Shown piece by piece: positions 1 through 64,000 of a stretch of DNA of 64,000 nucleotides; position 1 is the first letter of the stretch, and the number at the start of each line of letters is the position of its first letter. The DNA is from Apium graveolens. Its lineage: Eukaryota > Streptophyta > Magnoliopsida > Apiales > Apiaceae. The notes under the pieces are model-generated. The model saw nothing but the letters and a program-made list of their open reading frames with translations. It had not been told where the DNA came from and made no database searches. Location: NCBI RefSeq assembly GCF_009905375.1, contig NC_133650.1, positions 170,580,518-170,644,517 on the forward strand, given 5' to 3'. Both the position numbers and the translations under genes were made by a program.

Positions 1-1046
1 GGACTGCTGGGGATGCTGGGGCTGCTGGGGGCGTCGGGGCGCGCTTGGGGCAGATTTTTTTTTGAGAGCTGGATTTTTTTTAAGGGCCATAATAGTGGAA
101 AATTTATTTTAATTTTTTCCATTAAATTTTAATTATTGCTTTAATTTATTGATTATGTGTGTCGTTAATTATGTGTGTAATTCTTTTAAAATTGCATGTT
201 TAACTTAATTAGGACGACATGGATATAAATTTTATTTATTACTTTAATTAAATATTATATGTTGCTCAAATTATGTGTGTATTTTGAATGCATGATTAGA
301 CATAATTATAACAACATAGGGCCCCATTTAATTTTAAAATTCCTCAATTTTAATAAAAAAAATTCTAAGTGGGAGAGGGAATTAATATGAAATTAAATCC
401 CATGGTCTCCATTATTGGTTGTAGGTAATTTAACATAAAGACGAATATAAATTATATATACGTCACCCATCGTGGCATGTAATTTATGGTGTCTAGAATG
501 TTATAGAAATTACTAGAACAAACTTCTTAAATTAATAAATTTTGAAAGGAGTAAATACGGATTTTCTTTATTTCTGATTTGGGGCGATTTTGTCAAAAAC
601 GGGTTCATCGAACTTGTAAGGCTGTGGGTTTTAAGCGAGACCGATGTGACTCCTCCACTACCTGGAAATCAAACCATTGATGAATATTGAATTGAAGTAT
701 TCTATTCAAGGCAAAATTACGAATAATTGGAAGGTATACACGCCACCCATCGTGGCGTACCAAGTTCCATAGATTTCAAATAATTTAAGATTTGATGGTG
801 GTATAAAATTAGCTATGAAAAATAATATAGTCCACCCCAACGTGGCATATTGTTTAGTAATAGGACCGAAGTAACATTTAAACAAAATTAGGTGCTATAC
901 ATGTCACACATCGTGGCGTACCAGAAGCTTATGGTGTTTATATGTTAGTGTATTAAATTTTATTAATTGTTAGAGGAATCAATAGATCTTAATAATTAAT
1001 GCACCCTTATTTATGTGATGTTTTTATGCATGATTCTGAGGATAAA
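1..1046 (+). other. Untranslated leader of the copia element
   Basis: About 1 kb with no convincing ORF. It begins with a G-rich segment holding five runs of at least four G (9-50), then becomes AT-rich. Four copies of a short hairpin module, CRYCAC-loop-GTGGYR in form, lie at 461-477, 741-757, 831-847 and 902-918. The gag start follows at 1047. A leader this long is unusual for copia elements and may carry packaging or translation signals; that role is inference. Confidence 0.6.
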
Positions 1047-4000
1047 ATGGGTTTTAATCCACTATTCACCATACTTAAGGATAACAAACTTACCGGACCT
1101 AACTATATTGAATGGAAATGAAATTTGGACATTGGGTTGACTGCTGAGGAGTACAAGTTTTGCACTTATGAACCCAAGCCTGAACAACCTGCTGTTGATG
1201 CTCCTGAAGATGAGAAAGAGTATTATAAATGGTGGATTAAGGTTGATGAAATGTCGCGATGTTATATTCTGGCAGCAATGTCGGGTGTTTTGCAGCATCA
1301 GCATCAGTCTATGGCCACTGCTTCGGATATGCTCTTTAATCTCAAGGAACTTTTTGGAGATCAGAATAGGGCAGCTAGGCAAGTAGCCATGAAGGCTTTA
1401 ATGAACACTCAGATGGCTGAAGGCACACCTGTAAGGGATTATGTTCTCAAGATGATGTCTCATCTGAATGAGATAGAGATCCTTGGTGCTGAACTTGATG
1501 GGGAAACCCAGATTGACATTATCCTTATGAGCTTGTCCAAGAGTTTTGAGCAGTTCCGCTTGAATTACAACATGAACAAGAGGAAGTATAGTCTCGCGGA
1601 ACTGCTGACAGAACTTCAGGCAGCTGAAGGATTATTTCGGTAGAGTGTTCAAGTGAATGTGGCTGAGAAAGGTTCTTCCTCTAAGCTGAAAGGTATTAAG
1701 AAGAAGAAAAAGGCTCAGACACAGAAAGCTGTGAAGGCAGTGGGAGTTCAGGGTGGTGTGAAAAAGCCTAAGGGAAAGTGCTTCAGATGCAAACAGTCAG
1801 GTCACTGGAAACAAGATTGTCCTCTTCCTAAGAAGACAAACAATACTGGTATGTCTCTTTCTCTATTTACAGAAACATTTATAGCGGCTATATCTACGAG
1901 CACTTGGTGTGTAGATACAGGAGCCACTAATCATGTTTGTAATTCTATGCAGGGGTTCCAACTATCCAGAATGCTTAGAGATGGTGAGATATACGTGTTC
2001 ATGGGAGATGCTACGAAAGTAGCAGTAGTTACAGTAGGAGTTATTCATTTATCTTTTGGTTCTGATAGGATTTTGGTTTTGAACAATTATCTTTATGTAC
2101 CTTCTTTTAGAAGGAATTTAATTTCGGTTTCTAAACTTGCTTTGGATGGTTATAATGTTTGTTTGGATCGTAATGTTTCTATTATGATGAATAAACGAAT
2201 TATATGTTCTGGTACATTGCAAGACAATTTGTATATAATTAATCCTAGTCAACCTGCACTGTAACTGCAATTTAGGGAATTGAACAACACATCTTCTAAC
2301 TCTACTAAAAGAAAGGAACCTTCTAGTTTGAACCAAACATATCTTTAGCACTTGAGATTAGGTCATATTAACTTGAGGAGGATTCAAAGACTGGTAGTAG
2401 ACGGGCCTTTAAGCTCATTGGCAGTGGAGCCATTTCCAGTTTGTGATACCTACTTGGAAGGTAAAATGACTAATAGGCCTTTCAAGGCAAAAGGGAATAG
2501 AGCCAAACAACTGTTAGAATTGGTTCACTCTGATTTATGTGGACCCATGAATATCCAAGAAAGAGGTGGTTATGAATATTTCGTCACTTTCATTGATGAT
2601 TATTCTAGATATGGGTACGTTTATTTGTTGCACCGTAAGTCTGAGTGCTTTGATAAGTTCAAAGAGTACAAAGCTAAAACGGAGAAGCGACTTAATAAAA
2701 GTATCAAGTCACTACGATCAGATCGTGGTGGCGAATACTTGCTTGGAGAATTTAGGGAATATTTATCAGAAAATGGGATAGAATCCCAGTTAACTGCACC
2801 AGGCACACCCTAGCAGAACGGTGTAGCAGAGAGAAGGAACCAGACTCTTTTAGAGAGTGTTAGATCGATGATGAGTTATTCGGATTTACCCAAGACATTT
2901 TGGGGACATGCCTTAGAGACAACAGCTTATCTTCTGAACTTAGTACCTTCTAAGTCGGTTCCTAAAACCCCCTTAGAATTGTGGACCGGGGATAAACCGA
3001 GTCTAAGACATATTCGAATATGGGGTTGTCCAGCACATGTGCTGAACAAGAACGCGACTAAGTTAGAATCTCGTACAGAAGTAAGGTTGTTTGTAGGCTA
3101 CCCCATGGGAACGAAAGGATATTTATTTTATAGTCCGAAGAATCGGGATGTCATTGTTAGCACCAATGCAAGATTCTTGGAGGAGGACTATATAATGAAT
3201 CACAAACCCATGAGTAGTGTCGTATTAGAGGAACTAGTGGGAGGGACAAATAATACCCATGAAGCAGTAGTACAAGCAGAACAACCACAACATAATGTAC
3301 AACCTGTCACTAATACCGCACCAGTGCCTCGTCGTAGTGGGAGGGTTGTTCAACTGCCTGATAGATTCATGTTTTTGGGAGAGTCTTCAGACTTGGTCCC
3401 TGGTGAACATGATGATGATACCCGTACATACGAAGAGGCAGTACAAGAAAAAGATGCAGATCTTTGGCAAAAGGCGATGGAATCTGAGATAGAATCAATG
3501 TATTCTAATCAGGTCTGGGAGCTCGTGGAACCACCCAAAGGTATAAAACCTATTGGATGTAAGTGGATCTACAAGCAAAAGAGGGGATTAGATAAAAAGG
3601 TGAAAGCCTGGAAAGCAAGACTTGTTGCGAAAGGGTATACTCAGAAAGAAGGTATCGATTATGAGGAAACCTTTTCACCGGTAGTCATGCTTAAGTCAAT
3701 CCGTATTCTTTTATCTATAGCAGCTCATCTCGATTATGAGATTTGGCAAATGGATGTCAAGATAGCTTTTCTTAATGGAAGTCTTGAAGAAACCATCTAT
3801 ATGCAGCAACCAAAAGGATTCATTAAGGAAGGCCAAGAGCATCTGGTATGTAAGCTTAAGAGGTCTATTTATGGACTTAAACAAGCTTCTAGAGACTGGA
3901 ATATTCGTTTTGATCAGGCAGTCCAGTCATATGGATTTGATCAAAGTCCAAGCGAATCGTGCGTGTATAAGAGAAGTGAAGGTAATGCAGTGGTTTTTCT

Positions 4001-4988
4001 AGTACTATATGTAGATGATATTTTACTCATTGGAAACAATGTTGAGATGTTATCATCAGTAAAGGCATGGTTGTTCAAACAATTTGACATGAAGGACTTA
4101 GGTGAAGTGGCATACATCCTTGGGATCAAAGTTATAAGGGATCGCAAGAAAAGGATGTTGGCTTTATCTCAAGAGCCCTACATTGATGAAGTATTAGCTC
4201 GTTTTAACATGCAGAACTCCAAGAAAGGTTTTTTACCTTTTTAGCATGGAGTTTCTCTATCTAAGAAGCAGTGTCCTTCGACACCTAAGGATATAGAGAG
4301 CATGAAAGCAGTTCCTTATGCTTCAGCATGTGGAAGCTTAATGTATGCTATGTTATGTACGAGGCCTGACATCTGCTTTGCTGTAGGCATGGTTAGTAGA
4401 TATCAGTCGAACCCAGGTCAGGAACATTGGAGTGCAGTAAAAACTATACTCAAGTACCTGAGAAGGACTAAGGAGTATATGTTAATTTACAAGGCCTCAG
4501 ATCTATTTCCTTTGGGATATACTGATTCAGATTTCCAATCAGATAGGGATAAGAGGAAATCAACCTCGGGATATGTTTTTACTTTGGGAGGTGGAGGCGT
4601 TATATGGAGGAGTGTAAAGCAGAAATGCATTGCAGACTCCACCATGGAGGCCGAGTACGTGGCGGCCTCTGAGGCTGCCAAGGAGGCTGTATGGTTCAGG
4701 AACTTCCTTTTGGACTTAGATGTGGTACCTAATTTGCCTAGGAGCTTGACAGTGTATTGTGATAACACTGGTGCTGTGGCAAATTCAAAGGAACCGCGAG
4801 ACCACAAAGCAGCTAAACATATTGAATGTAAGTATCATCTCATACGAGGAATCGTAAAGCGAGGGGATATTGTTGTGGCTCACATATCATCAGAAGACAA
4901 CCGAGCAGATCCTTTCACAAAGAGCTTGCCAACCAAGGTTTTTGACAAGCATGTGGAAGCGATAGGAGTCAGATGGATGGACACATAG
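1047..4988 (+). pseudogene. Copia gag-pol polyprotein, one frame with six nonsense codons
   Basis: A single frame of 1,314 codons starts at ATG 1047, upstream of the longest uninterrupted piece. It has in-frame stops at 1119 (TGA), 1641 (TAG), 2262 (TAA), 2346 (TAG), 2811 (TAG) and 4242 (TAG), and no frameshift. Domains in order are a gag capsid, a CCHC knuckle CFRCKQSGHWKQDC (about residue 245), protease WCVDTGATNH (about 290), and a GAG-pre-integrase motif LRLGHINLRR. Integrase follows, with its first Asp in HSDLCGP (about 496), then SDRGGEY and NGVAERRN. Reverse transcriptase has YVDD near residue 988, and RNase H begins at YTDSDF near 1158. Several stops fit C-to-T or G-to-A change, such as CGA to TGA at 1119, CAG to TAG at 2811 and TGG to TAG at 2346. 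It cannot make the full polyprotein. Confidence 0.93.
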
Positions 4989-5047
4989 ATTTTTATGTAA
5001 TAGTGGATTAAATAAACACTGATGTACACATAAAATATTTTGAGTAT

Positions 5048-5058
5048 AAGTGGGAGAT
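5048..5058 (+). other. Polypurine tract of the copia element
   Basis: The purine-rich AAGTGGGAGAT directly abuts the TGTTAG start of the 3' LTR. This is the usual plus-strand primer position and the typical copia form. Confidence 0.85.
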
Positions 5059-6155
5059 TGTTAGTGTATACTGAAAATATTTATTTGAAGTATGTACATT
5101 TATTTCTGGCCAGTTTATTTGAGGATCATTTGAATGTTTACATGTTGTCTAATATTATATATTATGAACAATCTAGTATTAAATGGTATAGAGAATATTA
5201 GATTGTTAAATACAGTTATATAATATAATAAGGTTCACAGCACAGGTGGTGTTGGACAATCCACTGGTATGGCTGTAGTATTATTTAGATTAGTTTATAT
5301 TGACTAATAAATAATACTGGTATACATTGTGTATATTGAACGGGATCAAATTTAGAATTGTTCCCTTAATACTGATTAAGAAGGAGAACTAAGATTCTAT
5401 GTTATTATTAATGCTTAGGTTCTTAATCCGAAAATAGTAATTGACACGTGTATATTATTTACATGCTTTGATTTATATATGAAATAATTCTTTTGAATTA
5501 TATCATTATATTTTGGGTGATGGAATTATATACATGGTGGATATTATTTATTGAAGGAATCCATGTCCTGATAATATTCGGGTTAATGATGTCCCCTTGA
5601 AAGCTCAAAAAGATTTAATTATGTGAAACCCTGCAGGTGGAATTTATTCTGGCATAATTAAATAAAGGTTGAGTGGATGATCAAGGATAGAAGATATTAA
5701 TTAAATAAATTATCAGTAATTTATTTAATTAATGGACATATGATATTTTAAACATGGGGAATTTAATAAGCAAATAATATTGGAACCGAATTAATTAAAT
5801 TACGGTATTAGGAAAGGTAGTGCAAATATTATATTCTTTAGTGGATTGAATTAATATTTAATTACATTGGGCTAGGCTCAAGATGTAATTAGAAGGCCCA
5901 ACCTAATTATCCATGGTCCCTATTGTAGCCTATATATATTCTTATTCTCTTCTTGCTTGGCAATTGTGTGAAAACATATTATAGCCACCAAGGAGCAAGA
6001 AGAGAGGATAACTTGAGAAGACGGAGGCCACACTTCGCTCAAGGGAATTTGGGAATACAATAGAAGAGCGTGGAATCAACCATTAACAAGGTAATCCTCT
6101 TTTCATAATCTTTATCGTAAAACGTAGTAACACCCTAAGTCCGTGGTTCCCAACA
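5059..6155 (+). repeat. 3' LTR of the copia element
   Basis: About 1,097 bp, starting TGTTAGTGTATACTG and ending GGTTCCCAACA. The left end abuts the polypurine tract and the right end abuts minus-strand SIRE protease sequence. It is AT-rich, with a TATA box at 5931 and a purine-rich stretch after it. The partner 5' LTR is not in the window, so the age cannot be judged. Confidence 0.9.
5931..5940 (+). promoter_or_regulatory. Probable LTR promoter TATA box
   Basis: TATATATATT lies about 215 bp before the LTR end and is followed by a pyrimidine-rich stretch (TTCTTATTCTCTTCTTGC), typical of the U3/R transition. The call rests on position and composition only. Confidence 0.55.
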
Positions 6156-8015
6156 CCACTATCCAAATACCAAAGATTCTTTCTGTTTCCCTGCACACAG
6201 CAAAATCAAATCAAGTTGATTTTGATACCCAAGTTTCCTTGGGTCCTGTTTTGTTAGCTTTTTTCTTAGGTTTTTAGGTCTGTCCTCATTTAACTTAGGT
6301 ACTTGAGGTTCATCCTCAGTCAATTGAGTAGAACCCTTAAAACCATTTATCATTGCAGAATTATAATGCACAGGTTGATTAACATGGAAAGGCATATTTT
6401 GAGAAAACATGGTATTCCAATATGGCATGCTAAATGGCATTTGTGGCATACTAAATGCAGCATAGTAAGGATTTTGTGCAAATGGCATATTAGCAAACTG
6501 TGCATTCAAATTATGTACAGGCATAACATTAACAGGCATTGTAGGCATGCTGGGAAATGAAGGAGGTGCATACATGGGAGCAGGAATAGCAAGTTTGTAA
6601 TTAACAGACAAATGATTTACACTACCACACTTAACACAGATCTTTCTTGGTTCATATTTATAAAGGTGTGTAGTTGTTATGTTTGTTAATTCCTACTTTC
6701 CCATTTCTATTACTTTTACTTTTTAACTCTGTTCTCACTTCAATTTTCTCCAATCTGTCATTTAATTGCTTAATAGACAGATGCCCTACATTGACTCTCT
6801 TGTTTTGTTTCACTTGACTTGTTTCTCCTGGAACAGAGTTCTTAGAAACTGATCCATATTTGTCATTCAATTTAGCTATCTTAGATTTGCTAACTCGTTT
6901 ACTTGCATTCAACGGATGTGGCTCATTGTCTTCTGACGGATAATCTTTTTGATTATTCGACGGATAATTTTCATCATCCGTCGAATCTACATCCGTTGAA
7001 AGTCCTTCAACCAGATTGAAATCAAGCTTCTCCTTGTTCTTTTTCCAGGCTGCATCACAAAAAGATTCTATACCTTGAACTTTAGTAATTTGGGCATGAA
7101 CATCTCTAGATGATTTCCATGCCTTAATTACTTCCTGTTCTCATTCAAGCTGCTTTCTTAAAATCTCCTCTTTCTTTAAGGATTCAGTCAATTCATCTTT
7201 AGCAATCTTGCATTCTATTTTCAGTTTTTCAAACTCAACAAATTGAGTTTCTAACACAATGTTTCTTTCACTTAAAAACAGATTGTTCTCTTTAAGATTA
7301 GTGCTTTCTTTAGTGAGAGACTTGAGTGTAACTAGCAGATGATATAATTCAGTAGACATATCATTTATAGCATCATTACTCTCAGCTTTAGACAAATATG
7401 ATATATTATTAGTGATTAACTGATTACTTAATGAACTGACCTCTGTTTCATCTGATTTGGACATATGAGCTAGATTGACATAGCTTGTATCTTCATCATC
7501 TTCTAATCCATCTACAGCCCAGTCATTTTCCTGTGTGATAAAATCCCTTTCCTTTTGTTTGAATAACTCAAAATATTTCTGTTTATAATCAACAGCCTCA
7601 AACTTCTTTTTACCAGAATCAGACTTTCTACATTCACTAGCAAAATGACCTGCCAAACCACGCTTGAAATATTTAAATTTAGACTTATCAACCATGTTTC
7701 TGTTTGACTTGGCTGCTCCAAAATTCTTCTTGAATTTGAGCTTGGCAAATCTCCTAGATAGAAAAGCAAGATGATCATCTATGTCATCCATGTCATCTTG
7801 ACTAAGCTGGTCTTCATGTTCAGCTACTAGCCCTTTTCCTTTACCTTCACAAATTCTAGGGTTTGGTGCAGATTCAACAGCTTCAACCTTTGTCTCCTTC
7901 TCCTTTTCTTGCTCAGTAACTAGTGCAATGGATCCTCCATTCTTTCTTCCTTTATCCAATTTCTCATCTTGCTCTATTTCAAGCTCATAGGTCTTTAGAA
8001 TTCCATACAGTCTAT

Positions 8016-9038
8016 TATTGTGCATATGTTGTGTACTTGATGATTTCATAAACAAAACACCTAAGTAGATTTTACTTAGTGAAATAATGTAGCACTCGAC
8101 GGATAAGAATTATAGTCCCGAAGAATAACTCATTGTAGTCCCGACGGATGATGACTTATTATCTATCGAGTGAGTAGCTTATGTAATAATGAGTCTGTAG
8201 CACATTTCTGCATACACCTTTGTATAGATTCTGTAGTAGCATATAAGTCATGTTGACTTTAACTAGATGTGCAGAATAGGTTGATTAATTGTGCATAGAT
8301 GATGTCTTGTAATTCTGTATAAATGAATTGAAGTCAAGTGCCAAAATAGCTACCGACGGATGATTAACAAAGCCATCGACGGATGATCAAATGGCTATCA
8401 ACGGATGTTTTATATAGCAGTCGACGGATGATCAATGAAGCCATCAACGGATGATCATAAAGTCGACGGATGATCATGTACTCAACGGATACATAATTCA
8501 AATATCAGTTGACAGTGACAACTGATCACATGCGTCGAAGTGTATGCAAAAGGAATGAGGAAGCCTATTAACTGGGTAATAGAGAACAAAGTAACAAAGC
8601 ATTAGACCCGATAGTTTTTATAATGATCTTGTTTTTTGACTTTGTAATCTTGGTATTATATAAACCAAGAAGTAGCAAATAGAAACAAGAATCTGAGATA
8701 CAAAAAGTGAGAAACATTTGTAAGCAGAATTATTAGCATTTCTCTGTATTCTCAGTAGTTCAAATTTGTAAGCAGCTGTGAGCATTCTTGCACACAGAGT
8801 TCTCTCAATATAATATATATCTCTGGTGGAATTGTTTAAATCCACCAGAAAGTTTTTAAAGACTCTTGTTTTTTTAATTACTTATGTTTTGATTCACTTA
8901 AGTTTTTATTCCGCATTGTGCTAATCAAGACACTTATATTTATATTCGAGTTTGAACATTTTTATTTTAAGAAAATGGTTTAAGAATTCCATTCAACCCC
9001 CCTTCTGTAATTCTTGCTATATTGTTAAGGGACTAACA
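8016..9038 (+). mobile_element. Solo LTR of the SIRE family inside SIRE gag
   Basis: It is about 1,023 bp, flanked by the 5-bp duplication TCTAT at 8011-8015 and 9039-9043. Removing it with one duplication restores the gag codons for FTLDRLYGIL. It matches the 5' LTR at 9689-10672 (for example AACAAAACACC/CTAAGTAG near the start and CTTCTGTAATTCTTG near the end) but lies in the opposite orientation. It ends ACTAACA, while its first bases (TATTGTGC) are not a canonical TGTT. It contains about nine copies of a CGACGGATGATC-like motif and a TATA box near 8657. No internal region is present, so LTR-LTR recombination probably removed it. Confidence 0.88.
8657..8664 (+). promoter_or_regulatory. TATA box of the solo LTR
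   Basis: TATATAAA-like sequence in the context TTGGTATTATATAAACC. The equivalent site in the minus-strand SIRE LTR is GATATATAAACC near 10010-10020. Position and conservation between the two LTRs support a promoter. Confidence 0.5.
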
Positions 9039-9675
9039 TCTATCCAAGGTGAATTCCTTATAGTCTTAAAAGTTTCTTAGTGAGACTGTCATAAGTTTCC
9101 AATCCTTTGGTATAGATCTAAGAAATTTAAGGTTTGAGTCCTTTCTTTGATAGACTCTTCCATACAATTTTAGAGCATTTAGTAGCTTTTGAAATGTACT
9201 AAATATGTCAGTGAGTGACTCACTTTCTTGACTATAAAAATGCTCATATTTCTGAATCAAGAGTTGTATTTTATTTTCCCTTACCTGCTCAGTTCCATCA
9301 CATATTACTTGAATAGTTTCCCAAATATACTTAGCAGTTTTGTAGTTTATGATGTTGTCAAACAGGTCACCATCAACACCATAAAAAAAATGTTCATGGC
9401 CTTTTTATCTTTTTGAACTTGTTCAATGTCTGGATCAGACCATTCTGCTCTAAGCTTTGGGACAGATGCTTCATTTCCTGTAGCAGCTCGTATAGTAACA
9501 TGTGGACCTTTCTCAATACAGTCCACATATGCTTCATCTTGAGATAGGAGATGCATGTGCATCTTCACCTTCTAATGGTGATAGTTGTCTTTGTCCAGAA
9601 ATGGAATCTTTACTCCAACATCCTTTTTACTCATCTTGTTGTTGATCTTTAAACTCTTTGTTCTTCAAGAGCTTT

Positions 9676-9686
9676 CTCTGATACCA
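9676..9686 (-). other. Primer-binding site of the SIRE element
   Basis: TGGTATCAGAG on the minus strand, just inside the 5' LTR. It is complementary to the 3' end of plant initiator tRNA-Met, the standard primer for this group. Confidence 0.88.
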
Positions 9687-9688
9687 AT

Positions 9689-10672
9689 TTTTATTCCCAA
9701 ACAATCTAAACAAGAATTACAGAAGGGGGTTGAATGTAATTCTGGTTTCTTTTTCAAATTTCAAGAACTGTTCTTCTATAAATATATATCCGTGTTTGAT
9801 TTAGCTAGGTGAGGAATGAAAGTAATATTAAAATCAAAGCACAAAGTAAATATATATCTGTGTTTGATTTAGCTCTGTGTAACAAAATTGTTCACAGTTG
9901 CTTACAAGTTGAGAATACAAGAACAGGGACATTCTTAACATATTTTGCCTTATCTATTTCTCTGGAAAAATGCTTAATCACTTGAATTCAGTTCAACTTG
10001 CTACTTTTGGTTTATATATCACCAAGTTCCATGATAAAAAGATAAGATAATTAGACAAACTATATCTAGTCTAACTTTATGCTGCTACATTTCTCTTTCC
10101 AGCATCTTTGAATATCATCTGTTTAGCATGGAAATGGAAATGCTTCTTTGTTCTCTTAAACTTTCAAACAGGCTGCCACATTCCATTTGCATCTATCCAA
10201 CGCATGTGACTGTCAAGTCACTATCGACTACTCTTTTGAATTTGAACATCCGTTGGAACTTAGATTGATCATCCGTTGGAACTTAGGTTGATCATCCGTT
10301 GGAACTTTGGTTGATCATCTGTCGAGACTTATGTTGATCATTCGTTGGAGCTTTGTGAATCATCCGTTGAGACTATCCTTTTGGCAATTAACTTTATTTC
10401 ACTTATACAAGATTACAAGGTATCTAATTTATACAATTCACCATCCTATCTCGCATATCAATCTAGTAGTTAACATGACTTGAACAATCTATAACATCTA
10501 GTTCACTAAGCCATTCAAGTATGCAGAGATGTGCTACTAGTCTTATTGTACATAAGATACTCTCTCAACGAATGTTGAAATGATCATCCGTTGAAAGCTA
10601 CAAATTCACTTAAATAAAATCTACTTAGTGTTTTGTTCAAGTTATCATGAAGTACACAATATATTCCTAACA
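9689..10672 (-). repeat. 5' LTR of the SIRE-type element
   Basis: About 984 bp. On the minus strand it starts TGTTAGGAATATATTG at 10672 and ends GGGAATAAAA just before the primer-binding site; the solo LTR ends GGGACTAACA, so the terminal CA appears mutated here. A run of CATCCGTTGGAACTT-like units lies at 10240-10390, with more at 10566-10600. These are the reverse complement of the CGACGGATG motif in the solo LTR. Confidence 0.85.
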
Positions 10673-11723
10673 AGAACTTCCCTAACTTTTATTGTGTTTC
10701 ATTGTATATATATTTGACAGCGCCCGATATGCATATCCAGCTCTCCTTCCAGGGAGATTGAGTCAGATCCTGATAGTTCAGATTCTGAGAATACTTTAGA
10801 TGTTCTAGACGAAGAGACTCCCCTACCTCCCCCACCAGTGCCCCAGTTTGTACCTAGAGACATACTTGGACCGAGTACTCGTCCCCATTGGGTGAGGAGA
10901 TCAGTTTTAGCTGTCAAAGATTTTCCTCCGGGTTGTGGACCTAGCTCCTCCTTCCCTAGACCTCCAGTCCCTCTCCTGTTTCCAGAGGTACTTCATCTCC
11001 CATTCCGTATCATGTTCATCAGGCAGTGAACAGTGCTCTGATTAGATAGTAGAGCCCAGAGTTGGCAGTATACTTTGATCGAGTGCCGGTTGGACCATTT
11101 CAAGATATCCTTACTCCCTCACCAGACATTCAGGATATAGTGAGGACCCTGACCCAGTCTGCAATTTAGAGAGAGATATATTGATCTTTTTGTCAGCTCG
11201 GAGACTAGGGGTACCCAGTACCAGGATTTAGTTAACTGGTTAGTGTTTGAGATGGGTGTGATTGGTGGCAGTGGCAGTGGCTAGAGAGAGATTGCAGCAG
11301 GTGTAGTGGATAGAGCTCAGATCTGGTTGTTTCAGGAGCTCTGTAGTTTATTTTTATATGTATATTATGTTGTTGTAGCATGCATTAGTTGGAGGCTCTT
11401 ATATCATCCAATTTTTTCGTGTATTTGGATGAGATAGTAGTTTGGATATTAGTTGTACTAGATGGATTTTCTGTATGGTTGTTATATAGTAGCTGCTATA
11501 TTATGTTGTTTAGTTTTTCATAAACTTTTGCGCTCTTAATACTGTTGTTACTATTATTGTTGCATCTGTTGCTGGTATTGATATAATTTAGCCAATCACT
11601 CTGGATTGATCCAACTAACGGAGGATGAGGATATTCTCATTGTGGCAGTATTCTCCTGATACATATGTATAAAATGTTTGGAGCATTCAATTTTCTTATA
11701 AATTCCTGCTATGTTTCAAGAGA
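10673..11723 (+). pseudogene. Leader of element A with remains of a non-gag ORF
   Basis: From about 10736 an acidic then Pro-rich frame reads SSPSREIESDPDSSDSENTL and later DEETPLPPPPVPQF. After a frame change it reads YFDRVPVGPFQDILTPSPDI near 11070-11130, with several stops. Its acidic and Pro-rich makeup recalls the leader ORF of element C, but I see no clear alignment. The last 300 bp are T-rich and end TATGTTTCAAG, three bases before the gag ATG. No known domain is recognised. Confidence 0.5.
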
Positions 11724-14700
11724 ATGCCACCTAAGAAGAATCTTCAACCAAACTCTTCTAATAACGGATTCACTAGGAATCCTATCATGAGTGAATTGAT
11801 AGATCTGTTGCGTCAGCAGTCCACTCAGATGGCCCAATAGCAGCAGCAATTCCATCAGGAACAACAGTTTCAGCAACAATAACAACAACATCAGCTCATA
11901 CAACAAAAGCATCAGCAAATCCAACAGTAGCAGCTGTAAATCCAATAGCAACACCAGTTGAGAAGGTCAACCCAAGATGTTAGTTTTAAATCCTTTCAGG
12001 ATGTGAAACCCCCAGAGTTCAAGGGTGAAGTAGATCTTGTTGCTGCCAGGATCTGGTTGAAAGAGATGGAAAAGGCTTTTGCTCTCACCAAGGTGAGTGA
12101 TGATTTAAAGACGGACTATGCTAGTTAATTCCTGAAGAATGATTCAAATTATTGGTGGGAGTCTACGCGAGCCTCGGAAAGAGAAGGTCCTATTTCCTGG
12201 ACCCGATTCATAGAGTTGTTTTTGGAAAAATATTTTTCAAACTGTCTCCAGAACTAGATGGAGATGGAATTTTTAGAATTGAAGCAAAGAGATAGGAGTG
12301 TTACGGAGTATGAAGCCAAGTTCACAAAGTTGGCTCGAATAGTACCAGAGTATGTAAGCTCAGAAGCCCAGAGAGCGAAGCGGTTTCAACAGGGATTGAA
12401 GCCGGAAATTAGGAGTGGAGTTGTAGCTTTAAAACTCAAGACATATACTTTGGTAGTTCAGGCTTCCTTAGTGATAGAAAGTGACCAGAAGTTGGCTGCT
12501 AAAGAATGAGGTGAAAAGAAGAGGAAGTTTGAAAGTGGGCCTGATAAGTCAGAAAATGGGGAAGCGAGTCAGAAGTTTCAGCGACGGTTCGAAAAGAATA
12601 GAGACAGGAAATTCAGAAGGCAGAATTTCCCACAAGCTAGGCCCTGTACCACATCAGTCAGTTCAACTCCGATGAAGTCAAGCAAACCAGTGATAGATTG
12701 TAAGACATGTGGAAAGAGGCACAGTGGCCAGTGCAAGGAGAATGTTAATTATTCCAAATGCGGTCAGAAGGGTCATTATTCTATGAAGTGCAAGTTCGAG
12801 AACCAATGAGTTACCTGTTTCAGCTGCGGTAAAGTAGGACATATTGCTAAGAATTGCAAATCAGCTACCCAAGGCAGTGTAGGTGGAAGTGCATCTCAAG
12901 GGCCAACAACAAGTACCGCTAGAGCCAGAACTTTCAAAATGACCAAGAAATCCACGGCTCAGGATTCCGACGTAGTTTCAGGTACGCTTTCTCTTAATTC
13001 CATGCCTATTAACGTTTTATTTGACTTGGGAGCATCTAAATATTTCATATCCCTGAACTGTGTGAATAAAATGCAATTAATGTTGGAAGACTTAGATGAA
13101 CCCTTGACCATAAAAGTGGCCAATCAAGATAAGGTACCTGTAAGCCAATTTTGCCCTAACTTTTCAATAGAGATTTTAGGTCACTCTTTTCCAGCCGACC
13201 TAATACCTTTTAAGTTAGGAGAATTAGTTATCATTCTAGGCATGTATTGGTTGTCTCTATATAAGGCAAGTACTGACTTCAAGAAGAAAAGAATTGTCAT
13301 ATATACCAAGGGTAATGCAAGAATAAGTTATCAACGACATAAGAAGGACAAGAAGTTTCTCTTAGTATTGCAGGCAAAGAAATTTTTAAGACAAGGATGT
13401 GAGGCGTATTTAGCACATGTGGTGGATACCACGAAAGAGGCACCTACTCTGGATGATATTCCAATAGTAAGGGAATATCCCGACGTCTTTCCGGAAGAAT
13501 TTCCAGGATTACCACCTGATCGAGAAATAGAGTTCTCCATTGATTTGATACTAGGGGCAGAGCCAGTTTCCAAAGCTCCATATCGAATGGCTCCAGTGGA
13601 AATGAAGGAATTGGCCAAGCAACTTCAAGAACTTCTAGACAAAGGAGTCATCCAACCAAGTATTTCTTCGTGGGGTGCTCCAGTGTTATTTGTGAAGAAG
13701 AAAGATGTAAGTATGAGGCTATGTATTAATTATAGGGAACTGAACAAATTGACAATCAAGAATAAGTATCCCTTACCCAGAATCGATGATTTATTTGACC
13801 AGCTTAAATGAGCATGTTATTTTTCAAAGATCGACTTGAGATCTTGCTACCACCAACTGAAGATCAAGCCTGAAGATATACCCAAAACTGCATTCCGAAC
13901 AAGGTATGGTCATTATGAGTTCTTAGTGATGTCATTTGGATTGACCAATGCACCAGTGGCTTTTATGGATTTAATGAACCAGGTGTATAAGGAGTACTTG
14001 GAAAAGTTTGTTATTGTATTTATTGATGACATCCTCATCTATTCAAAGACTCAAGAAGATCACGCAACACACCTAAGGATTTCCCTCCAAAGGTTGAGAG
14101 AAAAATAACTGTACGCGAAGTTTTCCAAGTGTGAGTTTTGGTTAACAGAAGTTCAGTTCTTAGGACATGTGGTGAGTAAGGACGGTATCAAGGTAGACCC
14201 TGTAAAGATTTAAGCCGTATCCAAATGGGAACAACCGAAGACTCTGATAAAAGTAAGAAGTTTCCTAGGGTTGGCAGGATATTATTGAAGATTTGTAAAG
14301 GATTTTTCTAAGATCGCAGCTCCGTTAACCAAGCTAACCAGGAAGAACGAGAAATTCATTTGGATGGAAAAATGTGAGGAAAGCTTTCAAGAGTTAAAGA
14401 AATGATTGGTGACGGCTCTAGTATTAACATTAACAGATGAGACGAGGAACTTTGTGATATATAGCGACGCTTCTTTGAAGGGTTTAGGATGTGTACTAAT
14501 GTAACACGTTAAAGTCATTCCCTATGCATCCAGGCAACTAAAACCTCATGAGCAGAAGTATCCAATTCATGATCTCAAGTTGGCAGTAATAGTTTTTGCA
14601 TTGAAACTGTGGAGACATTATCTGTATGGAGGAAAGTGTGATATTTACACGGATCATAAGATCTTGAAGTGTATATTCACTCATAAGGACTTGAATATGA

Positions 14701-16274
14701 GAAAAAGTGATGGTTGGAATTAATTAAAGACTATGATTATTCCATTAACTATCACCCATGCAAGGCCAATGTGGTGGTTGATGCCATGAGAAGAAAAGAA
14801 AGGCTGAATATGGTTCAGATTGCATAAGATTTAGCACGAGACTTGGAAAAGATGGAAATTGAAGTTCAAGTACCAAAGAAGGATAAGGAGCAATTATATG
14901 AGATTATGTTTTAACCAGCATTGATGGATAAGATTAAAAGGTGCCAAGAAGAAGTTATGGAATTGGATAATCTGACAGGAGAAGAACTTTCTACCCAAAA
15001 GGATGGCCAACGTATATTTAGGTTTTCCTCCGGAATTTGGATTCCTAATGTGACAACTAAAGAATGAAGTTTTACGTGAAGCGCACAACTCTCGATATTC
15101 TATTCACCCTGGGAGCACTAAAATGTATCAAGATTTGAAGAAGAACTTCTGGTGGCCAGGAATGAAGAAGAAAATTACAAATTGGGTTAGTAAATGTCAT
15201 GTGTGCCAGAATTTTAAAGCAGAACACCAAAGGCCGGGTGGATTGTTCCAACCCTTAGAGATTCCCCTATAGAAATGGTAAGAGATTGCAATGGATTTCA
15301 CAGTAGGATTGCTAAAGACTAGATCCAATCACGATGCTATAGGGGTAATTATCGACAGATTGAAAAAGTCAGTACATTTCCTCCCAATCAATGAAAGGTA
15401 TTCTTTGGATAAGTTAGTTAAGTTGTACTTGGATGAAATCATAACCAATCATAGAGTCCTTGTTTCTATTGTATCAGATCGAGACCCGAGATTCAGTTCA
15501 AGGTTTTAGACCAAGTTTCAAGAATGTCTAGGAACCAAACTAAATATGAGTACCACCTATCATCCCCAAACGGACGGTCAGAGTGAGAGAACAATCCAGA
15601 TAATAGAAGATATGGTAAGAGTTTGTGCTTTGGATTTCAAGGGAAAATGGGATGACCACTTTCCTTGAATTGAATTCTCGTACAAAAATAGTTATCATGC
15701 CAGCATTGGAATTCCACCTTATGAAGGCTTGTATGGACGCAAATGTAGATCACCATTATATTGGGATGCAGTGATATTGATTCGGAAAAGGTTAGAAGTA
15801 GCCCATGATAGGCAGAGAAAGAACGTTGATTTACATCGGAAGGATATGAATTTGAAGTAGGAGCGTTGGTATTATTGAAAGTGTCACCTTGAAAAGGATT
15901 GGTTCAATTTGGTCAGAAGGGTAAGCTCAGCCCATGGTACATAGGACCATTTAGTTTTGAAGAAAATAGGAAAAGTTGCTTATGAGATAGCGTTGCCACC
16001 GCAGTTGTAGCATATTCATAATGTGTTCCATGTATCCATGTTGAAGCAATATATTCCTGATTCGAATCAAGTTATAGAGTATGAACTAATCGAGCTTCAG
16101 CCAGATTTGTCCTATTTGGAAAAACCAATCCAGATTTTAGATCGTAAAGAGTGAGTCCTTACAAATAAATCAATCCCCATAATAAAAGTACTTTGGAGAA
16201 ATCCTCGAGTAGAAGAGTCTACTTGGGAGCTAGAGTCAGACATGCTTGATAAATATCCTCATATGTTTATTTAG
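11724..16274 (+). pseudogene. Gag-pol of gypsy element A, heavily mutated
   Basis: ATG 11724 opens a gag with an N-terminal Gln-rich region in which five glutamine codons have become stops (first at 11838). Gag core motifs are FKSFQDVKPPEFKG, SNYWWES and KRFQQGLKP. Three zinc modules follow (CKTCGKRHSGQC; NYSKCGQKGHYSMKC, first Cys lost; [14 protein letters not shown]). The protease active site reads [12 protein letters not shown], so the catalytic triad is D-L-G instead of D-S-G. Reverse transcriptase keeps [10 protein letters not shown] (about 14025). RNase H, an HHCC integrase zinc site, a DDE core (SDRDPRFSS) and a C-terminal EESTWELESDMLDKYPH chromodomain-like tail follow. A frame loss near 14705 and an internal integrase deletion near 15770 add to more than a dozen stops. 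It is dead. Confidence 0.88.
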
Positions 16275-16299
16275 GTCAGATTCTGAGGACATAATCTTT

Positions 16300-16313
16300 T
16301 TAAGGGGGAAGGA
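16300..16313 (+). other. Polypurine tract of element A
   Basis: TTAAGGGGGAAGGA directly before the LTR start. Element D has the near-identical TTAAGGGGGAGAGGA at the same place. Confidence 0.75.
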
Positions 16314-17181
16314 TATAACGGCTTGTATTTTTGTATTATTAAAAGTGTAATTGTTGAATATTTAAATAAATTAAATATATGTACTGGTTCTGTCAGCTGT
16401 GTGTTGCCTAATTATTAATTATGTGTGGTTTATTGATGTTCGAGGATTATTTGTAAAATTAATTATTGAGCTATATTGTTTTGTTTTCAATTTTAAAAGT
16501 TTTTTTAGTGAAGATTTATTTTCTTAAATATTTGGATTGTCTCTAAAATTATTTCTATGATCTTATAATTTCAATAATTATTTTTGGGATTTTATTAAAT
16601 TTAGAAATCAATATTTCATTAATTATTTAGCCCTGAATGATTTTCTGATTTCATTTATGTCTAAATTCAGTATTTAATTCTAGAATGCTTAAAAAATTAC
16701 GAATTTTATTAAGTTTTTAATATTTAGAGAGTTTTAAAAATATTTCCGAAATTTTTCGGATTAAACTCACCCGCACGTTGTTCGCTAAATCGTAAAACGA
16801 TGATCCAATGAGCGATCCAAAAATGTTTTAAAATTTACAAAATTTATATTCTATTAGTTTCGAGAAATTTAGAGAATTTTAAAATTATTTTGGTATTATT
16901 TCGATGAATTCTTTCACACAATATGAGTCGTTAATTCACAAAGCGGTGTCAGAAATGGGGCTTTCAGTCACAAAAAGGTATACGTGTCCCGTATTTTGGG
17001 ACGTGTGGCAGTTGAATTAGGCTGTTTGAGCTACGTGTTGGCTACAGCTTATTTATAATTTTTTTTATTAAAATCAAAGCATCAATCTCTCTTCACTCCC
17101 GCCTCTCTCAATCTCTACCTCACTCTCTCTCTATTTCCTCTCTCAGAAATCTCTCTATGTTTCTCCTCTTCTCGGTTCCTC
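16314..17181 (+). repeat. 3' LTR of element A, truncated by insertion of B
   Basis: It starts TATAACGGC, where TGTAACGGC-like is expected (compare TGTTACGACC in D). It is AT-rich, with TTATTTATAATTT near 17045 as a possible TATA region, then a CT-rich run (CTCTCAATCTCTACC and similar) typical of an LTR transcript start. It stops at CTCGGTTCCTC, immediately before the TGTGACAACC start of B's 5' LTR. The five bases TCCTC (17177-17181) should be one copy of B's target duplication. Confidence 0.75.
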
Positions 17182-18235
17182 TGTGACAACCAGTAAATAT
17201 TTGAACTATTTTATAAGTGCGATGTAGATATTCATAAATATTATGTGATATAATGGTAATTATGTGGACTCGTTATATATTGTGTATAATTTTGTTAGAT
17301 GGCATTGCGAATGTTGTTGGAATATTTTTAAGCGTATAGCTTTCGTACGAAAGTAAGATTTTCGTTATGCGATTAAATAAGTAGTGCAATTTGATATTAT
17401 TCGAATAGTTGCGGCTACGCGATGAAGTAATAATTGGGATTCTCGCGATTTAGTGATATTTGAATAAGTTGCGATTAGGCAATAAATTATATTCTAATAT
17501 TGTGGAGTAGAGTCAATTTATTTGTAATTGCTTGTGTGATTTTTATTGTGTTAACTATATTTTACATGACTTATTTATTAGAGTGATAATATTAGAAAAT
17601 TCTTTTAATATAAAAATTTTGTTCGAAATTTTTGAAATTAATTTTATTAAACTTCTAAAATCTCATAGTATTTATGGTATTAATTTGGTGATTTATGGAT
17701 TTGTATTTTAATTATTAAAAATCAATCTTTTTAATTATACTTTTAATAGTTATTGAATTACAAGTGTGCCCTTGCATACAAATTCCACCCAAATAGAGAT
17801 CAAGGGTAAGACCGTCCTTTCACCCTCCACTAACTCCATTTGACCAAACAAATGACCAATAAAACCTTTCATGCAAGAGCTTGCTATTAGTGGATGAAGG
17901 ATAAAATACTAAACTCAAACTCCACTAACATTTGGTGAGACAAATACTAAGTAAAACACTCATCTCACATCATTTCTTTTCCACCAACACATCACTCCAC
18001 TCTCTCTTCTTCCTACCCCCTCTCGGCCGCACCTAAACCCTCCCCATCCCTCTCATTTTTCTTCCTCATTTCTTCATTTTCTTAACACCTTTGAACTTGT
18101 AAAGATCCCGGGATTGTTATTATTTTGGTTGGGTTTTTAATCGTATTATTATAATCTTTTAGACTTATAAGTTTGTAATATAATTATGGTTCGGATTTAT
18201 TTAGTGTGTGTGTGTGTTTGGTTTGGGGTGTGACA
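17182..18235 (+). repeat. 5' LTR of gypsy element B
   Basis: About 1,054 bp, starting TGTGACAACCAGTA and ending GGGGTGTGACA, with the primer-binding site four bases later. A CT-rich segment (17970-18075) resembles a 5' untranslated region. It is only about a quarter of the length of the C, D and E LTRs, and I find no histone-like frame in it. The ends (TGT-AC-ACC-GTA; GGGTGTGACA) are related to those of D. Confidence 0.85.
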
Positions 18236-18239
18236 TAGT

Positions 18240-18251
18240 TGGTATCAGAGC
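18240..18251 (+). other. Primer-binding site of element B
   Basis: TGGTATCAGAGC, complementary to initiator tRNA-Met, four bases after the LTR end. Confidence 0.9.
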
Positions 18252-18387
18252 CTAGGTTTAGAGTCCCTGGACAACCCAATTAGGACTATAGGGAGTATGA
18301 GTATATATTATAATATCGGGAATACTAATGCGCGATATTCGCGTAAACCATATCTAATCTTTGTATATATACATATATATTACGTTA

Positions 18388-18762
18388 CAACAACGTGCGC
18401 ACGCATCCTCTTCGATTCCGCAGAGTGACACAATTCCTCTCTCCGTCTAAGCTGACTTAAGGCTGCATCATGACACTCTTCAAGGGAAGTATGTCAGGCT
18501 GATGGAACGTCTTGAGGAGCTCTATGCAAGTAAGCAAGTGATGGATAACGGACCTAAGGCGAAAACCATTTCAAGGCTTGAGTCACTGATCCAAGTGGCC
18601 ACATCAAGATTGGAGGAAATGCCCGTGCATCGTGACCGGACCAGTCAGATTACTGTGCAGATGATAGTGGATGAGCTTGGGAGCGTGGTCAAGATGCTAC
18701 GTGCAGACACTACCCCCGACACCGCAAGGACCCGTGAGGAGGAGTCCGAGGAGGAGGCTTAG
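18388..18762 (+). pseudogene. Leader ORF of element B, homologous to that of D
   Basis: An open frame of about 125 codons with one stop at 18448 (TAA). It precedes gag and is not part of it. Reading from QQRAHASSSIPQSDTIPLSV, it aligns along its length with the leader ORF of D. The best-conserved part is LEEMPVHRDRTSQ (D: LEEMPAHRDRTSQ), followed by QMIVDELGSVVKML. The predicted product is mainly helical with an acidic tail and no known domain. The position equivalent to D's acceptor AG reads AA here. The first uninterrupted piece starts at ATG 18505 or the CTG just before it. Conservation between two distinct families argues for a real accessory protein. Confidence 0.6.
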
Positions 18763-19086
18763 GATGAGTTTTAGGGATTTGACCTTTAGTTGCTTGTATT
18801 AGGCTGCTCCTTGTATTTACCATGTTATTTGTTTTCATTTCTAGACTTCCGTACTGTTTTAATTCGGATCTGTATTCGTATTTGTACCTTGTGATTCGTA
18901 CCTTTCGACTTAAACCATGTTAAATTCATCTATGCATTTTCCTTAATTCCTATATCTGTTCTTTTAAATTCTTGCTCATAACTATGCATCACCTTTATTG
19001 TTATATTGAAAACTGTATACCCTGTTGAATACAAATAATACCCTAGTTTTTGCATCACTCAAGCTGTATAACTCTTATTTAAGAAA
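18763..19086 (+). other. T-rich spacer before gag of B, ends in acceptor-like site
   Basis: No coding signal. It is T-rich and ends ACTCTTATTTAAG followed by AAA and the gag ATG. The equivalent spacer in D ends ACTCTTATTTCAG. It resembles the 3' part of an intron. Confidence 0.45.
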
Positions 19087-20620
19087 ATGGAACCTAGATG
19101 AGCCCGAGGAAAACCTAGAAATAACCAAGAAAATGAAGGAGAAAACCAAAACCCCGATATAGAACAACTTATGGAATTGGTACGTCAACAAACTACTACT
19201 ATAGCCCAACAACAACAACTTATTCAACAAATGCATCCACCTCAACCACCCCCAATAAACGTCACTACTTTCAAAATATTCCAATCTGTAAAACCCCCAG
19301 AATTTAGAGGAACTCAAGACCCAGTAGAAGCTCATGCTTGGCTTAAGGAATTGGAGAAGGCCTTTGCCTTAACAAATGTTGGAGATAATCAGAAGGTGGA
19401 GTATGCCACTTATTTTCTTAAAGGCGAATCAAATTATTGGTGGGAGTCGGCAAAAGCTTTAGAAGCTGTTGAAGTTATTACTTGGGATAGGTTTAAGAGA
19501 ATGTTCTTGGATAAGTATTTTCCTCACTATATGTAAACACAAATGGAGATGAAATTCTTTGAGTTGAAGCAAGACAATATGACAGTGGGATAATATGAGA
19601 AGAAGTTTACAGAACTTTCTAGGTTTATGGGAGAGTATGTTGATTCTGAAGAGAAAAGGGCAAAAAGGTTCCAACAGGGATTGAAGCCTTGGTTAAGGAG
19701 TCGCGTGACATCTTTTGAGTTGACTACTTATGCTGAAGTGGTTCAGAAGGTAATGGTAATCGAAGGCGAGAGTGAGCAAAATCAAAAGGAGAAAGGCAAT
19801 AAGAAAAGGAGATTTGAATCGGGAGAAGAAGGCTCAAGTTACAAGAGTCAGAATCAGAGAACTAATCAAAGGTTTAAACCTCAAAGTGGACCTGAGAACT
19901 TCAAGAAGAGAGAATTTGGGAATAAATCACAAAAAACAGGATCTCAATCAACTAATGGACAGAAACCCCTGCAAGGACCAGTTCCGGAATGTAAGATTTG
20001 TAATAGGCGACATATGGGAATCTGTAATAAGGCGAATGTAGTTTATTTCAAGTGTCATACGAAGGGCCATTATGCTCATGAATGTAATAATCAGAAGGCC
20101 AACATCACATTTTACAAGTGTAGGAAAGCAGGACATGTGTCACGAGAATGCAAAGGAGTGAGTAATAATCAATTGTTGCGAATGACCACGGTACCCTACC
20201 CTGTGAATCAAGCAACTCATATGCTAGCCTCATCATTCCCCATGTCTTTCAATCAACCTCAAATAGCATCATCTTCAAATCATCCAACTCAAGCCAGAAC
20301 AATCAACATGAAAGTGAAGGATGCAATTCAAAGTTACGATGTGGTGTTAGGTATGCTTTCTGTGAATGCTGCTAGTGCTAAAGTACTGATTGATTCAGGA
20401 GCCACCAGATCATTTATTTCGAAGTCTTTTGTTGATAAGTTGAATTACAAAACCCAATTGATGCATGAGCCCTTATCCATTATCTTAGCTAATCAAGATA
20501 GAGTATCTGTAAATTATATATGCCCTCATTGTGCAATAGAGATAGTTGGACACGTTTTTCCTGCGAACCTTACTCCTTTCCAATTAGGCGAATTTGACGT
20601 GATCTTAGGGATGGATTGGC
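19087..20620 (+). pseudogene. Gag and protease of element B, cut by element D
   Basis: ATG 19087 begins MEPR and meets TGA at 19099; further stops are at 19534 (TAA for Gln) and 19591 (TAA for Glu), all in one frame. Gag motifs are VKPPEFRGTQDPVEAHAWLK, NYWWESAKALEA and [10 protein letters not shown]. The zinc region has CKICNRRHMGIC, then YFKCHTKGHYAHEC and FYKCRKAGHVSREC, whose first Cys has been replaced. The protease [16 protein letters not shown] is intact. The frame ends at LGMDWL (20620), where D's LTR begins. Coding resumes at 61669 with TQIDCKNK, the expected next part of the polyprotein. Confidence 0.88.
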
Positions 20621-21081
20621 TAATATTATTGTGGTTTAGGTATAATATTAAAGCCGAAAGTAAATATGATTCAATGATTGCACGTTTGTGTTAGTGAGAA
20701 TTTCTGCATTATAAAATTTTTATGTGTAGTATATGATTTTTTTTTCAAAGCAAAAGTTTATTTATTTCCTTTATTTTGATTTGTAAGGAATATTCTAAGC
20801 CTTGGAGAAATTTCTTTTGAAAGATATTTTGTTCATAAATTTTGAAAGTGATTTTATAAAATCTCTAAAAATCTAAATTATTTTATGGTAAAAATTTTAT
20901 AATTTTTGAACTTTTATTTTATTATATAAAAATAAATCTTCAAAAATTAGTTGCTTATTAATTATCAAATTACATGGTTACCCTTGCATGCAAATTCTCT
21001 TCTATTCAACTTAAAGGGATAAAAAGACAATTCCAACCCCCACTAACTCTTATTTTACTAGCCAAATTACTTCTTTGTCCT
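20621..21081 (+). repeat. 5' LTR of element D, first segment (22 terminal bases missing)
   Basis: It is nearly identical to 57657-58117 in D's 3' LTR. The first 22 bases of the LTR (present at 57635-57656) are absent, and B's protease sequence is joined directly at TAATATTA. The segment stops at TTGTCCT, where element C begins, and the LTR resumes at 48640. Confidence 0.88.
21077..21081. other. Target-site duplication of element C, left copy
   Basis: GTCCT, repeated at 48640-48644 right after C's 3' LTR. Joining the flanks with one copy regenerates the D LTR sequence seen uninterrupted at 58112-58122. Confidence 0.93.
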
Positions 21082-24000
21082 TGTAATAACCCCAAAATTT
21101 TGAACTCTTTGTAACCCTTATGAATAGTGTTTTTGCTGATATTGCTGAATAAGAAAACTGTTCATGCCACACTATGTAGGGGTTCTGTTATGGATATTCT
21201 GAGATTTTATTGGTACTCTATAGGGTATATTAGTGTATGTAAAGATCGTCAGAATCCAATTCCGAACACTTTGATTTTTCCCAGAAATCCACTAAATACG
21301 GAAAGAATTGAGTATAAGGTAACAGGATAAAAATGATTTAAATTAAAGGATTATAAGAGAGGATCATAAAAGGAATATAATATATTGAGAAAGGTTAAGG
21401 GAACCTAAGTAATAAGATCCCGGGTATGATCCCTCAAACGATAAACGAAAACGAAAGTTAAGCGAACCGTATAACAGATCAGCGGTCATTAGGCAAACAA
21501 TTAGGAAGTTAATCAAGGAGGTTAGGGATGATGAGGTCATCCAACCAATAAGGAGAGGACAAGTAAGAGATGATGACACAATAAGGTGATGTAAGCATGA
21601 CATAGGGATGGAGGAGATGTGGTTGGTTTATAACCACATAAAGATAAGGTTAATAAGGTAATTAACCAAAACAAAAACAAAACTACACCCACCAAGCCAA
21701 AACAAATCATTTCATCAAAACAAAAATTGTATTTCTCTTCACCAAGAACATTTGCTCTCGACTTTTTCCATTTTCAAAGAGAAGATTTTTCAAAATCCAA
21801 GTTCCAAGCTTCCTAAATTGGTAAGATAATTCTCTAGTACTCCTTATGCATAGTTATGGCTATCTTATGAGTTTAAGCCTCCAATTCATTCTTAATCTTC
21901 TCCAAGAAATCAATGAAGAAGATAATGAATAGTGATTTCAAGGTTTTTAACTTGATTTTTCTTGTTTTTCCTTTAAGATCCAAGCATCCCTAAGACATCT
22001 CAAGGCTTCTTAAGGCTTCCTAGCTACTCACATCACTTCAAGGAAGGTATATCATCTCCAAACCCTAGATTTACTTTGTATATTAGGATGATTTTGGTTT
22101 TTATGGTAATAGAGTAGCTTAATGCTTGTTGGTTTAGCGTTTGGGTTGGAATGGTGTTGAATTGAATGTTGAAATCTTATGGTTTGGTTAAAGGACTTAA
22201 GTATAGTTTAAATTCAAGTTTAAGAATAAGTATAATTGTTAATATTGAGTTGATTGGGGCTGTTATGATGTATTGTGGATGGATGTTGGTTGTATAGATG
22301 GATTGGGATTGATTGGTGGTTGTATTGGAATGGTATAAAATTGGGAAATCGCGTAAACATAGTCGTCGTAATGTCCGATTTACTTTAGACTGCTTTTGTT
22401 CATAATATTAGGACCCGAGAACTCCGTGCTAGGTTTTGACCATTTCCATGTTTAGATAGTTCATGTTACGAGCTTCGTTTTGATATGTGGTTCGTTTGAT
22501 TCCGATGTACGGTTTAGGAGAAACGGCCGTTTTAAGTAACGATGTTTCGCGAACGAAACATTACCCCTCGCCTTACTTTGAAACATAGGTTAAAGACCTA
22601 AAAAGGGTTAATTAGTGTATGAAACAATTATGTTAAGTGTGTTAGGCAGTTAGTAAGACACTCGCGAAAGAATCGCCTTAAAACTCGTAATGGTTAATTT
22701 ATTAAAAATGGTGGAGCCGAGGGTACTCGAGTGACTTAAGAGAATCAGTAAGCGCAAAGCCAGCGTTAGAGTCTAATTTGGTTAAAGTATAGATTTACAA
22801 GTGACTTTGGTTTAATTCCAACTCACATGTTGTTTATAGGTTACCAGACTCGTCCCGAGCCATTTGTAACCCCCAGTCGCTCAGGCAAGTTTTCTACCCG
22901 TATAACTGTTGTTGTGATGTATATGTGTATATGCATGATCTTGCGATAAATGCATATTTGTTATTAGCAAATTCTTGCGATATATTGTAGCATGTGATAT
23001 GGTATATATGCATGCCTGTTTCATATTCTTGATTTATATATCTGTTGGTTCAATGCTTATAGTTGCATAATACCTATGCTAGAGATAAGCGATATTTGAG
23101 TATACCCTTAGTATAGGGGATAAAAAGGTGAACTTTTTCTAAAACCGGGAGGCGAGGCTCCCGAGTATAATATATATATATATATATTTATATATATCTG
23201 GATATAGTTTTCAAAACTATTGATCGAATAAGGTTTATTCGATAACTTTATATTAATTAATGAATATTATTTGAATATTCATTCGAGGACTTATGACTCT
23301 GTTTATTATATTTAATGATTATTAATTGGATATTCATTGGAGGATGTATGGCTCCGTTTATTTTATTTAATGAATATTATTTATAATATTCATTCGAGGT
23401 ATTATGATTCCGCTTATTATTTAATAATATTCTTTATTTTATTAAAGAATAATGTTTCGATAATCAAACTTATTTTCGATTATTCAAATAAGGATAGTAC
23501 TTTCATATAAGTATATCTTTGGTTATTTAATATCCATTTCAAGTATAAGTTTAAAACTTATACTTCAATTATTTTTATAAGGATTATCTTTATGAGAATA
23601 TTATTTAAATAATAATATTCAGATATTTTCTAATATATGGGGACTGATTTATTTTAATAAATCAGCAGTACTCCAAACATTCTTAAAATGTTTTCGAGTC
23701 TTCAAAATGATTTTTTTAGTTAGAGTGGACCCAAAAACTCATTTTTATATTTAAGATCTTCCTTTCAAAGGGGATTTAAATACTCGCTCAAAACCTGGGG
23801 GATCCAGCTCTGTGGAGCATTTTACATTCGCAACGTGGTTGCTGTTTTAAAGAAAACAAATGAATTGATTACTTACCCAACGTTCGGGAAGTAAGCCCAT
23901 CTAATTGAGTCGGCATAAGCGACAGGCCGGGGTATGGTCTATCAAAGTGTAAGTGGCTGGGTGGCAGTCCATCAATGCGTAAGAGGCCGGGTGGCGGTCC

Positions 24001-24972
24001 AGCACAAGGTCCTTATGTGGCCAGGGTGATGACCGGTGGGGGATTCATCCATCTACTAGTAGAAAAGGTTACTTATTGGTATCTTTGCCTGATCAGCAAG
24101 ATATCGGGTTTATGCCAAAATTCTTTTCCTTTCCAAAATTCGTTGGATGTTACAAACTCTGTTCATACTTTACATAACAGAGGTTCCAGGAAATGTTTAA
24201 GAGATATATATGTGGATATATATCGGGACTAAATAAAGTATCTCGTAACTTTATTTCATTCAATAATATTTCAAAGATTAAATCTATTCAAGTCTTAACT
24301 TGTGGTCTCATCTATGGGATGACTTTTTTTAAACCTATAATACTTTGAATAGTGGTAGTTCAAGTAGCCTTATAAATGATATAAGTATAGTGAAGTATTT
24401 GGTAACTTCATCTTCCTTTAAACTTATATCCAGTAAGTAATTATCTTACACTTGATAAAGGTTTTCAGTAAGTTATCTATTAGATACTTGCATTATTGAT
24501 TACACTATATATTATCTTGCGAGCTGTAATGCTCACTCTTGCTTTATTTTTTCATCACACAACAATAGTTAGGAAAGATGGCCAGGCTCAAGCAGACCCA
24601 GCGCAAGAGCGTGGGAAGCGCCCCGCGCCTTCCCGTTGAGATCGTAGCTGCTATAGCTGCAGAGGTAGATCTATCTGTAGATCAGACATTCTACTTTTGA
24701 GAATCAATTATGTACAATTATAACTTGTGGCAGATAATGGCAATTAACTGTAAACTTATCAAGTAATCATTTTGGGTTGTAATAACTTTTAATTGTGGAT
24801 TCAAGGACTTGTACTTATTTCAATTTCATCTCTGAGACAATGACGTGTGGTGGTGTGTGTTAGTGTGGGGTCACAACATGAGGTTGTTTATTATTAATTA
24901 AGTTAAGTGATAATTGTGGGAAGAAAGACCGTGACGACCCGGATGCCTGACCCCGGATCTGGGGGTGTTACA
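21082..24972 (+). repeat. 5' LTR of element C (about 3.9 kb)
   Basis: It starts TGTAATAACCCCAAAATTTTG and ends GGGGGTGTTACA. Parts in order: a CT/TTC-rich segment near 21720-21790, then TTG|GTAAGA (donor-like, about 21820). Next come a long region with several conserved blocks, a hairpin at 23146-23163, AT dinucleotide runs near 23170-23200 and 55-bp tandem repeats (23257-23430). Last are 30-bp GC-rich repeats (23924-24013) and the histone-H3-like exon (24569-24664). Such long LTRs are uncommon in chromoviruses. Confidence 0.92.
24569..24664 (+). CDS. Histone H3-tail-like exon in the 5' LTR of C
   Basis: ATG 24578 opens MARLKQTQRKSVGSAPRLP, followed by VEIVAAIAAE. Aligned without gaps from Met, it shares A1, R2, K4, Q5, T6, R8, K9, S10 and G12 with histone H3, and APR follows with one residue missing. 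The segment is GC-rich inside an AT-rich LTR. It is bounded by a pyrimidine-rich acceptor-like site (CACACAACAATAG, ending 24568) with TGCTCAC upstream as a possible branch site. A donor-like GAG|GTAGAT follows at 24664/24665. If unspliced, the frame ends at 24700 (40 residues). The ATG context (AAAGATGG) is strong. Function is inferred: it may imitate an H3K4/K9 substrate or ligand. Splicing is predicted, not shown. Confidence 0.6.
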
Positions 24973-24976
24973 GAAA

Positions 24977-24989
24977 TGGTATCAGAGCC
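24977..24989 (+). other. Primer-binding site of element C
   Basis: TGGTATCAGAGCC, four bases after the LTR end. Confidence 0.92.
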
Positions 24990-25160
24990 AAGCGTTATAA
25001 ACCTCAGAGATGATGCGACGATATAATAACAAACTCACAAAGATAATAAGAACTCTTGCCAAGTTCATGGTCGGACTACTTAAAGTAGCGCTGACAGTTA
25101 AAACCCTTACGGGAACCCTAATAAGTAGCATGATAGTAACTTAGCTCGTTTAATGTGTAG

Positions 25161-25628
25161 GCGCATGAGATAGAGGACCCTGAGATGTTCGAGCGTGAGC
25201 ATGATGAGGCACTGCTAGATGTCGAGGATCAGGAGGAGCCTGAGATGGAGGAGGATGAGGAGGACCCCTCAGAGGAGTTAGAGACAGAGGTCATTACTAT
25301 TTTAGATGAGGAGGACCCGGATGAGGTCCCAGTAGCTGAGGAGCGTGTCGGACCTATGGTAGTGTACACTGGTACCCCTTTACCCACACTCCCAGTGGTC
25401 AGAGCTCCTACCCCTCCACTACCATCCTGGAGCACTTATGATGACAGCTCTAAGACTGATACTCCCGAGCCTAGACAGACCGAGGAGGCACCCCCAGCGG
25501 CTCCGGATTCACCACCTCTCGACCCTGCCCATAGGCAGTCTTTGTAAGCCCACGGCTATGTTCAAGATGTACTGAGGACCCGATTGGCTGTTGCTGAGGC
25601 CCGGCTAGATGAGGTCAGGAGGGAGTTG
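25161..25628 (+). pseudogene. Leader ORF of element C, first part (acidic)
   Basis: The frame is open from GCG 25161, right after TAG/AG 25158-25160, and the first ATG is at 25185. It encodes a strongly acidic stretch (MFEREHDEALLDVEDQEEPE) and a Pro-rich stretch, with one TAA at 25545 (Gln likely), then VQDVLRTRLAVAEARLDEVR. It is broken by element E at 25628 and continues in the same frame at 39399. Together the two parts give about 230 codons before gag and separate from it. If the LTR exon at 24569-24664 (phase 0) is spliced to 25161, the reading frame is kept. No known domain is recognised. Confidence 0.62.
25624..25628. other. Target-site duplication of element E, left copy
   Basis: AGTTG, repeated at 39394-39398 after E's 3' LTR. 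Removing E and one copy restores the leader frame of C. Confidence 0.93.
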
Positions 25629-28600
25629 TGTAATAACCCCAATTTTTGGAAATTTTTGAAACCCTTATGAATAGTGTTTTTGCTGAATGAGAAAACTTTT
25701 CATGCCACACTATGTAGGGGTTCTGTTATGGATATTTTGAGATTTTATTAGTACTCTATATGGTATATAAGTTTATGTAAAGATCGTCAGAATCCAATTC
25801 CGAACACTTTGATTTTCCCGGAAATCCACTAGATACGGAAAGAATTGAGTATAAGGTAACATGATTAAAAGGATTTAAATTCAAGGATTATAAGAGAGGA
25901 TCATAAAAGGAATATAATGTATGGAGAAAGGTTAAGGGAACCCAAGTAATAAGATTCCGGGTATGATCCCTCAAACGATAAACGAGAACGAAAGTTAAGC
26001 GAACCGTATAACAGATCAGCGGTCATTAGGCAAACAATTAGGAAGTTAATCAAAGAGATTAGAGGGGATGATGTCATCCAACCAATAGAAAGAAGACAAA
26101 GGAGGGGTGATGACATCACAAAGTGATGCAAGCATGACATAAGAGGGAAGGAAATGTGGTGGAATATTAACCACACAAAATCAAGGGTAAATGGGTAATT
26201 GACCTAAAACAAAACAAAAACAACCAACCAAAAATCAAATCAAAGCAAAAACACAAAAATCTCTCTTTCTTCTTCTTCATGCTCTCGGCTTTTTGAAGAA
26301 AAACAAGGAGGAGTTTTTCAAAAACTCAAGCTACACACCTTCAAAAATTATAAGGTTTGTTTCTTTAGCTTCCATAATTCATAACTTAGTTATGCTATAA
26401 GTTTGGATCCAAGAATCCAAGATTTACCTAGTTAATCAATTCCTAAAAGTTTAGGGTGAATAGTAACTTTCAAGAACAAATTTTTGATTCTTGATTTTAT
26501 TTGTAAGGACAAGGTAGCTTAAGCATAGATCAAGGCTTCCATGGGCATTCCAAGGATCTTTCATTGATTAAAAGCTTCAAGAAGGTATAAAACTTCAAAC
26601 CCTAGCTTTACTTTTGAGTATTAGGAATGGTTTTGATTGTTATAGTTCATGAGGGGCATGATCCTTGTATACTTAGAGTGTGGTTGGATTTGTAATGAGT
26701 TTGAAGTTGTAAATCTTGATTATTGGTTAATGAACTTAAGTATAGCTTTTAGTTCATGTTTGAGGGTAGTATAAAGTTGATAATATTGGGTTTTGGGGCT
26801 GTTAGGATGTGATATGGATGGACTTTGATGGTATGAATGGTATAAATTTGGGAAATCGCGTAAACATAGCCGTCGTAATGTCCGATTTACTTTAGACTGC
26901 TTTTGTTCATAACATTAGGACCCGAGAACTCCCTGCTAGGTTTTGACCATTGCCATGATTAGATAGTTCATGTTATGAGCTTCGTTTTGATATGTAGTTC
27001 GTTTGATTCTGATGTACGGTTTAGAAGAAACGGCCGTTTTAAGTAACGGCGTTTTGCGAACAAAACATTATCCCTCGCCTTACTTTGAAACATTGGTTAA
27101 GGACCCTAAATGACTAATTGGAGTATGAATCATTTATGTAAAGTGTATTAGGCAAATGGTAAGGCTCTCGCAAAAGAATTGCTTTAAAACTCGTAATGGG
27201 TAATTTATTAAAAATGGTGGAGCCGAGGGTACTCGAGCGACTTAAGTAAATCGTTAAGCGCAAAACGAGCGTTAGAGTCTGAGTTGGTTAGAGTATAGAT
27301 TTACAAGTGACTTTGGTTTAATTCCAACTTACTTGTTGCTTATAGGTTACCAGACTCGTCCCGAGCCATTCGTAACCCCCAGTCGCTCAGGCAAGTTTTC
27401 TACCCTTTATACTGTTGTTGTGATGTATATTTGTATATGCATTATCTTGCGATAGATGCATGTTGGTTAATTAGCAAATGTTGCGATATATTGAAACATG
27501 CTGATATGGTATATATATGCATGCCTGTTCGTATTCTTTCCATATATATCTGTTGGTTCAGTTGATAATACCTATGCTAGAGGATAGCGGTAATTTGCAT
27601 ATACCCTTAGTATAGGGACCCAAAGGTGAAAATGTTTTCTAAAACCGGGAGTCGAGGATCCCGAGTAGACTTTATATATTTATATATATATATGTATATG
27701 GTTATAGTTTTCACAACTATTAATCGAATAAAGTTTATTCGATAACTTTATATTATTTAATGAATATTACTTGAATATTCATCCGAGGACTTATGACTCC
27801 TTTTATTTTATTAATTGAAGATTATTTCGAATATTCATTCGAGGGCTTATGACTCAGTTATATTATTTAATGAATATTATTTGAATATTCATTTGAGGAT
27901 GTATGACTCCTTTGTTTTATTTTATGAATATTATTTATAATATTCATTTGAGGACTTATGACTCCGTTTATTATTTAATAATATTCTTTATTTTATTAAA
28001 GAATAATATTTCGATAATCAAACTTATTTTTTTGATTATTCAAATAAGATATTACTTTCGTATAAGTATATCTTTGATTATTTGCTATTCATTCAAGTAT
28101 AAGTTTTCCAACTTCTACCTCAATTATTGTTATGGGAATATTATTTAAATAATAATATTCAGATATTTCTTTCATATCGAGACTGATTTATTCTAATAAA
28201 TCAGTATTACTCCAAACATTCTTAAAAATGTTTTCGAGTCTTCAAAATGAATTTAAAAGGTAGAGCGGATCCCAAAACTTGTTTTCTAATTCAAGATCTT
28301 CCATTTTAAGGGGACTTGAATACTCGATCAAAAATCTAAGGGATCCGGCTCTGTGGTGTATTTTATATTCGCAACAAGGTTGCTGTTTTGATGAATGAAT
28401 TAATTACTTGCCCAATGTTCGGGAAGTAAGCCCATCTAATTGAGTCGGCATAAGCGACAGGCCGGGGTACGGTCTATCAAAGTATAAGTGGCTGGGTGGC
28501 AGTCCATCAACGCGTAAGAGGCCGGGTGGCGGTCCAGCACAAGGTCCTTATGTGGCCAGGGTGATGACCGGTGGGGGATTCATCCATCTACTAGTAGAAA

Positions 28601-29719
28601 AGGTTACTTATTGGTATCTTTGCCTGATCAGCAAGATATCGGGTTTATGCCAAAATTCTTTTCTTTCCAAAATTCATTGGATATTGCAACTCTATTCATA
28701 CTTTACATGACAGAGGTTTTCAGGAAATGTATGAGAGAGATATATATATGGATATATATATATCGGGACTTAATGAAGTATCTCGTAACTTCATTTCATT
28801 TAATAATATTTCAAAAATTGAATCTATTCAAGTCTTATCTTGTATTCTCATCTATGTGATGAACTTTTGAAACTAATTATAACTTGAACGGTGGTAGTTC
28901 AAGTAGTATTCAGAAAGATATAAGTATATTGTAGTATCTTGTAACTTCATCTTTTAAACTTATATCTAGTAAATGATTATCTTGTGCGTGTCAAAGATTT
29001 TCGGAAAAACGTTGAGACAAGGTTAGATATATGAGATCACCTTGCAACGATATTTTTATACAGTTATACACTAGAACTCTGTGTGTATTATGCATGGAAG
29101 AGGACTTCCAATATTTTGAAAAGTATATATGTATATATATATATACTGAATATTTTGTGACTTCATCGCATTAAGATATCAACTTGGTTCATTTCTTTTG
29201 ACCAAGACTTTCATGAGTACTATGAGAAGGCTCATATATTGTTAATCATTATACATATTATTTTGGTGGGCTTGCTGCTCACCCTTGCTTTCTTCTTTCA
29301 TCACACAACATCAGATAGACAAGATGAACAGGACCAAGATCCCAATTCGCAAGCGGATAGGAAACGTTCCGCAGCTTTCGGGAAGCGTTGAGGCCGCTGT
29401 AGCTGAGGTAGGAATTACCAATAGGCTAGGCTTTCAACTTTTGATGTACCAGATTATGTATATTTATGAATTGTAATAATGGCAAAGAAATGTAAATTTA
29501 TTCAGAAACCTTTTTAAGGTGTATTGACATATAATTGTGGAATAAAACGACTTGTGATTATTTTTGGATATTCATCTCTGAGACTATAACTTGTGTTGTG
29601 TGTGTTTATTGTGGGGTCACAGTTCAGAGTAGTTGATTGTGTATTAAGATTGGGTGTTATTAAGGGAAATGGAACTCGTGACAACCCGGATCCCCGACCC
29701 CGGATTTGGGGGTGTTACA
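25629..29719 (+). repeat. 5' LTR of element E (about 4.1 kb)
   Basis: It starts TGTAATAACCCCAATTTTTGG and ends GGGGGTGTTACA. It is collinear with C's LTR but clearly diverged. It carries one more 55-bp-type repeat unit than C (from 27757), the 30-bp GC-rich block (28450-28560) almost unchanged, and its own histone-like exon at 29315-29407. Confidence 0.92.
29315..29407 (+). CDS. Histone H3-tail-like exon in the 5' LTR of E (divergent)
   Basis: ATG 29324 opens MNRTKIPIRKRIGNVPQLSG, followed by SVEAAVAE. The H3 register is partly kept: R2, T3, K4, R8, K9 and G12. The same flanks as in C are present: TGCTCACCCTTGCTTTC upstream, acceptor-like CATCAG ending 29314, nine bases to ATG, and donor-like GAG|GTAGG at 29407/29408. 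Without splicing the frame runs to 29476. E's 3' LTR has the same exon at 38989-39081 with a few changes. Coding is inferred from conserved architecture. Confidence 0.5.
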
Positions 29720-29723
29720 GAAA

Positions 29724-29735
29724 TGGTATCAGAGC
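29724..29735 (+). other. Primer-binding site of element E
   Basis: TGGTATCAGAGC, four bases after the LTR end, as in C. Confidence 0.9.
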
Positions 29736-29906
29736 TAAGCGTTATAAACCTCAGAGATGATGTGACGTTAAGATAATAAGTTCACTAAGATAATAAGAAC
29801 TCTTGCCAAGTTCATATTCCGGCTACCTAACATAGTACCGACAGTTAAAACCCTTATGGGAACCCTTATAAATATCGTGATGGAAGCGTAGTTCGTTATC
29901 GTAGAT

Positions 29907-30113
29907 GGTAGCGGGACTCCGAACCCTGAGGTTGAGGAGCAACAGCGCGATGATGTTTTATTACTAATTGGAGATCGAATTGTGGATCCGATAGAGTGTC
30001 CTAATGCAGGACCGGATGATGTTGATATTGAGGATGTAGCAATTGAGGATGTTGTCCTAGAAGGGATAGTTGCTGAGGAGGATCCCATGGAGGATCCTGA
30101 CAAGAATGAATAA
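29907..30113 (+). pseudogene. Acidic leader ORF remnant of element E
   Basis: Sixty-eight codons rich in Asp and Glu (for example NPEVEEQQRDDV and DDVDIEDVAIEDVV), ending at TAA 30111. The start aligns with the acidic leader of C (DPEMFEREHDEA). An acceptor-like GTAG ends at 29904, but two extra bases put the frame out of phase with E's LTR exon, consistent with decay. The C-terminal half known from C is missing; a pol fragment follows instead. Confidence 0.5.
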
Positions 30114-30185
30114 AGGACCACTAATGAATTAATGACCATGGTTAGGTCGCCTACCAGAAGTAGGATTGGTCGATCACTACCGGAG

Positions 30186-30975
30186 GTTCGTTCAAGTTTG
30201 TAAAGATGGTAGCCCCTTTAACGCGGCTTACTCGTAAGACTGAGAAGTTTGAATGGACAGAGAAATGCGAGAACAACTTTTAAGAACTGAAGCAAAGATT
30301 GGTGACGGCCCCTATGATGGCGTTGCCTAATAGAAAAGGAGATTTTATGATGTGTAGTGACGCTTCGCATAAAGAATTAGGGTGCTTCTTATACAGCACA
30401 ACAAGGTAATCGCGTACGCGTCAAGACCATTAAGGGAATATAAAATTCGATATCCCCACCCATGAACTTGGACTCATGGCAATAGTTTTGCCCTAAAGAT
30501 TGGAGGCACTACCTGTATGGATAGAAGTGCGAGATTTACACAAACCATAGGAGCTCTAGTACATTTTTACGTGGAAAGAGCTCAACATACGCCAGAGGAG
30601 GCAGTTAGAGCTAATCAAGAATTATGATTGGGAGATTCTTTATCATTCGGGGAAGCCAATGTGGTGGCTGATGCCCTTAGTAAAAAGGAGAGACTCAAGA
30701 TGAAAATGTCTTTGGGAGAGTTTATAAGAGATTTTGGAGATAAAAGTGAAGGTAACCGGAGTCGGTACCGAAAAGCTGTTTGAGATTGCAATACAGCCCG
30801 AATTATTGAAAAAAGAACATAGTGTGCCAGAAAAAGTGATGAATGAAGGCAGAAGACCAACAAATAGATAAGAGATTAATACCGAGAAAGATGATAAGGG
30901 AATAATGAGGCATTCCTACAGAATTTGGGTTCCAAATGTTCAAGAACTTAAAGATGAAATCTTAGATGAAAGCTA
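30186..30975 (+). pseudogene. Displaced RT/RNase H/integrase fragment in element E
   Basis: It matches C at about 42670-43460: [20 protein letters not shown], an RNase H start DFMMCSDASHKELG, ELNIRQRRQLELIKNYDWEI, then the integrase N-terminal region [20 protein letters not shown]. It has several frameshifts and stops. It lies before gag, which is the wrong place, and it is less decayed than the pol sequence downstream in the same element. This points to template switching or recombination with another copy. Confidence 0.75.
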
Positions 30976-30984
30976 GTTGAGGAA

Positions 30985-33900
30985 TAAGATTTAGAGCAAA
31001 CCCTGAACGTGATAGTCAGGGAGGTCGCCATCAAGATAGAAGGAGCCCATAACATAATGAAGTGGAAAATGAGGATTTTAACGTATAAGATAACCCCAAG
31101 TATGGGAGAAGGATGAAACATTTCATACTAAGGAAACAGAAAGTTGAGTAAGGAAAGAAGACCCGAGACGGTACTCCTATACGGCAATTCATGGACCTGT
31201 CTAAAAAGGACTTAGACTATTATCCCCAACCACCACCTTGAGGAAACAATGCGGTAGGAAATTCTCTCGTGACCTTTAAATCGCTAAGCTCACAGAGTTC
31301 CAAGGAACAGGTTGACCCAGTCGAGGCAAGAGCCTAGCTAAAGGAAATATAGGAATCATTTGAAATTTTAAATGATTGACGAATCACAAAAGACTGTTTT
31401 GTCACTTACCCTCCTAAGAGAAGGGCCACCACTGGTGAAAGACCAAGAAAGGCACGGAGCCAGAGGTTAGAATAAACTGATTAAAGTTCAGTCAATTATT
31501 TCGGGAAAGTAATTCCCGAGGTTATGGAGATAGTGTAAAAGCTTTAGAGTCAAAACAAAGGCGGACGAGTATGATGAAATATGAAGCTAAGTTGTACAAG
31601 TTGTCAAGATTCGTTCTGATGACAAGAATCCCAGAACGATGTGATGCTTGAAGTCAATGATTAGTGGGTTCATGAAATAATGATTGTAAGAGAAAGGAAA
31701 ATAAAGGGAGACTGAAGTGGAAAGAAATAAAAAGGCAATAGAGTTTGAGGTATGATAAGGGAGTTAGGTATGAGGAAGTCTTAAAGACTTGTAGCAATAG
31801 AAATAGAAAGTATGCATTCGTCAGGATGAGGATGATTCACCATGAGTTAAAATTGATGGTTGAGGGCATAAGAGATACATATATTTTATCCCCTATAAGT
31901 TGGGAGGATTCGAGGAAACCTTGAGATAGTTCGAAGGATAAATAATGAGACCCGGATAGACTAAGGAGACAAGAAAGTAAGAAAGTAGGAAAATTGGATG
32001 AAGGAAGCGACCTTCAAGAATGTGAAATGTAAGACCGGTGGCTAGATACCCAGAAAGGGAGACGCCAGGTATGAGAGATATTCCAACATTGAGATGACTG
32101 TTGAGATAAACAACAAAAGTAAATGAGGAATTATTAAGAAAAAGTTCACATTGAACACGACCGATATCTTCCAGAACATCCCTGTTGTCATTACCAAATT
32201 AGGAAAGAAAAGCGGGTAAACATAGTTATCTTTTGGAGGCCATATTGATTGACCCCATTTTGAATACAGATGTTATTGTGAAATTAGGCATATACTATCG
32301 AGGTGGGAATGATTGAATAAGACACCCTTGTCAGGGATATATGACTTGATTTATCCATGGAAGGATGCAGGTACCTTTTAAAGGTGGAATTAAGGATAGA
32401 ACATCGCTAACTTAAAACGAATCCTAGGGGAATGCATAAAGGTTGGCATTTCACCCTTAATAGGGATAGTATGAGTTTTGACAGTATGAATTGGAAAGGA
32501 TTAAGGTAATAACAACCTTTAAGAATCAGTGGAGAAATTTTTTTCAGAAGTATATAGACAATGATTCTAGTATAAATAAATTGTATCTGGATATGCCCTG
32601 TATCTAGGGAATACAGGAGGAACGATTCCAGGATAACCTTAGAGGTTTTACAAGGAGAAAGGTAATATTCAAAATTCTCAAGAATAGAAATGTTGATAAA
32701 GGAAATGTGACGTAATTATAATGATGCCAAGTGGGGCACGTGTTAAACCACGAGAAAGTATGGATCGAACCAGTAATGGTCGATATTGTTCAGGGCAATT
32801 AGGACTTAAGATAAAAGATGTTCTAAGTATGATTGAGAGTCAGTCGTGAAAGTGATTAACCTCTAAAGACTGAAGCAATAACTTATGGAAAAATGGTGAT
32901 ATTTTTTTTCTCATCTGATTTTAAGGAAAACATCTTCACATAAACAGTGATTAAAATGAGGTAGAAAATTTAGTTGAAGGCGGTTAAAAGACATTGATTA
33001 TAAGGAACTATTACTATCAGGAAAGGCCAAAGAGGTGGCCGACACTTTAAAGGTAAAAGGATAATTATAGGCGCTTGTACCAAAAGAATACAGTGATGAT
33101 GGTTAAAGCTGTGAAGGTTGTATTATGGTTTGGAAGATTGACATTCCTTCTGATAACTATACAATACCCAACCGTAATAGTAGTTGGTAAAGGTTTAATT
33201 CATGTAATCGCCATAAGCGGGCTATCTATCTTAGAAGGTCCTATCTTGAGAATAATCCAGGACCATATTTTAAAAAGGAATAAATGAACCTTTGAGTTAA
33301 GTCTTCTATTGAAGGCATATGATTAAGAATGGTATTAACCTGCTATCGTTGCTTTGACTGAAACTCTTCTGCACTTTTATCTGCTTCATGTCATATATGT
33401 ATGTCAGGATCAGGAGTGTTCTTCATGAATCATGAATGGTGATTATGTTACCTCCTTAGAAGGATTTGATACGACATGTATGGACTCCGTATGGTTAGAT
33501 ATTAAGATTTCATGGAACGTGAATGACGACAGTAGGTCAGTGGTGGGCCATAGTAATGTAGCAATGATTCTGCGAGTAATGAGCTGATTACAACCGTGAG
33601 AGTTGTATTGGAATGGATGTTGAGATTGAGTACCACTAATCGGGTCGTGGTAGGGTATAAGTTATCATTGATAGACTAATTAAGTAGAGTATCTACCTAT
33701 TGAATATTTATTCTTTCTTATCAATAGAGAGTCATATTATTATACGAGGAAGGTTGCAGTGCAAGCATAGAATTCTAGTAATGATGATGTCTAGAATGAG
33801 ATCCCAGGTTCGATTTTCGATATCGAGGGAGTTTCAAAGGTGATTGTGTATAAGCTCGAGGGAGAGCATGGGTCCATAGAATGATGGACGAAATAGCAAA

Positions 33901-35258
33901 AATATTTAAGCATGTGAAATGCGATGCGATAATACTTGATGTTGATATATATACGTATATTATTTGTTCTCCTATGACAAACCTCTATAGTTCAGAGGTA
34001 GATTACAAGCCAGATATTTTGTGGCAGTATATTTTATATATATACAATTCTCTTCAGTTCGTTCTTTTCTCCCCTTTTCATTTCATATAAGCTGAGAAGA
34101 ACAACCCTTCCAGAAGGGGAGGTATTGTCGAATGACTATCTATCTGTGTGATAGAAGCCTAGTAGGATACCATCTATTGTTTAATTGCTTGTCAAGTACT
34201 AAAGGCTAGCCACCTTCTGTACTAACTATGCGATATAACAAGTGTTCATGATCATAGTGATCTCTCAATAAATTCTTTTACTTCTATATGAAGGACCAAG
34301 CTTTCAAAAATAGAAACAGCTGAAAAAGTAGTAGTAAATCTATGGTGGTATTCGGGATGGAAACACATTCTTGATACTAAGGTTGACGTGGTTATTAAAA
34401 GGTTATAGAACGCTAACGAGCAAAAGTATAACCCGTATAATATTAGGAACAGAAGGTAGTAGCGATTACGAACTGGAAAAGAATGGGTATTGAGATGCAA
34501 AAGCTCTAATGCTAAAAGCTATAATGAGAGTCTGTGCAATAGACTTGAAAGAAACTGGAATGATCACTTAACGCGGATTGAGTTTTCTCACGATAATAAA
34601 TCGTATGTCAGGTATCGAGATGTCGTCTTATGAGATCCTTGAGGGAAGACAATGTCGATCTCCCTTGTGTTAGGATGAAGATGTAGAGCGCAAGATGCTC
34701 GGACCAGCAGTGGTCCAAAGGACCAAGGATTTAATAGATTTAATCAGAGGACGGCTGGTAGTAGCCCAAGACGGACATAAGAAGTATGTTGATTTGACAC
34801 AAAAGGACAAGGGATAGGAAGGAGGGGACCTAATGTTGATATAGGTATTCCCTTAGAAAGGAAGGATGAGGCTCGGAAAGAAATGAAAGCTAAGTCCACG
34901 AATTGTTGGACCCTTGGATATATTAAGACGTATTGGGAGGATAGCATATGAGCTAGCCCTAACCCCGAACATGTAGCAGGTGGTAACGTGTTTCACGTAT
35001 CAATATTAAGGAAGTGTAATTCAGATGCCAGATAAATAGGGGCATATGAGCGCATAGACATGCAACCCGACGTAACCTATATGGAGCAACCAGGAAGGGT
35101 TATAGAGTGAAAAGGAACAAGTGCTTAGGAGAAGGATTATCAAACTAGGCAGAGTTTGGAGGTAGGACCACAATATGGGAAAATTTACTCGAGAGTTAGA
35201 AAGTGCAATGCTAAGAGAGTATCCCTATTCATTTTCTATCTGATTCCGGGACGGAATC
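30985..35258 (+). pseudogene. Decayed gag-pol of element E
   Basis: From 30985 the sequence matches the start of C's gag, then the gag core near 31260-31660 (DPVEARA, YFGKVIPEVME). RT traces appear near 32340-32480 (KDAGTF and what was a KIDLR/YHQLK segment). An RNase H trace near 32980-33060 reads GKAKEVADTLK. Integrase traces lie near 33640-33690, and the integrase C-terminal part and chromodomain-like tail are at 34500-35240. Stops and frameshifts occur throughout and no domain is intact. The stretch 33840-34490 could not be assigned. Confidence 0.7.
33840..34490 (+). other. Unassigned segment inside element E
   Basis: I see no retroelement motif here. It contains TATA-like runs (TATATATACGTATAT near 33945; TATATATACAATTC near 34035), a T/C-rich stretch (34045-34085), and AGAAGGGGAGGTATTG near 34112, which looks like a polypurine tract followed by a possible LTR edge. 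It may be a small insertion or simply unrecognisable integrase sequence. Confidence 0.35.
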
Positions 35259-35263
35259 CTTTT

Positions 35264-35276
35264 AAGGAGGGGAGAC
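35264..35276 (+). other. Polypurine tract of element E
   Basis: AAGGAGGGGAGAC immediately before the TGTAATAACC of the 3' LTR, the same as in C. Confidence 0.85.
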
Positions 35277-38200
35277 TGTAATAACCCCAATTTTTGGAAA
35301 TTTTTGAAACCCTTATGAATAGTGCTTTTGCTGAATGAGAAAACTTTTCATGCCACACTATGTAGGGGTTCTGTTATGGATATTCTGAGATTTTATTAGT
35401 ACTCTATATGGTATATAAGTGTATGTAAAGATCGTTAGAATCCAATTCCGAACACTTTGATTTTCCCAGAAATCCACTAGATACGGAAAGAATTGAGTAT
35501 AAGGTAACATGATTAAAAGGATTTAAATTCAAGGATTTTAAGAGAGGATCATAAAAGGAATATAATGTATGGAGAAAGGTTAAGGGAACCTAAGTAATAA
35601 GATCCCGGGTATGATCCCTCAAACGATAAACGAGAACGAAAGTTAAGCGAACCGTATAACAGATCAGCGGTCATTAGGCAAACAATTAGGAAGTTAATCA
35701 AAGAGATTAGAGGGGATGATATCATCCAACCAATAGAAAGAGGACAAAGGAGGGGTGATGACATCACAAAGTGATGCAAGCATGACATAAGAGGGAAGGA
35801 AATGTGGTGGAATATTAACCACAAAAAATCAAGGGTAAATGGGTAATTGACCTAAAACAAAACAAAAATAACCAACCAAAAATCAAATAAAATCAAAAAC
35901 ACAAAAATCTCTCTTTCTTCTTCTTCATGCTCTCGGCTTTTTGAAGAAAAACAAAGAGGAGTTTTTCAAAAACTCAAGCTACACTCCTTCAAAAATTATA
36001 AGGTTTGTTTCTTTAGCTTCCATAATTCATAACTTAGTTATGCTATAAGTTTGGATCCAAGAATCCAAGATTTACCTAGTTAATCAATTCCTAAAAGTTT
36101 AGGGTGAATAGTAACTTTCAAGAACAAATTTTTGATTCTTGATTTTATTTGTAAGGACAAGGTAGCTTAAGCATAGATCAAGGCTTCCATGGGCATTCCA
36201 AGGATCTTTCATTGATTAAAAGCTTCAAGAAGGTATAAAACTTCAAACCCTAGCTTTACTTTTGAGTATTAGGAATGGTTTTGATTGTTATAGTTCATGA
36301 GGGGCATGATCCTTGTATACTTAGAGTGTGGTTGGATTTGTAATGAGTTTGAAGTTGTAAATCTTGATTATTGGTTAATGAACTTAAGTATAGCTTTTAG
36401 TTCATGTTTGAGGGTAGTATAAAGTTGATAATATTGGGTTTTGGGGCTGTTAGGATGTGATATGGATGGACTTTGATGGTATGAATGGATTGGGGTTGTT
36501 TGGTGATGGAATTGAATGGTATAAATTTCGGAAATCGCGTAAACATAGTCGTCGTAATGTCCGATTTACTTTAGACTGCTTTTGTTCATAACATTAGGAC
36601 CCGAGAACTCCCTGCTAGGTTTTGACCATTGCCATGATTAGATAGTTCATGTTACGAGCTTCGTTTTGATATGTAGTTTGTTTGATTCCGATGTACGGTT
36701 TAGAAGAAACGGTCGTTTTAAGTAACGGCGTTTCGCGAACAAAACATTATCCCTCGCCTTACTTTGAAACATTGGTTAAGGACCCTAAAGGACTAATTGG
36801 AGTATGAATCATTTATGTAAATTGTATTAGGCAAATGGTAAGGCACTCGTGAATGAATCGCTTTAAAACTCGTAATGGGTAATTTATTAAAAATGGTGGA
36901 GCCGAGGGTACTCGAGCGACTTAAGTAAATCGTTAAGCGCAAAATGAGCGTTAGAGTCTGAGTTGGTTAGAGTATAGATTTACAAGTGACTTTGGTTTAA
37001 TTCCAACTTACTTGTTGCTTATAGGTTACCAGACTCGTCCCGAGCCATTCGTAACCCCCAGTCGCTCAGGCAAGTTTTCTACCCGTTATACTGTTGTTGT
37101 GATGTATATTTGTATATGCATTATCTTGCGATAGATGCATGTTGGTTAATTAGCAAATGTTGCGATATATTGAAGCATGCTGATATGGTATATATGCATG
37201 CCTGTTTCGTATTCTTGCCATATATATCTGTTGGTTCAGTTGATAATACCTATGCTAGAGGATAGCGGTAATTTGCATATACCCTTAGTATAGGGACCCA
37301 AAGGTGAAAACGTTTTCTAAAACCGGGAGTCGAGGATCCCGAGTAGACTTTATATATTTATATATTTATATATATATGGTTATAGTTTTCACAACTATTA
37401 ATCGAATAAAGTTTATTCGATAACTTTATATTATTTAATGAATATTACTTGAATATTCATCCGAGGACTTATGACTCCTTTTATTTTATTAATTGAAGAT
37501 TATTTCGAATATTCATTCGAGGGCTTATGACTCAGTTATATTATTTAATGAATATTATTTGAATATTCATTTGAGGATGTATGACTCCTTTGTTTTATTT
37601 TATGAATATTATATATAATATTCATTCGAGGACTTATGACTCCGTTTATTATTTAATAATATTCTTTATTTTATTAAAGAATAATATTTCGATAATCAAA
37701 CTTATTTTTTTGATTATTCAAATAAGATATTACTTTCGTATAAGTATATCTTTGATTATTTGCTATTCATTCAAGTATAAGTTTTCCAACTTCTACCTCA
37801 ATTATTCTTATGGGAATATTATTTAAATAATAATATTCAGATATTTCTTTCATATCGGGACTGATTTATTCTAATAAATCAGTATTACTCCAAACATTCT
37901 TAAAAATGTTTTCGAGTCTTCAAAATGAATTTAAAAGGTAGAGCGGATCCCAAAACTTGTTTTCTAATTCAAGATCTTCCATTTTAAGGGGACTTGAATA
38001 CTCGCTCAAAAATCTAAGGGATCCGGCTCTGTGGTGTATTTTATATTCGCAACAAGGTTGCTGTTTTGATGAATGAATTGATTACTTTCCCAATGTTCGG
38101 GAAGTAAGCCCATCTAATTGAGTCGGCATAAGCGACAGGCCGGGGTACGGTCTATCAAAGTGTAAGTGGCTGGGTGGCAGTCCATCAACGCGTAAGAGGC

Positions 38201-39393
38201 CGGGTGGCGGTCCAGCACAAGGTCCTTATGTGGCCAGGGTGATGACCGGTGGGGGATTCATCCATCTACTAGTAGAAAATGTTACTTATTGGTATCTTTG
38301 CCTGATCAGCAAGATATCGGGTTTATGCCAAAATTCTTTTCTTTCCAAAATTCATTGGATATTGCAACTCTGTTCATACTTTACATGACAGAGGTTTTCA
38401 GGAAATGTATGAGAGATATATATATGGATATATATATATATCGGGACTTAATGAAGTATCTCGTAACTTCATTTCATTCAATAATATTTCAAAAATTGAA
38501 TCTATTCAAGTCTTAATTTGTATTCTCATTTATGTGATGAACTTTTGAAACTAATTATAACTTGAACGGTGGTAGTTCAAGTAGTATTCAGAAAGATATA
38601 AGTATATTGGAGTATCTTGTAACTTCATCTTTTAAACTTATATCTAGTAAATGATTATCTTGTGTGTGTCAAAAATTTTCGGAAAAACGTTGAGACAAGG
38701 TTAGATATATGAGATCACCTTGCAACGATATTTTTATACAGTTATACACTGGAACTCTGTGTGTATTATGCATGGAAGAGGATTTCCAATATTTTGAAAA
38801 GTATATATGTATATATATACTGAATATTTTGCGACTTCATCGCATTAAGATATCAACTTGGTTCATTTCTTTTGACCAAGACTTTCATGAGTACTATGAG
38901 AAGGCTCATATATTGTTAATCATTATACATATTATTTTGGTGGGCTTGCTGCTCACCCTTGCTTTCTTCTTTCATCACACAACATCAGATAGACAAGATG
39001 AACAGGACCAAGCTTCCAATTCGCAAGCGGATAGGAAACGGTCCGCAGCTTTTGGGAAGCGTTGAGGCCGCTGTAGCTGAGGTAGGAATTACTAATAGGC
39101 TAGGCTTTCAACTTTTGATGTACCAGATTATGTATATTTATGAATTGTAATAATGGCAAAGAAATGTAAATTTATTCAGAAACCTTTTTAAGGTGTATTG
39201 ACATATAATTGTGGAATAAAACGACTTGTGATTATTTTTGGATATTCATCTCTGAGACTATAACTTGTGGTGTGTGTGTTTATTGTGGGGTCACAGTTCA
39301 GAGTAGTTGATTGTGTATTAAGATTGGGTGTTATTAAGGGAAATGGAACTCGTGACAACCCGGATCCCCGACCCCGGATTTGGGGGTGTTACA
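35277..39393 (+). repeat. 3' LTR of element E
   Basis: About 4,117 bp, closely matching 25629-29719 with scattered substitutions and a short insertion near 36485-36520. It includes the repeat block (from about 37437), the GC-rich block (about 38115-38240) and the histone-like exon. It is followed by AGTTG. Confidence 0.92.
38989..39081 (+). CDS. Histone H3-tail-like exon in the 3' LTR of E
   Basis: ATG 38998 opens MNRTKLPIRKRIGNGPQLLG. It keeps the same length (84 coding bases), the CATCAG acceptor-like site, the 9-nt spacing and the GAG|GTAGG donor-like site as the 5' copy. As part of a 3' LTR it would not normally be translated from this element's transcript. Confidence 0.45.
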
Positions 39394-39398
39394 AGTTG

Positions 39399-39620
39399 GA
39401 TGCGGAGAGGGCGGGTAGGCGTACTCGAGCTTATGAGACTAGGGCTGCTATACCCCGATCCTTGAGGAGGGAGCTGACGGGGATAGAGCTCACATCCCGA
39501 GCGAGACTCAGATCGCTCCAGGGGGACAGGCATGGTAGGATCTCCAGGCGGCAGGCCGACTATATCTTCCGTCGTGCGATGGAAAGGGTATGGGAGCTGA
39601 CCCGCTCCGGTGTGGGATAG
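39399..39620 (+). pseudogene. Leader ORF of element C, second part (basic, helical)
   Basis: It continues in frame from 25628 after removal of E. It starts DAERAGRRTRAYETRAAIPR and includes RRQADYIFRRAMERVWELTR, ending at TAG 39618. It is Arg-rich and probably helical, in contrast to the acidic first part. With the upstream half it makes an acidic/Pro-rich plus basic/coiled protein of about 230 residues encoded between the primer-binding site and gag. Its origin is unknown. Confidence 0.6.
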
Positions 39621-40001
39621 TCTAGTTAGTCGAGGCCTTAGTAAGAGCCAATTTTCCGGGATAGTTGACTTGTATATAGCATCCCTTTTTCTGACTAGAC
39701 AGATAGACTCTTGTGTATCACTTTTGGGACAGATGGCTGTAGCACTGTTGTACTTTTGACCAGATCGAAACTATGTATTTCTCACATTATGTATATATTT
39801 GTTTCCTTTCGGTTCAGTTCCTTAGTGACGAGATCACTATTTTTATCATTATTATTACTGCACTTCTTATTAGAACTGTCATAATATAATAGAATTGCGA
39901 GATACATTCTCCCCATTATAGAGCTGTGCAAGGCACAATGTTGTGTATGATTGTGACCTAACGTTGAATTTCCCAATAAATGTTTTTTTATTATCAGTAG
40001 C
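39621..40001 (+). other. T-rich spacer before gag of C
   Basis: No coding signal. It ends TTTTTTTATTATCAGTAG, one base before the gag ATG at 40002, which resembles a polypyrimidine tract and 3' splice site. Confidence 0.45.
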
Positions 40002-43000
40002 ATGCCGCCAAGAAAGATTGAAACTAGGGCGAACCCTGGATCTGAGGACCAGGGAAGCCATAACCAGGATGATAGGAACCAGGAACACAGTGAAGAGGAA
40101 GACGAGGATTATGTGGAACAGGATGACTCCCTGTATGAAGAGGAAGAGGAAACATATGATGTTGAGGGATTTGAGATAGAGGCTGAAGAAGGAGAAACTG
40201 AGGTTGAGCAACCAGTACCAAACCCAGGCATGGATCCCATGGGCTAGTTCATGCAACTACTAAGGCAGAACTTGGAACGTCAACCCAACCCACCCCTCAA
40301 GGAAATAACAATATTGTGGCAAACTCTTTCAGGGCTTTTAAGTCCCTTAAGCCCCCTGAGTTCCACGGATCAGCCGACCCAGTTGAGGCAAGGGCATGGT
40401 TAAAGGAAATGGAGAAATCCTTTGAGATTTTGAGTACCGATGAGGCACAGAAGACTGTATTTCTACCTACCTTCTGAAAGGAGAGGCCATCTACTGGTGG
40501 GAGGCCAAGAAAAACATGGAGACAGATGCTATCATAACCTGGGAGAGATTCTGTCAGTTCTTTCTGGGAAAGTATTTCCCGAGGTTTATGGAAAACCAGA
40601 TGGAGCTCAAGTTCCTGGAGCTAAAGCAGAATAACTTATCTGTAGCAGAGTACGAAGCAAAATTTACTGTGTTATCAAGGTTTGTGCCGGAATTTGTGAG
40701 CACCGAGGAAAAGAAAGCTAGGAGGTTTCAGCAGGGACTGAAACCGTGGATTCAGAATAGGGTGGCAATCCTTGAGCTTACGGATTATGCCACTTTGGTG
40801 CAAAAGGCAACAATTGTAGAAGCCGGAAGTGAACAGATGCAGAAGGAAAGAGAGAAGAAGGGAATAAAGAGGAAAAGTATGAGCATGGGTGGGGGTTCCG
40901 CAGGAAGGAGCTTCCCAACTAGATTTAATCGAGGAGCAGTGTCCCTACCGGGAAAGAACACTGGGTTTAAGCGGCCAATGAGCGTGAATGTGAGCCAGAG
41001 CGGCCAGAAGTCAAGAATGTCCTATTCCAACCAGTCTCGACCCCCATTGCCAGCCTGTAACACTTGTGGAAGGATGCATTCTGGGGAGTGTAAAGGAAAG
41101 CCGGTAATCTGCTTCAAGTGTGGTCGAGAGGGTCATTATTCGGACAAGTGCACTTCGCCAACCCCCATTACCCGCCCAACCACCACTTGTCATCAGTATG
41201 GACGCCCGGGTAATTGGAAGAGGGAATGCCCAATGAACAAACCAGCAGCTTCGGGAGCAAGCAGGGCTGCTTCTAATAAGCCACCTACTGCAAGGACTTT
41301 CAACATGACAGTCCAGGATGCTATGAAAGATTCAGATGTGATAGCAGGTACCCTTTCTCTAAATTCAGTCAGGTCAAACATTTTATTTGATTCAGGAGCA
41401 ACTAAATCTTTTATATCAAGGGACTTTGCGTGTAAATTAAGACTTAAAGTTGAACCCTTGATAGAGCCCTTACAAGGAGAAATAGCCAACCATGAAGTTA
41501 TTCTTGTTAATCTGATTCACCCCGCCTGTGAGTTAGGCATAGGGGGACAATCTTTCAGTGTTGATCTGATTCCTTTTAAGTTAGGGGAATTTGATATAAT
41601 TTTGGGAATGGACTGGCTATCTAGCAATGATGCTCAGATAGACTGTAAGGGGAAGAAAGTTAAGTTGAATATTCCAAGAAAGAAAGAAGTCATATTTAGA
41701 GGAAAGAGGCAGACGCAGAAATTTTTGACCATGGCCCAGGCCAGAAGGATGCTACGAAAAGGAAACGAGGCTTACCTAGCCTATGTGGTAGACACTCAAA
41801 AGGAGGTGCCCAACTTACAAGATATTCCAGTAGTCAACGAATTTGAAGATGTATTCCCACAAGACCTTCCGGGATTACCACCAGATAGAGTGATTGAATT
41901 TGCGATTGAGTTGGCCCCAGGGACGACGCCAGTTTCAAAAGCACCTTACCGGTTAGCCCCGTTAGAAATGAAGGAATTAGCTATCCATTTGCAGGAACTT
42001 TTGGATAAGGGTATGATAAGACCCAGTGTGTCTCCATGGGGAGCACCAGTTTTATTTGTTAAGAAGAAAGATGGGAGCATGAGGATGTGTATCGACTATC
42101 GAGAGTTGAACAAGCTAACCATAAAGAACAAGTACCCGTTACCTAGAATAGACGATCTGTTCGACCAGCTAAAGGATGCTGTTTATTTTTCCAAGATTGA
42201 CCTGAGAACTGGATATCACCAACTAAAGATTAAACCCGAAGATATCCCCAAGACAGCGTTCCGTACCAGGTATGGGCATTATGAGTTCTTGGTAATGTCC
42301 TTTGGATTAACCAACGCCCCAGCGGCTTTCATGGATTTAATGAATAGAGTATTAAAGAAGTACTTGGACAAGTGTGTGATAGTTTTTATCGATGATATCT
42401 TAATCTACTCAAGGACTGAGGCAGAACATGCAGAGCATTTGAGGATAGCTCTAGGAATACTCAGAGAGGAACAATTATATGCCAAATTCTCGAAATGTGA
42501 ATTCTGGCGGAATGAAGTACAGTTTTTAGGACATGTGATCAATAAAGAAGGAGTATTGGTCGACCCCTCCAAGATAGAGGCGGTCTCAAATTGGGAAAGG
42601 CCAACCACACCCACAGAGGTAAGGAGTTTCATAGGATTGACCGGCTACTATCGTAGATTTGTACAGGACTTTGCGAAGATCGCAGCCCCTTTGACACGAC
42701 TTACTCGTAAGACAGAGAAGTTTGAATGGACGGAGAAATGCGAGAATAGTTTTCAGGAATTAAAGAAAAGGTTGGTAACGGCCCCGGTGTTGGCATTGCC
42801 AGACGGAAAAGGAGATTTTGTGATATATAGTGACGCATCACACAAAGGATTAGGGTGTGTGCTTATGCAGCACGGTAAAGTGATTGCGTATGCGTCGAGA
42901 CAACTAAAGGAATACGAGATTAGATATCCTACCCCATGACCTTGAGCTTGCGGCTATAGTTTTTGCCTTAAAAATTTGGAGACACTACTTGTATGGAGAG

Positions 43001-44710
43001 AAGTGCGAGATCTTCACAGACCATAAGAGCCTCAAGTACATATTTACGCAGAAAGAGCTCAACATGCGCCAGAGGAGATGGTTAGAACTAATGAAGGACT
43101 ATGATTGTGAGATTCTATATCATCCGGGGAAAGCCAATGTGGTGGCTGATGCCCTTAGTAGAAAGGAAAGACTCAGAATGATAACGACTTCGGAAGAATT
43201 GATAAGGGATTTTGAGAGAATGGAAATAGAAGTAAAGGTAACCGGAACCGGAACTGAAAAGCTTTTTGAGATCTCAATACAGCCAGAATTATTGGAAAAG
43301 ATCAGATTGTGCCAAGAGAAAATAATGAATGAAGGCAGAGAGTCAATGACTGGAGAGGAGATCCATACTGAGAAAGATGATAATGGGATAATGAGGTACT
43401 CCTACCGGATTTGGGTTCCGAACGTTCAAGAGCTTAAAGATGAGATTTTGGATGAAAGCCATAGTTCAAGGTATTCCATTCACCCGGGAAGCACCAAGAT
43501 GTATAGGGATTTGAAGGAGTATTACTGGTGGCCCAACATGAAGAGGGATGTAGCAGAATGGGTGAGCAAATGTTTGACTTGCCAAAGAGTAAAGGCAGAG
43601 CACCAGAGACCCAGTGGACTTTTACGACCCCTGGAGATTCCCGAATGGAAATGGGAACAGATAGCGATGGATTTTGTTGTAGGCTTGCCAAGGACGAAAG
43701 CCAATCATGATGCCATATGGGTAATTATAGACCGACTGACAAAGTCAGCTCATTTCATTCCTATCAATGAGAGATACACAGTCGATAGACTGGTGGACAT
43801 TTACCTTAAGGAGATAGTGACGCGACATGGAGTCCCAGCGTCCATTGTCTCAGACCGAGACCCCAGATTCAACTCCAGATTTTGGAGGAGCTTTCAAGAA
43901 TGTGCAGGGACCAAGTTAAATATAAAAACCGCGTAGCATCCCCAGACGGATAGGCAGAATGAAAGGACCATCCAGACACTAGAGGATATGTTGAGAGTCT
44001 GTGCAATAGACTTTAAAGGAAGTTGGGATGATCACTTGCCGTTGATCGAGTTTTCTTATAATAATAGCTTTCATGCTAGCATCGGAATGCCGCCTTATAA
44101 GGCCCTGTACGGAAGAAGGTGTCGATCTCCCTTATACTGGGATGAAGTAGGGGAGCGGAAGATGCTCGGACCCGAAGTGGTCCAAAGGACCAAAGACATA
44201 GTGGATCTTATCAGAGGGCGGCTTGTAGCAGCCCAAGACAGATAGAAGAAATATGCAGACCTAGCCCGAAAGGACAAGGAGTATGAAGTAGGGGACTTAG
44301 TACTACTAAAAGTATCCCCTTGGAAGGGGTTAATGAGATTCGGAAAGAAAGGAAAACTAAGCCCAAGATACATTGGACCTTTTGAGATACTAAGACGGAT
44401 TGGGAAGTTGGCTTACGAGCTAGCCTTACCCCCGAACCTACAACAAGTTCATAATGTGTTCCATGTGTCAATGCTAAGGAAGTATCATCGGGATGCCAGA
44501 CACATAGTGGAGTACGAGCATGTGGATATGCAACCAGATCTGACTTACGTGGAGAAACCAGTAAAGATTATGGATAAGAAGGAGCAGGTGCTTCGGAACA
44601 AAGTGATCAAGCTAGTCAGAGTGCTATGGCAGAATCATAATGTGGAAGAATCAACTTGGGAACTAGAGAGCGCAATGCTAGAAAAGTACCCCCAATTGTT
44701 TTCTATTTGA
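40002..44710 (+). pseudogene. Gag-pol of element C, least damaged polyprotein in the window
   Basis: ATG 40002 opens MPPRKIETRANPGSEDQ and an acidic N-terminus. Gag motifs are [29 protein letters not shown] and [10 protein letters not shown]. Three zinc modules follow ([26 protein letters not shown]; the third degenerate). The protease is [14 protein letters not shown] has the FIDDILIYS catalytic motif (about 42390), then RNase H. Integrase has an HHCC site (43460-43590), [16 protein letters not shown] and NERTIQ as the acidic triad region, and IGPFEIL. The C-terminal EESTWELESAMLEKYPQLF is chromodomain-like. Damage: TAG 40245, two frame changes between about 40270 and 40470, one extra C near 42934, TAG 43934 and TAG 44243. 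The stretch 40516-42939 is open for 807 codons. It acts in the cytoplasmic particle and nucleus as a Tekay/Del-like polyprotein. Confidence 0.92.
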
Positions 44711-44730
44711 TTCCGGGACGGAATTCTTTT

Positions 44731-44743
44731 AAGGAGGGGAGAC
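44731..44743 (+). other. Polypurine tract of element C
   Basis: AAGGAGGGGAGAC directly before the TGTAATAACC of the 3' LTR. Confidence 0.88.
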
Positions 44744-46828
44744 TGTAATAACCCCAAAATTTTGAACTCTTTGTAACCCTTATGAATAGTGTTTTTGCTG
44801 ATATTGCTGAATAAGAAAACTATTCTTGCCACACTATGTAGGGGTTCTGTTATGGATATTCTGAGATTTTATTGGTACTCTATAGGGTATATAAGTGTAT
44901 GTAAAGATCGTCAAAATCCAATTCCGAACACTTTGATTTTTCCCGGAAATCCACTAGATACGGAAAGAATTGAGTATAAGGTAACAGGATAAAAAGGATT
45001 TAAATTAAAGGATTATAAGAGAGGATCATAAAAGGAATATAATATATTGAGAAAGGTTAAGGGAACCTAAGTAATAAGATCCCGGGTATGATCCCTCAAA
45101 CGATAAACGAAAACGAAAGTCAAGCGAACCGTATAACAGATCAGCGGTCATTAGGCAAACAATTAGGAAGTTATCAAGGAGGTTAGGGATGGTGAGGTCA
45201 TCCAACCAATAAGGAGAGGACAAGTAAGAGATGATGACACAATAAGGTGATGTAAGCATGACATAGGGAGGGAGGAGATGTGGTTGGTTTATAACCACAC
45301 AAAGACAAGGTTAATAAGGTAATTAACCAAAACAAAAACAAAACTACATCCACCAAGCCAAAACAAATCATTTCATCAAAACAAAAATTGTATTTCTCTT
45401 CACCAAGAACATTTTCTCTCGGCTTTTTCCATTTTCAAAGAGAAGATTTTTCAAAATCCAAGTTCCAAGCTTCCTAAATTGGTAAGATAATTCTCTAGCA
45501 CTCCATATGCATAGTTATGGCTATCTTATGAGTTTAAGCCTCCAATTCATTCTTAATCTTCTCCAAGAAATCAATGAAGAAGACAATGAATAGTGATTTC
45601 AAGGTTTTTAACTTAATTTTTCTTATTTTTCCTTTAAAATCCAAGCATCCCTAAGACATCTCAAGGCTTCTTAAGGCTTCCTAGCTACTCACATCACTTC
45701 AAGGAAGGTATATCATCTCCAAACCCTAGCTTTACTTTGTATATTAGGATGATTTTGGTTGTTATGGTAATAGAGTAGCTTAATGCTTGTTGGTTTAGAT
45801 TTTGGGTTGGAATGGTGGTGAATTGAATGTTGAAATCTTATGGTTTGGTTAAAGGACTTAAGTATAGTTTAAATTCAAGTTTAAGAATAAGTATAATTGT
45901 TAATATTGAGTTGATTAGGGCTGTTATGATGTATTGTGTATGGATGTTGGTTGTATGGATGGATTGGGATTGATTGGTGGTTGTATTGGAATGGTATAAA
46001 ATTGGGAAATCGCGTAAATATAGCCGTCGTAATGTCCGATTTACTTTAGACTGCTTTTGTTCATAACATTAGGACCCGAGAACTCCATGCTAGGTTTTGA
46101 CCATTGCCATTTTTAGATATTTCATGTTACGAGCTTCATTTTGATATGTGGTTCGTTTGATTCCGATGTACGATTTAGGAGAAACAGCCGTTTTAAGTAA
46201 TGACGTTTCACGAACGAAACATTACCCCTCGCCTTACTTTGAAACATAGGTTAAAGACCTAAAAAGGGTTAATTAGTGTATGAAACAATTATGTTAAGTG
46301 TGTTACGCATTTAGTAAGACACTCGCGAAAGAATCGCCTTAAAACTCGTAATGGTTAATTTATTAAAAATAGTGGAGCCGAGGGTACTCGAGTGACTTAA
46401 GAGAATCAGTAAGCGCAAAGCGAGCGTTAGAGTCTAATTTGGTTAAAGTATATATTTACAAGTGACTTTGGTTTAATTCCAACTCACATGTTGTTTATAG
46501 GTTACCAGACTCGTCCCGAGCCATTTGTAACCCCCAGTCGCTCAGGCAAGTTTTCTACCCGTATAACTGTTGTTGTGATGTATATGTGTATATGCATGAT
46601 CTTGCGATAAATGCATATTTGTTATTAGCAAATTCTTGCGATATATTGTAGCAAGTGATATGGTATATATGCATGCCTATTTCATATTCTTGATTTATAT
46701 ATCTGTTGGTTCAATGCTTATAGTTGCATAATACCTATGCTAAAGATAAGCGGTATTTGAGTATACCCTTAGTATAGGGGATAAAAAGGTGAACTTTTTC
46801 TAAAACCGGGAGGCGAGGCTCCCGAGTA

Positions 46829-46864
<36 letters not shown>

Positions 46865-48639
46865 GGATATAGTTTTCAAAACTATTGATCGAATAAGGTT
46901 TATTCGATAACTTTATATTAATTAATGAATATTATTTTAATATTCATTCGAGGACTTATGACTCTGTTTATTATATTTAATGATTATTAATTGGATATTC
47001 ATTGGAGGATGTATGACTCCGTTTATTTTATTTAATGAATATTATTTATAATATTCATTCGAGGTATTATGACTCCGCTTATTATTTAATAATATTCTTT
47101 ATTTTATTAAAGAATAATGTTTCGATAATCAAACTTATTTTCGATTATTCAAATAAGGATAGTACTTTCATATAAGTATATCTTTGGTTATTTAAAATCC
47201 ATTTCAAGTATAAGTTTAAAACTTCTACTTCGATTATTTTTATAAGGATTATCTTTATGAGAATATTATTTAAATAATAATATTCAGATATTTTCTAATA
47301 TATCGGGACTGATTTATTTTAATAAATCAGCAGTACTCCAAACATTCTTAAAATGTTTTCGAGTCTTCAAAATGATTTTTTTTTAGTTAGAGTGGACCCC
47401 AAAACTCATTTTTATATTTAAGATCTTCCTTTCAAAGGGGATTTAAATACTCGCTCAAAACCTGGGGGATCCAGCTCTGTGGAGCATTTTACATTCGCAA
47501 CATGGTTGCTGTTTTAAAGAAAACAAATGAATTGATTACTTACCCAACGTTCGGGAAGTAAGCCCATCTAATTGAGTCGGCATAAGCGATAGGCCGGGGT
47601 ACGGTCTATCAAAGTGTAAGTGGCTGGGTGACAGTCCATCAACACGTAAGAGGCCGGGTGGCGGTCCAGCACAAGGTCCTTATGTGGCCAGGGTGATGAC
47701 CGGTGGGGGATTCATCCATTTACTAGTAGAAAAGGTTACTTATTGGTATCTTTGCCTGATCAGCAAGATATCGGGTTTATGCCAAAATTCTTTTCCTTTC
47801 AAAAATTCAATGGATGTTACAAACTCTGTTCATACTTTACATAACAGAGGTTCCAGGAAATGTTTAAAAGATATATATGTTGATATATATCGGGACTAAA
47901 TAAAGTATCTCGTAACTTTATTTCATTCAATAATATTTCAAAGATTGAATCTATTCAAGTCTTAACTTGTGGTCTCATCTATGGGATAACTTTTTTTAAA
48001 CCTATAATACTTTGAATAGTGGTAGTTCAAGTAGCCTTATAAATGATATAAGTATAGTGAAGTATTTGGTAACTTCATCTTCCTTTAAGCTTATATCCAG
48101 TAAGTAATTATCTTACACTTGAAAAAGGTTTTCAGTAAGTTATCTATTAGATACTTGCATTATTGATTACACTATATATTATCTTGTGAGCTGTAATGCT
48201 CACTCTTGCTTTATTTCTTCATCACACAACAACAGTTAGGAAAGATGGCCTGGCTCAAGCAGACCCAGCGCAAGAGCGTGGGAAGCGCCCCGCGCCTTCC
48301 CGTTGAGATCGTAGCTGCTATAGCTGCAGAGGTAGATCTATCTGTAGATCAGACATTCTACTTTTGAGAATCAATTATGTATAATTATAACTTGTGGCAG
48401 ATAATGGCAATTAACTGTAAACTTATCAAGTAATCATTTTGGATTGTAATAACTTTTAATTGTGGATTTAAGGACTTGTACTTATTTCAATTTCATCTCT
48501 GAGACTATGACGTGTGGTGGTGTGTGTTAGTGTGGGGTCACAGCATGAGGTTGTTTATTATTAATTAAGTTAAGTGATAATTATGGGAAGAAAGACCGTG
48601 ACGACCCGGATCCCTGACCCCGGATCTGGGGGAGTTACA
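44744..48639 (+). repeat. 3' LTR of element C
   Basis: About 3,896 bp, closely matching 21082-24972, and ending GGAGTTACA before GTCCT. It contains the same repeat blocks and the histone-like exon (48236-48331). In this copy H3-position 2 reads Trp instead of Arg (MAWLKQTQRKS). Confidence 0.92.
48236..48331 (+). CDS. Histone H3-tail-like exon in the 3' LTR of C
   Basis: ATG 48245 lies nine bases after a good acceptor-like CACACAACAACAG. The frame of 29 codons ends at GAG|GTAGAT, as in the 5' LTR. One change, AGG to TGG, gives MAWLKQTQRKSVGSAPRLP. The acceptor is CAG here and TAG in the 5' copy. Confidence 0.5.
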
Positions 48640-48644
48640 GTCCT
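48640..48644. other. Target-site duplication of element C, right copy
   Basis: GTCCT matches 21077-21081. The D LTR continues from here with TGCATGCAAAATGACC. Confidence 0.93.
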
Positions 48645-51600
48645 TGCATGCAAAATGACCTAAGTATGTTGGAAGGTTATTCTTGGCAATTCTCATTTCC
48701 ACTCACTTATTTTAATCAATAAAAATCATAAAAACCAAAATGCAAAGTGTTGTGATCATTCACCCCACTCCACACTCCACCCTCACCTCACTCTCTCTCC
48801 CTCTCCTCTCGGCTCCTCCTCCCTCTCGGCAATCTCCATAGCCGAGGCCCCCCATCCCCTTCTTTTCTTCATTCTTTCACTCAAACATTCATATTATATT
48901 CAAGTAATCTTACTCCCTACATGTTGTTCATATATATTTCAAAAAGTTTAGAGTGAAAAGTTTGAGTTTTAATCTTGCATGTCTTAGTTTAATTAGAACT
49001 CAAAATACAATCTTGATTCTCATGGATTTGAGGTTGTATTATTGAGGAAACTACAAGGAATGGTGAAATGCCAAGTCAAGAGAGTGAAGCTCTTGTTTCT
49101 AATGGCCATTTCCCTTCCATTTCATTCGGCCATGACCATAAGGGAGCCGAGTGAATGGTTCTTAGTGGTGTCTTGTTGTCTTGTTCAATTCTTGTATATT
49201 TTATGGTAATGGCATGAATTTTATAGTGAAAACTTGATGAAACCCTTTGCATGCTAAGTGATCATCTATATATAGCTTATGCTAGGCTTGCATGTCGATT
49301 TCATGGTAGAATATATTTAGAAAATATGTTGTTTTGGTTTGTAAAACCCGAAGTCATGCATGCATGTAGATTTCTCTTAGAATGTTGGAAGATTTTGATC
49401 ATTTGGAAAGATTTTGTTAGTAAGCTTTAATTTCAGTAGGGATAAGGTATTAATCTTGATTAGTGTTCCTTGATATGTGGTAATAATTCGTATATATATT
49501 TTATAAAAATACATAACTTGTTATTTTCAAAAACTCGATGACTTGTAAATTGTGTAATGTGATTTCCTTTGTTTTGCTATGTTGCACATTAGGTAAGGAT
49601 GATCTCCACTAAGATTATTTTGAGTGTAAGGGAGTTAGTTCAGTGGATCACCATAGTTAAGTCATGATTTGGGTATTTGCGTTGTTGGTGGTTGAGTTTG
49701 TCAAGTAGAAACCTTGGAGAAAGGAGAGTCTTAGTTTCTGCAGAAAATCAGTTTAGTATCCTGAGGTTTAGAGTGAGTTTTGACCATGTCATTGTTGTGC
49801 ACTTTGAGGCCCAAGCCACCAGAAACTAGTATTAGGAGTATATAAAAGGTTTTAGGTGTTGGTTGGAGGTTTATAAGTCGTTTGGTTAGGTGCACAAGTG
49901 AAATCACAAAATCTGTCCAGCAGGGGACAGTTTTGTTGCAACTTAGAAATAGGAAGTTTTGACCATGTCATGGGTAGGCCCTCATTAGGCCCTGTTGGGC
50001 CTTAGTTATAGGGAGTGTCAGAGAAGTTTTTCCAGCCATATTTCACAAAATATGAGTTAGAACCATGTGTCACAAGTTAATTCAAATCAGGGCGTTTTCT
50101 GCCCAGAAAAACATGGGAACCATGGACTTTGAGCTTAGGCCCAAGGAGGCCCAAGCTAGACCCTTGAGCCACATCAAGTTTGGGAGATGCCCTATGGTCA
50201 GAAGAGTCTAGTGTAAAAGTTTTGGGGGTAAACTTGTAGTTTAAGGGTATCTAATGCACTCAAGAAACCATCGATGTCATTCTGAAATTTACTCCAGTGA
50301 GCACTTCCACTTATCACATAGTTTTAGAGCACTTATGAGTAAGATCTAGGTTGACCACTATAGTTGCAAGATAGTATAAATCCAGTAGAATAAAAGGCCC
50401 AAGTGAGGGTCAATAGGTTTTGGATAGTTTAGTAAAGGCACATCGAGTTAGAAAGCCGAAATTTGGAGACTTTGTCTAAGTATAGCGACTATGTGACTTA
50501 AGTTGTGAGTCGAGATCATCCAAGCCTAGTATTGCATTATGGTGTATGTGGTATTATTTGGTATTAAAATATGATATGTGAGTATATGTGGATATGTGTA
50601 CAATTATATCTATAAGGTGAATATAAATTGCGTGCATATAGGCCTAAGTGCCATTTGTGTTGTAAATAGGTTGAGTTGGTGAGAATATAATATAATGAGG
50701 TTATAATTAATTGTGTATGATCTCGAGACGAGGGTAAACTTTCCCTAAAGGTCGAGTGAAGCTTCCAGTTGCTCCTACCAGCCAGACCAGACCAGCCTTT
50801 CTCAAGACAAGTGATTCAACCTGTCTTTCGTATTCACTGCAAATAGATCATATATATTGATGCGATTATCCTGAGTCATTTTGATATACTTGAACCAAAC
50901 GTTACTTAAGTTTATCTTTGAATTATATAGAAATGCCATGAACCTTCAAGTACGTATTGCAAGTAGATCAAAAGTCTTATTATGATAGTATATCAAAGTA
51001 ATTGGAATGCCATAAAGAGTTGTTATAATACTTGATTGATCATCTTGATTAACATGCTAATGATTCCTAAAGTACTGATATCTAACCCTCTGATGCTTGA
51101 ACCCCTATAGAACTTTACCTTGATACCTAAAAGCCAGATATTTATCAAAGTTATCCATAATTGATTGATACCCCACTTTATTACCCTAAAGTTTAACAAT
51201 CCTGATGTACCTTGAGCTAAAGATCATTTTTTCATACCTTAACACCCTTAGTATTCATGAAGCTTATCTTCTTGATGTTTTAGCACTTGTACCTTGTCGG
51301 AAAACCATTGCTTTAAGCCTAGTTTGGCATTACCCCTTCATAATATCCAATAGCCTTGCTAAATTTCCTTGTTTAAGTTTTTGTATATAGAAACCTTTCA
51401 GTTACCCTAATAGAGTAAAGTCTAGTGGATCATGGCCCTGAGATTTAATATCGTATTTCCAGTGTTTCAAGTTGATCTATAATCCTTTGATAAAAATGAT
51501 TACTGTTTAAAGAGATTTTGTTATAAATCGGCATCAGTTTTTAAAATGATTAAAATGTGGATTTTCAGTCCCAAAGGGGGATAAATGTTTTCTTTGAATA

Positions 51601-52192
51601 GTGGATCTGGACTGAGACGCGAGTCCTTTCCACACTTATATTGTAGGCTTAAAAGTTGCCTAGGGATCCCATTAACATTTTAGAACCCAGCGAGGTTCGG
51701 GATTACCCCGCGGCTGATCACCGGCTGTAATCCGTAGCGTCATAAAATGATTTTGATTAAGATATGATGTTGAAAATATTTTGATACAAGCAAATAATGC
51801 CATCACCCAAAGTTTTATCTCTTGTTATTATTGGTTATGTCTTCACATTGTCATTCTTTAATACATATCTCGATTTATGTTTATATCATATTGTTTAGCA
51901 CTTGTTGAGCATTTGGCTCACTCCTTGCTTTACCCTGATATTATAGCTAGCAGCTATGGTTAAATTCAAGCAGACAGCACGTAAGACCTGTGACGCTGAT
52001 GCGTATGTCGAGCTCAGGTAGAATAAGAGATAGTTTTGTGTGAGGACTCGATATTAAAATCAATTGTAATTGATGGTAGTGTTGGGCTGTTCTAAACCCT
52101 AAACTGTAAGATCTTTGATTTGGTTATGTTTACTTTCTTTTAAATATTGTATTAGTTATATTTATTTTGTTGGTTAAGTTGGGGGTGTGACA
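48645..52192 (+). repeat. 5' LTR of element D, second segment
   Basis: It continues the LTR begun at 20621; together the two segments make about 4.0 kb. It matches 58123-61668 closely. It includes a CT-rich segment (48766-48870), possibly the start of the transcript leader, and the histone-like exon (51947-52017). It ends GGGGGTGTGACA. Confidence 0.9.
51947..52017 (+). CDS. Histone H3-tail-like exon in the 5' LTR of D (KQTARK)
   Basis: ATG 51956 opens MVKFKQTARKTCDADAYVEL. Residues 4-9 (KQTARK) are identical to histone H3 residues 4-9 and sit in the same register from Met. The acceptor-like GATATTATAG ends at 51946, with GGCTCACTCCTTGCTTT upstream, and nine bases separate AG from ATG. The donor-like CTCAG|GTAG is at 52017/52018. 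Unspliced, the frame stops at 52019-52021 (21 codons). The 3' LTR copy has one extra base, making the exon phase 0. Coding and splicing are inferred. Confidence 0.6.
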
Positions 52193-52198
52193 GGTTTT

Positions 52199-52210
52199 TT
52201 GTATCAGAGC
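52199..52210 (+). other. Primer-binding site of element D, one mismatch
   Basis: TTGTATCAGAGC where TGGTATCAGAGC is expected, seven bases after the LTR end. Confidence 0.75.
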
Positions 52211-52332
52211 TACGGTTTAGAGTCCCTGGATAGCCCAAATAGGTTATAGAACATGTGTATAGGTTATAGATAATATGCGAGAGAGTAGGTTAAGTAAATT
52301 TATTATTAATACTCCTCTTATTGGTTTGTCAG

Positions 52333-52689
52333 CAAAGGGCGCATTCCTCGACACCCTCTGGGTCGGACGACACTATTGCTTTCTCCGTGTATGCTGAGTT
52401 GAGGCGCGAGTTTGACATGCTTCAGGGCAAGTACGATCGACTGATAGATCGACTGAAGAATGTGTATCCGGATAGCTGAAACTATGAAGGGAAGCCTAAG
52501 GAGCAGATGACTGCGAGACTTGAGACCTTGGTTCAGTACGTCAATACTAAGCTTGAGGAGATGCCAGCGCATCGGGACCGCACCAGCCAGTATGTCATCC
52601 AGATGGTGGCAGATGAGCTCCAGAGCATTGTGAAGACACTTCGAGAAGAGAAGACTACCAAGCCCCATTTTGATGGAGTGGAGCCTTAG
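52333..52689 (+). pseudogene. Leader ORF of element D, homologous to that of B
   Basis: The frame is open immediately after the acceptor-like TTATTGGTTTGTCAG (AG at 52331-52332), starting QRAHSSTPSGSDDTIAFSVY. It has one TGA at 52477 and ends at TAG 52687. The conserved part is LEEMPAHRDRTSQ followed by QMVADELQSIVKTL; the region before it (LQGKYDRLIDRL) also aligns with B. It is mainly helical with no known domain. The exon starts in phase 0, matching the ancestral phase of D's LTR exon, so an H3-like N-terminus may be joined to it. Confidence 0.65.
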
Positions 52690-52996
52690 TTCTTTCCATT
52701 TACCTTTTCATGTTGTTGTACTATCAGACTTCGTAGAATTCCCAGTTGTTTCCTTTAAATAAGCCTGTTGTTCGTAGAATCAGACTTTGTTCTAATCCTG
52801 ATGTATTGTGACCTTTAAATTTCAATAATCATGCACTATCGTTCCATTTGCTCTCAACTGTTATTTTACGCTTTTACGCATCGCCATATCTGCTTAATTT
52901 GAAACTTGACCTCATATGTAAATAAGAATGCCATGTGATACCCTCAAATTATTTTATCATTCATATCTGTTTTGACATAACTCTTATTTCAGGATC
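52690..52996 (+). other. T-rich spacer before gag of D
   Basis: No coding signal. It ends ACTCTTATTTCAG then GATC and the gag ATG, a good match to a plant 3' splice site. Confidence 0.5.
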
Positions 52997-55900
52997 ATGC
53001 CTCCCAAAAAGAAGAACCCAACAACCACATCTACCACAGACCCAAATATTCTTCGACTACTGGAAACTTTGCAACAGCAAACCAATGCTATAGCTCAACA
53101 ACAACTAACTCTTCAACAACAAATTGAAAACCAAGATAACCGTGAACTACACCAACCACCCGAACCACCAGTACCACCTAGACAAGTTGTCACTTTCAAG
53201 GCATTTCAGAATGTGAATCCACTGCATGTCATGATACCACTGATCCAGTAATAGCTAACACATGGATTAAGGAAATGGAAAGGGCTTTTGAGTTGGTACA
53301 ATTAGGAGACGATCAGAAGACGGCATATGATACTTACTTCTTGAAGGGCGAAGTCATCTATTGGTGGGAATCAGTAAAGGCTATGGAAGCAACTCAGCAG
53401 GTTTCTTGGGAGAGATTTAAGAAGTTATTTCTGGAAAAGTATTACCCTAAGTACATGCAGAATCAAATGGAGCTTAAATTTCTTGAGTTGAAGCAAGGGA
53501 ACATGACTGTACTGGAGTATGAGAAGAAGTTCACTGAGTTGTCAAGGTTTGTGATAAAGTATACCAGCACTGAGGAAGAAAAAGCGAAGAAATTTCAGCA
53601 AGGATTGGAGCCTTGGATCAGAGATAGAGTGGCTATGTTTGAGCTTGAAACCTATGCGGGAGTAGTACAGAAAGCTGCTCTAATTGAGAATAATGGGATG
53701 TAGTCAAGGAAGGAAAGGGATAACAAGAAGAGAAAGGTTCCATTTTATGGAGAAACGTCTGAAGCTGGAAATTCATAAGATCGGAATGTAAAAAGGATTG
53801 GATTCCATAAGGGAGGAAGTTTTCAAAAGAAAGGGAACTTGGGAAAAAGGCAAGAATCAAAGGGGAACAACCAGGCAAGCCAAGGACAAGTTGGAGAAAA
53901 CAGGTTCTAGAAATCGGAATGCAAGCACTGTGGAAGAAGGCACCCCGGAGTGTGTAATAAACTGAGCATGACATGCTATAGGTGGAACCAGAATGGACAT
54001 TTGGCAAATGAGTGCAAGATGCCGAAGCCAAGAGTTACATGTTACAAATGTGGAAAGACTGGACACATAGCTAGGGAGTGCAAGGCAACCGGACCAGTCA
54101 AAGCTCTAATGAATATGGCAAGTACCAGTGCAAGCGTGCCAACCAAAGTATTGGCATTACCTCCACCACCTACAACAAGCCCGCAAACAACAGCAAGGAC
54201 ATTCGATCTAGAGATCTAGGATGCTGTTCAGAATTCTGAGGTGATAGCAGGTACACTTTTACTCAATAATGTCAAAGCTAAAGTATTGATTGATTCGGGA
54301 GCAACAAGATCTTTCATATCAGAAACTTTTGTTGATAAACTTCAATATGATAAAATGGTTATGAGCGAGGTAGTAAATGTGGTAATTGTGAACCAAGAGA
54401 AGATTCCTGTGAATCAATTTTGTTCGAAGTGTGAGATTGATATTTCGGGGTATAAGTTTTCAACCGACTTGATACTCTTCAAGTTGGGAGAGTTTGATAT
54501 AATTTTAGGAATGGATTGGTTAGGAAAGAATAATGCCCAGATTAATTGTAAGACCAAGAAAGTGTATTTAAAGACGAAGAGTGGAGAGAAGGTAGTATTT
54601 AAGGGGCAGAGGCAAGAGCAATTATTTCTTACAATTGTTCAGGCTAAGAAGCTACTTAGAAAAGGCTGTGAGTTATTCCTAGCTTATGTAGTGGATTCAG
54701 AAAAAGGCAGTCCCAGCATAGAAGATATTCCCGTAGTTAACGAGTTCCCCGATGTGTTTCCAGATGAACTACCAGGCTTACCACCAGATCGACAAATCGA
54801 GTTCGAGATCAACCTTGCTCCAGGCATGGAACCAGTTTCCAAGGCCCCATATAGGATGGCACCAGCAGAAATGAAAGAGTTGGCGAGCCAGCTACAAGAA
54901 TTGTTGGATAAAGGAGTGATACGGCCAAGTACGTCGCCATGGGGAGCATTTGTTCTGTTTGTAAAGAAGAAAGATGGAAGTATGTGGCTATGTATAGATT
55001 ATTGGGAGTTGAATAAGGTAACGATTAAGAACCGCTACCAAGAATAGATGACCTTTTGACCAGCTGAAGGGAGCAAAGTGCTTTTCAAAGATTGACTTGA
55101 GATCGGGATACCATCAATTAAAGGTCAAGGAAGAAGACATTCCCAAGACAGCATTCAGGACCAGATACGAACATTATGAATTCTTAGTAATGCCGTTTGG
55201 ATTGACTAATGCCCCGGCCGCATTTAAGGATCTGATGAATCGGGTATTTAAAAAGTATTTGGACAAGTTCATAGTGGTATTCATTGATGACATCCTTATT
55301 TATTCTAAGTCGGAAGAAGAAGATAAGCAGCACCTCTGGATAGCATTGGAGATACTTCGGCAAGAGAAGTTGTATGCCAAGTTTTCCAAATGTGAGTTTT
55401 GGTTAAAGGAAGTTCAATTCTTGGGACACGTCATCGGAGATGAAGGAGTTAAAGTAGATCCGGCAAAGATTGAGGCAGTTATGAGTTGGGAGAGGCCAAA
55501 GACACCTACGGAAGTGCGAAGTTTTCTAGGTTTGGCAGGGTACTATAGAAGGTTTTTCAAGGATTTTTCGAAAATCGCCACGCCATTGACCAAGTTAACC
55601 AGAAAGAATCAAAAGTTTGAATGGAGTGCAGAATGTGAGGATAACTTTCAAGAGTTGAAGCAGAGATTGGTAACCGCTCCCATGTTAGTACTACCAGATG
55701 ACCAAGGGAACTTTGTGATATTCAGCGACACTTCACATAAGGGATTGGGTTGTGTGTTAATGCAACACAGTAAGGTGATCGCGTATGCGTCAAGACAGTT
55801 GGAACTACATGAGTTGAAGTACCCGACGCATGATTTGGAACTAGCCACCATAGTGTTCGCACTTAAAATTTGGAGACATTACCTTTACGGAGAGAAGTGT

Positions 55901-57600
55901 GAGATCTACACAGATCATAAGAGTTTAAAGTACATTTTCACTCGGAAGGAGCTCAATATGAGGCAAAGGAGATGGTTGGAATTGATCAAGGACTACGATT
56001 GCTCGATAAATTACCATCCGGGAAAGGCGAATGTTGTGGCCGATGCATTAAGTAGAAAGGAAAGATTAAATATGATGGCAACACCAAAGGAATTGTCTGA
56101 AGAGATTAAGAAATTTGGTTTAGAACTTTGTGATTGTGGAATAGTTGAACAAGTTTGTCGTGCAATGACTTTTCAGCCAACACTAGTGGAAAAGATAAAG
56201 AAATGTCAGGAAGAGGTAATGGAGAAAAGGAAGAATCAGCTAACTGGAGAAGAGATTAGTACTCAAAAGGATGAGCAAGGGATACTAAGGTTTTCCACAA
56301 GAATTTGGATTCCTCATGTACCTGAATTGAAGAATGAAATCATATAAGAAGCCCACAATTCAAAATTTTCAATCCACCCGGGAAGCACTAAGATGTATCG
56401 GGACTTAAAGCAGAATTTTTGGTGGCCAAATATGAAGCGAGACGTGGCGGAATAGGTTGCGAAGTGTTAAACTTGTCAGAAAGTGAAGGCAGAACATTAA
56501 CGACCAAGCGGATTAATTCAGCCCCTAAAGATTCCAGAATGGAAATGGGAAAATATTTCTATGGACTTTATAGTGGGACTACCGCGAACGAAATCCGGAC
56601 ATGACGCTATATGGGTGATAGTTGATCGTCTTACGAAGTCGGCGCATTTTCTTCCAATTAATGAGAAGTCATCATTGGACAAATTGGTTCATCTGTACGT
56701 GCGCGAAATCATACTAAGGCATGGAGTACCCGTATCGATAGTTTCAGACAGAGATCCCCGATTTAACTCGAGATTCTGGAAGCAATTTCAAGAAAGTATT
56801 GGCACGAAATTTAACATGAGCACGACATACCACCCGCAGACCGATGGTCAAAGTGAAAGGACAATTCACACAATCGAAGACATGTTGCGCAGTTGTGCAA
56901 TCGATTTTGCAGGAAGTTGGGATGACTACTTGCCATTGATTGAATTCTCTTACAACAATAGCTATCACTCTAGTTTGGCATGCCACCATATGAAGCTTTG
57001 TACGGACGAAAATGTAGATCACCGACAAGTTGGGATGAAGTAGGAGAAGGAAGGATTCTAGGCTCGGAATTGGTGCAACAGTTGCATGACACAGTCAAGT
57101 TAATTCAGAGAAGGTTGCTTGCTGCTCAAGATAGGCAGAGGAAGTATGCAGACCCATCACGTAAGGATGTTCGATTCCAAGTAGGCGAAACCATTTTGTT
57201 GAAGGTGTCACCAAAAAAAGGGTTATCTAGATTTGGCAAGAAAGGGAAGTTAGCACCTAGATATATAGGTCCTTTTGAAATTTTGAGTCAAGTGGGGAAG
57301 GTAGCCTACGAGTTAGCCTTACCACCTCAGTATCAGCATGTGCATAATGTGTTCCATGTGTCGTTGCTTAAGAAGTACAATCCTGACGCCAGCCATGTGA
57401 TAGAATATGAACCTGTAGAAATTTAGGAAGACCTGTCATTTGTGGAGCAACCTGTCAAAATACTCGACTGGCAAGAGAAGAGTCTTAGAAACAAGTCAGT
57501 AAAGTTAGTAAAAGTACTTTAGAGGAACCCTAGGGTCGAAGAATCGACTTGGGAGTTAGAGTCTGATATGAGTTCCCGGTATCCTCATCTATTCTCTTAG
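52997..57600 (+). pseudogene. Gag-pol of element D
   Basis: ATG 52997 opens MPPKKKNPTTTSTTDPN and a Gln-rich stretch, with a frame change near 53230. Gag motifs are VIYWWESVKAMEA and KKFQQGLEPW. Zinc modules are CKHCGRRHPGVC, CYRWNQNGHLANEC (second Cys now Trp) and CYKCGKTGHIAREC. The protease is [15 protein letters not shown] keeps [10 protein letters not shown] (about 55285) but has a small deletion and frameshift near 55035. RNase H, the HHCC site, integrase DFIVGLP / SDRDPRFNS / SERTIHT, and IGPFEIL follow. The chromodomain-like tail reads EESTWELESDMSSRYPH. Stops lie at 53701, near 53776 and 53908, at 54217 and 56345, and at several later positions. One base is lost near 56975. Confidence 0.9.
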
Positions 57601-57620
57601 ATTCTGGGGACAGAATCCCT

Positions 57621-57634
57621 TAAGGGGGAGAGGA
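57621..57634 (+). other. Polypurine tract of element D
   Basis: TAAGGGGGAGAGGA directly before the TGTTACGACC LTR start. Confidence 0.85.
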
Positions 57635-60600
57635 TGTTACGACCGGTATTTTCGTGTAATATTACTGTAGTTTAGGTATAATATTAAAGCCGAAAGTAAA
57701 TATGATTCAATGATTGCACGTTTGTGTTAGTGATAATTTCTGCATTATAAAATTTTTATGTGTAGTATATGATTTTTTTTCAAAGCAAAAGTTTATTTAT
57801 TTCCTTTATTTTGATTTGTAAGGAATATTCTAAGCCTTGGAGAAATTTTCTTTTAAAAGATATTTTGTTCACAAATTTTGAAAGTGATTTTATAAAATCT
57901 CTAAAAATCTAAATTATTTTATGGTATAAATTTTATAATTTTTGAACTTTTATTTTATTATATAAAAATAAATCTTCGAAAATTAGTTGCTTATTAATTA
58001 TCAAATTACATGGTTACCCTTGCATGCAAATTCTCTTCTATTCAACTTAAAGGGCTAAAAAGACAATTCTAACCCCCACTAACTCTTATTTTACTAGCCA
58101 AATTACTTCTTTGTCCTTGCATGCAAAATGACCTAAGTATGTTGGAAGGTTATTCTTGACAATTCTCATTTCCACTCACTTATTTTAATCAATCAAAATC
58201 ATAAAAACCAAAATGCAAAGTGTTGTGATCATTCACCCCACTCCACACTCCACCCTCACCTCACTCTCTCTCCCTCTCCTCTCGGCTCCTCCTCCCTCTC
58301 GGCAATCTCCATAGCCGAGGCCCCCCATCCCCTTCTTTTCTTGATTCTTTCACTCAAACATTCATCTTATATTTAAGTAATCTTACTCCCTACATGTTGT
58401 TCATATATATTTCAAAAAGTCTAGAGTGAAAAGTTTGAGTTTTAATCTTGCATGTCTTAGTTTAATTAGAACTCAAAATACAATCTTGATTCTCATGGAT
58501 TTAAGGTTGTATTATTGAGGGAACTACAAGGAATGGTGAAATGCCAAGTCAAGAGAGTGAAGCTTTTGTTTTTAATGGCCATTTCCCTTCCATTTCATTC
58601 GGCCATGACCATAAGGGAGCCGAATGAATGGTTCTTAGTGGTGTCTTGTTGCCTTGTTCAATTCTTGTATGTTTTGTGGTAATAGCATGAATTTTGTAGA
58701 GAAAACATGATGAAACCATTTGTATGCTAAGCGATCATCTAGATATAGCTTATGCTAGGCTTGCATGTCGATTTCATGGTAGAATATATTTAGAAAATAT
58801 GTTGTTTTGGTTTGTAAAACCCGAAGTCATGCATGCATGTAGATTTCTCTTGGAATGTCTGAAGATTTTGATCATTTGGAAAGATTTTGTTAGTAAGATT
58901 TAATTTCAGTAGGGATAAGGTATTAATCTTGATTAGTGTTCCTTGATATGTGGTAATAATTTATATATATATATATTATAAAAATACATAACTTGTTATT
59001 TTCAAAAACTCGATGACTTGTAAATTGTGTAATGTGATTTCCTTTGTTTTGCTATGTTGCACCTTAGGTAAGGATGATCTCCACTAAGATTATTTTGAGT
59101 GTAAGGGAGTTAGTTCAGTGGATCACCATAGTTAAGTCATGATTTGGGTATTTGGGTTGTTGGTGGTTGAGTTTGTCAAGTAGAAACCTTGGAGAAAGGA
59201 GAGTCTTAGTTTCTGCAGAAAATCAGTTTAGTACCCTGAGGTTTAGAGTGAGTTTTGACCATGTCATTGTTGTGCACTTTGAGGCCCAAGCCACCAGAAG
59301 CTAGTATTAGGAGTATATAAAAGGTTTTAGGTGTTGGTTGGAGGTTTATAAGTCGTTTGGTTAGGTGCACAAGTGAAATCGCAAAATCTGTCCAGCAGGG
59401 GACAGTTTTGTTGCAACTTAGAAATAGGAAGTTTTGACCATGTCATGGGTAGGCCCTCATTAGGCCCTGTTGGGCCTTAATTAGAGGGAGTGTCAGAGAA
59501 GTTTTTGCAGCCATATTTCACAAAATATGAGTTAGAACCATGTGTCACAAGTTAATTCAAATCAGGGCGTTTTCTGCCCAGAAAAAAAGGGGAACCATGG
59601 ACTTTGAGCTTAGGCCCAAGGAGGCCCAAGCTAGACCCTTGAGCCACATCAAGTTTGGGAGATGACTTATGGTCAGAAGAGTCTAGTGTAAAAGTTTTGG
59701 AGGTAAACTTGTAGCTTAAGGGTATCTAATGCACTCAAGAAACCATAGATGTCATTCTGAAATTCACTCCAGTGAGCACTTCCACTTATCACATAGTTTT
59801 AGAGCACTTATGAGTAAGATCTAGGTTGACCACTATAGTTTCAAGATAGTATAAAGCCAGTAGAATAAAAAGCCCAAGTTATGGTCAATAGGTTTTGGAT
59901 AGTTTAGTAAAGGCACATCGAGTTAGAAAGCCGAAATTTGGAGACTTTGTCTAAGTAAAGCGACTAAATGACTTAAGTTGTGAGTCGAGATCATCCAAGC
60001 CTAGTGTTGCATTATGGTGTATGTGGTATTATTTGGTATTAAAATATGATATGTGAGTATATGTGGCTATGTGTACAATTATATATATAAGGTGAATATA
60101 AATTGCGTGCATATAGGCCTAAGTGCCATTTATGTTGTAAATAGGTTGAGTTGGGGAGAATATAATATAATGAGGTTATTATTAATTGTGTAGGATCTCG
60201 AGATGAGGGTAAACTTGCCATAAAGGTTGAGTGAAGCTTCCAGTTGCTCCTACCAGCCAGACCGGACCAGCCTTTCTCAAGGCAAGTGATTCAACCTGTC
60301 TTTCGTATTCACTGCAAATAGATCATATATATTAATGCGATTATCCCGAGTCATTTTGATATACTTGAACCAAGCGTTTCTTAAGTTCATCTTTCAATTA
60401 TATAGAAATGCCATGAACCCTCAAGTACGTATTGCAAGAAGATCAAAAGTCTTATTATGATAGTATATCAAAGTAATTGGAATGCCATAAAGAGTTGTTA
60501 TAATACTTGATTGATCCTCTTGATTAACATGCTAATGATTCCTAAAGTACTGATATCTCACCCTCTGATGCTTGAACCCCTATAGAACTTTACCTTGATA

Positions 60601-61668
60601 CCTAAAAGCCAGATATTCATCAAAGTTATCCATAATTGATTGATACCCCTCTTTATTACCCTAAAGTTTAACAATCCTGATGTACCTTGAGCTAAAGATC
60701 ATTTCTTCATACCTTAACACCCTTAGTATTCATGAAGCTTATCTTCTTGATGTTCTAGCACTTGTACCTTGTCGAAAAACCATTGCTTAAAGCCTAGTTT
60801 GGCATTACCCCTTCATAATATCCAATAGCCTTGCTAAATTTCCTTGTCCAAGTTTTTGTATATGGAAACCTTTCAGTTACCCTAATAGAGTAAAGTCTAG
60901 TGGATCATGACCCTGAGATTTAATATCGTATTTCCAGTGTTTCAAGTTGATCTATAATCCTTTGATAAAAATGATTACTGTTTAAAGAGATTTTGTTATA
61001 AATCGGCATCAGTTTTTAAAATGATTAAAATGTGGATTTTCAGTCCCAAAGGGGGATAAATGTTTTCTTTGAATAGTGGATCTGGACTGAGACGCGAGTC
61101 CTTTCCACACTTATATTGTAGGCTTAAAAGTTGCCTAGGGATCCCATTAACGTTTTAAAACCCAACGAGGTTCGGGATTACTCCACGGCTGATCACCGGC
61201 TGTAATCCGTATCATCATAAAATGATTTTGATTAAGATATGATTTTGAAAATATTTTGATACAAGCAAATGATGCCATTACCCAAAGTTTTATCTCTTGT
61301 TATTATTGGTTATGTCTTCACATTGTCATTCTTTAATATATATCTCGATTTATGTTTATATCATATTGTTTAGCACTTATTGAGCATTTGGCTCACTCCC
61401 TGCTTTACCCTGATATTACAGCTAGCAGCTATGGTTAGATTCAAGCAGAGAGCACGTAAGACCTGTGACGTTGATGCGTATATTCGAGCTTAGGTAGAAT
61501 AAGAGATAGTTTTGTATGAGGACTTGATATTAAAATCTGTTGTAATAGATGGTAGTGTTGGGCTGTTCCAAACCCTAAACTGTAAGATCTTGGATTTTGA
61601 TATGTTTAATTTCTTTTAAATATTGTATTAGTTATATTTATTTTGTTGGTTAAGTTGGGGGTGTGACA
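57635..61668 (+). repeat. 3' LTR of element D (about 4.0 kb, uninterrupted)
   Basis: It starts TGTTACGACCGG and ends GGGGGTGTGACA, joining B's pol at 61669. It provides the intact reference for the 5' LTR that C interrupted. It includes the CT-rich segment (58240-58350), segments with repeated GGCCCAAG words (about 59280-59640), and the histone-like exon near its end. Confidence 0.92.
61422..61493 (+). CDS. Histone H3-tail-like exon in the 3' LTR of D
   Basis: ATG 61431, nine bases after the acceptor-like GATATTACAG, opens MVRFKQRARKTCDVDAYIRA. Sixty-three coding bases lead to TAG|GTAG; the last codon was probably CAG, since the 5' copy has CTCAG. One extra base relative to the 5' LTR places the exon in phase 0, which fits the leader ORF acceptor at 52333. 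Confidence 0.5.
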   Translation, partial: LAAMVRFKQRARKTCDVDAYIRA

Positions 61669-64000
61669 CAAATAGACTGTAAGAATAAAAGTGTAGTATT
61701 AAGTACACCTCAAGGTAAGAAAGTGATAATCAAGGGCCAAAGGCAAACTAAGACATTCCTCACCTCGATGCAAGCAAATAAGTTGATTCAGAAAGGATAC
61801 GAGGCGTATTTGGCGTATGTAGTTGATAAGAGTAGTGAAGTTTCCAATCCGGAAGACATTCCAGTAGTAAGAGATTTTCTAGACGTTTTTCCTGAAGAGC
61901 TTCCTGGCTTACCCCCGGACCGACAAATTGAGTTTACAATAGATCTTGCACCCGACACCGAGCCTGTTTCGAAAGCTCCATATAGGATGGCACCAACGGA
62001 GATGAAGGAATTAGCAAAACAGATACAGAAACTATTAGACAAGGGATTTGTAAGACCAAGTGTTTCACCGTGGGGCGCGCCAGTTTTGTTTTTGAAGAAA
62101 AAGGACGGGAGCATAAAACTTTGTATAGATTATCGAGAATTGAACAAGTTGACGATTAAGAATAGATACCATTTTCCCAGAATTGATGATCTGTTTGACC
62201 AACTCAAAGGAACCTCTTATTTTTTCAAAGATTGATCTACGACCAGGATATCACCAATTGAAGATTAAGTCTGAGGATATACCGAAAATGGCTTTTCGAA
62301 CAAGATATGGACATTACGAATTTCTCGTTATGGCTTTTGGGTTGACGAATGCACCGGCTTCTTTCATGGATTTAATGAATCATGTATTCAAGGAGTAGTT
62401 GGACAAGTTTGTCATAGTTTTCATCGATGATATTTTAGTATATTCAAAGACAGAAGCTGATCACGCGGAACATCTAAGAATAGTTTTGGAAGTATTGCGG
62501 AAGGAGAGATTGTATGCCAAGTTCTCGAAGTGCGAGTTTTGGTTAACAGGAGTAAGATTTCTAGGGCATATAGTTGGAAGTGAAGGGATTAGGGTAGATC
62601 CTGAAAAGATTGAGGCTGTAATGAATTGGGAGGCATCGAAGATGCCTACAGAAGTAAAAAGTTTTATGGGACTAGCGGGATACTATAGAAGATTTGTAAA
62701 GATTTTTTGAAGATTGTCGTACCACTGACCAAATTGACAAGGAAGAATGAGAAGTTTGAATGGAAGGAGAAGTGTGAAAGTAGTTTTCAAGAATTGAAGA
62801 AAAGACTGGTAACTGCTCTGGTTTTAGCATTACTAGATGATAAGAGAGATTTTGTGATATATAGCGATGCCTCTTCTAAAGGACTTGGATGTGTATTGAT
62901 ACAACACGGGAAGGTGATATCGTATGCTTCAAGGAAACTTAAACCACATGAACAGAAGTATCCGACTCATGACTTAGAATTAGCCGCGATAGTGTTTGCT
63001 TTAAAATTATGGAGACACTACTTATATGGGGAAAAGTGCGAGATATACACGGATCGAAAAAGTCTAAAGTACCTCTTCACTGAGAAAGAGCTAAATATGA
63101 GACAGCGCCGATGGTTGGAATTGATCAAAGACTACGATTGTTCGATACAATATCATCCGAGAAAGGCCAACATGGTAGCAGATGCTCTGAGTAGGAAGGA
63201 AAAGCTAAGTATGATAACAATGCCGAAGGAATTATCTGATGAAGTTAAAAAATTGCAATTAGAGCTTTGTGAACATGGAGGAGCGGAAGAAATGTGTTGT
63301 GCCATTACTTTTCAACCAACACTAGTAGAGAGGATAAAGAAATGCCAAGATGAAGTAATGACTCAAGAGAATAATCAGTTGACAGGAGAAGAGATATGTA
63401 CACAAAAAGACGAACAATGTGTGTTGAGATTTTCGACAAGAATTTGGATCCCAAATGTGACTGAATTGAAGAAGGATATTTTGCAAGAAGCACACAACTC
63501 AAGATTTTCGATTCACCCAGGAAGTACCAAAATGTACCATAATTTGAAGAAGAGCTTCTGGTAGCCGAACATGAAAAGAGAGATTGCAGAATGGGTTTCA
63601 AAATGCGACACATGCCTAAGAGTGAAAGCAGAACATCAGAAACCAAGTGGTTTGATTCAACTATTGAAGATTCCAGAATGGAAGTGGGAAAATATTGACA
63701 TAGATCTTGTAGTGGGTTTACCGCGAACACGTTCTGGACACGATGCAATTTGGATGATAGTAGACCTCCTTACAAAATCGGCTCATTTTCTTCTAATCAA
63801 TGAGAAGTCTTCGTTAGACAGTCCAGTTCATATTTATGTACACAAAATCGTGTTACGCCATGATGTACCTATATCGATAGTTTCAGAATGAGACCCACGA
63901 TTCAATTCGAGGTTCTGGAGGCAATTTCAAGAAAATCTCGGAACAAAATTAAACATGAGTACGTCATATCATCCACAAATCGATGGCCAAAGCGAACAAA
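61669..64000 (+). pseudogene. Pol of element B, second part, runs off the window
   Basis: It continues the polyprotein broken at 20620, beginning [10 protein letters not shown]. Only about four codons are missing compared with C and D. The RT has an extra T near 62222, [10 protein letters not shown] near 62415 and a stop at 62396. A frame change near 62705 is followed by RNase H ([10 protein letters not shown]), an integrase zinc site ([16 protein letters not shown] ... CDTC), TAG 63562, and the integrase core. In that core the second catalytic Asp region reads VSE*DPRF: the usual SDRDPRF has Asp to Glu and Arg to stop (TGA 63889). It ends at [12 protein letters not shown] with the remainder, and B's 3' LTR, beyond the window. 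Confidence 0.88.

Follow-up and report, generated by a model that had tools for sequence, protein, structure and literature searches.

Long terminal repeats (LTRs) of retrotransposons in celery (Apium graveolens) encode a short peptide that matches the tail of histone H3 in register from the initiator Met, as the preliminary description of this locus had noted in one LTR, and the tail is maintained across element families. On balance, the H3-like frame appears to be the opening coding exon of an accessory gene that precedes gag. The exon was probably captured from an H3 gene, and the product would act as a mimic of the H3 tail. The window, the 64-kb stretch of celery DNA analyzed here, is a nest of LTR retrotransposons (elements C, B, and D and a fourth element, E; table 1). 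Because of their long LTRs, extra 5′ open reading frame (ORF), and chromodomain type, these are probably long-LTR retrotransposons of the chromovirus type belonging to the Tekay/Del lineage.

Table 1. Coordinates of the LTRs, exons, and integrase tail in the window
Feature	Position	Strand	Remarks
Exon 2, fourth accessory ORF (element E)	18391..18759	+	One internal stop
5′ LTR, element C	21082..24972	+	TSD GTCCT at 21077-21081 and 48640-48644
Exon 1, element C	24569..24664	+	Acceptor-like AG 24567-24568, 9-nt leader, ATG 24578, MARLKQTQRKSVGSAPRLPVEIVAAIAAE
Predicted phase-0 intron, element C	24665..25160	+	GTAGAT...GTGTAG; spans LTR end and primer binding site; same junction in P0002 and P0007
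Exon 2, element C accessory ORF	25161..25547	+	AHEIEDPEMFERE..., stop ends this copy; element B inserted further on at 25629
5′ LTR, element B, nested in C	25629..29719	+	TSD AGTTG
Exon 1, element B	29324..29407	+	MNRTKIPIRKRIGNVPQLSGSVEAAVAE, then donor GTAGGA
3′ LTR, element B	35277-39393		
Exon 1 copy, 3′ LTR of B	38998..39081	+	
Chromodomain-like integrase tail, element C	44564..44698	+	Resembles type II, cage incomplete
3′ LTR, element C	44744..48639	+	
Exon 1 copy, 3′ LTR of C	48245..48331	+	MAWLKQTQRKS..., R2 changed
LTR copies, element D	about 48640-52192 and 58113-61668		
Exon 1, element D	51956..52017	+	MVKFKQTARKTCDADAYV...; phase 0 lost in this copy
Exon 2, element D accessory ORF	52333..52689	+	QRAHSSTPSGSDDTIAF..., one internal stop in this copy
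Exon 1 copy, other D LTR	61431..61493	+	MVRFKQRARKT..., decayed, stop codon at end

An H3-Like Peptide in the LTRs of Three Families

The ATG at position 24578 in the 5′ LTR of element C opens the frame MARLKQTQRKSVGSAPRLPVEIVAAIAAE. Counted without the Met, residues A1, R2, K4, Q5, T6, R8, K9, S10, and G12 are identical to H3 and an APR follows one residue early, which bears out the alignment first reported for this LTR. The base composition is likewise that of a GC-rich stretch in an AT-rich LTR (63% GC in the exon vs. 34% in the LTR). The peptide had been quoted with the correct sequence but with an extent of 19 residues, which is too short: the frame runs to residue 29 and then meets a splice donor (24664/GTAGAT). 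In the other LTR of element C, the copy at 48245 has already changed to MAWLKQTQRKS, and exon 1 of element D carries KQTARK, identical to H3 residues 4–9.

The H3 N-terminus was compared by BLOSUM62 with 127,918 six-frame positions of the window. The six best matches are the six LTR copies of the three families (scores of 47, 39, 33, 30, 28, and 27), all at the corresponding position of the LTRs of C, B, and D, and the seventh-ranked match (26) is located elsewhere. In 200 order-1 resampled windows the top match scored 35 and the top sixth-ranked match 22, and among 500 order-shuffled H3 tails nine reached 33 and none scored above 37. A sequence search of solved structures with exon 1 of element C identified histone H3, weakly (best E = 0.12), with the best 60 of the 77 matches at E ≤ 10 all being H3; the same search with exon 1 of element D returned no match.

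Exon Structure and the Accessory Open Reading Frame

Splice signals and gene models point to the peptide as the first exon of an accessory protein and not as the stand-alone LTR product that had been supposed. Upstream of exon 1, TATA-like and GCTCAC..TTGCTTT motifs were recognized by eye, with an acceptor-like AG just before the ATG; other ATGs within 120 bases upstream are located at 24529 (C), 29213 and 29222 (B), and 51837 and 51877 (D). The exon ends at the donors GTAGAT (C), GTAGGA (B), and GTAGAA (D), in phase 0 in C and B, and beyond the LTR exon 2 starts behind an acceptor, in frame with exon 1, at 25161 in C and at 52333 in D. All eight fetched copies of C, one of them the window's own, carry the phase-0 donor. 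Thirty copies of D were fetched (again including the window's own) and 23 were anchored; 22 of these 23 read MV[R/K]FK..., with a phase-0 donor in 20 of the 22, and the exon is visible in three of the seven unanchored copies.

An assignment of exon 1 to the N-terminus of gag was considered and dropped. The gag frame starts later with its own ATG (MPPRK..., MPPKK...), and exons 1 and 2 therefore represent a separate accessory ORF. This additional sense-strand ORF, situated after the 5′ LTR and before gag, is kept in many copies (exon 2 in 150 scored places out of 6833 candidates, many with stops, and also in Heracleum gene models); within the window, no whole unbroken accessory ORF was seen. 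Exon 2 of element E has no H3-like exon upstream among the best H3 matches of the window. The sequence before the primer binding site of element E (17400-18760) is unlike the other LTR ends.

Celery gene models place the junction where the splice signals predict it, in P0002 (NCBI LOC141695437) and P0007 for C and in AgCh_012955 (P0016) and AgCh_013390 (P0020) for D. Residues entered just before the ATG agree with the acceptor (..LGKM in P0011; ..AAM in P0016, P0020, and P0024). The splicing of exon 1 to exon 2 is a predicted junction supported by gene models, some possibly ab initio. Six further celery models (P0008, P0009, P0010, P0011, P0013, and P0015) use the donor of the C exon but continue into unrelated sequence, and P0024 does so with the D exon; in these models, the LTR looks as if it were providing host transcripts with new exons or with N-termini that resemble H3. 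In P0012 and P0014, which also contain the C exon, the donor is read through.

No histone fold was detected after the tail: P0002, P0005, P0016, and exon 2 of C gave no Pfam match at E ≤ 0.01. In an AlphaFold model of the Heracleum protein P0026 (mean pLDDT of 61, a weak model), the first 34 residues are of low confidence and are followed by helices at residues 40–67, 78–99, and 106–128, and a fold search with this model matched no solved fold at E ≤ 0.001.

Recurrence in Celery and Heracleum

A scan of the 3.33 Gb of celery genome for M[x]RTKQT[x]RK gave 257 places (100 of the 257 were listed), 75 of which have the canonical MART form; not all of these 75 are whole histone genes. Twenty hand-picked places were fetched, and 19 of them have an LTR context as judged by eye, with L074 representing an unrelated frame. 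The sequence MVRTKQTARKS, which is H3 residues 2–10 behind an A1 to V change, is present in 14 of the 19 LTR-context places. Most of these exons continue with a variable segment and CAG/GTAG, whereas L075 and L076 end with the tail itself. Where exon 2 of the families found by pattern is readable (QHAHSSSSTPPGDTIAFSVYADLR... in L073), it is homologous to exon 2 of D, with 49% identity.

A second search of the celery genome used exon 2 only, which avoids selection for H3 similarity. Of 6833 candidates, 150 were scored, and about every seventh row, from row 5 to row 138 by hand count, was sampled (n = 20). An H3-like exon is present at the expected distance in 18 of the 20 places; L101 keeps only the end of the exon and L104 has none. 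Exact MVRTKQTARK was found in five copies and the D type, MVRFKQTARK, in one; the start or the frame is lost in three (L094, L102, and L106), two carry a stop (L096 and L108), and the remaining copies differ by one to three residue changes.

Among public proteins, the exon-2 profile gave 25 matches, 20 of which were read. Six of the 20 have an H3-like N-terminus (P0035 is joined elsewhere), and the other 14 have their start within exon 2, within the intron, or in sequence of no relation to the element. Three models from Heracleum sosnowskyi, which belongs to a different tribe of the Apiaceae than celery, were found with the exon-2-only profile and begin with MVRTKQTARKSSNG (MVRTKQTARKSSNGV..AQ) followed by exon 2 at the predicted junction (P0026, P0027, and P0030); a fourth match from the same species starts without exon 1. 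Neither viral contigs, searched with protein P0026 and by pattern, nor genome contigs, searched by pattern, gave a match outside plants. Overall, M[A/V]R-x-K-Q-T-x-R-K is found in register in C, D, and the MVRTKQTARK families and partly in B, and the N-terminus of the product would be free.

Conservation of the Peptide between Families

The H3-like peptide is preserved between families while synonymous sites change. A comparison of the G copy L089 with 13 E-type copies, which are all the in-frame ones of the exon-2 sample with decayed copies included, gave pS = 0.70 and pN = 0.05 for codons 2–12, a pN/pS of 0.08 that draws on a single G copy in 13 comparisons that are not independent. For codons 13–23 of the same comparison, pS is 0.69, pN is 0.26, and pN/pS is 0.37. 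Among the 13 E copies themselves, codons 2–12 have a pN/pS of 1.06, as expected of decay after insertion. The ratio of 0.08 between families vs. 1.06 within one family therefore indicates constraint between families combined with free decay once a copy has inserted. The preliminary description had made conservation of the frame beyond neutral expectation its test, and the result is positive in this main comparison.

The undecayed pair L099 and L089, which was picked, shows six synonymous and no amino-acid changes in codons 2–12 and 5.5 and 6.5, respectively, in codons 13–23 (Fisher p = 0.054). A tighter pN/pS of 0.18 for codons 2–11 takes in families that were chosen by the H3 pattern. Across families C, B, D, and E, codons 2–11 have a pN/pS of 0.60, a weak signal, and exon 2 has a pN/pS of 0.38 between G and D, where synonymous change is high.

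Individual H3 positions are kept to different degrees. R2, R8, and K9 are present in every family representative compared, with single copies that break them, and K4 in all representatives except the C subfamily of P0002, which carries K4 to Q and S10 to R. Drift from H3 has changed T3 to L and A7 to Q in C and T3 to F in D, and B retains only R2, T3, K4, R8, K9, and G12.

Proposed Role of the Accessory Protein

Since exon 1 is located toward the downstream end of the LTR, an RNA driven by the LTR would carry the exon near its 5′ end, where it would be spliced to exon 2 of the internal region. The initiator Met is removed from proteins before Val or Ala. The product would then start V/A-R-T-K-Q-T-A-R-K-S, with K4 and K9 at an H3-like distance from a free N-terminus, and a flexible tail ahead of a helical, putatively self-associating domain would display H3-like tails away from nucleosomes. 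A nuclear product would occupy readers or writers of the H3 tail, and the most likely outcome would be that silencing of the element is dampened or that the element becomes linked to chromatin proteins.

Competition for H3-tail readers or writers fits best and is the most likely form of the mimicry, its chief rivals being targeting and nuclear import. The more specific proposal that an H3 tail maintained by selection, in which K4 and K9 keep their register, serves as a decoy substrate or ligand that weakens silencing of the encoding elements in a large group of plant retrotransposons is made tentatively, as possible rather than probable. At least one reader of the H3 tail tolerates the A1V change well: the peptide VRTKQTARK(me3)ST competes for the ADD domain of human ATRX with an IC50 of 4.3 uM vs. 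7.6 uM for the natural peptide (PMC7181051).

A modified H3-like tail might instead be a targeting ligand that steers the pre-integration complex to silent chromatin through chromatin readers that recognize it or through the integrase chromodomain of the element itself. Chromodomain-like tails end the integrases of both C and D (that of D recognized by eye only), K9 is kept in every family representative compared, P0002 and P0026 included, and in sunflower the insertion preference of Tekay groups that possess a 5′ accessory ORF (aORF) differs from that of groups lacking it (PMC11728184). However, the accessory protein is not part of Gag-Pol and its entry into particles is purely putative, and the chromodomain of C appears to be of type II with an incomplete cage, so that targeting of this kind seems unlikely. 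The chromodomain of C matches Pfam Chromo at E = 7.5e-4 with 19.8 bits, below the cut-off of 25.1, and aligns with the chromodomain of Clr4 at E = 0.018; within the methyl-lysine cage the W is kept, H stands for the Clr4 Y at the last position, and the first aromatic position is outside the alignment. Type II chromodomains of plant Gypsy elements are described as missing the first cage residue and, in most cases, the third, and as having an unknown partner (PMC6317226, PMC3350952). Binding of the H3-like tail by the element's own chromodomain, as had been suggested, looks unlikely judging from the sequence, because the cage seems incomplete; the Pfam score below cut-off and the H for Y replacement make it doubtful.

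The second rival would assign the basic H3 tail to nuclear import, with any mimicry of modification being incidental. In its favor, the residues that are retained even by the diverged families B and C, namely R2, K4, R8, and K9, are basic, and a nuclear location is predicted for the 5′ aORF products of other Tekay elements (PMC11728184). An import signal has no need of the exact register from the Met or of Q5-T6-A7-S10, yet these are kept in the MVRTKQTARKS families (Q5-T6-A7 in D), which makes localization as the sole function distinctly unlikely.

Origin of the Exon and Remaining Alternatives

Thirty celery loci of the MART form were fetched (L039-L068). Three of them (L041, L042, and L061) have an intron that ends directly before the ATG, 24 codons, and a phase-0 /GT, and several copies of an H3-exon cluster (L047 and others) share this host exon plan of AG/ATG, 24 codons, and a phase-0 donor. 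The LTR exon follows the same plan and phase (AG/short leader-ATG, 21–29 codons, /GT, phase 0). Because host exon and LTR exon have the acceptor, ATG, and phase-0 donor in common, the simplest account is that the exon was probably captured whole, with its splice sites, from an intron-containing host H3 gene. An origin from H3.3 had been considered and was reduced to an origin from an intron-containing H3 gene, the H3.3 type of L041 and L042 not being established.

A recently captured H3 exon could also be a passive relic that hitch-hikes in an abundant LTR. The identity of exon plan and phase with the host gene would suit such a relic, as would the young LTR pairs of the window (K 0.018-0.033) and the drift of families B and C from H3. 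It is nevertheless very unlikely that the exon is nothing but a relic, given that several families and Heracleum keep codons 1–11 while the rest of the exon has diverged and that pN/pS between families is 0.08 in codons 2–12.

Constraint on the RNA, with the stretch kept for splicing, packaging, or strand transfer and not for the peptide, is suggested by the position of the exon in the likely R-U5 of the LTR, adjoining a splice donor. Families that encode the same peptide vary, however, in their valine, arginine, threonine, glutamine, alanine, and serine codons, and the pS of 0.70 between G and E copies in codons 2–12 leaves constraint of this sort extremely improbable. Chance resemblance of a short ORF, which nothing favors except the shortness of the peptide, is ruled out by the resampled windows, the shuffled tails, and the recurrence at the same LTR position in three families and beyond.

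H3-derived exons form a dense cluster in celery at C7:180.08-180.37 Mb and on contigs C684, C685, C1422, C2988, C3662, C3902, C4164, and C4428. The cluster copies L047-L058 and L065-L068 mostly read MARTKQTARKS[I/S]GGKVPGKQLTHK or close to it, followed by a phase-0 donor, and several carry stops or are shortened. The cluster is apparently a tandemly amplified H3-like gene family.

Relation to Known Systems

The 5′ aORFs of the Tekay lineage (sunflower Tekay 13-2; maize Tekay, Sorghum Sb7, and rice Retrosat-2/RIRE3) are of unknown function (PMC11728184). They resemble the celery ORF in their location upstream of gag and in being mostly disordered with helices, and are predicted to be nuclear (PMC11728184). 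The sunflower ORF differs in that it is described as having no similarity to known domains (PMC11728184), whereas the celery N-terminus is a separate LTR exon with an H3 tail, predicted to be joined by splicing.

Among the matches listed in a search of the open literature, none describes an LTR-encoded H3-tail exon. The earlier statement that no described precedent is known in plant LTRs may be wrong, since Steinbauerova et al. reportedly noted in 2011 a similarity to H3 in 5′ extra ORFs of grass (Poaceae) chromoviruses and explained it as gene transduction. Those ORFs would share with the celery ORF the H3 similarity in a chromovirus 5′ extra ORF; the Apiaceae exon differs in being encoded by the LTR, in its host exon plan and phase, in its register from a free N-terminus, and in its constraint between families. 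Compared with the intron-containing H3 genes of celery (L041, L042, and L061), the LTR exon has the same acceptor, ATG, about 24 codons, phase-0 donor, and MxRTKQTARKS, but A1 is changed to V in most families seen, the sequence diverges after residue 12, and a helical domain follows in which no histone fold was detected.

Histone mimics are found in viruses and hosts, as in the tail of influenza NS1 and the self-methylation site of G9a. The celery exon likewise places a short H3-tail-like sequence on a non-histone protein; unlike these mimics it is situated at a true N-terminus, is exact over residues 2–10 in several families, and is encoded by a retrotransposon. The function of plant chromovirus extra ORFs upstream of gag is unknown, as is the partner of type II chromodomains, and a selected H3 tail on an accessory protein opens a direct in vitro route to the function of the aORF and perhaps to that partner. 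If the mimic works, it would correspond to viral histone mimicry but be carried by a transposon, in a repeat for which a single genome holds thousands of candidate places, and it would be relevant to the persistence of long-LTR elements in the face of silencing. The exon further suggests a way for a host exon to be taken into an LTR together with its splice sites.

Organization of the Nested Elements

The LTR pairs of C, B, and D have diverged by K = 0.023, 0.018, and 0.033, respectively, and the LTR of D has no blastn match to the LTRs of B or C. Element C has the domain order gag, protease, RT, RNase H, and integrase by Pfam, with the integrase core below the Pfam cut-off. Positions 20621-21083 and 57657-58119 of the window are matching internal ends of D-type elements, and the position of element C resembles the boundary between internal region and LTR of a D-type array with shared LTRs. 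In element B (29720-35264), the 5′ ORF is short and broken with RT-region sequence close behind, as judged by eye, and the element looks like an internally deleted derivative.
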